Source of the DNA: Pandoraea norimbergensis | GTDB taxonomy: Bacteria > Pseudomonadota > Gammaproteobacteria > Burkholderiales > Burkholderiaceae | Assembly (NCBI RefSeq): GCF_001465545.3 | Contig: NZ_CP013480.3 | Coordinates: 806,001 to 870,000 of the forward strand | Direction of reading: 5' to 3' | Length of the DNA stretch: 64,000 nucleotides | Shown here: piece by piece, positions 1 through 64,000 of the stretch | Position numbering within the stretch: position 1 is the stretch's first letter | Layout of the letters: the number at the start of each line of letters is the position of its first letter | The notes under the pieces: generated by a model | Databases searched by the model: none | What the model was told of the DNA's origin: nothing | What the model saw: only the letters and a program-made list of their open reading frames with translations | Position numbers and translations under genes: made by a program

Positions 1-1002
1 TACCTTGCCGACGATCTGGCGGTTTTCCAGAGAGGCGAGGGCGTCGGCACCTTGTTCCAGCGGCCACTTCTTGTCGACGAGCACGCGCAGCTTGCCCGAG
101 GCCACGAGGTCGAGCAGTTCGTGCAGGTCTTCGCGCTCCCAACCGTTCGAGCCGCGCACTTGCAATTCGAACGTCCAGATGAAGCGCAGGTCTTCCTTGG
201 GATCGAAGCCGGCGGTGGCGCCGCACGTCAGAATGCGGCCGCCTTGGCGCAGGCAGCGCAGCGAGCGTGTCCACGTGTCGCCGCCGGTGAAGTTCACCAC
301 GACGTCCACGCCGCCGTTGTTACCCGCGCCGCGACGGCGTGCCGCCTTGCCGTAGCGCGTGCGCACGACTTCCACAAAGTCTTCTTCCGTGTAGAGGATG
401 ATGTCGTCCGCGCCAATTTCGCGCAGGCGCTCGCCTTTCTCGACCGAGCCTGCGCAAGCAATGACCTCTGCACCCGCCAGCTTGGCGAGTTGCACGGCGC
501 ACACACCGACGCCGCCGCTGGCGCCGAGAATCAGCACACGCTCACCGGCTTTCACCTGCCCGATGCGCTGCATCATGCGCAGTGCGGTCCCATAGGCCAC
601 CGGCAACGCTGCGGCGTCGTCGAACGATACGGCGTCCGGCAGGCGTACGAGTTGGTGTGCCGGTACGCGGCACAGTTCGGCCAGACCGCCGTGGGTGGTC
701 TCGCCCACGAGGCCGCCGGTTACGCGATTGATCGGGTCGACGAGCACGCGCTCACCGACTTGCCAGCCGTCGACGCCCGGGCCGACGCTGGCGATTTCCC
801 CAGCAACGTCGAGCCCGATGATGACGGGGAACGGCAGCTTGATGCCGGGCATGCCGCGACGCGTGAACACGTCGTGATAGTTCAGCGACGAGGCGCGCAC
901 GCGCAGCACCACTTCGCCGTCACCGGCCACGGGATCGGGGAAATCGGTTTCGAGACGGAGGGCGTCGTTGCCGCCGTGTTCACGCAGGACAATGGCTTTC
1001 AT
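1..1002 (-). CDS. Zinc-type alcohol dehydrogenase / quinone oxidoreductase family protein (3' end cut by window edge)
   Basis: A reading frame runs from an ATG at 1000-1002 leftward off the window without a stop, giving 334 residues. The N-terminal GroES-like half contains an NYHD segment near residue 41 and GLDVAGE near 63. The nucleotide-binding half has a Rossmann motif, GASGGVG, at about 160-166, typical of NADPH:quinone reductase / MDR proteins. The visible end, ENRQIVGKV, is where the family usually has only a few residues left, so little is missing. NAD(P)H-dependent reduction of a quinone or enone is expected; the substrate cannot be read from sequence. The gene stands alone, with the DUF2817 gene ending downstream of its start on the same strand. 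Confidence 0.85.
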   Translation of the reverse strand, partial: MKAIVLREHGGNDALRLETDFPDPVAGDGEVVLRVRASSLNYHDVFTRRGMPGIKLPFPVIIGLDVAGEIASVGPGVDGWQVGERVLVDPINRVTGGLVGETTHGGLAELCRVPAHQLVRLPDAVSFDDAAALPVAYGTALRMMQRIGQVKAGERVLILGASGGVGVCAVQLAKLAGAEVIACAGSVEKGERLREIGADDIILYTEEDFVEVVRTRYGKAARRRGAGNNGGVDVVVNFTGGDTWTRSLRCLRQGGRILTCGATAGFDPKEDLRFIWTFELQVRGSNGWEREDLHELLDLVASGKLRVLVDKKWPLEQGADALASLENRQIVGKV

Positions 1003-1180
1003 AGTGGCGATTCGTCAGTTTCAGGGTGAGCGACGCCCTCGGGCAGTCGCCGATCATTTAAAAAAGAAAGCGGGAAACGAACCCTGTTGGTGCCTATCGA
1101 TGCAGGTCGCGGCTTAGGTGGCTAGAGCCGCGGGGCATCGAGTCGGGGTTGGCTGGATTCGTATCAGGAAGGTCAGGCGG

Positions 1181-2296
1181 TCATGAGGCTTCGGGCGCGC
1201 TCGCCAGTCCGTGAATCGCCTGCGCAGTGATTTGCAGGCCATGCGTGAGCACGCTGTTGCGCCACACCGATGACACCGGCAGGAACGCGTCGAGCACGTC
1301 CGCGCGCAATTGACGGTCGCGCAAGGCGTCGGGCTTGGCCGGTGCACGCGAGCGCAGCCATTGATCGAGCCGGTTGGCGACGCTGGCGTTCGAACCACGC
1401 GTGCCGAATTCGACTACGGCCCCGATCACCGGGCGGCCCTTGGCGAATTGCTCCACGCCACGGAACACGAGCCCCTGATAGTCGGGGCGGCGCAGACCGT
1501 GCGGCCGTTGATCGAGCACACGTTCTGCACCCCACCAGCGGGCGGCTTCGCGTTGTTCGGCACTGTCTTCGCCGTTGAAGCACAGGAAGAACGGCTCGCC
1601 GTACTCGCCAATGCCCGTGTGCCAGTCGATCAGACCGATGCGCTGCGCCTGCGACAGGTCGCGCTCGATGATCGTCTGAAGCGTGACGTTCGACCATTCG
1701 CGCGATTGGCCGCCATAAATCAGGCCGTCCGGGTGCGTGTACTGGCCGCTCGCCAACGTATTGAACAGGGCGTCGGCACCCTGTTCGGCACGAAACGCAT
1801 CGATGGTGCGTGCGCTCTGCGCGAGACCGTCAGTGGTCCATTCCAGCGGAATCAGATGCTCGTGCAGTGTCGCGTAAGCGGCGTTCTGCGGATACGGCTT
1901 GGCATGGTCGACGAAGTTGCGATTCAGATCGACGTTGTGCTCAGTCGTACGCGTGGCATGGGCAAAGCCGTAGGGATTGAGCGCATGCACGAAGGTCACG
2001 GCGACATCGGCGGGCAGAGAGTGGGCGGCGTGCGTGAGCCATGCCGTTTGCACGGCAGACCCTGCGCCGCCTTCGAGCCCATGCGTGCCGCTGATCGCGA
2101 GCAGTTGATGCGGTGCGCGAGCCGGGCCGAGCCGGGCGACGTCGATGCTCAGCTCACTGCCGTCAGGCGCTTTCGCGTCCGGGTGAACGTACGTGCTGAG
2201 GTCGGCGCCCGCGTGATCGGCCGCGGTGCGAAAGCGCTGACGCGCATCCGCATAGTCCACGCCGAACGCCTGCCACCAAGTGGGTTGCTGGCTCAT
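1181..2296 (-). CDS. M14-like DUF2817 family metallohydrolase
   Basis: The protein has 371 residues and no signal peptide, so it is probably cytoplasmic. A carboxypeptidase-like zinc site can be traced: GTHGLEG supplies His72 and Glu75, DLNRNF lies at about 123-128, DWHTG supplies His226, and a late Glu296 in VVEFGTRG could be the catalytic base. These are hallmarks of DUF2817 / M14-related peptidases or deacylases. Its ATG overlaps the stop of the upstream VOC gene by four bases (ATGA), so the two are translationally coupled. The substrate is unknown; an amide or N-acyl compound is a guess from the fold. Confidence 0.8.
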   Translation of the reverse strand: MSQQPTWWQAFGVDYADARQRFRTAADHAGADLSTYVHPDAKAPDGSELSIDVARLGPARAPHQLLAISGTHGLEGGAGSAVQTAWLTHAAHSLPADVAVTFVHALNPYGFAHATRTTEHNVDLNRNFVDHAKPYPQNAAYATLHEHLIPLEWTTDGLAQSARTIDAFRAEQGADALFNTLASGQYTHPDGLIYGGQSREWSNVTLQTIIERDLSQAQRIGLIDWHTGIGEYGEPFFLCFNGEDSAEQREAARWWGAERVLDQRPHGLRRPDYQGLVFRGVEQFAKGRPVIGAVVEFGTRGSNASVANRLDQWLRSRAPAKPDALRDRQLRADVLDAFLPVSSVWRNSVLTHGLQITAQAIHGLASAPEAS

Positions 2297-3153
2297 GCCA
2301 GGTCTCCCTCGATGAATTGCAGCGCGACGTGGAAGCCGTCAGCGGCGGCCACCAGCACGCTGCCGTCGGCCAGCGTCGTCGACGGTACGCGGTTTTCCTT
2401 GAGCGTCGCCAATACTTGGGCGAGCGAGCGCGTGCGCAGAATCAACGCGACGTTGCGCTCGCTGCCGTCTTGCGTCGTCTCGACCTTGCCAAAGCGGCGT
2501 TCGGCTTCAGCGGGCGTGACGAATTGCACGCGTGCGCGACCGGCTTGCAGCGCATAGCCGTCGTGACCCGAGGCCGTGAGCACACCCGGGCCGAAGACGC
2601 GGTCGTAGAGGGCGGCGGTCACGGCAGGGTTCGGCGACGCGATGACGAAGCCGACGATGTCGGTCACGCCATTCGGGTGTTCGCGCCACTCATCGCGCCA
2701 CACATGTTCTGGCGTGAAGTGGTGGCAGAAGAACGTGCGGCCGTTGCGCACGAGTTCCGTCGACAGGCGCACGGTGCGGAAGCGGGCATCTTGTGTGGTG
2801 CCGTCGGGCAGGCGCACCGGGCGGAAGAATTCGGCGGGTGTTTCCACGGCGACGCCGCGTGCTTCCAGTCCGGCGTGCAGCGCGTGCGAGTCTTGCGTCT
2901 TGAAGACGAGTCCGGTCAGGCCGAGCGGGGCCTGCGTCACGTCGGGGCGTGCGGTCGACTTGCCGGCTTCGTAGCCGAGCAGTTCGAGATAGTTCTCGCC
3001 GAAGATGGCCAGATGGTTGCTCGTGCCCAGCGAATGGTGACCGCGCTCGGTCAGGGCGAAGCCCAGACGGCGGTAGGTGTCCACGGAGGCTTCGAGTTCG
3101 CCTTTGACGTTGATGACAACGTGATCGAGGACCGGGGCGGGGATCTGGCTCAT
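2293..3153 (-). CDS. VOC (glyoxalase-like) family protein
   Basis: I choose the ATG at 3151-3153 (286 residues) because it opens directly on the conserved first strand LDHVVINV. The open frame continues upstream, but that part is low complexity and encoded by a 9-bp repeat. The sequence fits the Glyoxalase_3 type of the vicinal-oxygen-chelate superfamily: a first babab module with His11, a long middle segment with CHHFTPEHVW, and a second module from about residue 165. Such proteins are metal-dependent lyases, dioxygenases or isomerases. It is coupled by ATGA to the DUF2817 hydrolase, which suggests consecutive steps on one substrate (inference). Confidence 0.75.
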   Translation of the reverse strand: MSQIPAPVLDHVVINVKGELEASVDTYRRLGFALTERGHHSLGTSNHLAIFGENYLELLGYEAGKSTARPDVTQAPLGLTGLVFKTQDSHALHAGLEARGVAVETPAEFFRPVRLPDGTTQDARFRTVRLSTELVRNGRTFFCHHFTPEHVWRDEWREHPNGVTDIVGFVIASPNPAVTAALYDRVFGPGVLTASGHDGYALQAGRARVQFVTPAEAERRFGKVETTQDGSERNVALILRTRSLAQVLATLKENRVPSTTLADGSVLVAAADGFHVALQFIEGDLA

Positions 3154-3197
3154 GCGCGGCCCCCGTTGCTGTGGCGTTGGCGGCGCTGGATCAGCGG

Positions 3198-3233
3198 GGA
3201 CGAAACGGACGAAACGGACGAAACGGACGAAAC
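3198..3233. repeat. Tandem repeat, four exact copies of a 9-bp unit (GGACGAAAC)
   Basis: Four perfect contiguous copies of GGACGAAAC lie 45-80 bp upstream of the VOC start codon, in its leader or promoter. The unit length is a multiple of three, so in the open upstream frame it encodes repeated RFV. Copy number could vary by slippage. Confidence 0.95.
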
Positions 3234-3359
3234 GAGGGTGGCGGCGATGGCTACGCCTTGATCGATACGACTGGACACGACAGCTCCCGGCAGAAATAGG
3301 ACGACGCGTCCATTCTAGGAGGAAGTGTCCGCCGGGCAAACTGACCGTTTTTGCTTTGC

Positions 3360-4280
3360 TTAGCGACGCTGGCGGGATCGTGAGGCGCTCACGACGCCGG
3401 GGGCCTCGGCAGGGGCTTCAAGGGTGTTCACGAGATGGTCGGAGAACGCCTTGACGCGGGGGCTCAGTTCGCGCCGTGAAGGGTACACGAGATAGAGGCC
3501 CGCTTGCGAGGACGTTGGTGACGACTTGCCCGCCGGTGTGGCGAGCGCCCAACGCACGAGTTCACCGCGCGCAACTTCGGGTTCGCAGGCGTGTTCGGGC
3601 AAGACGGCCACGCCGGCCCCCTTGAGCGCCAATTGTTTGAGCAACGCAAAGCTATTGGTCGCCACCACCGGGTGAGCGGGCGGGGCCAGTGCAGCGGAGC
3701 GGGGCAGCGCGGCGGGAGCGGCGCGGCTTTTGAACGCCAGTTGAGGCGCATCGGGCATCGCAGCCTTTCCATAGGCCGGATTGACGAATCTCCCGAAGCT
3801 GAAGGACGCAATGCGCCGCGCGATGACGTGATCGCCGCCCGGGTTGCCGCCTCGAATCGCCATATCGAGGTTGTCGTCCACAAAATCGCTCACGCTGTCG
3901 TCGACGAGGATGTCGAAGCGAATCCCGGGATGCGCGGCCCGAAACGAGACGATGGCTTCGCTCAACGCCTCAAAGGAAAAGTCGAACGGAACACTCATGC
4001 GGATCGACCCGGCGAGCGCAGACACGCCCGGCACACCCTGATCTTCGGCCTCGCGCAGTGCTGCAATCGCCGGGGCGACACGTTCGTAATAGGCCCGTCC
4101 GTCGTCCGTCAACGCGATACGCCGTGTCGTACGCCGCAACAGCACTACGCCGAGATGCGCTTCGAGGGCGGCCACACGGGCACTGACTGTTGAGCGGGGA
4201 ATATCCAGCAGGCGTGCCGCGCCCGAGAAGGCGCCGCACTCCACGACGGTCACGAAGGCGAGGGTGGCATTGAGATCCAT
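3360..4280 (-). CDS. LysR-family transcriptional regulator
   Basis: About 306 residues from the ATG at 4278-4280; an in-frame ATG four codons upstream is also possible. The N-terminal winged helix-turn-helix (about residues 1-60) contains FSGAARLLDIPRSTVSARVAALE, and the rest is a LysR substrate-binding domain. An extended, low-complexity Ala/Pro stretch interrupts the effector domain near residues 185-205, which is less usual. The gene is divergent from a cupin gene, with a 19-bp perfect palindrome just upstream of its start. That arrangement suggests autoregulation and control of the cupin gene. Confidence 0.85.
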   Translation of the reverse strand: MDLNATLAFVTVVECGAFSGAARLLDIPRSTVSARVAALEAHLGVVLLRRTTRRIALTDDGRAYYERVAPAIAALREAEDQGVPGVSALAGSIRMSVPFDFSFEALSEAIVSFRAAHPGIRFDILVDDSVSDFVDDNLDMAIRGGNPGGDHVIARRIASFSFGRFVNPAYGKAAMPDAPQLAFKSRAAPAALPRSAALAPPAHPVVATNSFALLKQLALKGAGVAVLPEHACEPEVARGELVRWALATPAGKSSPTSSQAGLYLVYPSRRELSPRVKAFSDHLVNTLEAPAEAPGVVSASRSRQRR

Positions 4281-4290
4281 TGTCCAGTCC

Positions 4291-4309
4291 ATTGGCAAGT
4301 CTTGCCAAT
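4291..4309. promoter_or_regulatory. Perfect 19-bp palindrome in LysR/cupin divergent promoter
   Basis: ATTGGCAAG-T-CTTGCCAAT has 9-bp arms around a single T. It lies immediately before the LysR start and about 95 bp before the cupin start. The symmetric T/A pair is T-N13-A rather than the classical T-N11-A. It is a strong candidate operator for the LysR regulator. Confidence 0.7.
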
Positions 4310-4404
4310 TTTAGACGGCTTATCGTGCAGATGGCGAGTCGGCAGAATGCGGGTGAATCTCACCGTGTGTGAGCCTCAATTTCCGAGAAGGAGCCAGACG
4401 TTTC

Positions 4405-4848
4405 ATGCAATCCGAATTCAATCCGCATGCCGACACCGTGTCTTTCGCCAACATGGAAGTCCGCTTGATCGAAGGCGTTAGCACGCCGCGCCACGGCAGC
4501 GCACGCGATCTCACCATCATGGACATGACGGTCAATCCGCACGGCGGCGCGCCGATGCATCGTTCGCTCGATGAGGAAAAGACGTTCGTTCTCTCGCAGG
4601 GGCGCTTGCGATTCACGGTGGGTGAGACGACGCAAGACGTCGCCGCTGGCGACACCGTCAACGTCGCGAAGGGCGAGGTGCACGGCTTCACGAACGACAC
4701 CGATACGCCCGCCCGCATGTTGCTGGTGTCGACGCCCGCGCGTCACGACGCGTTCTTCCGCGCCATGGCGGCGCTGCCGGTGCCGCACGAGCCCGAGGCA
4801 GTGCGCAAGGTATGCGAGACCTACCGGCAGGTGATTCTGGGGTTGTAA
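4405..4848 (+). CDS. Cupin-domain protein
   Basis: The start at 4405 (147 residues) is preceded by AAGGAG at 4388-4393; an upstream in-frame GTG at 4369 lacks such a site. The single cupin core shows a first motif with HGGAPMHRSLDEEKTFVL, giving a metal-binding His and Glu, and a second motif with AKGEVHGFTN. Such small cupins are sugar isomerases, dioxygenases or sensors, and this sequence does not decide among them. It is divergent from a LysR gene and shares its palindrome, so it is probably the regulated target. Confidence 0.75.
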   Translation: MQSEFNPHADTVSFANMEVRLIEGVSTPRHGSARDLTIMDMTVNPHGGAPMHRSLDEEKTFVLSQGRLRFTVGETTQDVAAGDTVNVAKGEVHGFTNDTDTPARMLLVSTPARHDAFFRAMAALPVPHEPEAVRKVCETYRQVILGL

Positions 4849-4860
4849 CCCCGCTCCGGC

Positions 4861-5667
4861 TTATTGGTCGAACGGCACACCCGCTGCGCGCAGCCGTCGC
4901 ATGGCGCTATCCAGATGGGCCCGCGCACTGTGCGGGTCGCCTGCGCGCATCTCGGCGGCGGTGCGGCGCGCAATGGCTTCGGGCACTGGGCGAAGTTCGC
5001 GCCCGGTACTCATGGCCTTGCATTGCACTTCGCAAGCACGCTCGAGGTAGTAGAGGTCGTCCCATGCTTCTGCAATGTTCGGCCCCGCGACCATCACGCC
5101 ATGATGTTTCATGAAGACGATATCCGCATCGCCCATTGCTGCGGCGATGCGGTCGCCTTCTTCATTGCCCAGCGCGAGGCCGTTGTAGTCGGTGTCGAGT
5201 GCCACACGGCCGTAGAACTTCAGTGCCGTCTGCCCTGCCCAGACGAGCGGCTCGCCTTCGCTCATCGCGAGTGCCGTGGCCCACGGCATGTGCGTGTGAA
5301 AGGCGACGCGCACGCGCGGGTTGGCGCGATGCAGACGCGCATGGATATAGAAGGCGGTCGCCTCGGGCACACCGTCGCCCGCGACGATACTGCCGTCAAG
5401 ATCGCACACCAGCAGACTCGACGCCGTGACTTCCTCGAACGCCAATCCGAACGGGTTCACGAGAAACCATCGGTCGCTGCCGGGCAGCATGGCCGAGAAG
5501 TGGTTGCAGATACCTTCCTCAAAACCATGCATCGCCGCCAGACGAAAGCACGCCGCGAGTTCTTCGCGGGCGGTGCGCACGGCGGGGGCATCGAGATCAA
5601 TATCTGCCGTACGGCCATGCGGCGATGTCGTCGCACCATCGTTGTTCAGGGTCAGCGTGTGTGCCAT
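4861..5667 (-). CDS. Class II aldolase/adducin family protein
   Basis: The start at 5667 gives 268 residues, with GGAGA about 8 nt upstream. An upstream extension in the open frame looks non-coding. Metal-site features are present: GICNHFSAM near 52-60 in place of the usual GNIS region, PEATAF with Glu103 near the expected catalytic acid, HTHMPW with His124 and His126, and KHHGVMV with His188 and His189. The enzyme would cleave or decarboxylate a short sugar-acid or hydroxy-acid through a metal enediolate. It follows the HAD hydrolase on the same strand with a 40-bp gap, so a two-gene operon is likely. Confidence 0.8.
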   Translation of the reverse strand: MAHTLTLNNDGATTSPHGRTADIDLDAPAVRTAREELAACFRLAAMHGFEEGICNHFSAMLPGSDRWFLVNPFGLAFEEVTASSLLVCDLDGSIVAGDGVPEATAFYIHARLHRANPRVRVAFHTHMPWATALAMSEGEPLVWAGQTALKFYGRVALDTDYNGLALGNEEGDRIAAAMGDADIVFMKHHGVMVAGPNIAEAWDDLYYLERACEVQCKAMSTGRELRPVPEAIARRTAAEMRAGDPHSARAHLDSAMRRLRAAGVPFDQ

Positions 5668-5707
5668 GTCGTCGTCTCCATGAGCGAAGGGGCTGGCGTC
5701 GTGCGCC

Positions 5708-6418
5708 TTACCAGCCGCATCCGTCGAATAATGGCACCACGGCGTCGAGCGTGGGAAGTGTGGCGTCGGGCGTGTAGTCAGGCAGGCGCTGACGGCCCGT
5801 GCCGCGATCGATCCAGACGCAGCGGAAGCCGATGTCGCGTGCCGCCGCATGATCGAGATGCGGGCTGGCACAGATATGCACCACGTCGTCCTTCGTCACG
5901 CCGAGTTGCGCATGCGCATGGTCGAACAGACGCCGGTCCGGTTTATACGCCCCGGCTTGCTGCGCGGTGATTACCCGGTCGATATGGCCGCCGAGTTGTG
6001 CCACGTTGCCCGCGATGATGTCGTCATCCGTGTTGGATACGATGCACAACCGGTAGCCGCGCGCCTTGAGTGCGGCCAGCGTGGCGACAACTTCAGGGAA
6101 CGGTGGCATGGCCGAAATATTGCCGGTCAGCACTTCGATGTCCTGCGGCGAGGCTTGCAGCCCGAGGTCTTGCAGGGCGAGTCGCAAGCCTTCGCCGGCC
6201 ACGTCGCGAAAGCGCTGGAACGGCGGCGTTTGCTCAAGCCGGTGCTCGTGGTGATCGAACCGTGCAAGCAGGTCGCGCGTGGCGATCCGATGATCCGGCT
6301 TACTCGCGAGAATGCGCTCGACGGCATTGCGCAGGCCTTCATCCCACTGGATCAAGGTGCCGTAGCAGTCGAAGGTGAGCCATTGCGGCCGGGAGCTTTG
6401 CTTGAGCGAGTGGGACAT
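5708..6418 (-). CDS. HAD-superfamily hydrolase, haloacid dehalogenase type II-like
   Basis: From the ATG at 6416-6418 the protein has 236 residues; an in-frame ATG at 6481 would add 21 residues without a better ribosome-binding site. Motif I is FDCYGTLIQWD, with Asp17 the likely nucleophile. Motif II is SNTDDD, the motif III lysine lies in AYKPD, and the final acidic motif is HLDHAAARDIGF. The pattern is close to L-2-haloacid dehalogenase-like proteins, but many such genes are phosphatases. It is upstream of the class II aldolase and divergent from a LysR gene. The pair may process a phosphorylated or halogenated hydroxy-acid (inference). Confidence 0.8.
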   Translation of the reverse strand: MSHSLKQSSRPQWLTFDCYGTLIQWDEGLRNAVERILASKPDHRIATRDLLARFDHHEHRLEQTPPFQRFRDVAGEGLRLALQDLGLQASPQDIEVLTGNISAMPPFPEVVATLAALKARGYRLCIVSNTDDDIIAGNVAQLGGHIDRVITAQQAGAYKPDRRLFDHAHAQLGVTKDDVVHICASPHLDHAAARDIGFRCVWIDRGTGRQRLPDYTPDATLPTLDAVVPLFDGCGW

Positions 6419-6509
6419 AGCGGGTGGCGCGCGAAGCGCGTTATCGATGGGAACACCGCCAGCGTATGGTGTTCGACTCATATTTTGAAATTAAATTAAA
6501 ATGCATCAC

Positions 6510-6519
6510 TTATCGATAA
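6510..6519. promoter_or_regulatory. AT-rich divergent promoter with palindrome TTATCGATAA
   Basis: The HAD-LysR intergenic region (6419-6537) is clearly AT-rich in its last 55 bases and contains the perfect palindrome TTATCGATAA about 20 bp before the LysR start. It is a plausible LysR binding site overlapping the divergent promoters. Confidence 0.5.
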
Positions 6520-6537
6520 TGTAAATATGGTGCCGCC

Positions 6538-7386
6538 ATGCTCGACCTTGGCTTGCTCAGAACACTTGTCGCCGTCGTGGACGAGGGCAGCTTCACGCGT
6601 GCGGCCGAGCGGGTGCACCGCACGCAGTCGACCGTGAGTCAGCAGATTCGCCGTCTCGAAGACGATCTGGGACGGCAACTGCTGATGCGCGACCGCTCCG
6701 GCGTGCTGGTCACGCCTACGCCGCACGGCGAGTTGCTGGCGCAATACGCGCGCAAGCTGCTGGCGATCTCGACCGAGGCGCTCGATGCCATGGAAAGCGA
6801 TAACCGCGTGACGACGGTGCGGGTGGGCATGCCCGAGGACTTCGATGCGCGACGCATGGCCGACATCCTGTCGCAGTTTGTGCGGGCGCAGCCGGATATC
6901 CGGCTCGAAGTGCTGGCGGGGATGAGTACGGATCTTCGTCAGCGGCTCGCGGCGGGCGATCTTGAACTGGCGCTCGTGAAACGCGAGCCCGGGCAAGGGG
7001 AGTGTCTTGCCGCGTGGCCCGAGCGATTGGTCTGGGCGATGGCGGCCGACGCGGGCGCGCAGGCCTTTGCCGATGCCCCGGTGCCGCTCGCGCTGTTTCC
7101 GCAGGGATGTATCTACCGGCAGCGCGCCATTCGCAGTCTGGACGCGCAGCACCGGCCGTGGCGCATTGCATTCGGCAGTCACAGCCTGACGGGGATTCAG
7201 GCCGCCGTGTCGTCAGGACTTGGCGTATCGGTGTTGCCCGAGAGTGCGCTGCTGGACGATCACACGGTATGCAACACGCTGCCCCCGCCACCGCCGTCGG
7301 AAATCGCGTTGATCGACGGTGGCGGTCCGGCATCGGCGTCGCAACGCGTGCTGGCCGATTTTCTACGTCACACGGTGATGGCGTAA
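6538..7386 (+). CDS. LysR-family transcriptional regulator
   Basis: The protein has 282 residues. The helix-turn-helix is recognisable in SFTRAAERVHRTQSTVSQQIRRLE (about residues 18-41). The effector domain is somewhat short and ends in a Pro-rich loop (TLPPPPPSE). HTH features place it near the LrhA/HexA-like branch of the family, but this is a weak impression. It is divergent from the HAD/aldolase operon and convergent with an MFS gene whose stop lies 6 bp away, so its target is more likely the HAD/aldolase unit. Confidence 0.85.
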   Translation: MLDLGLLRTLVAVVDEGSFTRAAERVHRTQSTVSQQIRRLEDDLGRQLLMRDRSGVLVTPTPHGELLAQYARKLLAISTEALDAMESDNRVTTVRVGMPEDFDARRMADILSQFVRAQPDIRLEVLAGMSTDLRQRLAAGDLELALVKREPGQGECLAAWPERLVWAMAADAGAQAFADAPVPLALFPQGCIYRQRAIRSLDAQHRPWRIAFGSHSLTGIQAAVSSGLGVSVLPESALLDDHTVCNTLPPPPPSEIALIDGGGPASASQRVLADFLRHTVMA

Positions 7387-7391
7387 CGCGA

Positions 7392-9017
7392 TCACACGGC
7401 GCCCGACGCCGACTCGCCCCGGCGCTCGCGCGCGTCGGCGGGCCCCATGCTCATCTGCACGGCCAGCGCACACAGGAACGCGAAGATGCCAGCGGCAAGA
7501 AACGCGCCGCTGAAGCCGCTGCTGTACGCCACCCGACCGGCGTCGAGCAGCGCGGTGTTGAGTGCGGGGGGATACAAATGCAGTGCCTGCGCAAAGTCGC
7601 CTGCCGAAATAGCATCGGCGAAATCGAGCCGGGTGGCCACGTCGTGGGCAGCAGCGACCGGCGCTGTACTCACCACCTGCGGCAAATGCGCGGCGACGCT
7701 GCGATGCACGCCCGCCGTGAGGACGGCGCCCAGCGCGGTGTAGCCGAGCAAAATTCCCGAGAAGCGGAACGTTGTGCTGATGCCCGAGGCCATGCCCGCC
7801 CGCTCGCGCGCAATCGTGCCCATGATGGCCTTCTGCGTTTCACCGTTGAGCAAGCCGCCGCCGCTGCCGAGCACGAACATCGCGAGCATTAGCGACAGCG
7901 TCGAATGGGCCAGATCCTGCGACGACACATACGACATCGCCAGATTGCCCACACCAGTGAGTCCCAACCCGATTACGAGAATCCGGTACGACGGCAGCCA
8001 TGCTGCCAGCCGCTTGCCCACTTGCGGCAGCAGCAACATCGCCACGGCGAACGGCAGCATCGCGATACCGGCACCCAACACCGTCTCGCCCCGCGCGTTC
8101 TGGAGAAATTGCGGCAACAACGAGGCCATCACTTGCGCACACGCGGCGTACGAGAACATGGCGAGCGTGGCACCGGCGAAAGGCCACGAGCGGAACAGCG
8201 ACAAGTCGAGCATCGGATGCTCACGTGCGCGCTCCACCATCGCGAAGACGATGAACAACGCACCGCCTGCCGCGATGCGCAGGAGAATGCCCGGGCTGGT
8301 CCAGCCCTGCGCCGGGCCGACGATGAACGCCCATGTCACGCAGAACATCGCCGAGGCAAACAACGCGATGCCGGGCACGTCGACAGGACGCTGCACCTGC
8401 GCTTTCGACTCGGGCACGATGCGCACGACGGCAAACGCCAGCGCCGCACAAATCGGCGCGTTGACGTGAAACGCCCAGCGCCAGCCCAGTGTGTCGCCGA
8501 TGATGCCGCCGATGAGCGGCGAGAGCACCATCGTCAGGCCCATCACCGCGCCCCACAAACCCCATGCGCGGGCGCGGGCTTCCTTCTCGTGAAAGCCGTG
8601 ACCGATGATGGCGAGCGCAGGCGCGAGCAGGAAGGCCGCCCCGACGCCTTGCGCTGCGCGAGAAAAATAGAGCCACTGCGCCGTGGGGGCGAGGCCGCAC
8701 GCGAGCGAAGCCAGCGCGAAGCCCGCGATGCCGCACAAAAACACCCGGCGGCGGCCAAAGCGGTCGGCAATCGACCCGGCGGGCAGCAACAACGCGGCGA
8801 AGCACAGCACATAGGCGCCGATGACCCACTGCACGTCGGCGAAGCTCGCATGCAACTGCGCCGAGATTGTGGGCAGCACCACGCCGACGACATTGGTGTC
8901 GAGCACCGTCATGGCGCAGCCCGTCGAGGCCGTCAGCAACAGCGCCAGACTGCCCGTCGCCGAGCCTTCCGGCGACGTGGCGGCGCTACCGGAGTTAGCG
9001 GACTTGGGCGTTGCCAT
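7392..9017 (-). CDS. MFS transporter, DHA2 (EmrB/QacA-like, 14-TM) family
   Basis: 541 residues with about 14 hydrophobic segments. Motif A is seen as GSIADRFGRRRVF after TM2 (about residues 80-92), and the family motif C-like segment GLTMVLSPLIGGIIGD is present in TM5. The first TM carries LDTNVVGVVLP, the DHA2 signature LDxTIVNVALP in variant form. Proton-driven efflux of hydrophobic drugs or metabolites is expected. Its start overlaps the end of the heme-binding-like gene by 23 bp, so the two are cotranscribed. The operon is divergent from a LysR regulator at 9761. Confidence 0.88.
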   Translation of the reverse strand: MATPKSANSGSAATSPEGSATGSLALLLTASTGCAMTVLDTNVVGVVLPTISAQLHASFADVQWVIGAYVLCFAALLLPAGSIADRFGRRRVFLCGIAGFALASLACGLAPTAQWLYFSRAAQGVGAAFLLAPALAIIGHGFHEKEARARAWGLWGAVMGLTMVLSPLIGGIIGDTLGWRWAFHVNAPICAALAFAVVRIVPESKAQVQRPVDVPGIALFASAMFCVTWAFIVGPAQGWTSPGILLRIAAGGALFIVFAMVERAREHPMLDLSLFRSWPFAGATLAMFSYAACAQVMASLLPQFLQNARGETVLGAGIAMLPFAVAMLLLPQVGKRLAAWLPSYRILVIGLGLTGVGNLAMSYVSSQDLAHSTLSLMLAMFVLGSGGGLLNGETQKAIMGTIARERAGMASGISTTFRFSGILLGYTALGAVLTAGVHRSVAAHLPQVVSTAPVAAAHDVATRLDFADAISAGDFAQALHLYPPALNTALLDAGRVAYSSGFSGAFLAAGIFAFLCALAVQMSMGPADARERRGESASGAV

Positions 9018-9552
9018 GGTTGCTATCCGGTTGTGTCAGGCCATCGACACCGGCCTTGGCGATTTCTTCGTCGTGCTGCGGGGTGTCGGCCGACACGCCA
9101 ATGGCGCCGACCACCGTGCCGTTCACCACGAGCGGCAGGCCGCCGCGCATGAGCACGTAACCGGGGGCCGTGCCTACGGCGCGACGGCTGCCGTTCAGGG
9201 CATCTTCAAGCACACCGCTCGGGCGGCGGAACAGGGCGGCGGTACGTGCCTTGCCGGGTGCGAGATCGACACCCGCCGGGACGGCAGCGTTGTCCATGCG
9301 TACGAGCGCGATGGGCAGGCCACCGGCATCGACGACCGAGATGACGCACGGCCAGCCTTCGGCAGCCGCTTTGGTCTGCGCCGCGCGAATCACGTTCTGC
9401 GCCGCGTCGAGCGTGAGCACCGGGCGCGTGGGCAGTTCGGCGGCACGCGCGGTAAAGGGGGCTGCGCCTGCGCACAAGGCAATCGACACGGCAATGGCCT
9501 GTGCGGCGTGGCGAGGATTGAACGTGTTGAAACGAGACATCGACATCATCAT
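8995..9552 (-). CDS. Secreted GlcG/HbpS-family (heme-degrading-domain-like) protein
   Basis: The frame begins with three adjacent ATGs (9544-9552) behind GGGAG, so the exact start among them is uncertain; about 185 residues. An N-terminal signal sequence ends near AARAAEL. The mature part matches the HbpS/GlcG (DUF336) fold: ltldaAqnviraAqtkAaaeGWPCVISVVDAGG, then ALVRMDNA, and the family segment near MRGGLPLVV and GAIGVSADTPQHDEEIAKAG. Members bind heme or act as accessory proteins in catabolic operons. It overlaps the MFS gene and is divergent from LysR, with a T-N11-A palindrome between them. Confidence 0.8.
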   Translation of the reverse strand: MMMSMSRFNTFNPRHAAQAIAVSIALCAGAAPFTARAAELPTRPVLTLDAAQNVIRAAQTKAAAEGWPCVISVVDAGGLPIALVRMDNAAVPAGVDLAPGKARTAALFRRPSGVLEDALNGSRRAVGTAPGYVLMRGGLPLVVNGTVVGAIGVSADTPQHDEEIAKAGVDGLTQPDSNHGNAQVR

Positions 9553-9671
9553 GAAACTCCCTGCAAAGGTGACAAAAGCATGCGAACGATCGACGTTAGT
9601 TGTGGGCGATTCGCATGTCGTCATTCGATCACGCCAGGGCGCGTGAGTCATTGCCGGGCGGCGGCGAAGTT

Positions 9672-9688
9672 ATTAGGTTCAACCTAAT
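9672..9688. promoter_or_regulatory. LTTR box, perfect 17-bp palindrome
   Basis: ATTAGGTT-C-AACCTAAT lies in the divergent promoter region between the heme-binding/MFS operon and the LysR gene at 9761. The positions six bases from the centre are T and A, fitting the T-N11-A rule for LysR-type operators. Confidence 0.8.
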
Positions 9689-9760
9689 GAAATGCACGGT
9701 GACGGGTGAACGGCGGGCGCGGTAGCATGGCAGGCACCCCCTGCCAACGATGAGGACTTC

Positions 9761-10669
9761 GTGGAACTTCGGCACTTTCGCTACTTCGTGACGCTTGCCC
9801 AGACACTGCACTTCGGCCGCGCGGCGCAGGCGCTGGACATTGCCGCGCCCACGCTGACCGTGCAGATTCAAGACATCGAGCGTGATCTTGGCGTGCAGCT
9901 ATTCGTGCGCAGCCGGCGCGACGTGCGGCTGACGCCCGCCGGTGAGATGTTCTTGCAGGAAGCGCGTCAGGTACTCGCGCAAGCCGAGCGGGCCGTGCTC
10001 GCAGGGCAGCGGGCGGGCCGTGGCGAGACCGGGCGGGTGGAGATCGGCTATGCCGGATCGGCGGTCTTCTCCGGCGTGTTGCAGTCGCAACTCGCGACGT
10101 TCCGGCAGGCGTGGCCGGGCGTGATCGTCATGGCGCGCGAAGTCCCTCAGGGCGAACTGCCGATGATGCTTGTCGAAAACCGTATCGACATCGCATTGCT
10201 GCGCATGCCGATGAATCTGCATACCCGCCACCGGGCGCACGTGCTGTTTCGCGACAGCTTCTGCGTGGCGCTGCCCGCCGGTCATGCGCTGGCTGCACCG
10301 GCCGGTGCCGTCGATGCCGATGCGTTGGAGAACGAGCGCTTCATCGTGCCCGAGCAACCGCTGGGCACCTACGAGGTGGCGCGTCGTGGTGGCTTTACGC
10401 CCGTCGGCATGACGACCCCCGGCTCGCTGGTCGCGGTGCTCTCGCAAGTGGCGCTGGGTGAGGGGGTGGCGATCGTGCCGGACGTGCTGGTCGGCGCGAC
10501 GGCGATTCCGGGTGTTGTCTTCAAGCCGTTGGCCGGACCGCCGATTCACTCTGAAATTTCTGCCGTTTTCCGCAGCTTCGAGCCGTCGCTGGCGGTGTCG
10601 CGCCTGATTGCACAAATCACCCAGACGCCGGCGATTACGTCGTACGCGCTGTTCGATCGGGCAGAGTGA
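9761..10669 (+). CDS. LysR-family transcriptional regulator (CbbR/BenM-like class)
   Basis: 302 residues from a GTG start with GAGGA upstream. The helix-turn-helix contains LHFGRAAQALDIAAPTLTVQIQDIE. The opening MELRHFRYFVTLAQ is typical of the BenM/CatM branch controlling aromatic-acid catabolism or efflux. The effector domain is complete. It is divergent from the heme-binding/MFS operon with a T-N11-A palindrome between, and very likely controls it in response to an aromatic or hydrophobic ligand (the ligand is inference). Confidence 0.88.
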   Translation: MELRHFRYFVTLAQTLHFGRAAQALDIAAPTLTVQIQDIERDLGVQLFVRSRRDVRLTPAGEMFLQEARQVLAQAERAVLAGQRAGRGETGRVEIGYAGSAVFSGVLQSQLATFRQAWPGVIVMAREVPQGELPMMLVENRIDIALLRMPMNLHTRHRAHVLFRDSFCVALPAGHALAAPAGAVDADALENERFIVPEQPLGTYEVARRGGFTPVGMTTPGSLVAVLSQVALGEGVAIVPDVLVGATAIPGVVFKPLAGPPIHSEISAVFRSFEPSLAVSRLIAQITQTPAITSYALFDRAE

Positions 10670-10743
10670 GTGGCGATTGTCACATCGGGTCGGTATCGTC
10701 GCCGATCCCGCTACCCGTGTTGCCGTTCACGTATTGACCCGTC

Positions 10744-11205
10744 ATGTCTTTCGCGCCGCTCGTTCGCATTGCCAAGCCCGCCGATTGTGGCGCCCTTCAG
10801 ATGCTCTATCGCCAATTGGTCGACGATGATCGGGTGAGCGTCACACCGTCGCAAATCGAAGTGCTCGCACAAGACACGCGCACGCGGCTGTTCGTCGCTG
10901 ACGTGGAGGGCATCGTGCGCGGCACGGTGATCGTCACCGTCTGCCCGGACGCGATGTATGCCGATCAACCGTTTGCCGTGATCGAGAACATCGTTGTCGA
11001 TACGCAGTGCCGTGGCAGTGGCGTCGGCCGTGCGTTGTTGCGTGAAGTCGAACGATTCTGTCTCACGCAGAACTGTTCGAAGATGATGCTGCTCAGCGCA
11101 GTCGCCCGTGCCGAGGCGCATCGGTGCTTCGAGCACTCGGGGTTTCTCGGCGATATCAAACGCGGGTTCGTGAAGTACCGCCGCCAATTTGCGCAGACTA
11201 GCTGA
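10744..11205 (+). CDS. GNAT-family N-acetyltransferase
   Basis: 153 residues. The acetyl-CoA binding motif A is visible as ENIVVDTQCRGSGVG (Arg90-x-x-Gly-x-Gly), followed by the helix ALLREVERFCL. Motif B is the final EAHRCFEHSGF. The substrate is unknown. The gene follows the LysR gene after a 74-bp gap and is convergent with the next LysR, so it may be read through from the former or have its own weak promoter. No strong ribosome-binding site is seen. Confidence 0.8.
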   Translation: MSFAPLVRIAKPADCGALQMLYRQLVDDDRVSVTPSQIEVLAQDTRTRLFVADVEGIVRGTVIVTVCPDAMYADQPFAVIENIVVDTQCRGSGVGRALLREVERFCLTQNCSKMMLLSAVARAEAHRCFEHSGFLGDIKRGFVKYRRQFAQTS

Positions 11206-11214
11206 CGCGTCGCC

Positions 11215-12087
11215 TTACTCGTCCGGATGAAAGCGGGCGAGCAGTTCCAGAAACAAGTCCAGCGCCCGTGTGTGCGGTCGTGAAGTTTCGGTGATGGCGC
11301 TGATGGTGTTCTCGTACTCCGGCCCCGAGGGGACTCGCACGAGCGCGTGCCGCTTCGAAAATAGCGATGCGTAATACTGCGGCAACAGCCCCACGTAATG
11401 CCCGGATAGCACCAGCATCGCGACCGCTTCCAGCCCCGAGGCCGCCGGGCCGCGGGTGAGCCCCAGCGTGTTGAGCGCCTCGTGCACGAACGGCTGTGAG
11501 CGATAGACGAGCGGCAACGTGTTCGCGTCGCGCAAGCGATGGCGCGCCACGAATAGCTGATGGCGTTCGATAAAGAGCCGCTGGTAGTTGAAACCGGCTT
11601 CGCGCCGGTACATCCCCCGAATGGCGATCTGCACCCGGCGTTCGCGCAACGCGAGATCGAGTTCGTTGAAGGTCATCACCGTCAACTCGACCTTGACGTC
11701 GGGCGCCTGCGCCTTGAACTCGGCCAATGCCTCGGGGATATGGCAGCCCACATCCGACACGATGTGCTCGACCATGCCGATCGACAGCGTACCCGACAAC
11801 ACGCCACGCACCGCGTCGATTTCCGGGCGAATCCGTTCCAGCGACTTGAGCGCGTCACGCGCCAGTTCCAGCGCTACCTTGCCCGCGTGCGTGAGCACGA
11901 ACCCGGATGGGCCACGCTCGCAAAGCCGCGCGCCCAGCGTCTCTTCCACGTCGCGGATGTGACGGCTGATTGACGCCTTCGACATATTCAACTGCTTTTC
12001 CGCCGCCGCGAAGCCGTTGGCCTGCGCCACGGCACAGAAGATGCGCAGTGAGCGCAAGTCCCGTTCGTTGAAGTCCCGTCCCGCCAT
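11215..12087 (-). CDS. LysR-family transcriptional regulator of the ABC/agmatinase operon
   Basis: 290 residues. The helix-turn-helix contains GFAAAEKQLNMSKASISRHIRDVE. The effector domain has the usual LysR layout and ends with HTRALDLFLELL. It is divergent from the amino-acid ABC/agmatinase operon starting at 12255. A T-N11-A dyad lies in the AT-rich spacer, so it is the probable local regulator. Confidence 0.87.
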   Translation of the reverse strand: MAGRDFNERDLRSLRIFCAVAQANGFAAAEKQLNMSKASISRHIRDVEETLGARLCERGPSGFVLTHAGKVALELARDALKSLERIRPEIDAVRGVLSGTLSIGMVEHIVSDVGCHIPEALAEFKAQAPDVKVELTVMTFNELDLALRERRVQIAIRGMYRREAGFNYQRLFIERHQLFVARHRLRDANTLPLVYRSQPFVHEALNTLGLTRGPAASGLEAVAMLVLSGHYVGLLPQYYASLFSKRHALVRVPSGPEYENTISAITETSRPHTRALDLFLELLARFHPDE

Positions 12088-12137
12088 GAATCGGTTCCTG
12101 AGAAGGTTTCGTTTTTTGCAACCATACCAATAAAAAA

Positions 12138-12152
12138 ATCATTTTTCATGAT
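12138..12152. promoter_or_regulatory. LTTR-type dyad in AT-rich divergent promoter
   Basis: ATCAT-TTTTC-ATGAT has 5-bp arms with T-N11-A spacing. It sits inside an AT-rich run between the LysR gene and the ABC operon (12088-12254). The context is promoter-like for both directions. Confidence 0.6.
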
Positions 12153-12254
12153 CTTTTTGCCCGCATACAGTGAATTGCAAGGCGCCTGACATGAGGTCGT
12201 CATGACCCGCAGGGCCGCCCCGATTCAACAACACCCCACAACGCGAGGCACGCT

Positions 12255-13106
12255 ATGAAGACCTGGTCCAGAAGATCCTTTGTGAAGGCGACGCTTGCCT
12301 CGGGCGCGGTGTTCGCGCTGCCGACGCTGGCATTTGCCGAGGGCGGCACGCTCGCCGACATCAAGAAGCGCGGCAAGCTCACCGTCGGCACTGAAGCCGC
12401 GTATGAGCCGTTCGAATATGTCGAGAACGGTCAGGTGGTCGGCTACGGTCACGACGTGCTTGAGTTGATGGCCGCCAAACTCGGCGTGAAGCTCGAACAG
12501 ATGAACCTGCCGTTCCAAGGCTTGCTGCCGGGCCTGATGTCGCACAAGTTCGACTTTGTTGCGACGAGTGTCGGCATCACGCCCGAGCGCGCCAAGCGCT
12601 TTGCGTTCAGCCAGCCGGTGGGCGTCGTGCGCTCGGTGCTGATGGTGCGCGCCGACGACACGTCCATCAAACGCGATATGGACATTGGCGGCAAGACCGT
12701 GGGCACGCAGATGGGCTCATCGTCCCAACCGGTCGCCGACGAGTTCGAAAAAGAACTGAAAGAGAAGACCGGCAAGGGCTACGCGGGCACCAAGCTGTTT
12801 CAGGCTTACCCGGATGTCTCGAATGCACTGTCGAACAAGACCGTGGACGTCGCGCTGATGCCGTCGAACATTGCTGCGGTGCAGATGCGCAAGCAACCCA
12901 ACGTGTTTCGCATCGCCGGTGAAATCGGTCAGCCCAAGCTGCTCGCATGGGTGGCCAATCCCAACGACCTTGAAATCCGCAAGTTCATCAACGACTCGCT
13001 CGATGAGTTCCGGGCGAGCGGCAAACTGGCCGTCTTGCAGAAGAAATGGTTTGGCGCGCCGATGGAAACGCCGCGTGAAAACTATCTGCCCGCTGGCGCG
13101 ATCTGA
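12255..13106 (+). CDS. Amino-acid-type ABC transporter substrate-binding protein, Tat-exported
   Basis: 283 residues. The N-terminus carries a twin-arginine motif, SRRSFVK, followed by a hydrophobic segment and an AFA-EGG cleavage region, so export by Tat is expected. This is unusual for this family, which is mostly Sec-exported. The mature domain is a family 3 solute-binding protein: KRGKLTVGTEAAYEPFEYVENGQVVGY, GLMSHKFDFVATSVGITPERAKRFAFS and a C-terminal FGAPMETP. It opens an operon with two permeases, an ureohydrolase, an ATPase and RidA. The ligand is likely a cationic or guanidino amino acid (inference from context). Confidence 0.88.
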   Translation: MKTWSRRSFVKATLASGAVFALPTLAFAEGGTLADIKKRGKLTVGTEAAYEPFEYVENGQVVGYGHDVLELMAAKLGVKLEQMNLPFQGLLPGLMSHKFDFVATSVGITPERAKRFAFSQPVGVVRSVLMVRADDTSIKRDMDIGGKTVGTQMGSSSQPVADEFEKELKEKTGKGYAGTKLFQAYPDVSNALSNKTVDVALMPSNIAAVQMRKQPNVFRIAGEIGQPKLLAWVANPNDLEIRKFINDSLDEFRASGKLAVLQKKWFGAPMETPRENYLPAGAI

Positions 13107-13117
13107 CGGCCGCCGCC

Positions 13118-13798
13118 ATGCTCGACTGGATCGATAAAAGCGGCGTCATCGCCCCGTTTCTCGAGGGTGTGGTTTCGGGCACAGCCGTGACCATCGGGGC
13201 GTCGGCGGTGGCGTTCGTGATCGGGATGGCGCTGGGCATCGTGCTGCTGATTGCGCGCATCGCGCCGTTTGCGCCAGTGCGCTCGTTCGTGGTGTTGTGG
13301 GTGAGTCTGATTCGTGGCACGCCGGCGCTGATTCATATGCTGATCGCGTACTACATGGTGCCGGCGATGCTCGATATCTCGATCTCGCCGATCACCGCAG
13401 GCATCGCCGCGCTGGCCTGCAACACGAGCGCCTACATCGTGGAGATTCTGCGCGGCGCACTCGGCACGATCTCGCCGGGGCAGCGTGCTGCCGCGTATGC
13501 GCTGGGCATGCGCGCGCCCTACGTCTGGCGTCACGTCTTGCTGCCGCAGGTGATCTACCGGGCGATTCCGCCGCTCACGAGCGAGTTCACGATTCTGCTC
13601 AAGGCGTCGTCGCTGATGTCGATCATCGCCGTGCCCGAACTGGCCACCGTGGCGCGCAACGCGACATTGCAAACGGATCTGCCGTTGCAGGTTTTCGCGG
13701 TCACCGCAGCGGTGTACTTCGTCATTCTGTTCTGCATCTCGGCAGCGTCGCGACTGTGCGAACGCCGGGTGTCGAGGATGCTGCCCCATGGTCATTGA
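13118..13798 (+). CDS. Amino-acid ABC transporter permease (HisM/GlnP family)
   Basis: 226 residues with about five membrane segments. The EAA loop is recognisable as GQRAAAYALGMRAPYVWRHVLLPQ near residues 123-146. The start lies 11 bp after the binding-protein stop. Its end overlaps the second permease gene by 11 bp. The two permeases form a heterodimeric pore of the polar amino-acid uptake type. Confidence 0.88.
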   Translation: MLDWIDKSGVIAPFLEGVVSGTAVTIGASAVAFVIGMALGIVLLIARIAPFAPVRSFVVLWVSLIRGTPALIHMLIAYYMVPAMLDISISPITAGIAALACNTSAYIVEILRGALGTISPGQRAAAYALGMRAPYVWRHVLLPQVIYRAIPPLTSEFTILLKASSLMSIIAVPELATVARNATLQTDLPLQVFAVTAAVYFVILFCISAASRLCERRVSRMLPHGH

Positions 13799-14450
13799 TT
13801 TCACCATCGTCAGAGACGCCGTCCCGGTCTTGCTCGAAGGGCTGCGCGTCAGCGCGCTGGTCAGCGTGATCGGCATTCCGCTGGGCATTCTGATCGGCAT
13901 CGTGGCCGCGTATGCCACGCAATCCCGCACGTTGCTCAAACCCGTGGCGCTCGCCTACGTGGAGTTGGTGCGCAACATCCCGTACCTGATTCTCGTCTAC
14001 CTGTCGTTCTTCGGGCTGCCCAAGCTCGGCATCGGTGCGTCGGCGATGACGGTCGCAGTGGGGTGTACGGCGTTCTACACGGGCGGCTATTTCTGCGAAA
14101 TCCTGCGCGCCGCGCTGCGCAGTGTGGCGCGAGGCCAGACCCATGCGGCGCTCTCGCTCGGCATGACGTACTGGCAGACGCAGCGCCACATCATTGCGCC
14201 GCAGTTGTTCGGCTTTCTCGTGCCGCCGACGACCAGCCTCGTGATCATGATGTTCAAGGACTCGGCCATTTTCTCGGTGATGAGCCTGCCGGAGATGACC
14301 TACCAGAGCAATCTGCTCACCGCCAATACCTTTGCTTACGTCGAAGTGCTCGGCACCACGGCGTTGCTCTACTGGGTCAGCAGTGTGGTGCTGGCCAGCG
14401 TGGGGCGGCGTCTGGAGACCGTGATCGGACGACGCGCCCGCCACGTCTGA
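13788..14450 (+). CDS. Amino-acid ABC transporter permease (second subunit)
   Basis: 220 residues with a similar membrane layout. The EAA loop is seen as GQTHAALSLGMTYWQTQRHIIAPQ. The YVELVRNIPYLILVYLSFFGLP segment is the characteristic conserved RNTP-type loop of this permease family. It is translationally coupled to the first permease by an 11-bp overlap. The partner ATPase is encoded one gene further on, after the ureohydrolase. Confidence 0.88.
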   Translation: MVIDFTIVRDAVPVLLEGLRVSALVSVIGIPLGILIGIVAAYATQSRTLLKPVALAYVELVRNIPYLILVYLSFFGLPKLGIGASAMTVAVGCTAFYTGGYFCEILRAALRSVARGQTHAALSLGMTYWQTQRHIIAPQLFGFLVPPTTSLVIMMFKDSAIFSVMSLPEMTYQSNLLTANTFAYVEVLGTTALLYWVSSVVLASVGRRLETVIGRRARHV

Positions 14451-14493
14451 CGGCACTGCGACTCTCTCGAACGTCACCACCAAGGACAACACG

Positions 14494-15465
14494 ATGACTA
14501 CCTATACCGTTGCGCCGCGAATCGGCCACCCGACGTTGCTGTACTCGGAACTCGATCTCGATATCGATAACCTGAAGGCCGATATCGCCGTGCTCGGCAT
14601 GCCGTACGGCGCGCCGTACGCGGCATCGGACTTCAGCAACGACCAGACTAATGCGCCCTCCGCGATTCGTCAGGCGACGGATCGTGTGGCGCGCAAGCCC
14701 GATCACTACGACTTCGATATCGATGGCCCGTTGTTGCAGGGTCGCACCGACGTGCGGTTTGTCGATTGCGGCGACATCATCCCCGACCTGACGAAACCGG
14801 GCGAGCACTATGCGCGCGCCGAAGCGGCGGTTCGCAAGATCGCGGCGGGCGGTGCCATGCCCATCGTGCTCGGCGGCGACCACGGCATCACCACGCCGGT
14901 GTTGCGCGGGCTCGATCAGAAGGGGCCGATCACGCTCGTGCATATCGATGCGCATCTTGACTGGCGCGACGAAGTGAATGGCGTGCGTGAAGGGCTGTCG
15001 AGCCCGATTCGCCGCGCGTCGGAAATGGCACACGTGGATCGCATCATCCAGATCGGCCTGCGCGCGCAGGGCAGCGGACGCGAAGCCGAGTTGGTGGCTG
15101 CGCGTGCCTATGGTGCCGAGTTGGTCACGGCCTACGAGTTGCACGATATCGGGATGGACGCGGTGCTCGACCGGATTCCGGACGGCGGCAACTACTACCT
15201 GACGATCGACGCGGACGGCCTGGACCCGTCGACGATGCCCGCCGTGGCAGGGCCGGCACCGGGCGGCGTGACGTTTGTACAGGCGCGCAAGCTGATTCAC
15301 GGACTGGTGCGCAAGGGGCGCGTCGTGGGCATGGATATCGTGGAGATTCAGCCCGAGAAGGACGACGCGAATCTGATCTCGTGCGTGACAGCTGGGCGGT
15401 TGATTCTCAACCTGATCGGCGCTTCGATTCGTGCAGGGTATTTCGACAAGCAGGCCGACAAATGA
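14494..15465 (+). CDS. Agmatinase/guanidino-acid ureohydrolase family enzyme
   Basis: 323 residues of the arginase/agmatinase fold. All six manganese ligands can be placed: His130 in GGDHG; Asp152, His154 and Asp156 in DAHLDW; Asp239 and Asp241 in TIDADGLDP. The enzyme would release urea from a guanidino substrate such as agmatine, guanidinobutyrate or guanidinopropionate. The SxDxDxxDPA motif is altered to TIDADGLDPS, as in several non-arginase branches. The gene sits between ABC permease and ATPase genes and shares an ATGA overlap with the ATPase, so uptake and hydrolysis are coexpressed. Confidence 0.85.
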   Translation: MTTYTVAPRIGHPTLLYSELDLDIDNLKADIAVLGMPYGAPYAASDFSNDQTNAPSAIRQATDRVARKPDHYDFDIDGPLLQGRTDVRFVDCGDIIPDLTKPGEHYARAEAAVRKIAAGGAMPIVLGGDHGITTPVLRGLDQKGPITLVHIDAHLDWRDEVNGVREGLSSPIRRASEMAHVDRIIQIGLRAQGSGREAELVAARAYGAELVTAYELHDIGMDAVLDRIPDGGNYYLTIDADGLDPSTMPAVAGPAPGGVTFVQARKLIHGLVRKGRVVGMDIVEIQPEKDDANLISCVTAGRLILNLIGASIRAGYFDKQADK

Positions 15466-16220
15466 ACTCGCCGGTGAGTTCTCCCGAACCGGTCATCGAT
15501 ATCCGGGGCATCGACAAGTGGTACGGCACCCACCACGTGTTGAAGGCGTGTTCGACGCAGGTGAGCAAGGGCGAAATCGTCGTGGTCTGCGGGCCGTCGG
15601 GCTCGGGAAAGTCGACCTTGATCAAGACCGTCAATGCGCTAGAACCGATTCAGAAGGGCGACATCGTGGTCGACGGGGTGTCGCTCATGGCGAAGACGAC
15701 ACGGTTGCCGAATCTGCGCAGCAAGGTCGGTATGGTGTTTCAGCACTTCGAGTTGTTCCCGCATCTGGATCTGACGCGCAACCTCACGTTGGCACAGCAG
15801 ATCGTGCTGGGGCGCGACGCCGATACCGCGCGCACCAAAGCGCGCGCGTTACTCGATCGCGTGGGGCTGTCGGCGCACGCGCACAAGTATCCGGGCCAGT
15901 TGTCGGGCGGTCAGCAACAGCGCGTGGCGATCGCGCGCGCGTTGTCGATGGACCCGAAGGCGATGCTGTTCGACGAACCGACGTCGGCGCTCGACCCTGA
16001 AATGGTCAACGAAGTACTCGACGTGATGGTGGAGCTCGCCCGCGACGGCATGACGATGATGGTGGTCACGCACGAGATGGGCTTCGCCCGGCGCGTGGCG
16101 CATCGCGTGGTCTTCATGGAAGACGGCGCCATCATCGAAGACTGCCCGACCGGTGCGTTCTTTCAGGACACCGCCAACCCGGCCGTCAAACGCTTCCTTT
16201 CGAAAATTCTGACGCACTGA
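15462..16220 (+). CDS. Amino-acid ABC transporter ATP-binding protein
   Basis: 252 residues from the ATG at 15462, which overlaps the ureohydrolase stop as ATGA. Walker A is GPSGSGKST (about 44-52), the signature is LSGGQQQ (about 147-153), and Walker B is MLFDEPTSALDP (about 168-179), followed by the switch His in VVTHEM. It is a GlnQ/HisP-type ATPase powering the two permeases upstream. Confidence 0.9.
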   Translation: MNSPVSSPEPVIDIRGIDKWYGTHHVLKACSTQVSKGEIVVVCGPSGSGKSTLIKTVNALEPIQKGDIVVDGVSLMAKTTRLPNLRSKVGMVFQHFELFPHLDLTRNLTLAQQIVLGRDADTARTKARALLDRVGLSAHAHKYPGQLSGGQQQRVAIARALSMDPKAMLFDEPTSALDPEMVNEVLDVMVELARDGMTMMVVTHEMGFARRVAHRVVFMEDGAIIEDCPTGAFFQDTANPAVKRFLSKILTH

Positions 16221-16226
16221 CATCTC

Positions 16227-16640
16227 ATGACGCACACCCGAATCCGCAAATTCAACACCCGCGAAACGTATCCGGAGCAGAAGCTCGACAACGATCTCTG
16301 TCAGGCGGTAATCGCGGGAAACACTATCTATCTGCGCGGCCAGATCGGTCAGGATCTGGACACACGCGAGTCCGTCGGCATCGGCGACGTGACGGCGCAG
16401 ACCGAGAAGGCGATGGCCAACGTGGCAATGCTGCTCGAAGAGTGCGGCAGCAAGCTGGAGGACATTTGCAAAGTCACCGTCTACATCATCGACCCGCGTT
16501 ATCGCGAGGCCGTTTATTTGGTGATGGGCCGGTGGCTCAAAGGCGTATTCCCCGTGTCGACCGGCATCGTGGTGCAGGCGCTGGCGCGCCCGGAGTGGCT
16601 GGTCGAGATCGATGTGACGGCGGTGAAGCCGGGCGCGTAG
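16227..16640 (+). CDS. RidA (YjgF/YER057c) family protein
   Basis: 137 residues, matching the trimeric RidA fold. ITPQ-like segments read AGNTIYLRGQIGQD, and the C-terminal block is TGIVVQALARPEWLVEIDVTAV with the conserved Arg before P-E-W. RidA enzymes hydrolyse reactive enamines/imines formed during amino-acid breakdown. It is the last gene of the ABC/ureohydrolase operon, 6 bp after the ATPase, which suggests that an imine-forming amine or amino-acid oxidation follows urea release (inference). Confidence 0.82.
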   Translation: MTHTRIRKFNTRETYPEQKLDNDLCQAVIAGNTIYLRGQIGQDLDTRESVGIGDVTAQTEKAMANVAMLLEECGSKLEDICKVTVYIIDPRYREAVYLVMGRWLKGVFPVSTGIVVQALARPEWLVEIDVTAVKPGA

Positions 16641-16782
16641 CTTGTGGGCGGCGTGGTGGAGGGAAGCTTTCAAACAATGGTTTACTTCACCGGTTTGCCG
16701 GTCGACCCGGGTATCGTCGCGGTGAGCTTGCCGTGGCGCGATGCGCCGGGAGCGGGAGGGCAACGACCGGAGACGCCGCCGT

Positions 16783-18090
16783 ATGAAAGAGACAGTCGAG
16801 TCAAAGGGGAAGGGGAGCCATGAGACGGCGCGCGCAGGGGGCCGGCCAACGGGGAGCCCCTCCGCGCTCGTGGCCGATCTTCGCCCCTCAAGTGCGGCCC
16901 ACAGCCAGCTTCGACAACTCATCGATGGCAGTGCGCGTGGCGCACCCGGGCGTACGTTGGCGGGGTTGATTGATGGCAGTTCCCGCACCGCCGCGCAGCG
17001 ACGTAGTGTTGCCCCCCGGCCTGTGGCGGCAACGACCAACGAGCCGATAGTGCAGCGGGTGATCAAAATCGCCGAAGACGAATACACGACGTACGGCGGC
17101 AAAGATACGACCAGTCTCGTCGAAGAGGTCGACGCGGATGACCGTTCCGAATCCTGGAAGCGAGGCTGGAAGTCGCATATCCGGGAAATGGCCGCTGAGA
17201 AAGACGGGTCCTACGACTACGGCAATCTCGAGGCGTTTATTGTCGCCCTCGGGGAAGAGTACGAAAAGGAAGGCGGGGACGAACTCTCGCGGCCAACGTT
17301 TCCGAAGCGAGCCTACACGCTAGCGAAAGGGACGGCCTCAGTGCAGAGCGGCAAGGACATGAGCGATATCAGCCTGAGCGATAACGATCTCGCGCTTCCT
17401 CACCGCATGCCGTTCGCAGACATTCGCAGAAGTGTGGTGTTGTTCGCCACCGGATTGGAGACCCCGTCCGATCTTATCCGTTGGACAGACCGACTCGTCA
17501 CCGCCACCGAGCAGCGAAAAGAAATCAATCTGAAAGCAGACGTCAAGGGTTTGCTGCCGAAAGGCTACGAAGAGATGGTCGACGAGCAGATCGCAGAATT
17601 CGAGGCCGAGCGCGCTCGTGTCGTCAAGATATGGGAGGCGCCGAAGTCGAAGAAGGACGTCGCGTTGGTGCGCACGTTGCTGGCAAAAGCGAACTCACTG
17701 CACGGCAACATTCCGGATCTTGGCAGTCATTCCACGAACAACATCCGCGTCAGCGATCGGCTGCACGCCCGCTTTGTAGATAACCAGATGAGCCCCGGAA
17801 CGAAGGCCGCATTCGCGATGTCACCCGGGCGCATCGGCAAGGGCGTTGCCACGACAAAAGACAAGAAGGGGATCGTGACTGTCGATAACAGAAGTGTTCC
17901 CGTCAGTCAGGTGAACACCCATCACGAACTCTCTGCGACCCAAATTCCGTCGAGTGACCTCAAGCCGCTAAAGCTCAAATTCTCGATCGATACCACTGAC
18001 GGATCGAAGGATGAATCGGAAGACGATTCGGGCGACGACCTTGACGATATGCCGGAATTGGTTTCCGGCGACGAGTCGGAAACCGATTAA
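16783..18090 (+). CDS. Orphan acidic protein with LIDGS repeats and VQRVI motif; possible injection-system cargo
   Basis: 435 residues from the ATG at 16783 (GGAGA about 10 nt upstream); an in-frame ATG at 16741 would add 14 Arg-rich residues. I do not recognise a catalytic domain. The N-terminal 90 residues are Ser/Ala/Arg-rich and contain two related units, QLRQLIDGSAR (43-52) and TLAGLIDGSSR (59-68), then AQRR and EPIVQRVI (88-94). From memory, short repeats of the LxxLIDxSxR...AQR...VQR type occur at the start of proteins linked to extracellular contractile injection systems or DUF4157. A central charged helical part has Trp-rich SESWKRGWKSH, and the last 35 residues are strongly acidic. 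No transport or secretion genes flank it. Confidence 0.6.
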   Translation: MKETVESKGKGSHETARAGGRPTGSPSALVADLRPSSAAHSQLRQLIDGSARGAPGRTLAGLIDGSSRTAAQRRSVAPRPVAATTNEPIVQRVIKIAEDEYTTYGGKDTTSLVEEVDADDRSESWKRGWKSHIREMAAEKDGSYDYGNLEAFIVALGEEYEKEGGDELSRPTFPKRAYTLAKGTASVQSGKDMSDISLSDNDLALPHRMPFADIRRSVVLFATGLETPSDLIRWTDRLVTATEQRKEINLKADVKGLLPKGYEEMVDEQIAEFEAERARVVKIWEAPKSKKDVALVRTLLAKANSLHGNIPDLGSHSTNNIRVSDRLHARFVDNQMSPGTKAAFAMSPGRIGKGVATTKDKKGIVTVDNRSVPVSQVNTHHELSATQIPSSDLKPLKLKFSIDTTDGSKDESEDDSGDDLDDMPELVSGDESETD

Positions 18091-18144
18091 AAGCACGGCA
18101 CATGTCGAAGAAGGTACAGCCGTTGCAGCGACGTTCCTATTGAC

Positions 18145-18459
18145 CTACCGTGTGATATCCGGGATTTCAATAGCCATCAGTGCCGAACTCAGCGACTTGC
18201 CGTGGGCGTCCAGCGCGAGCGAGCGCGTGACGCCTCCGCCCAGCGCGTTGCCCAGCACGAAGTTGAACGCAGCAATGCGCGGCAACTCGTAGCGAACCAC
18301 GTCGCCGAGCACGACGTCGCTCAGGAAGGCCTTCACGTAGGCCGGCGTGAGCGTGGCGCGCAGGTGCTCGTAGTGCTGCGCGTCGTAGCAGATGACAGAG
18401 ACGTTCAGCGTATTGCCCTTGTCGCCGGTGCGCGAGTGCGCCAGTTCACGTAGTTTCAT
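18145..18459 (-). CDS. AtuA-like C-terminal (ferredoxin-fold) domain protein, small subunit
   Basis: 104 residues from the ATG at 18457-18459, one base after the stop of the larger gene. A TTG in frame at 18474 would overlap it. The sequence KLRELAHSRTGDKGNTLNVSVICYD is the signature of the small domain that forms the C-terminus of AtuA-type proteins in other organisms. Here it is a separate subunit. AtuA proteins take part in acyclic terpene utilisation, but homologues occur in many CoA-dependent catabolic operons with unclear chemistry. Confidence 0.75.
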   Translation of the reverse strand: MKLRELAHSRTGDKGNTLNVSVICYDAQHYEHLRATLTPAYVKAFLSDVVLGDVVRYELPRIAAFNFVLGNALGGGVTRSLALDAHGKSLSSALMAIEIPDITR

Positions 18460-18460
18460 C

Positions 18461-19819
18461 TCAGGCCTCGACAAAGGAGAACGCCGGTGTCGCGTGTTCG
18501 CGCGGCAACAACACCGATTGCACGGCGAGGACTTCGCGCGTCGACTTGGTCACACCGCCGCCGCCCGCCGGGCCATTCGTGTACAACGTTTCCACCTCAT
18601 TGCCGATGCGCACGGCCTGTTCTGCCGACGTGGTGCGTCCCGTTACGCGCACCCGCACTTCGTAGGGTTCTGCATGATGGGAGCCCGCTGTTTCGCCGTG
18701 CAGGGCGTTCACGCCGATCAGGTCGAAGCGTAGTTCGCTCGTCTGCACGCCGGTCAATGCCAGTCGTTCGCGAACAATGTCGAGGGCGAGCCTCGCACGT
18801 GCTACAGCACCGGGGCCGGCATACGAAATCTGGCCTTCACCGATGAAACCGTCGGCATAGCCGACTGACACCTTCAGCGTCCCGGTGCGCGGCGTGCCGT
18901 GACCCCCGGTGACCCGCACGCGGTCCGTGGCTTCTTCCGTCACGACGACCTCGGAGAAGTCGGCAACGACGTCAGGTTGCAGATACCGGCGCGGATCGTG
19001 AATCTCGTACAGCAGTTGTTCCTTGCAAGTCGCAGGCGTCACCTGACCTCCTGATCCCGGCACCTTGGTGATAACCACCGAGCCGTCGGCAGACACTTCG
19101 CCAATCGGGAAACCGAGTCGCGAAAGATTCGGCACATCCTTGACGCCCGGGTCGGCAAAGTAGCCACCCGTCACTTGCCCCGCGCATTCCAGCAGATGGC
19201 CGACAACAGTGGCCTGTCCCAGTGTCTGCCAGTCATCCATGCGCCAGCCGAACGCATGAATCAGCGGTGCGGCAAAAAGCGATGGATCGGCGACGCGGCC
19301 GGTCAGCACGATATCGGCACCGGCGGCGAGCGCATCGACGATGCCCGCAGCGCCCAGATAGGCGTTCGCCGACACGATGCGATCTTGGTATGCCGCGACG
19401 GGCTCGCCGGATTCTTCAAAGGTCAAATCGCTGCGCAAGACCACGTCGAGCACGTCGTCGCCGGTGACGGCGGCGATCTTCACGTTGTCGAGTCCGAGCG
19501 AGCGGGCGATTTGTGCGGTCTTTTGTGCGGCCGCCAACGGATTGGCCGCGCCCATGTTCGAGATGATCCGCACGCCGTTGCGCATCGCAGCGGGCAGCAC
19601 CGCACGCATGCGCGCTTCGAGCAGTGGGTCGTAGCCTTGTTGCGGGTCGCGGCGCCGCGCCTGCTGCGCAATGGCAATCGTGCGTTCGGCGAGGCATTCG
19701 AAGACGAGGTAATCGAGCGCGCCATGTTCCGCGAGTTCGACCGCCGGTTCGATGCGGTCGCCGGAATATCCCGCGCCCGCGCCGATCCGGATGCGGCGAG
19801 TGTCTTGATGGGCTGTCAT
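18461..19819 (-). CDS. Acyclic terpene utilisation AtuA-like family protein, large subunit
   Basis: 452 residues from the ATG at 19817-19819. It has the DUF1446/AtuA layout: IRIGAGAGYSGDRIEPAVELAEHG at the N-terminus, then DYLVFECLAERTIA, IISNMGAANPLAAA, and the central LTGRVADPSLF. The ATG lies 26 bp after the CitM-type transporter stop. The small subunit follows almost without a gap, so the three genes form an operon. The role is probably hydration or activation of an organic acid brought in by the transporter (inference); AtuA enzymology is not settled. Confidence 0.78.
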   Translation of the reverse strand: MTAHQDTRRIRIGAGAGYSGDRIEPAVELAEHGALDYLVFECLAERTIAIAQQARRRDPQQGYDPLLEARMRAVLPAAMRNGVRIISNMGAANPLAAAQKTAQIARSLGLDNVKIAAVTGDDVLDVVLRSDLTFEESGEPVAAYQDRIVSANAYLGAAGIVDALAAGADIVLTGRVADPSLFAAPLIHAFGWRMDDWQTLGQATVVGHLLECAGQVTGGYFADPGVKDVPNLSRLGFPIGEVSADGSVVITKVPGSGGQVTPATCKEQLLYEIHDPRRYLQPDVVADFSEVVVTEEATDRVRVTGGHGTPRTGTLKVSVGYADGFIGEGQISYAGPGAVARARLALDIVRERLALTGVQTSELRFDLIGVNALHGETAGSHHAEPYEVRVRVTGRTTSAEQAVRIGNEVETLYTNGPAGGGGVTKSTREVLAVQSVLLPREHATPAFSFVEA

Positions 19820-19844
19820 GCGAATAGCATCCGGTGATGACTGC

Positions 19845-21149
19845 TTAGATGGGAAAAACACCGAGGACGACGGCCGCGATCGTCATGACGATCGACGCAC
19901 CGAACAACAACGGGAACGTAAATTTCTGGTGATCGGCGAGGTCGATGCCGCACAAGCCCACGACGAGGAAGGTGGCCGGGGTGAGCGGGCTGACCGGGAA
20001 CCCGGTCGTCATCTGGCCGAGTAAGGCGGCCTGACCGACGTGCACCGCCGGCACACCCAGTTGACCGGCCACTTCGGCAATCACGGGCAACACACCGAAA
20101 TAGAACGAGTCGGGGTCGAACAGCATGCTCAGCGGCATCGACATCAGCCCGAGCGCGACGGGGATGTGCCCGGCCATTTCAGGCGGCACGAAGCCGACGG
20201 CGGCCTGCGCCATGGCCTTTAACATGCCGCTGCCCTGCATCACGCCGGTAAAGACGCCCGCGGCCAGCAGCACGCCGGCCATCATCAGCGCGGCGCGCGC
20301 ATGGGCGTCGATGCGCTTGCGCTGCATGTCGACGTTCGGGTAGTTCACCATCAGCGCGATACACAGGCCGACCATGAACATGATCGCCGGCGGAATCTTC
20401 TCGCCCATGACGACCATGGTGCCGAGCACGATCAGCGTAAGCACGATGTTGAACCAGAAATTCTTCGGGCGACGCAGCGCCTGCTCCTCTGGGGTGAGTT
20501 CGCGCTTGGGTACTGGCACCGAAGCACCTCCGCCGGTCAGACCCAGACGCTTCTCCTCGCGGCGGCCCAGCCAGTACGCCATGCCAAACACGAACACGAG
20601 TCCCACCGCCTGCACGGGAATCAACGGATTGAACAGACTCGACACGGGCAGATGCAGCGATGCCGACGCGCGAATCATCGGCCCGGTCCACGGCAGGAAG
20701 TTGATGCCCGCGGCCATCGATACGGCGGCGGCCAGCACGCGCCGGTCCATGCCGAGGCGATCGTAGAGCGGCAGCATCGCGGGGATGGTGACGAGGAAGC
20801 AGACCGCACCCGAACCGTCGAGGTGAATCAGCAGCGCCAGCAACGTCGTACCCACGACGATGCGGCTGGGGCGTGTGCCCACGGCGCGCAGAATGCGGTC
20901 GATGATCGGGTCGAGCGTGCCCGCGTCGGTGATCGTGCCGAAATAAAGAATAGCGAAGACGAACATGCCCACGACCGGTGCCAGGCTCTTGAGCCCGTCG
21001 ATCACGAACTTGCTGGTCTGAAAGCCGAATCCGCCGATGAGCGACGCGGCGATCGGCACGATGATGAGCGCTACGAGCGGCGACATCCGCTTCGAGAGAA
21101 TCGCGCCGAGCAGCACGACGATGGTCGCCAGCCCCAGTAATGGCAGCAT
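19845..21149 (-). CDS. CitMHS family citrate-Mg2+:H+ symporter-like transporter
   Basis: 434 residues with about 11-12 hydrophobic segments. Family features include HLDGSGAVCFLVTIPAMLPLYDRLGM in the N-terminal half and AALLGQMTTGFPVSPLTPATFLVVGL in the C-terminal half, both seen in CitM/CitH carriers of metal-citrate complexes. It heads a leftward operon with the two AtuA-like genes and is divergent from a LysR gene. The substrate could be citrate or another di/tricarboxylate complexed with a metal. Confidence 0.82.
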   Translation of the reverse strand: MLPLLGLATIVVLLGAILSKRMSPLVALIIVPIAASLIGGFGFQTSKFVIDGLKSLAPVVGMFVFAILYFGTITDAGTLDPIIDRILRAVGTRPSRIVVGTTLLALLIHLDGSGAVCFLVTIPAMLPLYDRLGMDRRVLAAAVSMAAGINFLPWTGPMIRASASLHLPVSSLFNPLIPVQAVGLVFVFGMAYWLGRREEKRLGLTGGGASVPVPKRELTPEEQALRRPKNFWFNIVLTLIVLGTMVVMGEKIPPAIMFMVGLCIALMVNYPNVDMQRKRIDAHARAALMMAGVLLAAGVFTGVMQGSGMLKAMAQAAVGFVPPEMAGHIPVALGLMSMPLSMLFDPDSFYFGVLPVIAEVAGQLGVPAVHVGQAALLGQMTTGFPVSPLTPATFLVVGLCGIDLADHQKFTFPLLFGASIVMTIAAVVLGVFPI

Positions 21150-21207
21150 GTGCTTGTCTCCAAATATTGTCTTTTAATGCGATGGAGCGTAAGTTCGGGG
21201 CTGTGAT

Positions 21208-21226
21208 AAATCAATTGAAATGATTT
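21208..21226. promoter_or_regulatory. LTTR box between CitM operon and LysR
   Basis: AAATCA-N7-TGATTT has perfect 6-bp arms with T-N11-A spacing around position 21217. It lies about 24 bp before the LysR ATG and 58 bp before the CitM start, in an AT-rich divergent promoter. Confidence 0.75.
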
Positions 21227-21249
21227 GATTGCAGTCATTACAAACCATA

Positions 21250-22143
21250 ATGGATCTGAACCTTCGGGATATTCGCGCTTTTATCGCGGTTGCACAGACC
21301 GGCAGCTTCACGCGGGCGGCGACGCGGCTGCACTTGTCGCAACCAGCACTGACCGTGCAGATCCGGCGGCTGGAAGAGACGGTGGGTGTGCGGCTCTTCG
21401 ATCGCAATAGTCGCAACGTCGCGCTCACCCCGACCGGTCGCGACCTGCTGCCGCTGTTGCAGAAGTCGCTGCAAGACATGGAGCAGGTGCTGGTCGACGC
21501 GCGCTCGCTGGGCGACGGATCAACCGGTACGGTGCGCATCGCATGCTTGCCGACGTTCGCCGCGAGTGTGTTGCCGGAGCTGATTCAGGAAGTGAAGGCC
21601 GTCGTGCCGCGTGCCGGGTTTCATGTGCGCGACGCGGTCGCCGGTGTAGTGAATACACTGGTGCGCAATGAAGACGTCGATATCGGCCTGACGGGGGGGG
21701 AGTTGAATGACCCCGCGTTTGACGTGTTGCACGCGGGCGGCGATCGACTGGTGGCCGTGTTGCCGCAACAGCATTCGCTGGCACGTCGCAGGCGCATCAC
21801 GTTGGCCGATCTCGCAGGCGAACCGCTCGTGTTGACATCGCAAGGTACGAGTGTGCGGGCGGTGGTCGACAGCGCTTTCGCCAATGCCGGTCACACGCCG
21901 GAGATTGCCTGCGAAGCGACTTATATGATGACGGCCGTCGCGATGGTGCGTGCGGGACTGGGTGTGACGATCCTGCCCGCGTCGGCACGTGAGGTGAGGG
22001 CCGAGCCTGAGTTGCGCGTGAAGGCGATTGACGATCCCGCGTTCCTGCGTCCCATTGCACTGATCAAGAAACGCGGACGCACGCTGCCGCCGGTGGCGGA
22101 CACCTTCGTCGCCATGATGATCGATCGGCTTTCGTCGGTCTAA
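21250..22143 (+). CDS. LysR-family transcriptional regulator of the CitM/AtuA operon
   Basis: 297 residues from the ATG at 21250; a TTG seven codons upstream is possible but less likely. The helix-turn-helix contains GSFTRAATRLHLSQPALTVQIRRLE. The effector domain is complete. A run of eight G at 21693-21700 encodes the TGGE region without breaking the frame. It is divergent from the CitM-type transporter with a T-N11-A dyad between, and therefore probably regulates that operon in response to the transported acid. Confidence 0.88.
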   Translation: MDLNLRDIRAFIAVAQTGSFTRAATRLHLSQPALTVQIRRLEETVGVRLFDRNSRNVALTPTGRDLLPLLQKSLQDMEQVLVDARSLGDGSTGTVRIACLPTFAASVLPELIQEVKAVVPRAGFHVRDAVAGVVNTLVRNEDVDIGLTGGELNDPAFDVLHAGGDRLVAVLPQQHSLARRRRITLADLAGEPLVLTSQGTSVRAVVDSAFANAGHTPEIACEATYMMTAVAMVRAGLGVTILPASAREVRAEPELRVKAIDDPAFLRPIALIKKRGRTLPPVADTFVAMMIDRLSSV

Positions 22144-22170
22144 GTGGCGCGCCTGACCGAAGAGGCGTGT

Positions 22171-22767
22171 TCAGAAGCGTCGTCGCACGTAGACGGTCGC
22201 ACCGGTCTCGTGCGAACGGAACAGCGCAACACGCGCGCTGGCCGAGACGACCCAGTCGTCCGTACGGACCTGCAAGCCGCGCTGAGGTTGCGAGCCGAGC
22301 TTCGAATCTTCGTTGTTCCATTGAACGATGGAGACTTGCGCAACCGATGACGGAAGCCCGCGAAGCGCGCTTGTTCCGGTGGATCCCGTCGCTTGCCCGG
22401 GAGGTTGTCCCGGCGATGCGGCGGCGCTCCCTGTGAGGTGACGCACGTCGTAGCTGGGCGGCACGATATAGGCACTGTCGACGGTGTCGTCGATGCGCGC
22501 GACTGACGGCGTGAAGGGGAATAGTGCAGGACCCTCGTTCGAGGCGGTGGGCGCCGGAGGCTGAGGCGTCGTCTCGAAGCGGTGGAGGAAGTGGCGAGGC
22601 TCGGGAGCCAACGCAGCGGTCTCCGGCGGCATCGAGGCGATAGGGGCAATGTTTGCCACCATCATCCCTTCGGATGAGTCTGTGCCGGGTCCGCCCGCGA
22701 ATGCGAATCCGCCGAGCGAAAAGAGCATTGCGCCGACAATCGTTTCGTTTAGGCACGTCATGGACAT
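22171..22767 (-). CDS. Secreted hypothetical protein
   Basis: 198 residues. A signal sequence is visible (hydrophobic stretch VGAMLFSLGGFAFA followed by GG). The body is rich in Pro/Ala/Ser and lacks a domain I recognise. The conserved-looking part is at the C-terminus: VSIVQWNNEDSKLG followed by WVVSASARVALFRS and a final YVRRRF, which suggests two short beta strands and possibly surface attachment. The 253 bp upstream is AT-richer than its surroundings and should contain the promoter. Confidence 0.5.
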   Translation of the reverse strand: MSMTCLNETIVGAMLFSLGGFAFAGGPGTDSSEGMMVANIAPIASMPPETAALAPEPRHFLHRFETTPQPPAPTASNEGPALFPFTPSVARIDDTVDSAYIVPPSYDVRHLTGSAAASPGQPPGQATGSTGTSALRGLPSSVAQVSIVQWNNEDSKLGSQPQRGLQVRTDDWVVSASARVALFRSHETGATVYVRRRF

Positions 22768-23020
22768 GCCTCCCCTGGAGCGGTTGAAACGTCACGTGAG
22801 GGCCCCTGCTTCCTGACTGACCGCCCTTGCGAGCGAGCGTCCGGATGTTTTGCTTCGTATCAGTGCTTATCTTGTGGACTGCACGTACAAATTGTAGTCA
22901 GCCAATCGCGCTTCGCCACCCCAATTTGTGCTGATGCCGTGGCTCGCTATCCGGGCGTTCCGTCGCCAGCCCCGTGGCATCTGCCTCCGACGCGAGGCGC
23001 GGGATTAGGAGTGCGGGAAT

Positions 23021-25357
23021 TTACTGATGCGGCGCACCGTCCTCGAACGCCACCATGCTGCGCTGCGGGTTGGCGATACGGATGCCTTGCTCGCGAAAGC
23101 GCTCGGCAATGCGACGGTTGAATTCGCGTTGCACACCCCAGCGCGTTGTGTCGGTGCACTGCATTTGTCCGCTGAGCGCGATGGCTGCCCCGTCGACCTG
23201 ATCGACGCCCCAGTAGCTGAAGTCCGACTTGATGCCGTCGCGGTACGCGGGATCCTCTCGCAGTGCAGCACCAATTTCCTTGAGCGTGGCCACCGCGCGG
23301 TCGATGTCTTCTCCGTAGGCAATGCTAACTTTCACCGCGGCATTGCCCAGCCCGCGATTCGTATTGTTGACGGTGGTCACCGAGCTGAACGGTACGGTGT
23401 ACAGCGAACCGTCGCTCGCGCGCAGCCGGACCGTGCGGATCGACAGATATTCCACGGTGCCCGAGACGCCTGCGAGGGTGACCCAGTCGCCGACCTGTAA
23501 TGCGTTTTCCATCAGCAGGAAGATGCCGGTGATGAAGTCCTGCACCAGCTTCTGCGAGCCGAAGCCGAGTGCGACGCCGAAGATGCTGGCACCGGCGAGC
23601 AGGGGGCCGATGTTCACGCCGATTTCGCTCATGCCCGTGAGGATGACCACGAGCGCAATGCACGAGAAGAGCAACGCACGCAGCATCGGCAACAACGTGC
23701 GCAGGCGCGCGGCGCGCATCACGTCGCCCTGATGCGTCCATTGCTGAAGACGCCGCTCGATGGCGATGTTCGCGGCTTCCCACACGACGAGTGCGATGGC
23801 GGCAGCCACCGCGATCGTGATCAGCGCCGAGGCCAGGCGATGGCCGATGGTGCTCGATTCAAAGGTCTGCCAGACCGGCACGCCCCAGACCTGCAATAAC
23901 AGCGCCACACTGATGATGCCGACAATGACCGAGATGACGCCCCGGACCAGCGGGTAATAGCGGTAGGCGTGACGGTGGACGAGCGTGCGGTCTTCGTCAC
24001 GTCGCTCGAACGTGCGTGAGAGCGCACCGAACAGGACGATGGACAGCAGTCGCATGCCGATGATGACGGCAAGCGTGCGGCCGCCCAGCGTGATCAACAC
24101 GCGATAGCCGTTGTGCACGTCGAGCGCCCAGATGAACCAGAGCGCCATCACGACGAAGATCGACGCCGGTGCCCACGCGCTCGCCAGCGTGCCGCCGACC
24201 ATGGCGAGTGACGGATGCTTTGCGCAATAAGTACGAATGCGTGTTGCGACGGGGCGCGCACATTGAATGATGAGCACCGACACGAGCAGGTGGCCGATCA
24301 GGGCGACGGTCTTGAGCAACGCCACATGGCCCGCATCGCTGAGACCGAAGTTGGCGGCAATTTCCACCAAGGCCGTGCAGACACCGACCACCAACGCGAT
24401 ACGCATGATCCATCGTTGTGCGAAGGCGGCCCCGGTGTCGCCGATGTGCAGCAGCCGGAGTTGCGGCGCATCGGGCTGGAAGAACAACCGGCTGACGAGC
24501 GTGACCAGCCGGCAGATCACGTAGATATCGATGAGCGAGCCGAGCGCCGCTTCCACTGGCGTTCCGTCGACGACCAGCAACGACATCATCAGGCTGGCGA
24601 CGCCCGCGAAGACGAGCAGTGGCAACATGCGTAGCAGCAGCGTGACGAACGCGCGTGGCATGCGCCCGAGCAGGTTCTTATGTTGCTGCGCGTGGCCCTG
24701 TCCTCGTGACTCCGGGCTCTCGGTCGCAGGTGATGTGTCCGATGGTGTCGCGCAATCGTGGCGCGCGGCCAGCTCGTTCAGCAGACGGCGCAACAACCGC
24801 CTTGCGATCCATTCGATCGCGAACGCGGGTAACAGCACCGAGAGAATGATCAGCACGGCATGCAGGAGGTCGGCGCGCGCGTCAGCGTGCCCCACGGTAT
24901 CGCGCCACCAGCCGTTGACGGAACCGACGTCGAGCAGCGAGTGCAACGACTCGCGCAACCCGGCGCCGATTTGCGTTGCCCAGCGGGACCCCTGATGCAC
25001 CAGCATCGACGCCAGTCCATTCGATTGCAAGGCGATTGGCGCAGCGGTGGCAGACGCAGATGACGCAGCGGCGGGGGCGCTCGCCGCTGCGGGCGGAGCG
25101 CTCAAGGCACCGACGGCCGCAATGGCCCGCAGCGTCGTTTCCACCCTCGTGCGATCTTGCGGATTTTCCAGCACGGAGAGCGCCTGTTGCGCCTGTTGCG
25201 CCTGTTGCGGCGTCAGCGCGGGTGCCGTGTTGACTTGCGCAGCCGACGCGGGCTGGGGCGCCGTAGGCGCGCTTGCCGGTAAGAGTGTGACGGGCGCGGC
25301 CGCATGTGCAGTCGTGACGAAGAGAGTAAGCAGCCAGCCGAAAAAGACGTGTCGCAT
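23021..25357 (-). CDS. Large MscS-family mechanosensitive channel (YbiO/MscM-like)
   Basis: 778 residues. A signal peptide ends near AHAAAP. A Gln-rich, Ala-rich periplasmic region follows (a 9-bp coding repeat gives QAQQAQQA near residue 55), then about ten membrane segments. The channel core lies at about 600-760: a Gly/Ala-rich pore helix, LLAGASIFGVALGFGSQKLVQDFITG, then the MscS beta domain GDWVTLAGVSGTVEYLSIRTVRLRASDGS with VPFSSV. Large multi-TM relatives such as E. coli YbiO gate osmolyte release on hypo-osmotic shock. It stands alone on the minus strand. Confidence 0.88.
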   Translation of the reverse strand: MRHVFFGWLLTLFVTTAHAAAPVTLLPASAPTAPQPASAAQVNTAPALTPQQAQQAQQALSVLENPQDRTRVETTLRAIAAVGALSAPPAAASAPAAASSASATAAPIALQSNGLASMLVHQGSRWATQIGAGLRESLHSLLDVGSVNGWWRDTVGHADARADLLHAVLIILSVLLPAFAIEWIARRLLRRLLNELAARHDCATPSDTSPATESPESRGQGHAQQHKNLLGRMPRAFVTLLLRMLPLLVFAGVASLMMSLLVVDGTPVEAALGSLIDIYVICRLVTLVSRLFFQPDAPQLRLLHIGDTGAAFAQRWIMRIALVVGVCTALVEIAANFGLSDAGHVALLKTVALIGHLLVSVLIIQCARPVATRIRTYCAKHPSLAMVGGTLASAWAPASIFVVMALWFIWALDVHNGYRVLITLGGRTLAVIIGMRLLSIVLFGALSRTFERRDEDRTLVHRHAYRYYPLVRGVISVIVGIISVALLLQVWGVPVWQTFESSTIGHRLASALITIAVAAAIALVVWEAANIAIERRLQQWTHQGDVMRAARLRTLLPMLRALLFSCIALVVILTGMSEIGVNIGPLLAGASIFGVALGFGSQKLVQDFITGIFLLMENALQVGDWVTLAGVSGTVEYLSIRTVRLRASDGSLYTVPFSSVTTVNNTNRGLGNAAVKVSIAYGEDIDRAVATLKEIGAALREDPAYRDGIKSDFSYWGVDQVDGAAIALSGQMQCTDTTRWGVQREFNRRIAERFREQGIRIANPQRSMVAFEDGAPHQ

Positions 25358-25554
25358 TGGTTTGACAGAACGGGGGCACGCCGAAGCGCAAGCCCGTCAT
25401 AGGGGGCGATGGGCACAACTTAACATGACCACGACTTCTGCCAAATAGTTCGACGCTTAGCGCACGGTGGCGTACAGACGCCGCCTGCCAAGGCGGTCAG
25501 TATCGACGACATCAACGGTTGTCGATCTCGGCCGCCGGCACGCTGGAGAGCACT

Positions 25555-25827
25555 ATGGACAAATCAGGCAAACAACGCACCGGGCAGAAAAGGGACAAGC
25601 GAATGCTTGCGCCCCCCGGGCAAAAGAACAAGTTCCCCGAAAAGATGTGGTCGAATCAACATCCCCCGGAAATTACCCATTCGAAACTCGCCGGGAAGTC
25701 ACCCGCGACGCCACCCGTGCATGCCCACGACACACCGCCTCTGGACGCCGTTGGCGATCAGGCGGCACATGTCGACGACGGCAAGACGCGCTCACAGGAT
25801 CATCACAAGCAAAACCGTAAGCACTGA
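25555..25827 (+). CDS. Small hydrophilic hypothetical protein
   Basis: 90 residues from the ATG at 25555, with GGAGAG about 5 nt upstream. The N-terminal third is strongly basic (GKQRTGQKRDKRM, PPGQKNKFPEK), the middle is Pro/His-rich, and there is no membrane segment or recognised domain. It lies on the plus strand between the MscS gene and a tiny hydrophobic frame that follows 43 bp downstream. Its reality rests on the ribosome-binding site and biased composition only. Confidence 0.4.
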   Translation: MDKSGKQRTGQKRDKRMLAPPGQKNKFPEKMWSNQHPPEITHSKLAGKSPATPPVHAHDTPPLDAVGDQAAHVDDGKTRSQDHHKQNRKH

Positions 25828-25870
25828 CAACGAACGGTTGCCTTTGCAGGTATCGTTCGGCGAGGTCGTC

Positions 25871-25936
25871 ATGTCTTACGAAACGCTGTTGTTCATCACA
25901 CTCATGCTGATTACCGTATCGGCGCAATTCATCTGA
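25871..25936 (+). CDS. Tiny membrane peptide candidate, 21 residues
   Basis: An ATG at 25871, preceded by GAGG about 5 nt upstream, opens a 21-codon frame that ends with TGA. The peptide begins MSYETLLFIT and continues as one hydrophobic stretch long enough for a single transmembrane helix. It resembles the small single-span stress proteins seen in enterobacteria only in general shape. It follows the 90-residue small gene with a 43-bp spacer. Confidence 0.35.
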   Translation: MSYETLLFITLMLITVSAQFI

Positions 25937-25966
25937 CGTTCGCAGGCTCAAGCAGGTTGTCCACCC

Positions 25967-25988
25967 GCACGGGGAATCATGCCCGTGC
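25967..25988. terminator. Hairpin between convergent small genes
   Basis: GCACGGG-N8-CCCGTGC lies between the tiny plus-strand frame and the stop of the leftward LTXXQ gene. There is no strong T-run on either side, so its function as a bidirectional terminator is only plausible. Confidence 0.35.
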
Positions 25989-25997
25989 GTTGGCTTG

Positions 25998-26489
25998 TCA
26001 TTTCGTCGGTGACGCGTGATGTTCTGCGGATCTGAAGACGGCGTCCGCGTTCGCCTTCTGCGCGTCGGACATGTTGTTGTACAAGGCCTCGAACGGCGGC
26101 ACGAGTTTGGTGACTCCGTCGGCATGCATCTGCGCGAGATCGCGATACGACTTCATATCGTCGAGCGCAGTCATCCGGTTCTGATGGTCATTTCTCGATT
26201 GCGCTAACGTCGTCATGGTGTCTGCGTTGGCACGCATGACGTCCGCAAAGTCTTTCCACAAAGCTTCTTGTGTGCGCGTGATATGCAGTTTTGTGTGGAG
26301 ATCGGTAATGCGCGTTTCGATACGGGAGCGCGCGGCCGTGTTCATCAGGTGCGGCGCCCCCGGCGTGCCTGCGCCCGCTTGCATCGGGGCGGCTTGTGCG
26401 AAGGGGGAAGCCATTGCGAGCGTGAAACATGTTGTGGTGGCAATCCACCGGGTGGAATTCGGTGAATCCGGCGATGACGGGTGTTCCAT
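25998..26489 (-). CDS. Periplasmic LTXXQ-motif (Spy/CpxP-like) protein
   Basis: 163 residues with a signal sequence (CFTLAMASPFAQA, cleavage near APMQ). The mature protein is helical. The motif LHITRTQEALWKDFADVMRANAD corresponds to the LTxxQ helix, followed by DDMKSYRDLAQMHADGVTKLVPPFEALYNNMSDAQKANAD, which matches the second half of the family. Spy/CpxP proteins are envelope-stress chaperones or adaptors of Cpx signalling. GGAG lies 8 nt before the ATG. No sensor kinase is adjacent. Confidence 0.75.
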   Translation of the reverse strand: MEHPSSPDSPNSTRWIATTTCFTLAMASPFAQAAPMQAGAGTPGAPHLMNTAARSRIETRITDLHTKLHITRTQEALWKDFADVMRANADTMTTLAQSRNDHQNRMTALDDMKSYRDLAQMHADGVTKLVPPFEALYNNMSDAQKANADAVFRSAEHHASPTK

Positions 26490-26564
26490 GACGGGGCTCC
26501 GTGTGACTTTACAGACTCACGATGCCCGCAATATCGCTGCCGGTCCGTTCGGTAACCGACGAAG

Positions 26565-27554
26565 TTACGCCGGTGCACGCAGGGTAATCCCTGTCCAATG
26601 ACCGTCGGCTTGTAATTCCCGGATGAGGTCGGCAATGCATTGGCGCACGGCCAGCGTGGCCGAGCCCACCGGCAGCGAGTTCGACCAGCACACGCTGGCC
26701 GGTCGTACCATCTGGGGCGACACGATGCGCAGTGCTTTCGGCCGTAGCGCGGGGTCGCGAGGGGCGAGTGCCGATGCGGGCAAGATCGCGCACGCATCGC
26801 CTGCACGCGCGATATCGATCAGCGTGGGCAGCGAGTCGATGTCGGCAACGATGTTCAGCTCGACGTTGGCTTGCGAGAAGCTGCGCTCAATCAGCAGGCG
26901 CAGGCCATTCGATGCGCTCGGCACGACCAGTGGCACATTCGCCAGCCGCGCCAGTTCACAGGTGCCGCTCGCGACGTCGTTGCTGTGTTCGCGGGCACCG
27001 GGGGCGGTGTTAGCGTCAGCATAGATCTCGGGGCAGACCAGATGTCCGCCCATCACATACAGTTCCTCGTCGAACAACGGCATGACCGAGATGCCGCGCG
27101 TCTCCGAATCGCGAAACAGCATCGCGAGATCCAGCCGGCCGTTGGCGAGCAATTCGCCGATATAGCCGCTCATGCTCTCGAAAATCTGCAAACGAATGCC
27201 GGGATATTGCGTGCGCACCCGCTGAAACAACGGCACGGCGAGAATCGCGGCAATGGTCGTCGGGAAGCCTACCGCCACCGGCCCCGCTTCGCTGCCGCCC
27301 CCCTCGCGAACTTCTTCTCGAATCTGCTCCATCTGCCGCAGCACGACGCGCGCATGGCGATACAGCGTCTTGCCCGCGTCGGTCGGCACGACACCCTGCG
27401 CACTGCGAATCAGCAACTGCGTCTGAAGCTCCTCTTCGAGCGTGCGCAACTGCTGACTCAACGACGGTTGAGCAATCAGCAGCCGTTCGGCCGCTTTCGA
27501 GAGGCTGCCGCTATCGACGATGGCGACGAAGTTGCGCAGTTGCCGGACATCCAT
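26565..27554 (-). CDS. LysR-family transcriptional regulator (Nac/CysB-like class)
   Basis: 329 residues from the ATG at 27552-27554; the open frame extends 12 codons further. The helix-turn-helix contains GSLSKAAERLLIAQPSLSQQLRTLE, close to the Nac-type subgroup. It is divergent from the 2-hydroxycarboxylate transporter, CoA-transferase and lyase genes. A T-N11-A dyad lies in the 219-bp promoter region, so it is the likely regulator of that operon. Confidence 0.87.
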   Translation of the reverse strand: MDVRQLRNFVAIVDSGSLSKAAERLLIAQPSLSQQLRTLEEELQTQLLIRSAQGVVPTDAGKTLYRHARVVLRQMEQIREEVREGGGSEAGPVAVGFPTTIAAILAVPLFQRVRTQYPGIRLQIFESMSGYIGELLANGRLDLAMLFRDSETRGISVMPLFDEELYVMGGHLVCPEIYADANTAPGAREHSNDVASGTCELARLANVPLVVPSASNGLRLLIERSFSQANVELNIVADIDSLPTLIDIARAGDACAILPASALAPRDPALRPKALRIVSPQMVRPASVCWSNSLPVGSATLAVRQCIADLIRELQADGHWTGITLRAPA

Positions 27555-27671
27555 GAGCTTTGAGAGCAAGGAGTAAGGGGAGTGGGGCATAGCGTACCCC
27601 TATACGAGCTCCGATGAAATGGCGGCCGAAGTCAAAATTCCTAGTCGGCGAGAACGAATTTTGTGCTTAGC

Positions 27672-27688
27672 CATAGGTTGAGCCTATG
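27672..27688. promoter_or_regulatory. LTTR box upstream of the 2-hydroxycarboxylate operon
   Basis: CATAGG-TTGAG-CCTATG is a perfect dyad with T-N11-A spacing in the divergent region between the LysR and transporter genes. A CCTATAGTG sequence about 50 bp downstream could be part of the transporter promoter. Confidence 0.72.
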
Positions 27689-27773
27689 CCAGTATCCGAA
27701 TTCAGTATTTCCTCTCCGGCTTTTCGCGCGCCTATAGTGCGGCAGGAAAACGCATAAATCGGAGACAGAACAA

Positions 27774-29144
27774 ATGCAGATGCGTGAACGCACCCCCCTT
27801 GGCTCGGCCGAGCATGCGCCCTCGGGCGGCCTTTCCCCGGCTGGCACGGCTCATCGGTTTCGCGACGCCTGGTGGCGCCTCATGGATATGCGCATCGGCA
27901 TCGTGCCGCTACCCGTGCATATCGTGCTGGCGCTCGCGCTGATCGCGACCGCTGCCACCGGCAAACTCTCGGCAGAACTCTCGCCGATCATCGCCTTGCT
28001 CGCCGTGTGCAGTTTCACGTGCATGGAAATCGGCCAACGCATCCCGATCTTCCGCAGCATCGGCGGCCCGGTGATTCTGGTGACGTTCCTGCCGTCTTAT
28101 CTGGTCTTCACGCATGCGCTGCCGCCTGCCGTGGTCAAGCGGATCGTCGACTTCTGGAAGGCCGGCAACTTCCTGTACCTGTTCATTCCCGCGATCATCG
28201 TCGGCAGCATTCTGAGCATGGACCGCAAGGTGCTGATCGGCGGCTTCCTGCGCATCTTCGTGCCGCTGGTCGCCGGTTCGCTGCTCGCGGGTGCCGTCGG
28301 GACTGCCGTAGGCACGCTGCTCGGCATGGGCGTGTTCCACACCGTGTTCTTCGTCGTGATTCCGGTCATGTCGGGTGGTCTGGGCGAAGGCGTCATTCCG
28401 CTCACGCTCGGCTACTCGGAAGTGCTGCACCAACCGGCGGGTGAATTGCTCGCACAGGCCTTGCCGGCCGTGATGCTCGGCAACGTGACGGCGATTGTGT
28501 TCTCCGGCGTACTCAACGCGATCGGCAAGCGCTATCCGTCGCTGACCGGCAACGGCCAGTTGATGCGCTCGGGTGACGACGATCTGCCGGAAACCGCCAA
28601 GTCCACCGCGCCGATCGATGCCACCGATATCGCCGCCGCCGGCATGATCGCCGTGTGCCTCTACTTCGTCGGCATGCTCGCGCAGAACACGCTGGGCCTC
28701 CCGGGGCCGGTGATGATGCTGGTGCTCGCGGTCGCGGCCAAGGTGTTCTTCGTGTTCTCGCCGCGTCTGGAGCGGGGTGCTGGCGTGGTCTACAAATTCT
28801 TCGCCACCGCTGTCACGTATCCGCTGCTGTTTGCCATCGGCGTCGTCATTACACCGTGGCAGAAGATCATCGATTCGTTCAACGTGCCGACGCTCGTGAC
28901 CATCGTTGCGACCGTGGCCACGCTGATGGTCACCGCATTTGTCGTGGCACGCCGCATGAATATGCACCCGATCGACGCGGCCATTGTCGTGGGCACGCAC
29001 AGCGGCCTCGGCGGCACTGGCGACGTCGCGATTCTCACCGCCGCGAACCGCATGCGCCTGATGCCGTTCGCGCAGATTGCTACCCGTATCGGCGGCGCGA
29101 TCACGATCACGCTGAGCCTTATCGTGCTCGCCAAGATCGTTTGA
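27774..29144 (+). CDS. 2-hydroxycarboxylate transporter family (CitS/MaeP-like) protein
   Basis: 456 residues with about 11 membrane segments. The two re-entrant loops of the 2HCT family are visible: SGGLGEGVIPL near residues 200-210 in the N-terminal half and HSGLGGTGDVAIL near 410-422 in the C-terminal half. Known members are Na+ or H+ symporters or precursor/product exchangers for citrate, malate, lactate or citramalate. It is followed by a CoA-transferase and a CitE-like lyase on the same strand, so malate or citramalate is a better guess than citrate. Confidence 0.88.
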   Translation: MQMRERTPLGSAEHAPSGGLSPAGTAHRFRDAWWRLMDMRIGIVPLPVHIVLALALIATAATGKLSAELSPIIALLAVCSFTCMEIGQRIPIFRSIGGPVILVTFLPSYLVFTHALPPAVVKRIVDFWKAGNFLYLFIPAIIVGSILSMDRKVLIGGFLRIFVPLVAGSLLAGAVGTAVGTLLGMGVFHTVFFVVIPVMSGGLGEGVIPLTLGYSEVLHQPAGELLAQALPAVMLGNVTAIVFSGVLNAIGKRYPSLTGNGQLMRSGDDDLPETAKSTAPIDATDIAAAGMIAVCLYFVGMLAQNTLGLPGPVMMLVLAVAAKVFFVFSPRLERGAGVVYKFFATAVTYPLLFAIGVVITPWQKIIDSFNVPTLVTIVATVATLMVTAFVVARRMNMHPIDAAIVVGTHSGLGGTGDVAILTAANRMRLMPFAQIATRIGGAITITLSLIVLAKIV

Positions 29145-29184
29145 CGCACCACTCGTCTTTCACTTTCCTCCGGAGATCGTTGTC

Positions 29185-30363
29185 ATGAGGCCACTCGACG
29201 GCATCAAGGTCATCGCGCTCGAACACGCCATTGCGGCGCCGTTTTGCACCCGTCAACTGGCCGACCTCGGCGCCCGCGTCATCAAGATCGAGCGCCCCGG
29301 CGTCGGTGACTTTGCTCGTGCCTATGACGCACGCGTTGAAGGCATGTCGTCGCACTTCGTGTGGACCAACCGCTCGAAAGAGAGTCTGTCGCTCGACCTG
29401 AAACAGCCTGCCGCGCAGGACGTGCTGCACCGCCTGCTGGCCGACGCCGACGTGTTGGTGCAGAACCTTGCGCCGGGCGCGGCTGACCGGCTCGGCCTGT
29501 CCTATGAGGCGTTGGCGGAGAAATATCCGCAGATCATCGTGTGCGGCATTTCGGGCTACGGCCCGGATGGCCCGTATCGCGACAAGAAGGCTTACGACCT
29601 GCTCATCCAGAGCGAGTCGGGGTTCCTGTCGGTGACGGGCTCGCCTGAGGCCTCGGCGAAAGCCGGTTGTTCGATTGCCGATATCGCGGCTGGGATGTAC
29701 GCGTACACCAATATTCTGTCGGCGCTGCTGCAACGCCAGAAGACGGGACGCGGCTGCCGCATCGACGTGTCGATGCTGGAGTGCATGGTCGAGTGGATGG
29801 GCTTTCCGCTGTATTACGCCATCGACGACCAGAACCCGCCGCCGCGTGCCGGTGCCGCGCACGCCACGATCTTCCCGTACGGGCCGTTCGCCGCTGGCGA
29901 TGGCAAGACGGTGATGCTCGGGTTGCAGAATGAGCGCGAGTGGAAGGTGTTCTGCGAGAAGGTGCTGGAAAAGACTGAACTGATCGACGACGAACGTTTT
30001 CGCTCGAATCCGCTGCGGCTTGAGAACCGCGAAGTCTTGCGCGCCATCATCAATGACGTGTTCATGCAGTTGAGTGCGGCGCAGCTCGTCGCCCGCCTCG
30101 ATGCGGTCGGCATCGCCAACGCCAACCTGAATTCGATGCACGACGTGTGGAATCACCCGCAACTGGCGGCGCGCGGTCGCTGGACGCAAGTGCAGACGCC
30201 GAACGGTCCGGTGACGGCGCCGCTGCCGCCGGGCGTACCGGCGTCGTTCGCGCCGCGTATGGACCCGATTCCCGCACTGGGACAACACACTGACGCGATC
30301 CTCGCAGAGCTGGGCCTCACGTCCGCACAGATCGCCGAGATGCGCGCCGGGCACACCGTCTGA
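29185..30363 (+). CDS. Class III (CaiB/BaiF) CoA-transferase
   Basis: 392 residues. The family start LDGIKVIALEHAIAAPFCTRQLADLGARVIKIERP is intact. The catalytic Asp is probably Asp166 in ADIAAGMYA, and the segment GISGYGPDGPY is present. The enzyme transfers CoA between carboxylic acids through a mixed-anhydride/thioester intermediate. It lies 40 bp after the transporter and its stop overlaps TGATG with an alternative start of the lyase. In this context it may charge malate or citramalate with CoA from succinyl-CoA or acetyl-CoA (inference). Confidence 0.85.
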   Translation: MRPLDGIKVIALEHAIAAPFCTRQLADLGARVIKIERPGVGDFARAYDARVEGMSSHFVWTNRSKESLSLDLKQPAAQDVLHRLLADADVLVQNLAPGAADRLGLSYEALAEKYPQIIVCGISGYGPDGPYRDKKAYDLLIQSESGFLSVTGSPEASAKAGCSIADIAAGMYAYTNILSALLQRQKTGRGCRIDVSMLECMVEWMGFPLYYAIDDQNPPPRAGAAHATIFPYGPFAAGDGKTVMLGLQNEREWKVFCEKVLEKTELIDDERFRSNPLRLENREVLRAIINDVFMQLSAAQLVARLDAVGIANANLNSMHDVWNHPQLAARGRWTQVQTPNGPVTAPLPPGVPASFAPRMDPIPALGQHTDAILAELGLTSAQIAEMRAGHTV

Positions 30364-30383
30364 TGCGCAAGGAGACACCGATC

Positions 30384-31202
30384 ATGCCATTCCGTTCGTG
30401 GTTGTTCGTGCCGGGCAATCGTCCCGAGCGATTCGCGAAGGCCCTCGCTGCGGGCGCCGACGCTGTCATCGTCGATCTCGAAGATGCGGTGCCGCTTGCC
30501 GACAAAATCACTGCGCGTGCGCAGGTGCGTGAGTGGCTGGCGGGCGAGTTAGCCGAGGCGGACACCCCCATCTATGTCCGCATCAACGCGGTGACGACCG
30601 ACTGGTTTGCCGACGACGTGCGCGCGCTCGCGGCGTTGCCACGTGTGGCCGGTCTGGTGGTACCGAAGGCGGAGGACACCACGACGTTGATCGCCGCGGC
30701 CACGGGGGCTCATGACGCGTTGCGTGTCGTGCCGTTGATCGAGACCGCTCGCGCGTTCGGTGGGCTCGATGCCATCGCATCCGCGCCGCGTGTCGAGCGG
30801 TTGATGTTCGGCACGATCGATTTTCAACTCGATATCGGTATCGAAGGCGATGGCGACGAGTTGCTGTACTTCCGCTCGCAACTGACGCTGGCGTCGCGGC
30901 TGGCGGGCATTGGGGCACCGGTCGACGGCGTGACCACCGTGTTTGATGACGCCGAGGCGATCGAGCGGGAGGCTCGCCGCGCGAGACGCCTCGGCTTTCG
31001 CGGCAAGCTGTGCATTCATCCGAAGCAGATTGCTGCCGTGCACGCCGCGTTTGCGTGGCGCGACGACGAGATCGCATGGGCCCGGCGCGTGGTCTCGGCT
31101 GCCGAGGCGAGCGGCGGGGCGGCCGTCGCGCTCGACGGGAAGATGGTGGACGCGCCCGTACTGACGAAGGCGCGGGAGATTTTGGCCAGTTTGCCGGGGT
31201 GA
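30384..31202 (+). CDS. CitE/HpcH-type CoA ester lyase (malyl- or citramalyl-CoA lyase-like)
   Basis: 272 residues from the ATG at 30384, which has GGAG about 9 nt upstream; an ATG at 30363 overlapping the previous stop is less likely. Family features are RSWLFVPGNRPERFAKA at the start, VDLEDAVPLADK with the acidic metal site, PLIETARA with a metal-binding Glu, and FGTIDFQLDIG with a metal-binding Asp. Aldol cleavage of malyl-CoA to glyoxylate plus acetyl-CoA, or citramalyl-CoA to pyruvate plus acetyl-CoA, fits the operon with a CoA-transferase and transporter. No citrate lyase alpha or gamma subunits are present, so it is not citrate lyase. Confidence 0.85.
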   Translation: MPFRSWLFVPGNRPERFAKALAAGADAVIVDLEDAVPLADKITARAQVREWLAGELAEADTPIYVRINAVTTDWFADDVRALAALPRVAGLVVPKAEDTTTLIAAATGAHDALRVVPLIETARAFGGLDAIASAPRVERLMFGTIDFQLDIGIEGDGDELLYFRSQLTLASRLAGIGAPVDGVTTVFDDAEAIEREARRARRLGFRGKLCIHPKQIAAVHAAFAWRDDEIAWARRVVSAAEASGGAAVALDGKMVDAPVLTKAREILASLPG

Positions 31203-31211
31203 GGTGTCAGC

Positions 31212-31799
31212 TCACAGATCCAATCGGGAGATCTTGGTCCCGGACAGCGAGATGTCACCCATCAAGCCGCTGTTGGTCATGACAAACGCTTCAACAGGAT
31301 GACTGGTCGTCGTCGTATCGATCTGACCATTGGCACCCACTTTGACAATCGCGACGGACGCGTCGGCACCGGCCGACCACCCGTTTGAGTTGACGAATTT
31401 GTCGAGCGCTTCCTGCGTCATGAACAGATAGACCATCGACTTCGATTGCATCCCCAACTGGGCGCCCACGGAAGCGGACGAGACGCTGTAATACCCGCTC
31501 GTGCGCGTTCCGACCCGCAGAACACCGTCACCGTGCTGTCCGCCCACGATCACACCGGCCTGAATGACGGAGGGAAACACCAGCACGCCTTGCGCCTTGC
31601 CCACCAGTTCGCGCGAACCGGGAACCGTCGAGAGCAGCCTCGAGAGCGTGCCGTCTGCTGCGGCGTCGATAGACTGCTTGCGCGAATTGTTGGCCTCGGG
31701 TGTGGCCGGTGAGTTGCCTGACGTCGAGCATCCCGAGAGGACGGCAACCAACGCTGCGGCGACAACGGAAGCCCGGAAAAATTGACGACGAGTTTGCAT
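31212..31799 (-). CDS. SYLF/YSC84-domain lipoprotein (BPSL1445-like)
   Basis: 195 residues. The N-terminus has a TRRQFFRA segment and a lipobox LSGC with Cys at about 24, so it is a lipid-anchored envelope protein. The mature domain shows SYLF features: GVLVFPSVIQAGVIVGGQHGDGVL, YYSVSSASVGAQLGMQSKSMVYLFMT and a final beta segment. SYLF domains bind phospholipid in eukaryotes; bacterial versions are poorly defined outer-membrane-associated lipoproteins. An oriented copy of the shared bipartite motif lies 144 bp upstream. Confidence 0.8.
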   Translation of the reverse strand: MQTRRQFFRASVVAAALVAVLSGCSTSGNSPATPEANNSRKQSIDAAADGTLSRLLSTVPGSRELVGKAQGVLVFPSVIQAGVIVGGQHGDGVLRVGTRTSGYYSVSSASVGAQLGMQSKSMVYLFMTQEALDKFVNSNGWSAGADASVAIVKVGANGQIDTTTTSHPVEAFVMTNSGLMGDISLSGTKISRLDL

Positions 31800-31942
31800 G
31801 ACGATCTCCGATTTTTATTGTGAAGCACCCACCGATTGAGCCGAGCCCCGCGTGCCAGCGCCCGCGGAAACGGCGGAAATATCCCTGCGCACTCATCTCA
31901 GGGGCAATTGTCTGAGAGTGTCGGATTTGTGACGGCGCGTTG

Positions 31943-31983
31943 CCATTGGTAGTTGGGGCAGCACCGATTGCCCGTCGGGGCAG
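31943..31983 (-). promoter_or_regulatory. Shared bipartite motif, copy a (toward SYLF lipoprotein)
   Basis: Read leftward, this has CTGCCC, 16 nt, CTGCCCC, then a tail with ACCAATGG. The 14 bases TGCCCCGACGGGCA are identical to copy c. The motif lies upstream of the lipoprotein start at 31799 and points to it. Confidence 0.65.
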
Positions 31984-31998
31984 CGCAAGATATCGACG

Positions 31999-33726
31999 TC
32001 AGGTCTCGTTTTCACCACGGGGACCGGCGCTCTCCTGTGCGGGGGAGGGCGCCCAACCTTCGCGCGCGATGACAACCGGCATCTCCGGTTGTTCTTCGAA
32101 ATGAGGCGACATGATCTGCACGCCATATTCGTTGAATACATCGACGATCTGACTATGCAGTTCGCTCAACATGACGAGGCGCTGCGCAGGATTGACCGGC
32201 GCGACATGCAAGTCGTATTCGATATAGAAGTCCGAGAGCGAACGTTGAAGAACGAAGGGTGCCGGTGATTGTGCGACGCTTTTCGTTCGTGCCGCAGCAA
32301 GACTCAGCATTGCCTGCACCTGCCGCCATGGCGTGTCGTAGCCGATGGTCACCGAGGTGACGACCAGCGCTGGCGCGTTGCCGTCCCGGCTCGAGAAGTT
32401 GTGCACGATGGCACCGACGACAACGGCATTCGGAATGGTGACTTCTTCCCGGCGCACGTTGGTCAGCTTGACCGACAAGGTGTCCACGCTCACGACCACC
32501 CCGGCCGTGTCGCCGATCTGCACCATATCGCCGGCCTGAAACGCGCGGCTGTATGTCACGACGATGCCGCTCATCAATTGATTGACGATGCCTGCCGAAC
32601 CGAGCGAAATCATCAGACCCAATAGCACGCTCAATCCCTTGAAAACATCGCTTTGCGCGCCCGGAAAATACGGATAGGCAAACGTCAGCGCAAGCGCCCA
32701 GACCACGATGGCGACGATGCGACGGGAAGCATCGGCGGTGTCGGGATGCAGACCCGGGATATTGAGGTGACGTTGCTGGATCGCTGAAAAGACGTTGTTG
32801 ATGAGATTGTGCAGCGCGCGTGTGAGGAGAAATATCACCGCAATGGCGATCAGCCCGGGAATTGCATTGACAATGCCCAGCGCGAAGGTGTTCAACAAGT
32901 CCCAGAGAAAGCTGCTCAAGCGCTCGCCCATGGGCTCGGAGACAGGGAAGCGCTCCAGCACATAGATGAGGTAGACATAGACCAGCGCGGCCACAAAGAA
33001 AAGAAACAGCAACTGCACGATCTGCCGCGCCAACTGGAATGCCGACCCGGTCCAGTCGAAAGTTTGCGACGTGCGTCGAAGCAGATGCGCCTCGACGGCA
33101 TATTGGATGCGCGTCTGGAGCCGGGTTTGCAGCCGGCCGGCGATCCAGACCACGACGCCTAACACGACCGTTGCCAGCAGGGAAAGGAGGACGCCGCGAA
33201 TGATGTTGGGCCAGTGCAATTGCGCTTGTCTGGCGGCTAACGCGGTATCGAGCCGCACCTGTGTCTCCTGAGCGATGACCTCGAACGGGCGGTCGTCGGC
33301 TTCGTCGACATCGCCCGTCAGGAGCGCAAAAAGAATACGGTCGCCGCGACGGAATACCATGCCGTGGTTGGGTCCCATCGACGCCTGAACCGCTTGCGTG
33401 GGGAGGCTCAGAACGCTCTCTGGCAAGCCGTCAAGCACGGCGTAGGAGCGCTCGGCACGTTGCTGCGGCGTGGCGCCACTGAGCGACGCGCGAAATGTCG
33501 CGATCGGACGATCCATGTATCGAAGATCGGCGGCAGACGTATCGGGTGCAGCGGCAGGGCGTGACGCTTGTGCGTGGACCGCTGGCGACACGGCGACAAT
33601 CGCCAGACAGACGGCCAGCGACATCAGGAACGACGTCAAGCGCGAGGCAAGTTTTCGGCAAGACGACCGCATCGTCTCGTCTCGCGAGATGGCAGAGAAA
33701 GTCGCGGGTGCGTCAGTGCGGTTCAT
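31999..33726 (-). CDS. MscS-family mechanosensitive ion channel
   Basis: 575 residues from the ATG at 33724-33726 with AGGAG about 9 nt upstream. A second in-frame ATG 19 codons on starts directly at the signal-like segment (SFLMSLAVCLAIVAVSPAVHAQA). Several TM segments precede the pore helix at about 388-420, GLSVLLGLMISLGSAGIVNQLMSGIVVTYSRAF, followed by the beta domain GDMVQIGDTAGVVVSVDTLSVKLTNVRREEVTIPNA. A smaller relative of the channel at 23021, expected to open on osmotic downshift. It is divergent from a membrane-protein gene, with motif copy b between them. Confidence 0.88.
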   Translation of the reverse strand: MNRTDAPATFSAISRDETMRSSCRKLASRLTSFLMSLAVCLAIVAVSPAVHAQASRPAAAPDTSAADLRYMDRPIATFRASLSGATPQQRAERSYAVLDGLPESVLSLPTQAVQASMGPNHGMVFRRGDRILFALLTGDVDEADDRPFEVIAQETQVRLDTALAARQAQLHWPNIIRGVLLSLLATVVLGVVVWIAGRLQTRLQTRIQYAVEAHLLRRTSQTFDWTGSAFQLARQIVQLLFLFFVAALVYVYLIYVLERFPVSEPMGERLSSFLWDLLNTFALGIVNAIPGLIAIAVIFLLTRALHNLINNVFSAIQQRHLNIPGLHPDTADASRRIVAIVVWALALTFAYPYFPGAQSDVFKGLSVLLGLMISLGSAGIVNQLMSGIVVTYSRAFQAGDMVQIGDTAGVVVSVDTLSVKLTNVRREEVTIPNAVVVGAIVHNFSSRDGNAPALVVTSVTIGYDTPWRQVQAMLSLAAARTKSVAQSPAPFVLQRSLSDFYIEYDLHVAPVNPAQRLVMLSELHSQIVDVFNEYGVQIMSPHFEEQPEMPVVIAREGWAPSPAQESAGPRGENET

Positions 33727-33782
33727 CGTGGACGCTCCTGAATTGTCACAGCGGACCTGTGGCGATTCTCGCGCGATCCAAC

Positions 33783-33822
33783 GTGCCCCGGGGGGCAAAA
33801 TGCTTGCCCTAAACCCCGATGG
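33783..33822 (+). promoter_or_regulatory. Shared bipartite motif, copy b (toward 33893 gene)
   Basis: GTGCCC at 33783, TTGCCC at 33804 (21 bp start to start), then CCCCGATGG ending at 33822. The inner part forms an inverted repeat GGGCAA-N5-TTGCCC. It points to the membrane-protein start 71 bp downstream. Confidence 0.7.
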
Positions 33823-33892
33823 CGCGCTCGCGCATCCGGCGCAAGACTACGGGCCTGCACTACCTCACGCGACATCCGGCAAGGAGGCATTC

Positions 33893-35107
33893 ATGGGGAA
33901 TGAAATTCGGTCTGCCGACGCGAATCCCTCACAGCCCGACCCAGCGCCGGACATGGAGATGTCTCTCGTTCAAGGCGATCTCGGATTTCATCTCCAACGC
34001 CGTGTGCGGCTCATTCCCGCCGTCGGCATGGGCGCATGGCGCAGAGCGCTGATCTTCGCCGCCGTCAGCTGGCTGCCCCTGGCCGTGTGGGCGGTACTCA
34101 CAGGTCGCGCGCTGCAAGGCACCGGCGACGATACCCTCACCGCGCATTTCGGCATTCATGTGCGCTGTCTTGTCGCGATCCCGTTGTTGGTCGCCGCAGA
34201 AGGTGTGGCGCAGAAGATGATGCCGCCGCTGCTCAAATACTTCGTCGAGAGTGGTGTCGTCACTGAACAGACTGCCCCGGAATTTCGGCGGCAGTTGTCA
34301 CGCGTGGCACACCTTCGCGATCTCTCGCTGCCGTGGGTCGTCATTTTCGCGGTGGCGATCGCGTGTTCGACGATCGGTGCGCTGTACGGTCGCGCGGAAG
34401 ATCTGGCGTGGATGAATCAAGGCGAGCGGGTGCGTGACATCACCTTCGGCGGCTGGTGGTTCGTGCTCGTCATTCGTCCGCTGTTCACGGTGTTGCTGCT
34501 CGCGTGGCTATGGCGCGTATGCCTGCTGTTCGTGCTGCTGCTCAAGATCGGCAAGCTTCCGCTGGCACTTGTGCCGTCACACCCAGATCGCGTGGGCGGC
34601 CTCAGTTTTGTGGAGCACATGGCATTCATGTTCAGCCCGGTGGCGTTTGCCATTTCTGCTGTCGTCGCCGCGTCGTTTGCCCACGAGGTTGTTTATCACG
34701 GCGCGAGCGCAATGCAGATGAAGACGCTGCTTATCTCAAGCGCCGTGCTGATTTCGCTCGTCTTTCTGATTCCCTTTCTACCGCTGGGTATCCCGCTTGG
34801 CAGGCTCAAGCGCCGGGCAGCATTCGAATACGGCAGCCTGGTGGCGCATCACGACCGGCTCGTGCATCAGCGCTGGATTTTGCATCGCGATGTGGGTCGG
34901 CCCGAAATACTCGATGCGCCGGAGTTGGGGCCCGTCGCCGACGTGCATGCCATCTACGACGCCGTGGTTCACATGCGCTCGATCCCGTTGAGCAAGGTGT
35001 CCATCGTTGCGATCGTCGTCCCGGCCACACTGCCGATGCTCTATGTCGCGGCGATGCAATTGCCGTTGTCTGCGGTGTTGGGCAAGGTCTTCAAGGCATT
35101 GATCTGA
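33893..35107 (+). CDS. Polytopic membrane protein of unknown function
   Basis: 404 residues from the ATG at 33893, with a strong AAGGAGG at 33881-33887. The open frame runs much further upstream, but that part is antisense to the MscS gene and is not likely coding. About six hydrophobic segments are visible (near residues 50-70, 95-115, 145-165, 185-215, 245-275 and 280-310), plus a last one near the C-terminus. Between them lie charged loops such as RPEILDAPELGPVADVHAIYDAVVHMRSIP. I do not recognise the family. It carries the shared bipartite motif in its promoter. Confidence 0.65.
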   Translation: MGNEIRSADANPSQPDPAPDMEMSLVQGDLGFHLQRRVRLIPAVGMGAWRRALIFAAVSWLPLAVWAVLTGRALQGTGDDTLTAHFGIHVRCLVAIPLLVAAEGVAQKMMPPLLKYFVESGVVTEQTAPEFRRQLSRVAHLRDLSLPWVVIFAVAIACSTIGALYGRAEDLAWMNQGERVRDITFGGWWFVLVIRPLFTVLLLAWLWRVCLLFVLLLKIGKLPLALVPSHPDRVGGLSFVEHMAFMFSPVAFAISAVVAASFAHEVVYHGASAMQMKTLLISSAVLISLVFLIPFLPLGIPLGRLKRRAAFEYGSLVAHHDRLVHQRWILHRDVGRPEILDAPELGPVADVHAIYDAVVHMRSIPLSKVSIVAIVVPATLPMLYVAAMQLPLSAVLGKVFKALI

Positions 35108-35129
35108 CGGACCGGGGCGTTGACCGTAG

Positions 35130-36135
35130 TCAGAAACTCATGGCGAAGCCGAACGAGACGCCCTGCACGTTATGACCAAATACGTAGCGAGCCATGAGTC
35201 GCGTGCGCGTCACGACGACTGGATACTTGCTGCTGTCGAGTTCCAGTCCTACGCCGAGCGACGTCAGATTGTTAAAGCCAAGCACGCCCGCACTATCCCC
35301 GAAGTATTGCGAGTAAGCGGCTTCCAGCACGTAGCGAACCGGGCGGTCGAGCGCGCGCAGGCCCGTTGGCGCTCGCCAGCGTGACCACAAACTTACCTGC
35401 TGCGCATTGGCGCTCCCCTGAACACCCGCTGCGGAACTGCCGAAACTGCGCAGGTGGATATTGGTCAGGCGCAATTCGACGTCGATTTCGTACGCCTCGC
35501 GATAGTGCTCGAAATCGAGCATCAGCGAGCCGCCGAGTCCGTAGGCGTTCAACGCACCGTTGTCGAGAAACTGCGCATTCAGATCCGTCGCGCGATTGAG
35601 CAACGTTTCACCCACACGAAGATCGCTGACCACGCGCCCTAGGCTGCTGTTGAAGATCGGGCGGAGCACCAGTTCGTCGGAGAGCCGGAAATCCCAACCG
35701 ACGCCGATGGTCGTGCTCAAGGTGTTCCAGCGCACAGGGAGCGAGCGATGTTCCGTGCCGTCCGAAGCAACGAACGTGGGGTCGTATCGGCTATAGGCCA
35801 ACGTGCCTTCCAGATAGAGCGGGAACGAGCGGCTGAGCGTGAAGCCGCCACCCAACTGCGTCTGCCAGAACCCGGGGTTCCCGGTGGAGCCGTTGTTGAT
35901 GGAGAGGGAGCTCGTTGTCACGTCCGGCACGGTGGTGTAGCTAATGATGGCCAGCACGCTGTTCGCATGACTTTTCACGTCGGTGCCGACGCGAAGGGGG
36001 GGGAGATTGCGCGAGCGCTGCCGAGGCGCTCAATGTCAGACAAGCCAGCGTCGCCAGCGAGGCGAAGTCTCTGCGGCGGTTGGCGGCCCGAACCACGCCT
36101 CCGTTGCATCTCGTTCTCGTCAGTCCCTTCATTGA
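35130..36135 (-). pseudogene. Outer-membrane beta-barrel protein gene interrupted by a G8 homopolymer frameshift
   Basis: Two leftward frames belong together. The first (start about 36135) encodes a basic N-region and signal peptide (FASLATLACLTLSASAALAQS), then leaves frame at a run of eight G on the plus strand (35996-36003) and stops at 35941. The second, from the run to the stop at 35130, encodes about 280 residues of amphipathic strands with alternating aromatic residues, ending SFGFAMSF with the C-terminal Phe typical of outer-membrane barrels. Seven or ten G would join the signal peptide to the barrel as SPPLRVGTDVKSHANS. This may be phase variation, a decaying gene or a sequencing error. 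The exact start is uncertain. Confidence 0.65.
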
Positions 36136-36234
36136 CATAGCCGGCTCGCGCGGTGGAAATCGCATGCATTCGCCATCGTGCGTCATTGTCGCGTCCGCCC
36201 AACCCTTGGGCCATCGGTGGGGAGGGCAACGGCA

Positions 36235-36274
36235 TTGCCCCGACGGGCAGATGGCTTGCCCTCAGTCCCGATAG
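36235..36274 (+). promoter_or_regulatory. Shared bipartite motif, copy c (toward diguanylate cyclase)
   Basis: TTGCCCC at 36235 and TTGCCC at 36256 (21 bp start to start), tail TCCCGATAG ending at 36274. The spacer contains GACGGGCA, identical to copy a. It points to the GGDEF gene start at 36333 and lies behind the divergent barrel gene. Confidence 0.7.
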
Positions 36275-36332
36275 CCCCGGCTCCCGATAACGAAAAGAAT
36301 GAGGGCGCGTCGATCACAGGGTTCGCAGGCAC

Positions 36333-37832
36333 ATGACTTCCCCCAACACGTCACCGGCTTCGTCACGAAGGTTTGGCCCACGGTTCGGACCGCTCGGCCT
36401 GACGCTCGTGGCGGTGGGGATCGCTGTGGTGATCGTTATCGGCGTACGTGCGACTTTGCTCTATGAGGGGCGCGTGGCGGTGCGCGACGACGCGCGCAAT
36501 GCGAACGCGCGTGTGGCGCGACTTGCCGCACGCGTGATGGGCGACGACATCTCGGCCTGCACGCAAGCGCTTGACGCGCTCGGCATTGCGGGGCGGGCGG
36601 ATCCCAGTGCGCAACTGACCAACTGCCTCGGACGTTTCGGCCATCCCGTCATCACGGATCAGTCGAGCGGCGTGCAGACGTTGACTTACGCTCAAGCGGT
36701 CATCGTCAACGACGCGGGCGAGGTGGTGTTCGAGGCGTTGCCATCGGCGACCTGCGTCGATCGCGCGCTGGTGCAGCGAATTGTTGCTGCTGGGCGGCGC
36801 GAAGGCGGCGGTGGGTTGACGGTGTCCATGTCCGCACCGCTATGCCCCGGGGACAGCGCTAAGGGATTGATGTTGACGCATGGTATTCGTCGTGCCGACG
36901 GTGGCTTTGCTGGCGTCGGTATCGTGACCGTCGACGCCGAATACTTCACGCGTCTGTTCGCCGGACTCGCCCCGGGCGAGCAGGGCGTCGTCTCGCTCCT
37001 TAGCAACGATGGTGTCGTGCTTAACGGCTGGGCGTCCGGGAATGCGAGAGATGACGGCGACGCACAGACGTCGTCAGGTGCCGACGGCGATTTCCTATAC
37101 ATTCGGCAGCCCCTCCCGGGGGTGCCGATGCAGATCGACATTCGCGCGCCCCGAAGCGAGATCTATGCCGAATGGCGAAAGCGGGCGTTCTGGGTCGCCG
37201 GTCTGACGGCCGGCCTCGGTGCTGCCTGCGTGGTGCTCGGTATTTTGCTGAGGCGTCAGGGCAGGCGCCGGAAGCAGGCCGAAGCCGCGCTGCAACAAAT
37301 GGCCAGCACAGACCCGCTGACCGGACTCGCCAACCGGCGCACCCTTGACGAAGCCTATGACAGGGAATGGCGGCGTGCGGTACGCGAGCGAGCGCCGCTG
37401 TCGCTGCTGTTCATCGATGTCGATCACTTCAAGACGTTCAATGACCGGTACGGCCACCCGGCGGGCGATGACGCGCTCGTGGCCGTCGCCCGTGCGATCT
37501 CGCATTCGATCCGGCGCCCCGGCGATTTTTTTGGACGGTACGGCGGGGAAGAGTTCATGGTGATCTTGCCGAAGACGGACGCGGGTGGCGCGCGCGACGT
37601 TGCTGAGCGTGTGAGAGCCGCCGTGCGTGCCGCTGCGATTGCGCACGAAGGCAGCGAGCACGGCCGCGTGACCATCAGCATCGGTATTGCCGGCACGGGG
37701 GCGATGCCGACGGGCACCCCGGATTCGCTCCTGCAAGCCGCGGACGAAGCGCTTTACTCGGCGAAGCGCGAGGGGCGCGATCGCGTATTCATCCACGCAA
37801 ACTCTGGAGGTGACCCATGCCCGGCGATTTGA
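36333..37832 (+). CDS. Membrane-anchored diguanylate cyclase with periplasmic sensor domain
   Basis: 499 residues. TM1 lies near 22-42 and TM2 near 288-310, enclosing a periplasmic sensor of about 240 residues with four Cys and a PAS/dCache-like look. The GGDEF domain follows: STDPLTGLANRR, then a GGEEF active site preceded five residues upstream by RPGD, an RxxD inhibitory I-site. Active synthesis of cyclic di-GMP with product inhibition is therefore expected. The gene carries motif copy c and overlaps the next gene by 16 bp. Confidence 0.9.
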   Translation: MTSPNTSPASSRRFGPRFGPLGLTLVAVGIAVVIVIGVRATLLYEGRVAVRDDARNANARVARLAARVMGDDISACTQALDALGIAGRADPSAQLTNCLGRFGHPVITDQSSGVQTLTYAQAVIVNDAGEVVFEALPSATCVDRALVQRIVAAGRREGGGGLTVSMSAPLCPGDSAKGLMLTHGIRRADGGFAGVGIVTVDAEYFTRLFAGLAPGEQGVVSLLSNDGVVLNGWASGNARDDGDAQTSSGADGDFLYIRQPLPGVPMQIDIRAPRSEIYAEWRKRAFWVAGLTAGLGAACVVLGILLRRQGRRRKQAEAALQQMASTDPLTGLANRRTLDEAYDREWRRAVRERAPLSLLFIDVDHFKTFNDRYGHPAGDDALVAVARAISHSIRRPGDFFGRYGGEEFMVILPKTDAGGARDVAERVRAAVRAAAIAHEGSEHGRVTISIGIAGTGAMPTGTPDSLLQAADEALYSAKREGRDRVFIHANSGGDPCPAI

Positions 37833-39229
37833 CACTGGAACAAAGAAAAGCGGCTGGCAAGCTCGCGCGTGAGCGCACGCCTCGCTCGAAGCAGGCAGAC
37901 ATTGGTAATGTGGACCGCGATCCCGTCGCGCTGCTGCGTCAAAACAGCGCAGGCCGTGTCGACGCACTGGTCCCGCTGCGATACGGACGCATGTCAGTGT
38001 CGCCCTTCACGTTCTATCGCGGCAGCGCAGTGCTGCAAGCGCACGATCTGGCCAGAACGCCGACCACGGGTTTCACGTTCCCCATTTGCGGTGACGCGCA
38101 CCTCATGAACTTTGGCGGTTTCGCCACGCCGGAGCGGCAACTCGTTTTCGACCTCAACGACTTTGACGAGGTCGCGCCGGGGCCTTGGGAGTGGGATCTC
38201 AAACGGCTTGCCGCCAGCTTCGCGATTGCCGGTGACCACATGGGCATCGATCGCGGCACGATCCGTGATGTCGTGACATCGGCCGTGCGTGAATATGGCG
38301 AGCGCATGCAGGAGTACGCGGGTTATAGCGCCCTCGATCTTTGGCACGAAATCGTGACGTTCGATCGCATGGCTGAGGCCGCGGTGACAGGAGAGGGGCG
38401 ACGATTGATTCGTAAAACGGCTGAAAAGGCCGCCGGGCGCTCTCACGAGGCGATGCTCGAAAAAATTGCGGTCCGTCAGGACGGGCGATGGGTAATTCAG
38501 GACGCGCCGCCGGCATTGTTTCATCCATCCGGGCCGAACTCGCTGTTGGGCAGCGCGCACGCGTGGTCGGACACGCAAGCGTGGAAGGGAAAACTTGCGA
38601 AGGCGTTTAACGAATACGTCGGCACGCTGCCGGTGGACCGGCGAGCGCTCATCGATCAGTTCCAGCTTCAGGACATCGCCTTCAAGGTCGTTGGCGTGGG
38701 CAGCGTCGGCACGTTCTGTCTGGTGATGTTGTTCGTCGACGCCCACGGCAAGCCACTGTTCCTTCAGGTCAAGGAAGCTCGGGAATCGGTGATCTCCCGG
38801 TACTTCCCCGTGGGGAAGGTGCATCACCAGGGCCTGCGCGTGGTGGCCGGGCAGCGCCTGCTTCAGGCGGCGAGTGACGCCTTTCTCGGATGGACGAGCG
38901 GTCCGAACGGAAGACATTTCTACTTCCGGCAACTGCGCGATATGAAGGTCTCGGCGGAAGTCGAGCGGATGAACGACACGATCTTGCAGGGTTACGCCCG
39001 CATTTGCGGCTGGGCGCTCGCCCGTGCGCATGCAAAGTCGGGCGGGCTCGCCGTGGAGATTTCGTCGTATATCGGCGACGCCAAGCGCCTGGCGGAATCC
39101 ATGACGTCGTACGCGCTGGACTACGCCGAGCAGAACCAAAAAGACTACGACGCGTTTATGCGCGCCATCCGCTCGGGGAAGCTCGTCGCGCGTAGTGACG
39201 AAGATATGGCCGCCGATTTTCGAATCTGA
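37817..39229 (+). CDS. DUF2252 family protein
   Basis: 470 residues. The start at 37817 lies inside the diguanylate cyclase end, with GGAGGTG 6 nt upstream, so translation is coupled. Family marks include SPFTFYRGSA, CGDAHLMNFGGFATPERQLVFDLNDFDEVAPGPWEWDLKRL and the late YAEQNQKDYDAF. The H/N/D spacing resembles a kinase-like phosphotransferase fold, and I infer possible phosphotransfer; the family has no assigned activity. Coupling to a cyclic-di-GMP enzyme is unusual. Confidence 0.8.
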   Translation: MPGDLTLEQRKAAGKLARERTPRSKQADIGNVDRDPVALLRQNSAGRVDALVPLRYGRMSVSPFTFYRGSAVLQAHDLARTPTTGFTFPICGDAHLMNFGGFATPERQLVFDLNDFDEVAPGPWEWDLKRLAASFAIAGDHMGIDRGTIRDVVTSAVREYGERMQEYAGYSALDLWHEIVTFDRMAEAAVTGEGRRLIRKTAEKAAGRSHEAMLEKIAVRQDGRWVIQDAPPALFHPSGPNSLLGSAHAWSDTQAWKGKLAKAFNEYVGTLPVDRRALIDQFQLQDIAFKVVGVGSVGTFCLVMLFVDAHGKPLFLQVKEARESVISRYFPVGKVHHQGLRVVAGQRLLQAASDAFLGWTSGPNGRHFYFRQLRDMKVSAEVERMNDTILQGYARICGWALARAHAKSGGLAVEISSYIGDAKRLAESMTSYALDYAEQNQKDYDAFMRAIRSGKLVARSDEDMAADFRI

Positions 39230-39238
39230 AGCGGCAGC

Positions 39239-39272
39239 GCGGGCGAGTCACGGCGAGACCCGTGCCGCCCGC
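39239..39272. terminator. Interrupted hairpin between convergent DUF2252 and receiver genes
   Basis: GCGGGCG...CACGG-N6-CCGTG...CGCCCGC lies between the two convergent stops and extends into the receiver gene end. No T-run follows, so termination is only suggested. Confidence 0.35.
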
Positions 39273-39619
39273 TCGATGGCGGCGAGCAGATCGCTGCCGA
39301 GAAAGGGTTTGGTCAAGACCTCGGCGATGCCGATACGCTGGATATCGGCACGGGTCTTGGCGTTGTCGTATGCCGTGACGAAGACGACAGGCGGGCGCGG
39401 GAGCGGTAGCGCCGCAAAGAACGCCGGTCCGGACGTGCCCGGCAGTTGTACGTCGGCGACCAGGCAATAGGCGCTGCGGACACACTGGATCAACCCCACG
39501 TCGTCTGCCCCAGCGAACGATCGGGTGCGAAATCCGTAAAGCTTCAACAGGCGCTCGACAGCGCGACGCATGCCTGTGTCGTCCTCCAGAATCGCGATGA
39601 GGTTCCTTGGTGTGGTCAT
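39248..39619 (-). CDS. Stand-alone response-regulator receiver domain
   Basis: 123 residues comprising a single receiver domain without output. The acidic pocket is Glu12-Asp13-Asp14, the phosphorylation site is Asp56 in LVADVQLP, the switch Thr is in VTAYDNAK, and the conserved Lys is in TKPF. The closest style is FixJ-type receivers. It could pass phosphate or inhibit the kinase/regulator pair 2-4 kb away (inference). Motif copy d lies 53 bp upstream and points to it, so it is itself in the motif set. Confidence 0.83.
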   Translation of the reverse strand: MTTPRNLIAILEDDTGMRRAVERLLKLYGFRTRSFAGADDVGLIQCVRSAYCLVADVQLPGTSGPAFFAALPLPRPPVVFVTAYDNAKTRADIQRIGIAEVLTKPFLGSDLLAAIERAARVSP

Positions 39620-39671
39620 GAGGCGGTCTTGTCCCTATGAATGCATTTTTCTTTGGAATGCGACGCAACCG

Positions 39672-39711
39672 CCATCGGGACTTGGGGCAACGCCGATACC
39701 CTGTCGGGCAA
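39672..39711 (-). promoter_or_regulatory. Shared bipartite motif, copy d (toward receiver gene)
   Basis: Read leftward, TTGCCC at 39711-39706 and TTGCCCC starting at 39690 (21 bp apart), tail AAGTCCCGATGG ending at 39672. A third TTGCCCC lies just upstream at 39721-39715. It points to the receiver start 53 bp away. The divergent DUF2092 gene may share the promoter region. Confidence 0.7.
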
Positions 39712-39849
39712 TTTGGGGCAATCACCTAGGCATGGCAGACCTTGACCGCTACATTGGCTTTACGGCGTTGGCGGTCGAGTTTCGTGTCCGCGTTGCACCG
39801 TGCTCGACACTCTGAAGCCATTGATATCTCCTTGATTTGAGGCGCGACG

Positions 39850-40626
39850 ATGAGACGACAGGCATTGGCAATTTTGATGTTGCTCACCACAGGCGCGGCA
39901 CCGGCCGTGTGGGCACAAGGCACACCCGCGAGTGCGGCTTCGGCGCAAGCCAATGCGGTTGACCCGGACGCGGTGCAGGCGCTGCACACGATGGGAAGCT
40001 ACCTGCAATCGCTCAAGCGATTTCGCGTGTCGACGGACCTAACCGGTGAGCGCGTGCTGGCGGATGGGCAGAAGCTTCAACATGGCGCGCAGGCCACGCT
40101 GGAAGTCGACAGGCCGGAGCATCTTCGCGCGATCATGAGAAGCGCGCGCAGCGAGCGCGAGATCATTTACGACGGAAAGACCGCAACGCTGTATGCCCCC
40201 GAGCAGAAGTACTACGCGTCGGTGCCCTTCAAGGGAACGCTGGCCGATCTCATCAAGGATCTGCGCTCGCGCTACGGCGTAGAGCTTCCACTGGCCGATC
40301 TGTTTACATGGGGAACGCCTGACGCGCAGAACCGGCAATTCGATTCCGCCATGTTTGCGGGACAGGACTATGTCGGAAACGATCTCTGCGATCATTACGC
40401 CTATCGGCAAGCGGGTATCGACTGGCAGATCTGGATCACGAGCGGGGACAAGCCACTGCCGCGCAAGATCGTCGTGACCCGCACGGACGACGATGCGCGC
40501 CCGCAGTCGGTGTCCGTTTTGTCTTGGAAACCCGGCACTTCCATCACACCGTCGACGTTCCAATTCCGCCCGCCGCCCGGCGCGAAGAAGATCGAAGCGC
40601 TCAAGCTGCCTGCCAGCAAGGGGTGA
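39850..40626 (+). CDS. Periplasmic DUF2092 (LolA-like fold) protein
   Basis: 258 residues with a signal peptide (LMLLTTGAAPAVWAQG). The mature part shows LHTMGSYLQSLKRFRVSTDLTGERVL, MRSARSEREIIYDGKTATLYAPEQKYYASVPFKGTLADLI, which matches DUF2092 proteins predicted to have a lipoprotein-carrier-like half-barrel. Such proteins may bind lipid or lipid-like ligands in the periplasm. It is divergent from the receiver gene and followed 4 bp later by a secreted Gly/Asn-rich protein gene. Confidence 0.75.
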   Translation: MRRQALAILMLLTTGAAPAVWAQGTPASAASAQANAVDPDAVQALHTMGSYLQSLKRFRVSTDLTGERVLADGQKLQHGAQATLEVDRPEHLRAIMRSARSEREIIYDGKTATLYAPEQKYYASVPFKGTLADLIKDLRSRYGVELPLADLFTWGTPDAQNRQFDSAMFAGQDYVGNDLCDHYAYRQAGIDWQIWITSGDKPLPRKIVVTRTDDDARPQSVSVLSWKPGTSITPSTFQFRPPPGAKKIEALKLPASKG

Positions 40627-40630
40627 CAAG

Positions 40631-41149
40631 ATGAAAAGAAATCTCTCCCCCTCCCTGTCTGCATGTGTCGCCGCGACGCTGTTAGCCTTTTCCACGCTCG
40701 CGATTTCGCCATCGATGGCGGCGGGCCGTGGCGGTCACGGCGGTGGCGGCGGTGGTGCCCACGCGCGCGGGCAGGGTGCCGGCGACCATCAAGCCGGGCA
40801 GCGCAACGCACAGCGTCCGAATGCAGGCAATCGACAGGCCGATGCACGAACGCGCAACGTACGAAACACCAGCGTGAACAACGTCAACGTCGACCGGAAT
40901 GTGAACGTGAACGTCGACAACCACGGTGGCTATCACGGTGGATGGGACGATGACTATCACCCGGTGGCCACTGCCGTAGCGGTCACGGCGGCGGTCGGTG
41001 TGACGGCCGCCGTGATCGGATCGGTGGTGCGCTCGGTGCCGGCCAATTGTGTCCCGGTCAACTATCGCGGCATGATTTATCAGCAGTGCGGCAGCACCTG
41101 GTATCAGCCGCAGGGCACGCAGTTCGTGGTGGTTACTGCGCCGTATTGA
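40631..41149 (+). CDS. Secreted Gly/His/Asn-rich protein with conserved WYQPQ tail
   Basis: 172 residues from the ATG at 40631. The signal peptide ends near PSMAAGRG. A Gly/His run follows, then Arg/Asn-rich sequence with repeated NVNVD units. A hydrophobic patch (AVAVTAAVGVTAAVIG) could anchor it. The C-terminus VPANCVPVNYRGMIYQQCGSTWYQPQG has a two-Cys pattern often seen in small secreted proteobacterial proteins of unknown function. It starts 4 bp after the DUF2092 stop, so the two form an operon. Confidence 0.65.
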   Translation: MKRNLSPSLSACVAATLLAFSTLAISPSMAAGRGGHGGGGGGAHARGQGAGDHQAGQRNAQRPNAGNRQADARTRNVRNTSVNNVNVDRNVNVNVDNHGGYHGGWDDDYHPVATAVAVTAAVGVTAAVIGSVVRSVPANCVPVNYRGMIYQQCGSTWYQPQGTQFVVVTAPY

Positions 41150-41155
41150 GTGGAC

Positions 41156-41192
41156 GACGGCGAGCGTACTGGCTGATCAGGCGCTCGCCGTC
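41156..41192. terminator. Hairpin between convergent secreted-protein and histidine-kinase genes
   Basis: An 11-bp perfect stem GACGGCGAGCG / CGCTCGCCGTC surrounds a 15-nt loop. It overlaps the last codons of the kinase gene. There is no T-run, but the position between convergent stops supports a termination role. Confidence 0.5.
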
Positions 41193-43093
41193 TCGATGTC
41201 GGCGCAATGCACCGGATTGAGCATCGTGGAGGCAAGCGGGAGCCAGAGGACGAATTCGGTACCGCCACCGCTTCTGCGTCGAGCGTACACACTCCCGCGA
41301 TGGGCTTCGGCGATGGAGCGCACGATGGAGAGGCCAAGCCCCGTGCCACGCTCCTTGGTCGTGTAGAAGGCTTCGAATAGTTGATCGACATTGTCTTGTG
41401 GAATGCCGATGCCTTGATCCGAAATGACGAGTTCGAGACCGTCGCCGGCGATACGTGTCGTGATCGACAGTTCGCGATCTTCCTGCTCGGCGTTCTCCAT
41501 CGCGTCTAACGCGTTGATCGCCAAGTTGAGCAGTACCTGCTGCAATTGCACCTGATCCGCCAGTACTTGCGCCTCATTCGTGCCGAACTGGGTGTGCACG
41601 ACGATGCCGCGACGACGGGCTTCCGGACGTACGAGCGACGTTGCGCGCTCAAGCACGGTGTCGAAAGTGACGGGCGCGAACGTGATGGCCTGCTTTTGGA
41701 GCAACGCGCGCAAGCGGACGATCACATCGTTGGCGCGCAGGGCATCGCGTCTGACGTCGGTCAGGATCTCTCGCAGTTCGGCGTCACTGTTATCGGAGGC
41801 CTGCATCATCAGGTCCGCCGCGTCGACGTTGCTGAGAATGGCCCCTAACGGTTGCCCGACTTCATGAGCGATCGATGCGCTGAGTTCGCCAACCGTCGCG
41901 ATTCTCGAGGCTCGCGTGAGATCGGCATGGCGCGTCGCGGCTTTGCGCTCGGCAATGCGCCGCTCGCGCCGCTGTCTGAGCATGGCGACAATCGTGAACG
42001 CCTGCGCGCCAATGACGAACAGCGCCACCGCCATTTCCTTCCAGTACTCCCGATAGGGCGGAAGTGGGACGTTGAGCCACTTGCAGTCGGGGCCGAGAGA
42101 GCGTTCGGAGATTCCCAAACGTCGTAGCACCGCGATGTTGGCGATACATCGTGCAGGTAACGCCGGTGCTACCGCGCCGGTTTGGTAGGTCTTGTCCCCC
42201 ATGAGCATGCGCGCGGCGATCTCGCCCGTCATGCGGCCGTTCTCTTCGAGGTCATACACCGCGCCGGCGGCCGCGCCTTGGTCGATATAGTTGGCATACC
42301 ACCCGTAGATGGGAACGGGCGCGTCCTCGGCAGTTCGGTTGACCAGTTCAAAGGGAAAGTAACGTCTGCCGCCCTGATCACGGTACTGAGTTCCATACAG
42401 GACTGCGGTGGTGTGCTTGTCGAGCTTGGCCAACCGGCTGCGAAGCTCCGGCACCGGCAATCCCTCCCAACGCTCGATTGACGTCCATTTGTCGCGGCGC
42501 AATGCCGCAGCTTCGACGATTTCGTCGGAGAACCGTGCGTCCAGCTCCGCGCTGCCCCCGATGACAACCAAATGGGTTGCTTCGGGCTGAAGCGATTCGG
42601 CGATGGCGAGCGTTTTTCCGATCTCGATGCGGTACGGCATCAGCACGAACGTGGACGGAAATTCGCCCGTCCGTCTTAGCCACGCTTCCGGAACGCTGGT
42701 GACCAGCACAGGAGTCCCCGGCCAGATGGCCGCGTGATGCGTGCGGGCAAACTCGGCCGCGTAGTTGCCGATGGCGATCACAAGATCGATGTGCTGGCCG
42801 TCGTACTTCTTGCGGAGCAGGGCAAAGAGCTCAGGTGTGAGCCAGTCGGCACCGAATCGGAGGCCGTCGAGCGTGTCGAGGAAGGTTTCGCTGCCCAGCG
42901 GCAATTCGGCATTCAGCACGCTGCGGATCGCTTGCGTTTGCATGAGCACCGCCGCTTGCATGGGGTCGCCACCGGTGAGCAGGACCACCTTCGGTGGTTC
43001 CGCGCTCAGCGCCGGGAGCGTCACGACACCGCACAGGGTGAATATCACCAGTGATACGGCCCCCCGAAGGGTTCGACCGGCGATGCCGGTCAC
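41177..43093 (-). CDS. Hybrid-sensor histidine kinase with ABC-type periplasmic binding domain
   Basis: 638 residues. A signal/TM segment (about 11-31) is followed by a 300-residue periplasmic domain that resembles ABC sugar/tryptophan-type substrate-binding proteins (PKVVLLTGGDPMQAAVL, VIAIGNYAAEFAR, TAVLYGTQYRDQGG, EIAARMLMGDK). A TM near 354-372 leads to a kinase core: H-box SIAHEVGQPLGAI with His410, N-box NLAINALDAM, G1 DQGIGIP and G2 GTGLGLSI. It is therefore a ligand-sensing kinase. Its gene overlaps the FixJ-like regulator by ATGA and they form a two-component pair. Confidence 0.87.
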   Translation of the reverse strand: MTGIAGRTLRGAVSLVIFTLCGVVTLPALSAEPPKVVLLTGGDPMQAAVLMQTQAIRSVLNAELPLGSETFLDTLDGLRFGADWLTPELFALLRKKYDGQHIDLVIAIGNYAAEFARTHHAAIWPGTPVLVTSVPEAWLRRTGEFPSTFVLMPYRIEIGKTLAIAESLQPEATHLVVIGGSAELDARFSDEIVEAAALRRDKWTSIERWEGLPVPELRSRLAKLDKHTTAVLYGTQYRDQGGRRYFPFELVNRTAEDAPVPIYGWYANYIDQGAAAGAVYDLEENGRMTGEIAARMLMGDKTYQTGAVAPALPARCIANIAVLRRLGISERSLGPDCKWLNVPLPPYREYWKEMAVALFVIGAQAFTIVAMLRQRRERRIAERKAATRHADLTRASRIATVGELSASIAHEVGQPLGAILSNVDAADLMMQASDNSDAELREILTDVRRDALRANDVIVRLRALLQKQAITFAPVTFDTVLERATSLVRPEARRRGIVVHTQFGTNEAQVLADQVQLQQVLLNLAINALDAMENAEQEDRELSITTRIAGDGLELVISDQGIGIPQDNVDQLFEAFYTTKERGTGLGLSIVRSIAEAHRGSVYARRRSGGGTEFVLWLPLASTMLNPVHCADIETASA

Positions 43094-43713
43094 GACATTT
43101 GCACAGCCACGCCGGAGATTTGCTTCTCGGTGTGCCTGAGCAGCTCTGCCAGTGACGTGGCGCGAAATTTACGCATGATCTCCGCGCGGCACGTTTTGAC
43201 AGTCCGTTCGCAAAGACCGAGTTCCGCGGCAATCTGCTTATTGCGCAGACCCTTGGCGATGCCTTGCAGCACGACCTGCTCGCGTCCGCTTAGCGGTGAT
43301 TGGACGTCGTCGGCACAAGACGGCGTCTGCTTACGTTGCACGAGGCTGATGGCGGTTTCCACCGCATGCATCAGTGCATCGCGCTCAAACGGCTTGATAA
43401 GGAAATCCACGGCGCCAGCCTTCATGGCTTCGACGGAGCGTGCCACGTCCCCGTACCCGCTCATGAACACGACAGGCAGGTCCGGCGCCTGACGCCGAAG
43501 GGCGCGTTGCAAGTCGAGACCGCTGGGGCCTCCCAACTCGAGATCCAGGAGAACACAACCGGGGCGATCGTCCGGCTCGCTGACGAGGAATTCTCCCGCA
43601 GATGCATATTCCTTGGTGTCATAACCCGAGACACCCAGCAGGCGTGTCAGTGCTGACCGCATGGAGGCGTCGTCATCGACAACATGCACGACCGATTCAC
43701 GACTGGCATTCAT
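43090..43713 (-). CDS. FixJ/NarL-like response regulator with LuxR helix-turn-helix
   Basis: 207 residues. The receiver has Asp13-15, phosphorylation site Asp57 in VLLDLEL, the switch MSGYGD and Lys in IKPF. The DNA-binding part starts near 137: LSGREQVVLQGIAKGLRNKQIAAELGLCERTVKTCRAEIMRKF. It is the partner of the downstream kinase, with a four-base overlap. As the only DNA-binding regulator in the 31-49 kb block it is the best candidate to read the shared bipartite motif. No motif copy lies in its own promoter. Confidence 0.87.
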   Translation of the reverse strand: MNASRESVVHVVDDDASMRSALTRLLGVSGYDTKEYASAGEFLVSEPDDRPGCVLLDLELGGPSGLDLQRALRRQAPDLPVVFMSGYGDVARSVEAMKAGAVDFLIKPFERDALMHAVETAISLVQRKQTPSCADDVQSPLSGREQVVLQGIAKGLRNKQIAAELGLCERTVKTCRAEIMRKFRATSLAELLRHTEKQISGVAVQMS

Positions 43714-44182
43714 AGCATCTCCGCTTAGCTCGCGCGCTGAAAAGAATCTCCCCCGGGCGTTGAAAGGCTTTCCGTCGGTATGTAGGAATTATTCCGACGT
43801 GGGTAATTTAAATTATTACGTTTTACTGAATAAATAACGATTCAAGCTGGCTGGTGAAGCAAATGCACGAAATTTAGAATTTCAAGATAGTTCAATTGAT
43901 AGCATCTCTGAATAAATTCGTAAAGAAAGTTCGACTGAATGGTGGCGTGGCGGTTGGCGTGGCATGAGCGTTTTGTAGCGTTTCGTAGCGATTCGCGATT
44001 TCTCGTGTTGTTATTCCCGCTGTGTGGAAATTTCGCGGATCAATTAATTTCCGATTGCCCAAAGGGGATTTGGCTTTTGCCCCATACACCTATGTCATTG
44101 GTGCAGGCAAATGTTGAGAATGACTTCCGTGGATATTTGGCCGGATGTAAAACGCTCACCCAATGTCTTTGCGGAGGACCTC
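43714..44182. other. 469-bp AT-rich intergenic region with dyad at 43774-43800
   Basis: Unlike the rest of the window, 43800-44050 is AT-rich, with many short A/T runs, and no gene is visible in it. The left part contains CGTCGG-N15-CCGACG (43774-43800) and inside it GGAAT-T-ATTCC, which could be an operator for the divergent response-regulator gene. The right part carries motif copy e and the strong GGAGG of the alkylsulfatase gene. Lower GC suggests a promoter region or older transferred DNA. Confidence 0.6.
44055..44094 (+). promoter_or_regulatory. Shared bipartite motif, copy e (toward alkylsulfatase)
   Basis: TTGCCC at 44055 and TTGCCCC at 44077 (22 bp apart), tail ACACCTATG ending at 44094. 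The spacer contains GGGGATTTGGC. It points to the alkylsulfatase start at 44183. Confidence 0.65.
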
Positions 44183-46168
44183 ATGAAACGCCAGTCAGTA
44201 GTTGCCGTGATAGCGCTTGTTGCCGCGACCCTTGCCGGGACCGTGGCGCAAGCGCAGTCGTCACCACCGCAGCCCGCCGATGCAACGGCGGCCACGCGCG
44301 ACGCGAATCAGAAGTTGTTGAACTTCCTCCCCTTCGCGAACAAGCAGGACTTCGAGGACATTCAACGAGGATTCATCGCAGCGCTTCCGAATCCTGTCGT
44401 CAAGGGCGCCGCAGGCAACACGGTCATCGATCTCTCTCAGTACGACTTTCTGAAGAAGAACATGGCGGGTGAGGCGCCACCGACGGTCAACCCAAGCTTG
44501 TGGCGGCAGTCGCAACTGCTGTCGGCGCAAGGCTTGTTCAAGGTGATCGACGGCATCTATCAGGTGCGCAACGTCGATCTGGCCAACATCACGTTCGTGC
44601 GCGGCAAGACGGGCTGGATCGTGATCGACCCGCTGACGTCCGTCGAGACGGCCAAGGCGTCGCTGGATCTCGTCAACAGCAAGGTGGAGAAGCTCCCGGT
44701 CACGGGCGTGATCTTCACGCATAGTCACGTGGATCACTTCGGTGGTGTGCGCGGTGTCGTCGACGAGAAGGATGTGCGCTCGGGCAAGGTCCCGCTCGTC
44801 GCGCCGGAGGGATTCATGGAAGAAGCCGTCAGCGAAAACGTGTTCGCTGGCACTGTCATGAGTCGGCGTGCGTCGTATATGTACGGCAATCTGCTGCCGA
44901 AGGACCCGAAGGGTAACGTCGGCGGTGGCCTGGGTCTCACGACGGCGGCCGGCACGATCACGCTATTCGAGCCGAGCAAGCTCATCAAGAAGACGGGCGA
45001 GACGCTCAACATCGACGGTATCGACATCGTCTTCCAGATGGCGCCGGGTACCGAGGCGCCTGCGGAAATGCTGTTCTACTTCCCGCAGTTCAAGGCGATT
45101 GATCTTGCCGAGGACGCGACGCACACGCTGCACAACATTCTCACGTTGCGTGGTGCGAAGGTCCGGAGTGCGCAGAAGTGGTCCCATTACCTTGACGAGA
45201 CGATTCGCCTCTGGGGCAATGACGCTGTCGTGTCCTTCAGCAGCCACCACTGGCCGCAATGGGGTAACGATCGTGTGGTGCAGCATCTTGAGAAACAACG
45301 CGACCTCTATCGCTATATCAACGATCAGACGCTTCGCATGGCCAATCAGGGCATGACGATGCACGAGATCGCGGACAAGTTTCAATTGCCCGATTCGCTG
45401 GCCAAGGAGTTCTATAGCCGCGGGTATTACGGCAATCTGAAGCACAACGTGCGCGCCACGTATCAGCTCTACCTCGGATGGTGGGACGGTAATCCCGCAA
45501 ATTTCGACCCCTATGCGCCGACGGATGAAGCGAAGCGATACGTTGACCTGATCGGTGCAGACAAGATGCTCAAGGGGGCGAAGGCGGCGTTCGACAAGGG
45601 CGACTATCGCTGGGCTGCCGAACTGACGAACAAGGTAGTCTTCGCGCAACCGACGAATCAGGCCGCCCGTAATCTTGAAGCCGCTGCGCTGGAGCAGTTG
45701 GGCTATCAGGCGGAATCGGGGCCGGCGCGCAACTTCTACCTGAGCGGCGCACAGGAGCTTCGAGGCGGTGTGCATAAGGTGGCCACGCCGAATACGTCCT
45801 CACCCGACATCATTCGCGGCATGACCACCGAGATGTTTCTGGACTTCCTTGCGATTCACTTGAATGGGCCGAAAGCAGCGGACAAGGCGTATGCGTTCAA
45901 CGTGACGTTCCCGGATACCAAGCAAAATTACGCGTTGACGGTCAAGAATGGCGTGATGAACTACAGCAAGGACACGGTGTTGCAGAAGGCCGACGCCAAC
46001 ATCTCCCTGAATCGTTCGACGCTCGACGACATTGCGCTGGGCAAGCTGAAGCTGGGGAATCTTGCGGACAGTGGGCAGGTGCAGTTCGACGGCGACCGGG
46101 CGAAGTTCAAGGAGATGCTCGGTCTGTACGACAAGTTCGACTTCTGGTTCACGATTGCGGAACCGTGA
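44183..46168 (+). CDS. SdsA-type periplasmic alkyl/aryl sulfatase (metallo-beta-lactamase fold)
   Basis: 661 residues from the ATG at 44183 with GGAGG 5 nt upstream. A signal peptide ends near TVAQAQSS. The metallo-beta-lactamase zinc motif THSHVDHFGG starts at residue 179, and EDATHTLHN provides another metal ligand. The C-terminal third contains a helical dimerisation part and an SCP2-like hydrophobic-ligand domain (WAAELTNKVVFAQP, NRSTLDDIALGKLKLGNL), as in Pseudomonas SdsA1, which removes sulfate from dodecyl sulfate and other primary alkyl sulfates. A terminator follows 35 bp downstream. Confidence 0.9.
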   Translation: MKRQSVVAVIALVAATLAGTVAQAQSSPPQPADATAATRDANQKLLNFLPFANKQDFEDIQRGFIAALPNPVVKGAAGNTVIDLSQYDFLKKNMAGEAPPTVNPSLWRQSQLLSAQGLFKVIDGIYQVRNVDLANITFVRGKTGWIVIDPLTSVETAKASLDLVNSKVEKLPVTGVIFTHSHVDHFGGVRGVVDEKDVRSGKVPLVAPEGFMEEAVSENVFAGTVMSRRASYMYGNLLPKDPKGNVGGGLGLTTAAGTITLFEPSKLIKKTGETLNIDGIDIVFQMAPGTEAPAEMLFYFPQFKAIDLAEDATHTLHNILTLRGAKVRSAQKWSHYLDETIRLWGNDAVVSFSSHHWPQWGNDRVVQHLEKQRDLYRYINDQTLRMANQGMTMHEIADKFQLPDSLAKEFYSRGYYGNLKHNVRATYQLYLGWWDGNPANFDPYAPTDEAKRYVDLIGADKMLKGAKAAFDKGDYRWAAELTNKVVFAQPTNQAARNLEAAALEQLGYQAESGPARNFYLSGAQELRGGVHKVATPNTSSPDIIRGMTTEMFLDFLAIHLNGPKAADKAYAFNVTFPDTKQNYALTVKNGVMNYSKDTVLQKADANISLNRSTLDDIALGKLKLGNLADSGQVQFDGDRAKFKEMLGLYDKFDFWFTIAEP

Positions 46169-46203
46169 TCAACCCGGTGCAAGGTTGCTAGTGAGTCTCC
46201 TGG

Positions 46204-46235
46204 GCCCGTATGCGAAGTGCATACGGGCTTTTTTT
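46204..46235 (+). terminator. Rho-independent terminator after alkylsulfatase gene
   Basis: GCCCGTATGC-gaagt-GCATACGGGC, a perfect 10-bp stem, is followed by seven T. It separates the alkylsulfatase from the DUF1254 pair, so the latter needs its own promoter, next to motif copy f. Confidence 0.93.
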
Positions 46236-46276
46236 CAATCGAATACAAGGGCGATTTCAAAGGCAATACGCCGATA

Positions 46277-46316
46277 TTGCCCCAATGTGCAATACGGTTG
46301 CCCCTTCTCCTAATGG
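46277..46316 (+). promoter_or_regulatory. Shared bipartite motif, copy f (toward DUF1254 pair)
   Basis: TTGCCCC at 46277 and TTGCCCC at 46298 (21 bp apart), tail TTCTCCTAATGG ending at 46316. It lies just after the terminator of the previous gene and 82 bp before the DUF1254 start, and so marks a new promoter. Confidence 0.72.
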
Positions 46317-46397
46317 CAGCGCCTAGCAAAGTATTTGATGCTTTGAGCAGGCTGAACCATCAAGACAATGACTTACCCGCCGGAAGGTGGAAACTTC

Positions 46398-47927
46398 ATG
46401 GAGAGCGGTGCAATGACCGTGTCGCGCAGAGAGTTTCACCGCATGAGTCTGGCCGTTGTGGCTGGTTTGACAGCAACGGGTGGCGCCTCCGCCGTCGCCG
46501 CCGACGCGACGCCGGGAGGCCTGACATCTGGGGCAGGCAGCCCGATGGAGCCCTCGGGCGGTCAGCCGCCTGCGGGCTCGACCGCATCGATTAAAGACTT
46601 CGACTACCAGATCAAGTATCAGCGCGCATTCGAAGCGGTGCTCTGGAACATGCCGGCGATTGCGATCTATAGCTTCCGGCGGGCGGCCTTCGATAATCTT
46701 GGCGTCAAAGACAACGACATCATCTCCTATTCGGCCCCGGCGACACCGAGGCTCGAAGCCATCACGGCAAATAGCACGACGCCGTACATTGCCGCTTTTA
46801 CCGACCTGAGAAAGGGGCCCGTGGTGTTGGAGGTGCCCGCGGCCGGTGCCGAGGGGAGTGTCTATGGGCAGGTCGTCGACGCCTGGCAATTTACGATCGC
46901 CGACGTCGGACCCTCGGGACTGGATCAAGGCAAAGGGGCGAAGTTCCTGTTCACTGGTCCGGGTTACCAAGGCACGGTGCCCAAGCACTATATCCATGTC
47001 GCTTCGCCTAACTTCCGTATCGCACTGGCGTTCCGCTCGGTGCGGGCACCGGGCAAGAGTGCGACAGATGCCTATCGATATGCGCAGCGGCTGCGAATGT
47101 ACTACTTGTCCGAGGCAGACAGTCCGCCAAAGCAGCGCTTCATTGATCCCATTTCAGAGCGTTACCCGACGCTGCCGTATTTCGACGAGCGTCATTTCGA
47201 CGACATGCACGCAATCATGAGCGTAGAGCCGGTGAATCCGCAGGACAAAATCATGATGGGTATGCTCACCTCGCTCGGCATTCAGAAGGGCAAGCCGTTT
47301 GCGCCGGACGACGTCACGAAGAAGGCCATGCGTCAGGCGGCCATCGACGCTTGGTTCTACCTGCAATATTGGTACGATCATTTCCCGCGGGAAAGGCTGT
47401 TCTGGCCTGACCGGCACTACGCCTCGCTGCTACAAGCGGACGATAACAAGCGGTTCACCTTCGTCTACGACGACCGGATTGATCTGATCAATCGCGCGGC
47501 AGAGTACTTCTGGTGCACTTACATGCCACAGGTGCTGGGTGCTGACCCGGCGACACAGTATTTGATGGCGTTGGCGGACAGCAACGGCAATCTCCTTGAG
47601 GCGGGAAAGCTTTACAAACTCGAGGTTCCCGCGCAGATGCCCGTCAAGCAATTCTGGGCGCTCACTGTCTATGACCGCGCAACCAACGCGTTCATTTACA
47701 GCGAGTCGAACCGGACTACACTCTCCTCCTACGATCTGGGCACCATGAAGCGCAACGCCGATGGCGGCGTAACGCTTTACGTCGGCCCCAGCGCGCCGGC
47801 CGGGCTTGAATCGAACTGGATTCCGACCTCCGGAAAGCGCCCGCTGCCTGCCATGCGCCTTTATGGGCCGACGGCCGCACTGAACAACAAGACGTTCAGA
47901 TTAGCTGACTTTGAACTGGCCTCTTGA
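46398..47927 (+). CDS. DUF1254/DUF1214 protein, Tat-exported
   Basis: 509 residues from the ATG at 46398, with GGAAGGTGG about 7 nt upstream; an in-frame ATG at 46368 is possible. The N-terminus has a twin-arginine motif SRREFHR followed by a hydrophobic stretch. DUF1254 features include YQRAFEAVLWNMPAIAIYSFRRAA, TPYIAAFTDLRKGPVVLEVPA and, at the C-terminus, the DUF1214 half with FWALTVYDRATNAFIY and LYVGPSAPAG. The function of the family is not known; some members are periplasmic or lipid-associated. It precedes a second paralogue by 12 bp. Confidence 0.83.
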   Translation: MESGAMTVSRREFHRMSLAVVAGLTATGGASAVAADATPGGLTSGAGSPMEPSGGQPPAGSTASIKDFDYQIKYQRAFEAVLWNMPAIAIYSFRRAAFDNLGVKDNDIISYSAPATPRLEAITANSTTPYIAAFTDLRKGPVVLEVPAAGAEGSVYGQVVDAWQFTIADVGPSGLDQGKGAKFLFTGPGYQGTVPKHYIHVASPNFRIALAFRSVRAPGKSATDAYRYAQRLRMYYLSEADSPPKQRFIDPISERYPTLPYFDERHFDDMHAIMSVEPVNPQDKIMMGMLTSLGIQKGKPFAPDDVTKKAMRQAAIDAWFYLQYWYDHFPRERLFWPDRHYASLLQADDNKRFTFVYDDRIDLINRAAEYFWCTYMPQVLGADPATQYLMALADSNGNLLEAGKLYKLEVPAQMPVKQFWALTVYDRATNAFIYSESNRTTLSSYDLGTMKRNADGGVTLYVGPSAPAGLESNWIPTSGKRPLPAMRLYGPTAALNNKTFRLADFELAS

Positions 47928-47939
47928 ACAGGTGGACAA

Positions 47940-49496
47940 ATGAAATCGAGCAAGCAAAATCAGCCGTCGCGTCTGTTGGCGGGTGCCATCACTGTCCTCT
48001 TTACGGGCATGACCGCATACGCTGCCAATACGTCTGCGCAGAGCGCACTCGCACAGACGCTGGAGGCGAGTCGCGACGCGTTGGCCTCGGCGCCGTTCGC
48101 GGGGGACTTTCCTACCGCAGAGTCGGCGAAGGCACTCAGCGAAGAGCTGTATTTTCAACGGGCGGTCCAGGTCTACTTGTGGTCGCTGCCGGCTGTGAAT
48201 CTGTACGCGATGAAGGAAGGGTCGGAGAAGACTTACGGTGCAGGGTACAACGTGTTGCCTGTCTGGAAGCAACGGCTCAATACGAAGACGAAGGTGACCA
48301 CGCCGAACTCGGACTGTCTCTACGCGATGGGGTACGTGAACCTGGCCAAGGACGGTCCGATCGTCGTTGAGGTTCCGCCGAATACGCAGGGTATTTTGGA
48401 CGACTTTTTCCAGCGCCCGCTGACCGGCCCAACCATCGCCGGCAAAGCGTACAGCGGCGACTTCGGGTTTGTCGGTCCGGACGGCGGCAAGGGGGGGAAG
48501 TATCTGATCGTCCCCTGGAACTACGATCGGCCGATACCGAAGGGCCATTACGTGTATCGATCGCGGACTGACAACGTGCTCGTATTCTTCCGCGTGTTCT
48601 TCTCGGACCCCAAGGATCTGAAGCCGGCCAATGACCTGGTTGCCGCAGCGCGCATTTATCCGTACGGCAAACGGGAATCAGCCACGCCGATGAAGTTTCC
48701 GAACGGATCGACCGAGCCGGCTGACATGTTGTTTGCCCACGATGGCGCCTACTTCGACATGCTGGCGCGTTTTGTCGAGCAGGAGCGCGTCGACCCGGCA
48801 GACATGGATTGGCGCGGCATGATGGCGGCGATCGGCATACAGAAGGGAAAACCGTTTCAGCCGACGCCACGACAGCGAGCGCTTCTGGACAAGGCGGCCC
48901 GCACGGCGTTCAAGATGAGCAAGACGGAAATTTGGGACGGTCTGAGCACCCAGCCGGGCGGACGGTATTACTCGGACCGGCAGTGGGAGAACGTATTCGC
49001 AGGACAGAATCCGCAATTCCAGGCAAGCGGCACGTTCACCAACCTGATTCAGCGCAATGCCTATTTCACAACGGCGTATGCGGCCAGTCCGGGCATGGTG
49101 GTGGATATGGTCGAGAAGGGGGCGAAGTATCCTTCGACGTGGCGGGACTCAGACGGCAACTACCTGCAAGGTGGTGCGACGTATCAGCTTCATTTGCCGC
49201 CCAATGTGCCGGCAGCCAACTTCTGGTCCGTCACCGTGTATGACCCGATCACGGCTTCAGGGCTCGACAACGGACAGCCGCTGCCGTCCCTGAACTCGAT
49301 GGACAAACCGGCGCCGAATGCCGACGGCTCGTTTGACCTCTTCTTTGGTCCCAAGTCCCCGCCCGGGAAAGAGGCCAATTGGGTGCAGACCGTCCCGGAC
49401 AAGGGGTACTTCATCATCCTGCGGCTTTATAGCCCAAAGAAAGCGTTCTTCGACCAAACGTGGAAGCCTGACGACGTCAAACGCATTTCTCAATAA
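47940..49496 (+). CDS. DUF1254/DUF1214 protein, Sec-exported paralogue
   Basis: 518 residues. A Sec-type signal peptide (LLAGAITVLFTGMTAYAAN) replaces the Tat signal of its neighbour. Shared core features are FQRAVQVYLWSLPAVNLYAMKEGS, TPNSDCLYAMGYVNLAKDGPIVVEVPPN, FDMLARFVEQERVDPADMDW and the DUF1214 end FWSVTVYDPITASGLDNGQ and DLFFGPKSPPGKEANWVQT. It is cotranscribed with the first copy from the motif-bearing promoter. Two paralogues with different export routes suggest folded or cofactor-containing versus unfolded export. Confidence 0.83.
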   Translation: MKSSKQNQPSRLLAGAITVLFTGMTAYAANTSAQSALAQTLEASRDALASAPFAGDFPTAESAKALSEELYFQRAVQVYLWSLPAVNLYAMKEGSEKTYGAGYNVLPVWKQRLNTKTKVTTPNSDCLYAMGYVNLAKDGPIVVEVPPNTQGILDDFFQRPLTGPTIAGKAYSGDFGFVGPDGGKGGKYLIVPWNYDRPIPKGHYVYRSRTDNVLVFFRVFFSDPKDLKPANDLVAAARIYPYGKRESATPMKFPNGSTEPADMLFAHDGAYFDMLARFVEQERVDPADMDWRGMMAAIGIQKGKPFQPTPRQRALLDKAARTAFKMSKTEIWDGLSTQPGGRYYSDRQWENVFAGQNPQFQASGTFTNLIQRNAYFTTAYAASPGMVVDMVEKGAKYPSTWRDSDGNYLQGGATYQLHLPPNVPAANFWSVTVYDPITASGLDNGQPLPSLNSMDKPAPNADGSFDLFFGPKSPPGKEANWVQTVPDKGYFIILRLYSPKKAFFDQTWKPDDVKRISQ

Positions 49497-49730
49497 CAAG
49501 TGGGGCGGGGGGCCGCCGCGTGGAGATTCGCCGAAATCCCTGACGGCATTCGTTGTTTTTCATCAGTGGCCTGCCTCGCCACCCAATCAGCACGTTTGCG
49601 TGCCGAAACGGCACGAAGCCCGTTTTTATGCCGCCTACACTCCGCTTCCTGAGACTGGCTCGGTGTCCGCGTGCGATGCGCGCACGGCACCTACACTATC
49701 CCCAACGCCAGCGGATCCAGAGGAGCAGGC

Positions 49731-51068
49731 ATGACCAGCAATTCCCGCGCCGCCACCCCGGCGCCCCACAACCCGTGGCGTGAAATCTGCGCCGCGAGTA
49801 TCGGCAACGCACTCGAGTTCTATGACCTGCTGATCTATGGCTACTTTGCCATCGTGATCGGTCAGTTGTTCTTCCCCTCGCACGACGCCACGACCTCGCT
49901 GCTGCTCTCCGTGGGCACGTTCGGTATCTCGTTCGTCACGCGCCCGCTCGGCTCGATCGTGCTCGGCAGCTACGCCGACCGCGCCGGCCGCAAAGCCTCG
50001 CTCACGGTCTCGATCGGCCTGATGATGCTCGGCACCGCCATGATCGCGTTTGCGCCGACGTATGCGCAGATCGGCATCGCCTCGCCGCTGATCATCATCG
50101 TGGCCCGCATGCTGCAAGGCTTCTCGACGGGCGGTGAATTCGGTGCCGCCACCGCCTTCATGGTCGAACACGCCGATGCGAAGCGTCGCGGTTTCTTCGC
50201 CAGTTGGCAGATGTCGACGCAAGGTCTGGCCACGGTGCTTGCCGCTGGCGTTTCCGCCCTGCTCAGCATGCTGCTCACCGCCGATCAACTGAGCGCGTGG
50301 GGCTGGCGTGTCGCCTTCGCCGTGGGTCTGCTCATCGGCCCGGTCGGTCTGTACATTCGCCGCAATATCGACGAGACGGCCGACTTCAAGAAGCTGAGCC
50401 AACAGCAACGCGAAAAGTCGCCGCTGCGTGAAGTGTTCGGCCGCGACCGCGCCAACATGCTGCTCGGTGCCGGTGTGGTGGCCGCAGCGACGGCGTTCAA
50501 CTACGTCCACAAGCTCTACATGCCGACGTATGCCGTCAAGCAACTGCACATTCCGGCGACGTCGTCGTTTGTCGGCGCGGTGGTGACGGGCCTGATGCTG
50601 ATGCTCGCCGCACCCGTGGTCGGCCATCTGTCGGATCGCTTCGGCCGTATTCGCGTGATGCTGATCGCACTGATTCTCGTGGGTGTGACGACGTACCCGC
50701 TGTTCGTGCTGCTCAACCTGTATCCGACGTTCCAGACGCTGCTCATGGTGCAAGCGCTGGTGGGCTTGCTCATCGCGGTCAGCCTCGCGCCGCTGCCGGC
50801 ACTGCTGGCGGATATTTTCCCGACCAGCACGCGCGGCACCGGTCTGGCCCTGTCGTACAACTTCTCGGTGACGTTGTTCGGCGGTTTCGCCCCGCTGATC
50901 GTCACGTGGTTGATCGACGCGACCCACAGCAAGCTCGCACCGAGCTTCTATGTGATGGCCACCGCTGTGCTCAGTATCAGCGCCGTGATCGCGTTGGGCC
51001 GTCGCGTGCGTGCCGGCAAGATTGCCGGTATTCCGCACCGCGCCTCGCGCGCGTCGAAGGCTGCCTGA
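49731..51068 (+). CDS. MHS-family MFS metabolite:H+ symporter
   Basis: 445 residues from the ATG at 49731 with AGAGGAG about 7 nt upstream. About 12 membrane segments. The MHS family start NALEFYDLLIYGYFAIVIGQLFFP and motif GSYADRAGRKASL are present, with the RRNIDET-type loop in the middle. Related carriers transport citrate, proline/betaine, alpha-ketoglutarate or shikimate. The gene is followed by a deacylase of the AstE/aspartoacylase type, so an N-acyl amino acid is a possible substrate (inference). Confidence 0.85.
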   Translation: MTSNSRAATPAPHNPWREICAASIGNALEFYDLLIYGYFAIVIGQLFFPSHDATTSLLLSVGTFGISFVTRPLGSIVLGSYADRAGRKASLTVSIGLMMLGTAMIAFAPTYAQIGIASPLIIIVARMLQGFSTGGEFGAATAFMVEHADAKRRGFFASWQMSTQGLATVLAAGVSALLSMLLTADQLSAWGWRVAFAVGLLIGPVGLYIRRNIDETADFKKLSQQQREKSPLREVFGRDRANMLLGAGVVAAATAFNYVHKLYMPTYAVKQLHIPATSSFVGAVVTGLMLMLAAPVVGHLSDRFGRIRVMLIALILVGVTTYPLFVLLNLYPTFQTLLMVQALVGLLIAVSLAPLPALLADIFPTSTRGTGLALSYNFSVTLFGGFAPLIVTWLIDATHSKLAPSFYVMATAVLSISAVIALGRRVRAGKIAGIPHRASRASKAA

Positions 51069-51120
51069 GTTGTTTGCGCTGAGTTTGTTGCACTGAGTTT
51101 TTTGTACTGATTTTTGCCGC
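51065..51120. repeat. Four tandem 14-bp imperfect repeats after the MFS gene
   Basis: Units begin CTGAGTTGTTTGCG, CTGAGTTTGTTGCA, CTGAGTTTTTTGTA and CTGATTTTTGCCGC, in exact 14-bp register from the last codon of the MFS gene. The block runs up to the terminator at 51123. Confidence 0.9.
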
Positions 51121-51122
51121 AA

Positions 51123-51169
51123 CGACGACGCCTGCCGCCTCCCCTGTGGCAGCGTCGTCGGTTTTTTTT
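51123..51169 (+). terminator. Rho-independent terminator after MFS gene
   Basis: Stem CGACGACGC / GCGTCGTCG, with an inner TGCC/GGCA pairing, is followed by eight T. It lies between the MFS gene and the deacylase gene, so the two are probably transcribed separately or with partial readthrough. Confidence 0.9.
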
Positions 51170-51192
51170 GGCATCCCCTGTGGAGTCTTTTC

Positions 51193-52176
51193 ATGACCAC
51201 GCTCGAAGCGATCCGCGCCGCTCTGCCGGCGTACCCCATCGAAGTCTCGTTCCCCGACATCACCCGTTGGCGCGAAGGCAACACCGGTATCGACTATCTA
51301 CATACGTTCGATAGCGGCAAGCCCGGCAAGCACGTGATGATTCTCGCGCTCACGCACGGCAACGAGGTGAGCGGCGCGATTGCCGTCGATACGTTGCTTG
51401 CATCGGGCTTGCGTCCGGTGACGGGCCGCCTGTCGCTGGGTTTCGGCAACATCGACGCGTACGAACAGTTCAGCGCAGAGAACGCCGACGCCACGCGTTT
51501 TCTCGATGAAGACATGAACCGTGTCTGGACGCCGTCGGCACTCGACGGTGAGCGTCAGAGCCGCGAACTCACGCGTGCCCGCGCCATGCGTCCGTTTATC
51601 GACACGGTCGACCTGCTGCTCGACATTCACTCGATGCACGAAGCCTCGGCACCGCTGATGATGACCGGCCCGCTGGAGAAAGCCATCGCGCTGGCAGCAG
51701 AACTCGGCACGCCGGAGCACGTGATCATCGACAAGGGCCACGCCAACGGCACGCGCATGCGCGACTACGGTGGCTTTGGCGATACGGCCAGCCCGAAGAA
51801 CGCGCTGCTCATCGAGACGGGCCAGCACTTTGCCAAGAGCGCACGCGATGTGGCGCTGGATTCGGCCGTGCGTTTCCTGCTGCATGCGGGTGTCGTGGCC
51901 GAAGCCGATGTTGCAGAATTTCTGACGCAGACCAAGCCGGCCAAGCAGAAGTTTGTCGAGATCACGCAGCCGGTTGTGGCACGTTCGATGGACTTCCGTT
52001 TCTCGCAGCCGTTCACGGGGCTGGAAGTGATCGAGAAGGCCGGGACCGAAATCGCCCGCGATGGCGACGAGGTCATCGTCACGCCTTACGACAACTGCGT
52101 GATCGTGCAGCCGTCGATGCGCCACCTTGGCGTGAACGTCACGATGATGCGACTCGGCCGCTTGCTCGATCGCTGA
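51193..52176 (+). CDS. Succinylglutamate desuccinylase/aspartoacylase family deacylase
   Basis: 327 residues. The zinc site is visible: His and Glu in LTHGNEVSGA (about residues 54-57) and His in DIHSMHEAS (about 150). The C-terminal barrel domain continues past residue 250. Members hydrolyse the amide of N-acyl amino acids (AstE, ASPA) or modify other acylated small molecules. Its placement next to an MHS transporter suggests uptake and deacylation of one compound (inference). The ATG follows a terminator by 23 bp. Confidence 0.82.
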   Translation: MTTLEAIRAALPAYPIEVSFPDITRWREGNTGIDYLHTFDSGKPGKHVMILALTHGNEVSGAIAVDTLLASGLRPVTGRLSLGFGNIDAYEQFSAENADATRFLDEDMNRVWTPSALDGERQSRELTRARAMRPFIDTVDLLLDIHSMHEASAPLMMTGPLEKAIALAAELGTPEHVIIDKGHANGTRMRDYGGFGDTASPKNALLIETGQHFAKSARDVALDSAVRFLLHAGVVAEADVAEFLTQTKPAKQKFVEITQPVVARSMDFRFSQPFTGLEVIEKAGTEIARDGDEVIVTPYDNCVIVQPSMRHLGVNVTMMRLGRLLDR

Positions 52177-52226
52177 GCGCGCACGACGTGTGATGCACCG
52201 CTGATTGATTGACGATCAGATGTGAC

Positions 52227-52254
52227 AAGGGGCCGGCAAATTTGCCGGCCCCTT
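52227..52254. terminator. 28-bp perfect palindrome, bidirectional terminator
   Basis: Both 14-base arms are exact complements (core GGGGCCGGCAAA). The palindrome lies between the deacylase stop (plus) and the GntP stop (minus), ends in three T on the plus strand and three T (as AA plus one) on the minus side, and probably terminates both transcripts. Confidence 0.8.
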
Positions 52255-52291
52255 TGTCGTTTGACGGCGGACGAAGTGACAGCAGAACCCG

Positions 52292-53740
52292 TCAGAACGA
52301 CCCGGCCAGCGAGCCGACGACGATGACGGCGACTAACGAAATCAGCGCGCTCACGATGCTGGTCATGACGATGTCGAGATAGCTGTCGCGGTGCGTGCTG
52401 CCGCACACGGCCAGCAGCGTGACCACCGCGCCGTTGTGCGGCAGGCTGTCGAGCGTGCCCGATGCCATGACCGCCACGCGGTGCATCAGCGCCGGATCGA
52501 TGCCGTGCTGCGCGGCAAGGCTCACGTACGCGGGGCCGAGCGCGTCGAGGGCAATCGTCAGACCACCCGATGCCGAGCCGGTGATGGCCGCCAGCAGATT
52601 GGCCGAGAGCGCGAGTGAGACGAGCGGGCCGCCGTCGATCGACAACACCCAATCGCGTACGAGTTCGAAGCCGGGCATTGCGGCGATCACGCCGCCGTAG
52701 CCGACGAGGCTTGCCGTACACATGATCGGCAGCACCGACGCGTTGGCGCCCGCGTCCATCGTTTTGCGAAGCGCGGGAAGGCGTCGCCACTGCAACGCGA
52801 TCAACACGAGAATTGCGCTCGCCAGCGCGACGCAAACACCCCAGACCCCCGCGACGCTCTGTAGCGTAATGCCACCCCAGCGGGGTTCGGCGAGATAGCT
52901 CGCATCGAGGCGCGGAAACACCAGCACGTTCATGACGAAGTTGCCGGCGATCACGACAACGAGGGGCAGCGCGGCGGTGAGGATGCCCGGCAGTGCTTCG
53001 TTGCGATGCCCCTGTTCGATTTCTGCCGGGTCGAACTCGCGGGCAACGCTGGCACGCTCGCGCACGACGGTGGGGTCGGCACGCTTGTCCCACACTTCGT
53101 TATCGGCATAGCCATGGCCTGCACGGCGAGCCTGTGCCTCGCGCCATGTCAGCCACCACAGACCGACGGCGAGCATGATGGCGGACGCCATCAGCCCCAG
53201 CCCCGGTGCGGCAAATGGGGTGGTGCCGAAGAAGGGCATCGGGATCGCATTCTGGATGGCGGGCGTGCCCGGCATGGCCGACATCGTGAACGTGGAGGTG
53301 CCCAGCGCAATCGCGGCAGGCATGAGGCGCACGGGGATGTTTGCCTCACGAAATAGCGCATGTGCCATCGGGGCCAGCACGAAGAACGCCACGAACAGAC
53401 TCACGCCGCCGTAGGTCACCAGCGCGCCGCCCAGCACGACCGCCAGCATGGCGCGACGTGCACCGAGCTTGTCGGTGAGAAAGGCGGCGATGGCGCGTAC
53501 CGCGCCGCTGTCTTCCATCAGCTTGCCGAAGAGTGCGCCCAGCAGGAACAGTGGGAAGAACTGCGCGACAAAGCGCGCAGCGTTCTGCATGAACGTCTGG
53601 GTCCAGTGCGCGAGCACTGGTTCGCCTGAGAGCGCGGCGGCGAGCATGGCAGCAGCAGGGGCCAGCAACAACACGCTCCAGCCGCGATAGGCCAGCCAGA
53701 CCAGCAGCAAAAGGCCAATGAGAATGCCGGCAAGCTCCAT
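52292..53740 (-). CDS. GntP-family permease
   Basis: 482 residues with about 12 hydrophobic segments. GntP-like marks include GALVTYGGVSLFVAFFVLAPMAHALFREA, IALGTSTFTMSAMPGTPAIQNAIP and, in the second half, NLLAAITGSASGGLTIALDALG with GTLDSLPHNGAVVTLL. Members transport gluconate or other sugar acids, or hydroxy acids, with protons. The start codon directly follows the patatin stop (TGA then ATG), so the two genes are coupled, an unusual pairing. Confidence 0.86.
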   Translation of the reverse strand: MELAGILIGLLLLVWLAYRGWSVLLLAPAAAMLAAALSGEPVLAHWTQTFMQNAARFVAQFFPLFLLGALFGKLMEDSGAVRAIAAFLTDKLGARRAMLAVVLGGALVTYGGVSLFVAFFVLAPMAHALFREANIPVRLMPAAIALGTSTFTMSAMPGTPAIQNAIPMPFFGTTPFAAPGLGLMASAIMLAVGLWWLTWREAQARRAGHGYADNEVWDKRADPTVVRERASVAREFDPAEIEQGHRNEALPGILTAALPLVVVIAGNFVMNVLVFPRLDASYLAEPRWGGITLQSVAGVWGVCVALASAILVLIALQWRRLPALRKTMDAGANASVLPIMCTASLVGYGGVIAAMPGFELVRDWVLSIDGGPLVSLALSANLLAAITGSASGGLTIALDALGPAYVSLAAQHGIDPALMHRVAVMASGTLDSLPHNGAVVTLLAVCGSTHRDSYLDIVMTSIVSALISLVAVIVVGSLAGSF

Positions 53741-54793
53741 TCAGATCGACTCCATGAGCGCGTCCAGATCCAGCGACGAGCGCTCACCAAGATCAGCGCC
53801 GTGCTGTTGAAGAAAGGTCTCGGCGCAACGGCGTCCCTCGTCGCGCAGCATCACCAGAAAGTCCCACTCGGCGGAGAGTTTCGACGAGTAGCCGAGGGAG
53901 GTCATCATGTCGCTCGCGATTCGGTGCATGCGCATCTGCGCCCAGCGGCGGCCCTCTGCCGTACCGGCATCGACCACTTGGCGCAGCACCGCGATCATGC
54001 GCAGTTCCTTGAGCAACGTGGCGTTGAACGAGACTTCGTTCACCCGGTTGAGAATCTCTCGCGCGGAGCGTGGGACTTCTGCACGCTCGACCGGGTTGAC
54101 CTGCACGAGAATCGTGTCGCGCGAAATCGTTTCGCGAACGAGCGGAGTGATCGTCGGGTTGCCCGCATAGCCGCCGTCCCAATAGGATTCGCCGTCGATC
54201 TCGATGGCGCGGTACAGCATCGGCAGACATGCGGTGGCGAGCAGCACATCCGACGTGATTTCGGCATTTCGAAAGACACGTCCGCGCCCGGTGCGCACGT
54301 TGGTGGCGGTGATGAACAACTGGATCGGGCAACTGGCTATCGCTTCGAAATCGATGTGATCGGCCAATAAGCTACGCAGCGGGTTGTATTCCAGCGGCGC
54401 GAGATCGTAGGGCGACACCACACGCGCGGCCAGATCGAAGAGGACGAAAAACGGGGAGTTGTCGAGCGACCAGCGGCCCAGCACCACGTCGAGCGGCGTG
54501 CGGCGCAGCGGGCTGAAGCGGCCAGCGTGTGAAACGTCTCGCCAGAATTTCTCAAGCGCGCCGCGAGCGGCATCGGGGCCGCCGCGAGCGAAGCCTGTTG
54601 CGAGGACGGCCGCATTCATCGCCCCGGCGGATGTGCCGGAGATGCCTTCGATACGTAGTGATGCGGTGTGGGTGGTTTCTTCGAGCAACCGGTCGAGCAC
54701 GCCCCAGGTGAACGCACCGTGGGCGCCTCCGCCTTGCAGCGCGAGGTCGATGGGAAGTGGCGACGGGGTACTGTCTCGTGGAGCGCGCGGCAT
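53741..54793 (-). CDS. Patatin-like phospholipase (cytoplasmic)
   Basis: 350 residues from the ATG at 54791-54793; the open frame extends upstream to 55006 without a good start. The family motifs are present: QGGGAHGAF (oxyanion loop), GTSAGA with nucleophile Ser55, and WDGGYAGNP with the second catalytic Asp near 208. No signal peptide. Patatin phospholipases cleave lipid acyl groups; bacterial family members often act on membrane lipids or poly-hydroxyalkanoate-associated lipids. It lies in an operon with the GntP permease. Confidence 0.85.
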   Translation of the reverse strand: MPRAPRDSTPSPLPIDLALQGGGAHGAFTWGVLDRLLEETTHTASLRIEGISGTSAGAMNAAVLATGFARGGPDAARGALEKFWRDVSHAGRFSPLRRTPLDVVLGRWSLDNSPFFVLFDLAARVVSPYDLAPLEYNPLRSLLADHIDFEAIASCPIQLFITATNVRTGRGRVFRNAEITSDVLLATACLPMLYRAIEIDGESYWDGGYAGNPTITPLVRETISRDTILVQVNPVERAEVPRSAREILNRVNEVSFNATLLKELRMIAVLRQVVDAGTAEGRRWAQMRMHRIASDMMTSLGYSSKLSAEWDFLVMLRDEGRRCAETFLQQHGADLGERSSLDLDALMESI

Positions 54794-55032
54794 GATCCCT
54801 CGGCGATGCGGCGCCGCGCTGACGGGCGCTGGCCGCGTGGGTCGGAACGAGAGTACGGTTGCAGACGCTACGTTGTTTGCGGTGCAACAAAGCCACTGTC
54901 TCAGATAACAGTGAAATCGGCAACCTTCCGGGTGGACACGTTGGGAAGGTCGGAAAGCGGCGGCTTGGGGGAGGCGCTTACTGCGAGGTGAGGGCTGGCG
55001 CGCCATGTGTGGCGCACGACGGTGCTGACGGG

Positions 55033-55413
55033 TTACGCCTCGTCGATCTGCGGTGGTTTGCCGCGGCGCAGGCTGAGTTGGGCCAGCACGTCGGCGTGCT
55101 GATTGCCCCAGCGGTAGAGCATCTCGATCGGTTCGATGAAAAGCTCGCCCAGCGGCGTGAGCGAGTATTCGACCTTTGGCGGCACGACGGCATAGACCTC
55201 GCGATGGATCAGCCCGTCACGCTCAAGCTCGCGCAAGGTCTGCGTGAGCATCTTCTTCGAAATACCCGGCAGGCGGCGCTGCAACTCGCCGGTGCGCGTC
55301 GTGCCGCACTGCAACGCGTACAGGACCATGCTCGTCCACTTGACGCTGAATAGCTCCAGCACGCGGCGCGGCACGCAGGTTTCTTCAAAAACGAAGGGTT
55401 CGGACTTGCCCAT
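55033..55413 (-). CDS. HxlR-family transcriptional regulator
   Basis: 126 residues from the ATG at 55411-55413. The winged-helix HxlR domain is complete: VFEETCVPRRVLELFSVKWTSMVLYALQCGTTRTGELQRRLPGISKKMLTQTLRELERDGLI and then EVYAVVPPKVEYSLTPLGE. A Cys at 13 near the start is the usual redox or electrophile-sensing residue. It is divergent from the flavin monooxygenase-like gene, with an inverted repeat in the promoter. It is likely a repressor relieved by an electrophile. Confidence 0.88.
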   Translation of the reverse strand: MGKSEPFVFEETCVPRRVLELFSVKWTSMVLYALQCGTTRTGELQRRLPGISKKMLTQTLRELERDGLIHREVYAVVPPKVEYSLTPLGELFIEPIEMLYRWGNQHADVLAQLSLRRGKPPQIDEA

Positions 55414-55414
55414 G

Positions 55415-55430
55415 GTAACCAAATGGTGAC
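55415..55430. promoter_or_regulatory. HxlR operator-like inverted repeat
   Basis: GTAACC-AAAT-GGTGAC has one mismatch between the arms and lies just upstream of the HxlR start and about 140 bp before the LLM oxidoreductase start. HxlR proteins bind such short dyads. Confidence 0.6.
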
Positions 55431-55572
55431 TATTCAACTGAAAGGTGCCTACTGGGGATTTCGGCCCTTCGTCACTATACTTTGAGCCGATAGTGCGTGT
55501 CACCCGTTGCGAAGCGCCGGGCATAGTGCTGGCGTCGCTGGCGTCCGACATGTCACCTGAATGGAGACCCTC

Positions 55573-56574
55573 ATGAGCAGTTTGTCGAAAACGGCCCTCT
55601 CGATCCTCGATCTGGTGCCGGTGCGCGCCGGTGGCACGGTGGCCGAAGCCCTCAAGCAATCCGCCGAACTGGCACAGCACGTAGAGCGGCTGGGATTCAA
55701 CCGGTTCTGGCTGGCCGAGCATCACAACATGGACGGCATTGCCAGCTCGGCGACCGCGTTGCTGATCGGCCACGTCGCGGGCAAGACGTCGCGCATTCGC
55801 GTTGGCTCGGGCGGCATCATGCTGCCGAATCACCCGCCGATGGTCGTTGCAGAGAATTTCGGCACGCTCGCGGCCTTGTACCCCGGACGTATCGATCTCG
55901 GACTGGGACGCGCGCCCGGTGCCGATCAGGCCACCATGCGCGCGTTGCGTCGCGACCGCTTGTCCAATGGCGACGATTTCCCGGAGCAGGTGGCCGAGTT
56001 GCGCGCTCTGCTCGCACCCGCCCAACCGGGGCAGCGTCTCGTGGCGACGCCCGGTGCTGGCAGCGATATTCCCGTGTGGTTGCTGGGTTCGTCATTGTTC
56101 TCGGCACAACTCGCCGCGCATCTGGGGCTGCCGTATGCGTTTGCATCGCACTTTGCGCCGCGCTTCCTCTTTGACGCACTGCGGCTGTATCGCGAACTGT
56201 TCCGTCCGTCGGCCGTGCTCGACAAGCCTTACGTGATGATCGGGGCGCCGGTGATCGCGGCCCCGACGGATGAGGAGGCCGCGTTCCTTGCAACGTCTTC
56301 GCAGCAGAAGATTCTGGCGCTCATGCGAGGGCAGAGCCTGAAGCTGCAACCGCCGGTGAACGACATGGATCAACGTTGGGACCCCGCCGAGCAGCATTCG
56401 GTCGAGGCATTCCTCGGCGTGTCGGTGGTTGGTGGCCCCGAGCGTGTGAAGGCCGGGCTCTCGGAGCTTGTCGAGCGCACGCAGGCTGACGAACTCATGC
56501 TCGTGACCGATATCTACGATCCGGCGTTGCGCCTGCGGTCGTGCGACATCGTGGCGTCGGTCTGGAAGGATTGA
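55573..56574 (+). CDS. LLM-class flavin-dependent oxidoreductase (luciferase group 1)
   Basis: 333 residues from the ATG at 55573, where GGAG lies 6 nt upstream; an ATG 12 bp earlier is inferior. The fold is the bacterial luciferase barrel: [51 protein letters not shown], with [12 protein letters not shown] and [15 protein letters not shown]-dependent monooxygenation is expected. It is under the divergent HxlR gene, so it probably handles a quinone, aldehyde or other electrophile. Confidence 0.85.
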
Positions 56575-56639
56575 TGATAGGAGAGGCGTGATGCGGGCCA
56601 TGGCGTCAGCGTTACGGGTGACGTCGCCTGTTCGCGCAA

Positions 56640-56665
56640 CGAGGATCGGCGGACGCCGATCCTCG
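56640..56665. terminator. GC-rich hairpin between convergent genes
   Basis: CGAGGATCGGCG-GA-CGCCGATCCTCG, 12-bp perfect arms with a two-base loop, lies between the LLM gene and the DadA-like gene (convergent). No T-run, but the stem is strong. Confidence 0.65.
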
Positions 56666-56673
56666 CGAATGGT

Positions 56674-57942
56674 TCAGCGGAAGCGCGCGATCGAGAACGG
56701 CGAGAGGTCCAGCAATGGACGCTCGCCGGCCACCAGCGCCGCGACGGCGCGACCGGTCGACGCAGCAGCCGTCAGGCCGACGTGGCCGTGGCCAAACGCG
56801 TAGAAGGCGTTTGGTACTTTCGATGCGGCACCGAGTACGGGCAATGAGTCCGGCGTGCTGGGCCGAAACCCTTGCCACCGCGCGCCATCGACCGATTGCG
56901 TCGACTTTTCACCGGTCACCGCCCCCGGAAACATCTTGTGCAACTGGCGCAGCAACAGATCGGCGCGACGCCAGTTCGGCGGCGCTTGCAGGCCGGCCAA
57001 TTCGACCGTGCCGGCACCGCGCAGGCGCCCATTCATCGGCGTGGCAAACAGCTTGCCCTCCGCCCACATCACCGGGCGCGACGGCATTTCTACTGGCGCC
57101 GGGATCTCCACGTGATAGCCACGCTCGGTGTCGAACACGATGCCATCACCCAACTGCCGGACGAAGGGCGCGGACCACGCGCCTGCTGCGACGACGACAG
57201 CGCGCGCTTGCTCGCGGCCTGCTTCGGTGTGAACGGCAACGACCTGCGACCCGTTGGTCTCGATGGCCTTGGCCGCCGAGTCGACGATGCGCCCGCCGCG
57301 TGCGACGACTTGCGCGGTCAGCCGGGCGAGCAACGCTCCCGGGTCCGACGTGTGGCCCGTCTCGCTGATGTAGCGAGCCCCCACAAAGTCATTCGATAGC
57401 GTGGGTTCGAACTCGCGCAATGCGGCGGCGTTCAATGTCTCGATCTGTACGCCATTCTCGCGGCGCAATGTCATGCCGCCTTCATCGCCTTGCATGCCGC
57501 TTTCGCTTGAGTAGGCGATGAGATACCCGCGTCGCGTGACCAGATCGTTTGCGTTGGCGTCATCGAGCAGCGGTTGATAGGCGTCGAGCGCCGGACCGAG
57601 CAACGCACGCAATGCACGCGCTTGTGCTGCCACCCGCGCGGGTTGACTGGCCGCCACAAACCGCATCAGCCAGGGGACCATGCGCGGCAAGTACGACCAG
57701 CGCAATACCAGCGGGCCGTCAGGTTGCAGCAACCAGCCGGGCACCTGCCAGAGCACACCGGGCATGGCGATGGGGACGACGGAGGAACCGTTGATGCAGC
57801 CCGCATTGCCGAGCGAAGCTGCCTGACGTGCCGACTGTCGGTCGACAATCACGACGGGGAGGCCCGCTCGCTGGAGATAGGCGGCGGTGCACACGCCGAC
57901 CAGGCCGCCGCCGATGACGACAACCGGACGCGAATCATTCAT
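56674..57942 (-). CDS. DadA-like FAD-dependent D-amino-acid dehydrogenase family protein
   Basis: 422 residues from the ATG at 57940-57942. The N-terminal FAD-binding motif is VVVIGGGLVGVCTAAYLQRAGLPVVIVDR (GxGxxG variant), and the C-terminal half has ERGYHVEIP, the DGARWQGFRPSTPDSLPVLG region and YAFGHGHVGLT, all typical of DadA/GlyOx-related oxidoreductases. It oxidises an amino or imino acid, passing electrons to the membrane. It stands alone downstream of an aldo/keto reductase gene. Confidence 0.87.
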   Translation of the reverse strand: MNDSRPVVVIGGGLVGVCTAAYLQRAGLPVVIVDRQSARQAASLGNAGCINGSSVVPIAMPGVLWQVPGWLLQPDGPLVLRWSYLPRMVPWLMRFVAASQPARVAAQARALRALLGPALDAYQPLLDDANANDLVTRRGYLIAYSSESGMQGDEGGMTLRRENGVQIETLNAAALREFEPTLSNDFVGARYISETGHTSDPGALLARLTAQVVARGGRIVDSAAKAIETNGSQVVAVHTEAGREQARAVVVAAGAWSAPFVRQLGDGIVFDTERGYHVEIPAPVEMPSRPVMWAEGKLFATPMNGRLRGAGTVELAGLQAPPNWRRADLLLRQLHKMFPGAVTGEKSTQSVDGARWQGFRPSTPDSLPVLGAASKVPNAFYAFGHGHVGLTAAASTGRAVAALVAGERPLLDLSPFSIARFR

Positions 57943-57981
57943 GAAGCAGTCCTGCGAAAGCACGAAAGCGGCTAGTGTACT

Positions 57982-58005
57982 GCGTCGGATACGCGTGTCC
58001 GACGC
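57982..58005. promoter_or_regulatory. Extended dyad upstream of the DadA-like gene
   Basis: GCGTCGGA-T-ACGCGT-G-TCCGACGC is nearly perfect over 24 bp and lies 40 bp upstream of the DadA-like start, downstream of the aldo/keto reductase stop. It could be an operator or a terminator hairpin of the upstream gene; no T-run follows. Related CGGACGC/GCGGACG words recur in 58010-58075. Confidence 0.45.
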
Positions 58006-58084
58006 CCGTCAAAAATAGCGTCCGGACGCATACCTGCATGGCCGGACGCCGAGCGGACACCGAGCGGACGCCGAGGTCGATGCC

Positions 58085-58918
58085 TCAGATCATCTCCAGC
58101 GGCCGCTTGCGCGAGGGCGCTTCGAAATGATGGTTGAGCGCCGAGAGTTCTTCCGGACTGAGTTCGAGATCGTGGGCAGCGCGATTCGCGCGAACGTGGG
58201 CTTCCGAACTCGCTTTGGGAATGGCGATGACACCCGGTCGGTGCAACACCCACGCCAACGCGACCTGAAGCGGTGCCACGTTGTGTGCGCGTGCAATGTC
58301 ACCGAGTACGCCGCTGGTCGGCAGGCGCCCCTGCTCGATCGGCGAATACGCCATCACCGGCAAGTCACGCTCGGCAAGCCACGGAATCAGGTCGTATTCC
58401 GGCACGCGCCGCGACAGGTTGTACAACACCTGATTCGTCACGCACTCGTCGCCGCCCGGCGTATCGAACAATTCCTCCATGTCGTCGGTGTCGAAATTGC
58501 TCACGCCCCAATGGCGAATCTTGCCGGCGTCGCGCAACGCTTCGAAACCTTCGATTGTTTCTTCGAGCGGTACCGTACCGCGCCAGTGCAGCAGATAGAG
58601 ATCGAGGCGATCGGTGCCCAGCCGTTCGAGACTGCGCTCACAAGCCGCGATCACGCCGCGTCGCGAACCATTGTGCGGATAGACCTTGCTCACGAGAAAG
58701 ACCTGATCGCGCAGGCCGTCGAGCGCTTCGCCGACCAGACGCTCGGTGGCGCCTTCGCCATACATCTCGGCGGTGTCGACCAGCGTCATGCCGAGCGAGA
58801 CGCCGTGGCGCAGTGCCGCAATTTCCTCGCGGCGGCGCTCCGGCTTCTCACCCATCATCCAGGTGCCCTGGCCCAGCACGGGCACTGCCTCTCCGTTCTG
58901 AAAAGTGACCGTTCGCAT
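58085..58918 (-). CDS. Aldo/keto reductase
   Basis: 277 residues from the ATG at 58916-58918, preceded by GGAGG about 7 nt upstream. The catalytic tetrad can be traced: Asp in DTAEMYG (with Tyr), Lys in VSKVYPHNG and His in LLHWRGT. IPKASSEAHVRANRAAHDLELSPEEL marks the cofactor-binding end. NADPH-dependent reduction of an aldehyde or ketone is expected. It is separate from the DadA-like gene by 142 bp. Its upstream region contains a CTCGGA-type dyad. Confidence 0.88.
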   Translation of the reverse strand: MRTVTFQNGEAVPVLGQGTWMMGEKPERRREEIAALRHGVSLGMTLVDTAEMYGEGATERLVGEALDGLRDQVFLVSKVYPHNGSRRGVIAACERSLERLGTDRLDLYLLHWRGTVPLEETIEGFEALRDAGKIRHWGVSNFDTDDMEELFDTPGGDECVTNQVLYNLSRRVPEYDLIPWLAERDLPVMAYSPIEQGRLPTSGVLGDIARAHNVAPLQVALAWVLHRPGVIAIPKASSEAHVRANRAAHDLELSPEELSALNHHFEAPSRKRPLEMI

Positions 58919-59250
58919 GTCGTGTCCTCCATGGTTTTGATGGTCATTATCGACCCGGAGGTCGAGGCATGACCAGCGCAATGAGGGGTTCTCGCAACAC
59001 TTTGCGGCGCCGTCCGAGTGTTTTGCTCGGATAACTCCGAAACACGATACGGAAAACACCGCTATTCCCTTCGGTCGCCATTTCTCTCGGATAGTTCACA
59101 GACTTTTGGCAGCGCTGTCGGGATACGCTTGCCTCACCGATGTGCACGGCAAATGTTGCTACGCAGCGAGACGGCTCGGGAGTGGCTTTGGCTGTGTGCG
59201 TCGGACCTGAAGCGGAAGCCGGGAAAGGCGCCGGTGATCGGGCCAGCGCC

Positions 59251-59278
59251 AAAAAAGAAAGCCCCGCGAGCGGGGCTT
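59251..59278 (-). terminator. Rho-independent terminator for leftward transcription
   Basis: On the minus strand AAGCCCCG-loop-CGGGGCTT is followed by TTCTTTTTT. It implies a leftward transcript from the 59.3-59.5 kb region, where no well-supported gene is found. Confidence 0.85.
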
Positions 59279-59311
59279 AAGGCCGGCCGAGTGGAAGCCG
59301 GCCAAGGAGGG

Positions 59312-59527
59312 TTATTCGGTGCGATTGCGCGGGTAGTTCTGTGTGTCCGGAAGTGAGAGCAATGCGGTTGCCCAGTCGCGAGGCGTATTTTCGGCATGGA
59401 TGGCCCAATGGTGAGCAGGAGGATTCTTAATATCGAGGAGAAACTTGAAGTAACAATTGCGAGCTTTTCGCGTCACAGGTGCGAAGCGATAATGGTTTTT
59501 GCCGTTGTCATAAAAGGAGTCCCCCAA
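59312..59527 (-). CDS. Possible small protein gene upstream of leftward terminator
   Basis: A leftward frame ends 34 bp before the terminator stem. It has only a TTG start at 59527 or a GTG at 59476, neither with a clear ribosome-binding site. The residues include RKARNCYFKFLLDIKNPP and HHWAIHAENTPRDW, with no recognised family. Base composition is lower in GC than in neighbouring genes. It may be a small protein or an untranslated small RNA whose sequence happens to be open. Confidence 0.3.
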   Translation of the reverse strand: MGDSFYDNGKNHYRFAPVTRKARNCYFKFLLDIKNPPAHHWAIHAENTPRDWATALLSLPDTQNYPRNRTE

Positions 59528-59529
59528 AC

Positions 59530-60111
59530 ATGGATAAGGCGATGAAGTCCGCTCCGTCCCGCCAATCAGTCGCCGCGCTCGCGCCGTTTGACCGCTATAC
59601 GCCGCCTGCCATCTTTTTTCACTGGGCGATTGCCTTGCTGATCGTGGTGGCGTACGCCGCCGTGATTGCCAAGGGCTATCTGCCGCGTGGCAGTGCGCCC
59701 CGGGCGTTGTCGATGGTGATTCATGAATGGGCAGGGGTGACAGCGCTGCTGCTGGCCGTACCGCGCTTGCTGTGGCGCCTGATGAAGGGCGCGCCGCCCG
59801 CGCTACCCGATCAGGGTTGGCTGGTGCGAACGGGGTCGGCCGTTGTGCATCTTGCGCTCTACCTTTTCATGTTCGCGCAGCCGATTCTGGGATACCTGAC
59901 GCTCAACGCAGGCGGACATGTGCTGACGATTCCGGGGCTGGATATCGCGCTGCCGCAATTCATCGGCAAAGACGTGGAGGTGCGCCGTTCGATCAAGGAG
60001 ATTCACGAGACGATCGGCACCGCGTTCTACTGGGTGATCGGCCTGCATGCACTGGCGGCGTTGTGGCATCACTACTTCCGCCGTGACAACACCCTGCGGC
60101 GCATGCTCTGA
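59530..60111 (+). CDS. Cytochrome b561 family protein
   Basis: 193 residues from the ATG at 59530, with AAGGAG about 10 nt upstream. Four membrane helices carry the b-type heme ligands: His in FFHWAIALL, VIHEWAGV, KEIHETIGTAFYWVIGLHALAALWHHYF. These are the two pairs of His needed for two hemes. Such proteins pass electrons from quinol to periplasmic acceptors or to superoxide. It stands alone. Confidence 0.88.
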   Translation: MDKAMKSAPSRQSVAALAPFDRYTPPAIFFHWAIALLIVVAYAAVIAKGYLPRGSAPRALSMVIHEWAGVTALLLAVPRLLWRLMKGAPPALPDQGWLVRTGSAVVHLALYLFMFAQPILGYLTLNAGGHVLTIPGLDIALPQFIGKDVEVRRSIKEIHETIGTAFYWVIGLHALAALWHHYFRRDNTLRRML

Positions 60112-60154
60112 ATCAGCGCGCGCCGCAGGGGCCAGGCGTCAGAAGATCAGAACA

Positions 60155-62248
60155 TCAGAACGTGAAGCGAACGCCGGCGAAGACGCTTCGCCCGTCGCCC
60201 GGGTAGAACACGGCGGTGTTGGCCGTGCGCGCATCGGTCACGGTGCTGAAGTCGGACACGTAGCGCTTGTCGGTCAGATTGCGGGCGTCGACATAGAACG
60301 TGACGCCGCGTTGCACGAGGTACGACGCCTGCAAACCGATCAGCGTGTAGCCCGGCACTCGCATCGTATTCGCGTAATCGACCCACGCACCGGTCGGCAC
60401 CCAGTCGAGTGACGCAGCAATCTGGAAGCGATTGGTCAGCGCATAACCTAACGTCGTGCGCAACACGTTGGTCGGCACACCGGCGATGTGATTGTTGCCG
60501 TACTGCGGGTCGTTGCGGAAGCGGAAGTCGCTGTAGTTCCAGATCTGCGACAGCGTGATGCGATCGCCGGTCGCGACGACGTCCTTGAACAGATCGAACG
60601 ACGCGCCGACTTCCAGCCCTTGCAGCACCGTCTTGTTCGCGTTGAACGTCGAGGCGGGAATGTCGGGCGACGTCGTGTATTGCAGCAGTTGATCGCGCAC
60701 CAGCGAGCGGTAGGCAGTGACGTCCCACGCAACGCCGCCGAGCTTGCCGCGCGTACCGGCTTCCACCGTCCACGCATGCTGCGCCGCCAGCGGCACGAAG
60801 CGTGAAGTCGCGCCGAAGGTCTGCGACAGGTCAGTGAAGTCGGGCACGTCGGCACTGCGCGTGATGTCAATGAACGCCTGCACATCCTTGCGCGGCTCCC
60901 ACAGCAGACCGATCTTCGGATTCACGCCCGAGTAGGCGGCGCTCGTCGAGCGGTAGTTGGGATCACCGGGAAGGCCGCCGTAGTCGACATATTGCCGCAC
61001 GTCGCGATACGCCTTGGCACCGATCATCAGGCCGACCGTCGGCAGGAAGAACAGGCGGTTCTCGAAGTACGCCTCGTAGTTGTACGCGCTCTGCCGTGAG
61101 TGGAGCGTTTGCGCGCCCCGATTGCCGTTCACGTTGACGTACTGATCGGCCTGCGTGTTGCCACCGAAGAAGCGGGCGCCGACGATCAGGTCGTTGCGCA
61201 TGCCGGCGAGCGTGAGGTTAGCGGTATAGCGCGGTGCGATGCCATACGTCCAGCCGTCCTGATCCAGCGCCTGGAAGATCGGGTGGTACAGGCTCTTGTG
61301 AATCACCCACGAGGCGATGTCGAGTTGACCAACGTCGAGACGGATGGTCGTCAGGTTGCCGATCCGCTCGGTGCGCGTGTTGCGGGCCTGATCGCCCGAG
61401 ACGGCCGATGCTGCGGCCTTGGTCGGGTTGTTCAGCGCGTCGAACAACGAGAGCGTGCCCGGCAGTTTCTGATCGACGATATAGGCACCGAAGAAGAAAC
61501 GCGTTTCAACGCGCGGCGAGAACTTGTAGCCGATGTTGGCGTTGAACTGGGCATAGGTGCCCTTGTCGTGATCGCGATACCCGTCGGCACGGTTGACGGT
61601 AATGGTTGCGAGCGCATCGAGCGGCCCGAAGATGCGCGACATCTGGCCGCTGGCGCGCACGTTGCCGAAGCTGCCGCCATCGATGCGGAACTGGTTCGGC
61701 GCCTCGGCGGTATAGGCGGTAGGCGTGACGAAGTTCAGCGCGCCGCCGAGTGTGGTGGCGCCGTAGGCGAGGCCGTTGCCGCCCTTGTAGATCTCGGTCG
61801 AGCGCAGGCCCAGCGGGTCGATCTGGTAGTAGTCGCCGCTGCCGTCGGCGAGATTCGTCGGAATGCCGTCTTGCAAGATGTCGAGACCGCGCACATGGTA
61901 GCCACGCGCGATGCCCGAACCGCGAATCGACAGGCGCAGTTCCTGCCCGTAACGGCTTTGCACGTAGACGCCGGGGGTGTCTTTGAGCACGTCGCGCAGA
62001 TTGAACGCGTAGGTGTTCTGGTATGAGTCGGCGTCGACGAAGGCGACCGAGCCCGCCGTCTGGAACAGGTTGGCCTTTTGTTCTTCGACGCTGGGGGACG
62101 TCAGCGATTCGGCGGGCGCATTGACCGTGGTTGTCGGCAGCGTGGCGACCGGCGCGCCGGACGTCTGGGCGAGTGCGTTGCCGCCCAGCGAGGCGAGGGC
62201 GAGCGCGATGGCCGTTTGCAACGGCTTCTGTGTGATGGGACGTAGCAT
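60155..62248 (-). CDS. TonB-dependent outer-membrane receptor
   Basis: 697 residues from the ATG at 62246-62248. A signal peptide ends near GGNALAQTS. The plug domain (about 45-160) shows FNLRDVLKDTPGVYVQSRYGQELRLSIRGSGIARGYHVRGLDILQDGIPTNLADGSGD. The 22-strand barrel ends with FAGVRFTF. Energised uptake of a metal chelate or other large ligand is expected. A DUF2946 gene lies 295 bp upstream on the same strand; in Bordetella such a pair is reported as copper-responsive (see findings). Confidence 0.9.
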   Translation of the reverse strand: MLRPITQKPLQTAIALALASLGGNALAQTSGAPVATLPTTTVNAPAESLTSPSVEEQKANLFQTAGSVAFVDADSYQNTYAFNLRDVLKDTPGVYVQSRYGQELRLSIRGSGIARGYHVRGLDILQDGIPTNLADGSGDYYQIDPLGLRSTEIYKGGNGLAYGATTLGGALNFVTPTAYTAEAPNQFRIDGGSFGNVRASGQMSRIFGPLDALATITVNRADGYRDHDKGTYAQFNANIGYKFSPRVETRFFFGAYIVDQKLPGTLSLFDALNNPTKAAASAVSGDQARNTRTERIGNLTTIRLDVGQLDIASWVIHKSLYHPIFQALDQDGWTYGIAPRYTANLTLAGMRNDLIVGARFFGGNTQADQYVNVNGNRGAQTLHSRQSAYNYEAYFENRLFFLPTVGLMIGAKAYRDVRQYVDYGGLPGDPNYRSTSAAYSGVNPKIGLLWEPRKDVQAFIDITRSADVPDFTDLSQTFGATSRFVPLAAQHAWTVEAGTRGKLGGVAWDVTAYRSLVRDQLLQYTTSPDIPASTFNANKTVLQGLEVGASFDLFKDVVATGDRITLSQIWNYSDFRFRNDPQYGNNHIAGVPTNVLRTTLGYALTNRFQIAASLDWVPTGAWVDYANTMRVPGYTLIGLQASYLVQRGVTFYVDARNLTDKRYVSDFSTVTDARTANTAVFYPGDGRSVFAGVRFTF

Positions 62249-62304
62249 GAGTGTCTCTCTGGCGACGGGTAAGCCGTCGCTCAATGATCAGGATTGCCGT
62301 GTGC

Positions 62305-62320
62305 CATGACGTAGGTCATG
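62305..62320. promoter_or_regulatory. 16-bp perfect dyad upstream of TonB receptor
   Basis: CATGAC-gtag-GTCATG lies 57 bp upstream of the receptor start, in the leader between the DUF2946 gene and the receptor. It could be an operator, an RNA hairpin that sequesters signals, or both. Confidence 0.55.
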
Positions 62321-62543
62321 CATGTCGCGCACGAGTGCCGGCAGCTCGCGCAAGCAGCGCAGCGCGAGTGACGACGATCCTGCGCACCTTCACGTAACGA
62401 GTGAAAAGGGCGCGACGGATCGAGCGTCGTTGCCGGGGCACGACGTGTGACGACAGCAGTACGTCGACGACGATACGGCGGAAGCGGTCTGTCGCAAATC
62501 ACCACTGACCGGCGGCAAGCCAGTGAGCGGGAAGACGACGTGA

Positions 62544-63041
62544 TCAAAGGGTCAGAGAGGGTGGCGCGCGCGCCAGTGCTGCGGAGAAACGGGCGCGCGG
62601 ATAGAACGGCACCAGCACGCGGGGGGCGTCGGCGATGCCTGTCGGCGCGGCAGTGGGGAGGGTGATGAAATCGGTGGTGACGAGCGTCTGGTGCGACCAG
62701 AGCGAGCAGTAGCCGCACTTTTCCCAGTGTTCGGCAGACGCCAGCGAGTGGTCCGGGCCGTCATGTGCACTGTGAAGTTGGGTCGCGTCGCCCGTCGCAG
62801 GCGGTGCCTGGGCGTCGTCGTGGCCAGAATGGCCATCGTGCACCGCAGCGCGCTGCGCGTCGGCGCGCGGGGTGCTGTTTGTCCCCAGCGCAGCCTGCGT
62901 GCCCTGTACCGTGCAGTAGACCGCGAACGGGTCCTTCTGCATGGCCGCACGCCATTGCGCGATCGCCGGCATGAGCGCTGCCAGCAGGATCGCCAGTAAG
63001 GCGATCCCGATGGCGACGCGATGCTGACGGAGCTTGCGCAT
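62544..63041 (-). CDS. DUF2946 (CruR-like) protein
   Basis: 165 residues. A hydrophobic N-terminal segment (VAIGIALLAILLAALMPAIAQW) forms a signal or anchor. The middle is rich in His and Asp (HDGHSGHDDAQ, HSAHDGPDH). The hallmark of the family is a CxxC pair, Cys109 and Cys112, in EKCGYCSLWSHQ. From memory, a Bordetella homologue upstream of a TonB receptor gene acts as a copper-responsive upstream ORF, controlling the receptor after transcription. Here too the gene precedes a receptor in the same direction. Confidence 0.8.
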   Translation of the reverse strand: MRKLRQHRVAIGIALLAILLAALMPAIAQWRAAMQKDPFAVYCTVQGTQAALGTNSTPRADAQRAAVHDGHSGHDDAQAPPATGDATQLHSAHDGPDHSLASAEHWEKCGYCSLWSHQTLVTTDFITLPTAAPTGIADAPRVLVPFYPRARFSAALARAPPSLTL

Positions 63042-63208
63042 GTCTGGGCCGAAGTTACGTAAAGTGTACGTTCAGGGAACCAGGCATTGTAGGGGCTGTC
63101 GTCACGGCACGTAAATGTTTTGCGTTCTCATGTAGGGAGGACGCGACAATTTGACGCATCGCCTCTCCCGGGGCTGCCAGCGCGAGGAGATTGCACGTTA
63201 ACCGGCCC

Positions 63209-63248
63209 AAAAAAGAGGTGCCGCCTGCCCCCCGGCAGAAGCGGCACC
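63209..63248 (-). terminator. Rho-independent terminator of the OmpW gene
   Basis: On the minus strand GGTGCCGC / GCGGCACC, with an inner CTGCC/GGCAG pairing, is followed by TCTTTTTT. It lies about 60 bp after the OmpW stop. Confidence 0.9.
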
Positions 63249-63310
63249 CCACACCGGAAACCGGTCTCCTCATTCGTACGTCATTCGTCCAGCAGCGGTC
63301 CGGCAGCGCG

Positions 63311-64000
63311 TCAGAACTTCACGCCGACACCCACGCCGACGATGAGCGGATCGATGTGCAGCGTGCCGAGATCGGTGCCGGCCAGCGACGTATCGGTCTT
63401 CATCCAGATCTTCTTGATGTCGATGTTGAAGAACATGTTCTTCGTCATCTGAATATCCACGCCCGCTTGCAGGGCCGGGCCGACGCTATGGTTCTTGATC
63501 GAGATCGGTGTGCCGCCCGCGTTCAGGCTGCTGTTCCAGAAGCGCGTGTAGTTGATGCCGGCGCCGACATACGGGCGCACTTTGCCCGCGTGGTTGAAGT
63601 GGTATTGCAGCAGCAGCGTCGGCGGCAGCACGTTCACGCCGCCCAGATGGCCGAGGTTCGACGTGAGTTGGTGGCGCGACATGCCGAGAATCAGTTCGAC
63701 CCCGACGTTGTCGAGAATCATGTACGTGAAGTCGAGCTCCGGCACGATGGCGTTGTTCACCGTGACGCCCAGCGTGGGCAGCACGCTGCCACTGGCATGC
63801 GAGTCCGGCAGGATGCCGATGGCGCGCACGCGCGCGAGGATGTCGCCGGCGTAGATGCCTTGCGAGCTGTCCTTGATGAAACCGAACGTCTTCGGCTGTG
63901 CGGCACCTGTGGTGGTGCTGGTGGTGTCGGTAGCCTGTGCCGTAGCGCTTGCGCTGAAGAACGCGGCACCGGCAACAACTGCGGCGGCGATGGCCGTGGT
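63311..64000 (-). CDS. OmpW-family outer-membrane protein (5' end cut by window edge)
   Basis: The frame enters from the right edge, so the first few residues are missing; 229 residues remain, including most of the signal peptide (AIAAAVVAGAAFFSASATAQA). The mature barrel shows GDILARVRAIGILPDSHASGSVLP, ELDFTYMILDNVGVELILG, PPTLLLQYHFNHAGKVRPYVGAGINYTRFW and ends in VGVGVGVKF with a C-terminal Phe. OmpW forms an eight-stranded barrel with a hydrophobic channel for small apolar molecules. It has a strong terminator downstream. Confidence 0.9.
   Translation of the reverse strand, partial: TTAIAAAVVAGAAFFSASATAQATDTTSTTTGAAQPKTFGFIKDSSQGIYAGDILARVRAIGILPDSHASGSVLPTLGVTVNNAIVPELDFTYMILDNVGVELILGMSRHQLTSNLGHLGGVNVLPPTLLLQYHFNHAGKVRPYVGAGINYTRFWNSSLNAGGTPISIKNHSVGPALQAGVDIQMTKNMFFNIDIKKIWMKTDTSLAGTDLGTLHIDPLIVGVGVGVKF

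Follow-up and report, generated by a model that had tools for sequence, protein, structure and literature searches.

A four-part promoter element and its probable FixJ/StyR-type response regulator in a gene cluster of Pandoraea norimbergensis

Introduction

FixJ-type regulators are very common, and the operators of only a small number are known. The solved structure 1yio, whose PDB title says only response regulatory protein, is taken here to be StyR. The same structure is named StyR in PMC5874301, where the sections consulted state that the StyR group may recognise ATAAAC-N4-GTTTAT and propose that Lys175, Val176 and His179 of StyR contact DNA. For FixJ itself, the relevant sections of PMC4999443 relate that attempts to define the operator gave varying results and that the protein protects positions -69 to -44 and -57 to -31 at fixK; they also describe FxkR of the Rhizobiales, a FixJ-analogous response regulator with the site GTTACA-N4-GTTACA, and give the sigma-54 consensus as TGGCACG-N4-TTGCW. 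The FixLJ pathway of Caulobacter includes FixT, a single-domain receiver with a four-cysteine Fe-S motif that acts as a negative-feedback regulator of FixL, according to the part of PMC7078487 cited here.

The window analysed here, a stretch of 64,000 nucleotides, contains a gene cluster for which a preliminary description had claimed six oriented copies of a bipartite promoter element. The analysis supports the reading of these copies as a conserved, oriented promoter element, and we propose, with a probability of roughly 0.86, that the element combines operator and core promoter for a single two-component regulon run by the FixJ/StyR-type regulator encoded at 43090-43713. No description of the element or of the regulator was found in the titles and abstracts of the open papers listed by literature searches, which is weak evidence of novelty.

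Copies of the element and their specificity

All six copies are present, with coordinates and strands as described, and the count grows by one: a seventh copy is arranged divergently with the one at 36235.

Element 1: 31943..31983, minus strand, spacing 22, ahead of the SYLF/Ysc84-domain lipoprotein gene 31212-31799
Element 2: 33783..33822, plus strand, spacing 21, ahead of the 404-aa protein gene 33893-35107
Element 3: 36235..36274, plus strand, spacing 21, ahead of the GGDEF gene 36333-37832 and the overlapping DUF2252 gene 37817-39229
Element 4: 39672..39711, minus strand, spacing 21, no mismatches to the pattern, ahead of the single-domain receiver gene 39248-39619
Element 5: 44055..44095, plus strand, spacing 22, ahead of the alkyl sulfatase-like gene 44183-46168
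Element 6: 46277..46316, plus strand, spacing 21, ahead of the two DUF1254/DUF1214 genes 46368-47927 and 47940-49496
Element 7: 36211..36250, minus strand, spacing 21, ahead of the beta-barrel-like gene 35130-36162 (minus strand)

A scan of both strands of the window for the two boxes plus tail recovered all six copies and the seventh, the sole additional match (27551-27590, minus strand) standing exactly at the cut-off of 15/18 and lacking the core; first-order Markov sequences (64 kb, 10 replicates) gave 0.3 matches per 64 kb at 15/18 and none at 16 or above. The described TTGCCC-like boxes, 21-22 bp apart, occur in all six copies, their letters departing from this in the copies at 31943 (CTGCCC in both boxes) and 33783 (GTGCCC in box 1). 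The GGG core is present except at 46277, where it is GTG, and the CC-N-ATGG tail holds overall, with exceptions at 46277 (CTAATGG), 36235 (ending in ATAG) and 44055 (ending in ATGT). Every copy is directed at a gene, and the claimed distances of 53-144 bp to the start codon agree closely with the 51-143 bp measured: the gaps are 143 (31943), 70 (33783), 58 (36235), 52 by coordinates (39672) and 87 (44055), and for element 6 (46277) 51 or 81, depending on which of two possible start codons is used.

The pattern TTGCCC-N15/16-TTGCCC-N6-CCNATGG, with box spacings of 21 and 22, was also sought throughout the single-contig genome of 6,167,370 bases. At most one mismatch is found at six places, all of them inside the cluster; the 31943 site, the seventh of the cluster, has two mismatches, and only two further places in the genome (263367 and 3844240) have as many, both without the GGG core, so that this genome offers no convincing further target. 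Relaxing the limit to three mismatches yields 33 and 19 places, mostly beyond the cluster, as against 6 and 3 for the reversed pattern. Of the genome's 12 instances of the bare pair TTGCCC-N15-TTGCCC, three belong to the cluster. From these counts, specificity resides in boxes, core and tail jointly and not in the two boxes alone. The seven cluster sites score 24-27 of 28, and nothing above 21/28 was found at the formylglycine-generating-enzyme gene loci of this genome (L177-L179 scanned; L180, which overlaps L179, was left out). Two findings had been named beforehand as grounds for giving up the reading, matches of equal quality dispersed through genes and a lack of the element ahead of orthologues. 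The genome has none as good outside the cluster at spacings 21 and 22, and in relatives the element does precede the orthologues.

Anatomy of the element

The term bipartite understates the structure, since a -10 stands downstream at an almost constant distance and the left half has the form of an inverted repeat. Four parts can be told apart: the inverted repeat TTGCCC-N4-GGGCAA; a second TTGCCC, which begins 20-23 bp past the start of the first; CCnATRG, running to a weak -35; and a -10 of the form RAnAMT, whose distance varies by no more than 1 bp. The profile was made from the window and 35 loci of relatives, which together supplied 69 sites; the chance-like L095 and L096 (genomes G133 and G146) were removed to leave 67, sites with identical flanks were merged, and one L089 site that overlaps another is counted twice in the 67. 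With similar sites down-weighted, the profile reads aTTGCCC-N4-GGGCAAt, TTGCCCcAA-n-YMCCnATRGC, then RAnAMT. The scan behind it imposed a box-start spacing of 20-23 and a tail 12 bp after box 2, as did the scan of 80 loci from named genomes; an earlier scan had let the tail sit 11-13 bp after box 2, deducting one point at distances other than 12, and found 12 to be the best register. Box spacing among the 67 sites is 21 in 50, 22 in 11, 20 in three and 23 in three, and the conservation of box 1 nearly equals that of box 2 in this profile, for which the scan demanded both boxes.

The hexamer RAnAMT was defined after the profile had been viewed and formed part of no prior scan. Counting one site per target family, it stands at an offset of 20 from the tail in 9/18 families and of 21 in 5/18, and at each remaining offset between 8 and 47 in none or one of the 18, which amount to about 16 independent families, the singletons L068 8104 and L077 6093 being orthologous promoters given spurious frames. 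Offset 20 or 21 is found in 57 of all 67 sites. The hexamer does without the usual first-position T (present in 2/67), and about 17 bp upstream of it lies a TRGY trace that would be the -35, overlapping the CCnATRG tail. Because of the spacing and offset counts, box 2, tail and -10 can be regarded as a nearly rigid unit, with box 1 floating over 3 bp; if RAnAMT is taken as the -10, box 1 falls at about -72, box 2 at about -51 and the tail at about -39 to -32. The corresponding hexamers of the window, together with two further features of its copies, are as follows.

GACACT, -10-like hexamer of element 1: 31917..31922, minus strand, nearly fixed offset
AAGACT, -10-like hexamer of element 2: 33843..33848, plus strand, nearly fixed offset
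AAGAAT, -10-like hexamer of element 3: 36295..36300, plus strand, nearly fixed offset
AAAAAT, -10-like hexamer of element 4: 39645..39650, minus strand, offset 21
GAGAAT, -10-like hexamer of element 5: 44116..44121, plus strand, nearly fixed offset
GATGCT, -10-like hexamer of element 6: 46337..46342, plus strand, weaker (3/4)
GACAAT, -10-like hexamer of element 7: 36185..36190, minus strand, nearly fixed offset
TTGCCC-N4-GGGCAG, 16-bp inverted repeat: 36235..36250, no strand assigned, box 1 common to the divergent elements 3 and 7
TTGCCC, extra half-site: 39716..39721, minus strand, element 4, 10 bp ahead of box 1

A second half of the form GGGCA[AG] is found in 14/14 sites in divergent pairs as against 32/53 other sites (Fisher p 0.003), though the seven divergent pairs count as one case, being orthologues of one promoter; sharing of box 1 between other genes is also seen at L107 and L108. 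The shared inverted repeat would fit a symmetric dimer site that serves both directions. In 12 of the 67 sites an extra TTGCCC stands upstream of box 1 at a distance of exactly 10 bp, with none at offsets 7-9 or 11-20. Orthologous promoters retain the element across species, its spacing drifting by single bases and its spacers unconserved.

Genes of the cluster and of the regulon

Two genes of the cluster would form the two-component system proper, and a third encodes a further receiver.

Response regulator: 43090-43713, minus strand, receiver plus GerE/LuxR helix-turn-helix, NarL/FixJ family, proposed binder of the element
Sensor histidine kinase, presumed partner: 41177-43093, minus strand, ABC_sub_bind-like domain, HisKA, HATPase_c
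Single-domain receiver protein, 123 aa: 39248-39619, minus strand, PF00072 only, proposed target and feedback part

The regulator matches PF00072 at 88.9 bits and PF00196 at 61.4 bits, both above cut-off, which places it in the NarL/FixJ family. Against the equivalogs for FixJ (NF006900) and TtrR (NF040749) it reaches 177.2 bits for a cut-off of 255 and 130.7 bits for a cut-off of 290, and since it stays below both it is neither FixJ nor TtrR by this test; the kinase likewise scores 163 bits for a FixL cut-off of 850. In the kinase an ABC_sub_bind-like domain (22.7 bits, under the Pfam cut-off of 25.9) and a HisKA domain, also below cut-off, are followed by HATPase_c. Among the proteins scanned between 31.2 and 49.5 kb, none but the response regulator has a DNA-binding domain; a LysR-type gene (26565-27590) lies 4 kb outside the cluster, and among 19 relative loci, in stretches of limited length, such a gene occurs only at L063.

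As for the target genes, the SYLF/Ysc84 lipoprotein (31212-31799) belongs to the BPSL1445 family, above cut-off. The 404-aa protein (33893-35107) has no Pfam match and, from a reading of its sequence, is probably a membrane protein; the product of 35130-36162 (minus strand), for which a search made with the L084 relative gave no family match, looks like a beta-barrel, again from a reading of the sequence. No element was found, in the window scan or in relatives, at the kinase/regulator operon, the MscS-like gene or the DUF2092 gene. The alkyl sulfatase and DUF1254 genes of relatives likewise lie behind elements, which there also precede FGE-sulfatase (PF03781), Sulfatase (PF00884) and HAD proteins (one representative of each scanned). 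Short receiver proteins forming one BLAST cluster lie behind 16 of the 84 sites with a called gene, from 85 sites of which one had no gene, the L108 and L109 sites (6/24 of those from Paraburkholderia) having been left out; starts downstream of sites came from a simple script, and some are spurious frames. Given the sulfatase/FGE-sulfatase, alkyl sulfatase and DUF1254 genes that elements precede, handling of sulfate esters in the envelope is a reasonable guess at the function of the regulon, and no more.

Distribution of motif and regulator

Motif and regulator were surveyed together in 149 genomes of the order, the motif with at most two mismatches and the regulator at a preset cut-off of 1e-40. 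The motif was found in 13 genomes, the regulator in 23 and both in 10, with none for the reversed control; the ten sharing genomes are also the ten best regulator matches, down to G050 (1.4e-57), and the next match, G099 (2.8e-55), has no motif. The remaining three motif genomes are G021, with a plausible site before a DUF1254 gene and no close regulator, and G133 and G146, which hold the only matches, both chance-like, among 59 genomes from other families of the order. Among 398 Burkholderiaceae genomes, at E-value cut-offs set after the 149-genome regulator result had been seen, the motif (at most one mismatch, spacing 21) occurs in 28, the regulator (E<=1e-50) in 28 and both in 27, the reversed pattern in 0/398; the p-value for co-occurrence (Fisher, about 1e-39) is not corrected for relatedness and overstates independence, as the genomes share the cluster by descent. 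The exceptions are G359, with a regulator and no motif match, in which a weaker copy (24/28, box 1 with two mismatches) lies about 90 bp past the regulator match, and G334, with the motif and no close regulator.

Within the genus the system is patchy, being found in 9/32 genomes, with the motif in the same nine at this cut-off, and regulator orthologues are 94-95% identical in Pandoraea records. Loci from named genomes were found by the regulator and the best 80 of 198 taken, several being from the same genomes as the 398-genome survey, so that the tests overlap; among these 80 the motif is present in 16/16 loci with a regulator identity of at least 58% (eight from six Pandoraea, eight from Paraburkholderia) and in 0/64 with 51% or less. 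Regulator similarity alone does not predict the motif, because no motif was found with the fairly close extra-family regulators G099, G101 (E <1e-50) and G148. In G019 kinase and regulator lie about 100 kb apart, and sites occur at both places.

Motif-bearing regulators share the helix [SC]ERT[VI]K[TS]CRA, with R170, C175 and A177 in 18/18, as against mostly I/V (58), H/Y (63) and G (48) at these positions in 64 motif-free regulators. At 51-53% identity, regulators with Cys have a site nearby in five of five cases (L079, L181, L183, L184, L186), and those with His have a site of at least 21/28 in none of three (two lineages, L072 and L074 with L075), in a test that is small and draws on non-random loci, four of the five Cys loci coming from known motif genomes and L181 (G359) having been chosen as the exception of the 398-genome survey. 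The named-genome locus scan also found no site at L114 (51% identity, His). In this small sample the helix signature thus appears to accompany the motif at equal overall identity.

Proposed mechanism and alternatives

The assignment of the element to the cluster's own response regulator has good support; binding, phosphorylation, activation rather than repression, the use of sigma-70, feedback and the signal are what we infer around it. The kinase would sense a signal, presumably via its periplasmic domain, and phosphorylate the regulator, of which a dimer would then occupy TTGCCC-N4-GGGCAA, the inverted repeat of 16 bp. Another unit of the regulator would bind the TTGCCC some two helical turns further down, in a rigid position beside the poor -35 (TRGY) and the non-consensus -10 (RAnAMT), and from box 2 would recruit sigma-70 RNA polymerase. 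Seven promoters would be driven in this way, those of the SYLF lipoprotein, the membrane protein, the GGDEF and DUF2252 genes, the beta-barrel-like protein, the receiver, the alkyl sulfatase-like gene and the two DUF1254 genes, and the single-domain receiver may feed back on the kinase, as FixT does on FixL.

The letters of the element also invite a reading as a sigma-54 promoter, in which GGGCAAT-N4-TTGCCC would supply the -24/-12 element (GG-N10-GC) and box 1 would be incidental; at spacing 21, in 50/67 sites, GG and GC do come to lie exactly 12 bp apart. The spacing is, however, 20, 22 or 23 in 17/67 sites, even between orthologous promoters of one gene, where GG-N10-GC demands a fixed one, and a -10 hexamer stands downstream at a nearly fixed distance, on which two counts this highly improbable reading was dropped; box 1 is moreover nearly as conserved as box 2, and the regulator is without a sigma-54 activator domain. 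The presence of several similar copies within 14 kb could likewise be put down to a dispersed repeat of the REP or MITE type that has spread within the cluster, a case dropped as having practically no probability because the spacers are unconserved while the boxes are conserved. The copies moreover face start codons and persist in orthologous promoters of different species while their spacing drifts by single bases, and in the genome-wide scan at spacings 21 and 22 no unrelated place showed a copy with conserved spacers and flanks.

That the operator and regulator are as proposed and the regulator is a repressor, binding both upstream of and over the -35 and keeping the genes off until its release, would agree with the overlap of the tail and the presumed -35, and sequence does not reveal the direction of control. 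The core promoter is poor, however (TRGY as -35, RAnAMT as -10), and with that hexamer as the -10 the position of the boxes, ahead of the -35, would be the one where FixJ has its footprints at fixK in the cited part of PMC4999443, so that repression is judged unlikely. Some other reader borne by the cluster, such as an alternative sigma factor acting on CCnATRG and RAnAMT with the response regulator as a passenger, is very unlikely: co-occurrence alone cannot tell the proteins of one cluster apart and some of them are without a family match, but no sigma factor is found among the scanned cluster proteins, the recognition-helix signature goes with the motif among regulators of like overall identity, and in G019 sites accompany both kinase and regulator at their separate places, about 100 kb apart.

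Wider meaning and comparison with known systems

It is possible, and put forward tentatively at somewhat less than even odds, that some StyR/FixJ-like regulators of Burkholderiaceae form a subfamily, recognisable by the [SC]ERT[VI]K[TS]CRA helix, which has changed over to a G+C-rich operator of 6-4-6 layout and has a regulon of its own (sulfatases, formylglycine-generating enzyme, DUF1254, SYLF lipoprotein, feedback receiver) that is gained and lost as a unit, that the sensor domain of the kinase has been lost in several species, and that the replacement of His by Cys was the main step in the shift of DNA specificity. As operator, regulator and helix signature are matched across dozens of genomes, protein-DNA specificity can be tested here by swaps of single residues. 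The proposal also provides a candidate regulator for little-studied envelope and hydrolase genes (DUF1254, DUF2252, SYLF, alkyl sulfatase) and, in relatives, for sulfatase and formylglycine-generating enzyme.

Among solved structures StyR (1yio) scores highest for this regulator and has the identical domain order. The operator proposed for StyR, TodT and TmoT has the same 6-4-6 inverted geometry as the element and, in the form given in the cited part of PMC5874301, unrelated letters (TTGCCC-N4-GGGCAA here); of the StyR contacts Lys, Val and His proposed there, the counterparts are Lys173, Thr/Ser174 and Ala177, so that only the Lys is kept, and the targets of StyR, TodT and TmoT differ from those found here. 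FxkR, as presented in PMC4999443, resembles the present system in its spaced hexamers, but its repeat is direct, not inverted, and has other letters, and the sigma-54 -24/-12 consensus of the same source is approached by GGGCAAT-N4-TTGC at spacing 21. FixJ (5xso) is the second-best solved relative. The letters of its site, TAAGTAATTTCCCTTA in the cited source, are unrelated to the element, whereas its footprints, as given there, would coincide with both boxes if the RAnAMT hexamer is the -10. The likeness to the FixLJ pathway outlined in PMC7078487 extends to FixT, since here too a single-domain receiver lies behind a promoter of the same system, that of element 4.

Elements and the genes behind them

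The proposed promoter element, which combines two TTGCCC boxes with a CCnATRG tail and a -10-like hexamer, has further copies in relatives, and one of the genes behind its copies in the window carries a frame break. Three of the places concerned are as follows.

Window 35130-36162 (-): beta-barrel-like gene behind element 7, with a frame break near 35998-36002
L068 (genome G019) 8104-8143: remaining element between MscS-like and barrel genes
L094 4279-4317: remaining element between MscS-like and barrel genes

Beside the remaining elements of L068 and L094, two loci of relatives, there is no match to the gene for the 404-aa protein encoded behind element 2 in the window; a homologue with its own element is located about 106 kb away. 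Downstream of element 7, the coding sequence of the beta-barrel-like gene shifts from one reading frame to another at a G run near 35998-36002, and in relatives it forms one unbroken frame of about 338-351 codons; possible causes of the break are a sequencing slip, phase variation and decay. At L089 (3584-3644, G025), two overlapping elements stand in tandem upstream of a sulfatase gene, with one box common to both.

Regulator and kinase in relatives

One good-looking element each is found at L092 (G021), where it lies upstream of a DUF1254 gene, and at L182 (G334), both in genomes from which a close regulator is absent; these single elements may be relics, or sites read by another protein. 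Pandoraea iniqua (G010; L093 and L097) has two copies of the NarL/FixJ-type regulator, with no kinase match near the L097 copy and one only near the other. The regulator match of G358 (G358:C15:182091-182681) includes one TAG stop, and this genome nonetheless has four motif sites.

The periplasmic domain of the window kinase is matched at ten other loci and finds no match in the presumed partner kinase, encoded near the regulator, at L076, L079, L101, L102, L104 (the same place as L078) and L112. In the L102 kinase, a membrane segment directly follows the signal peptide and the first sensor residues. Motif and regulator are both retained at these places.
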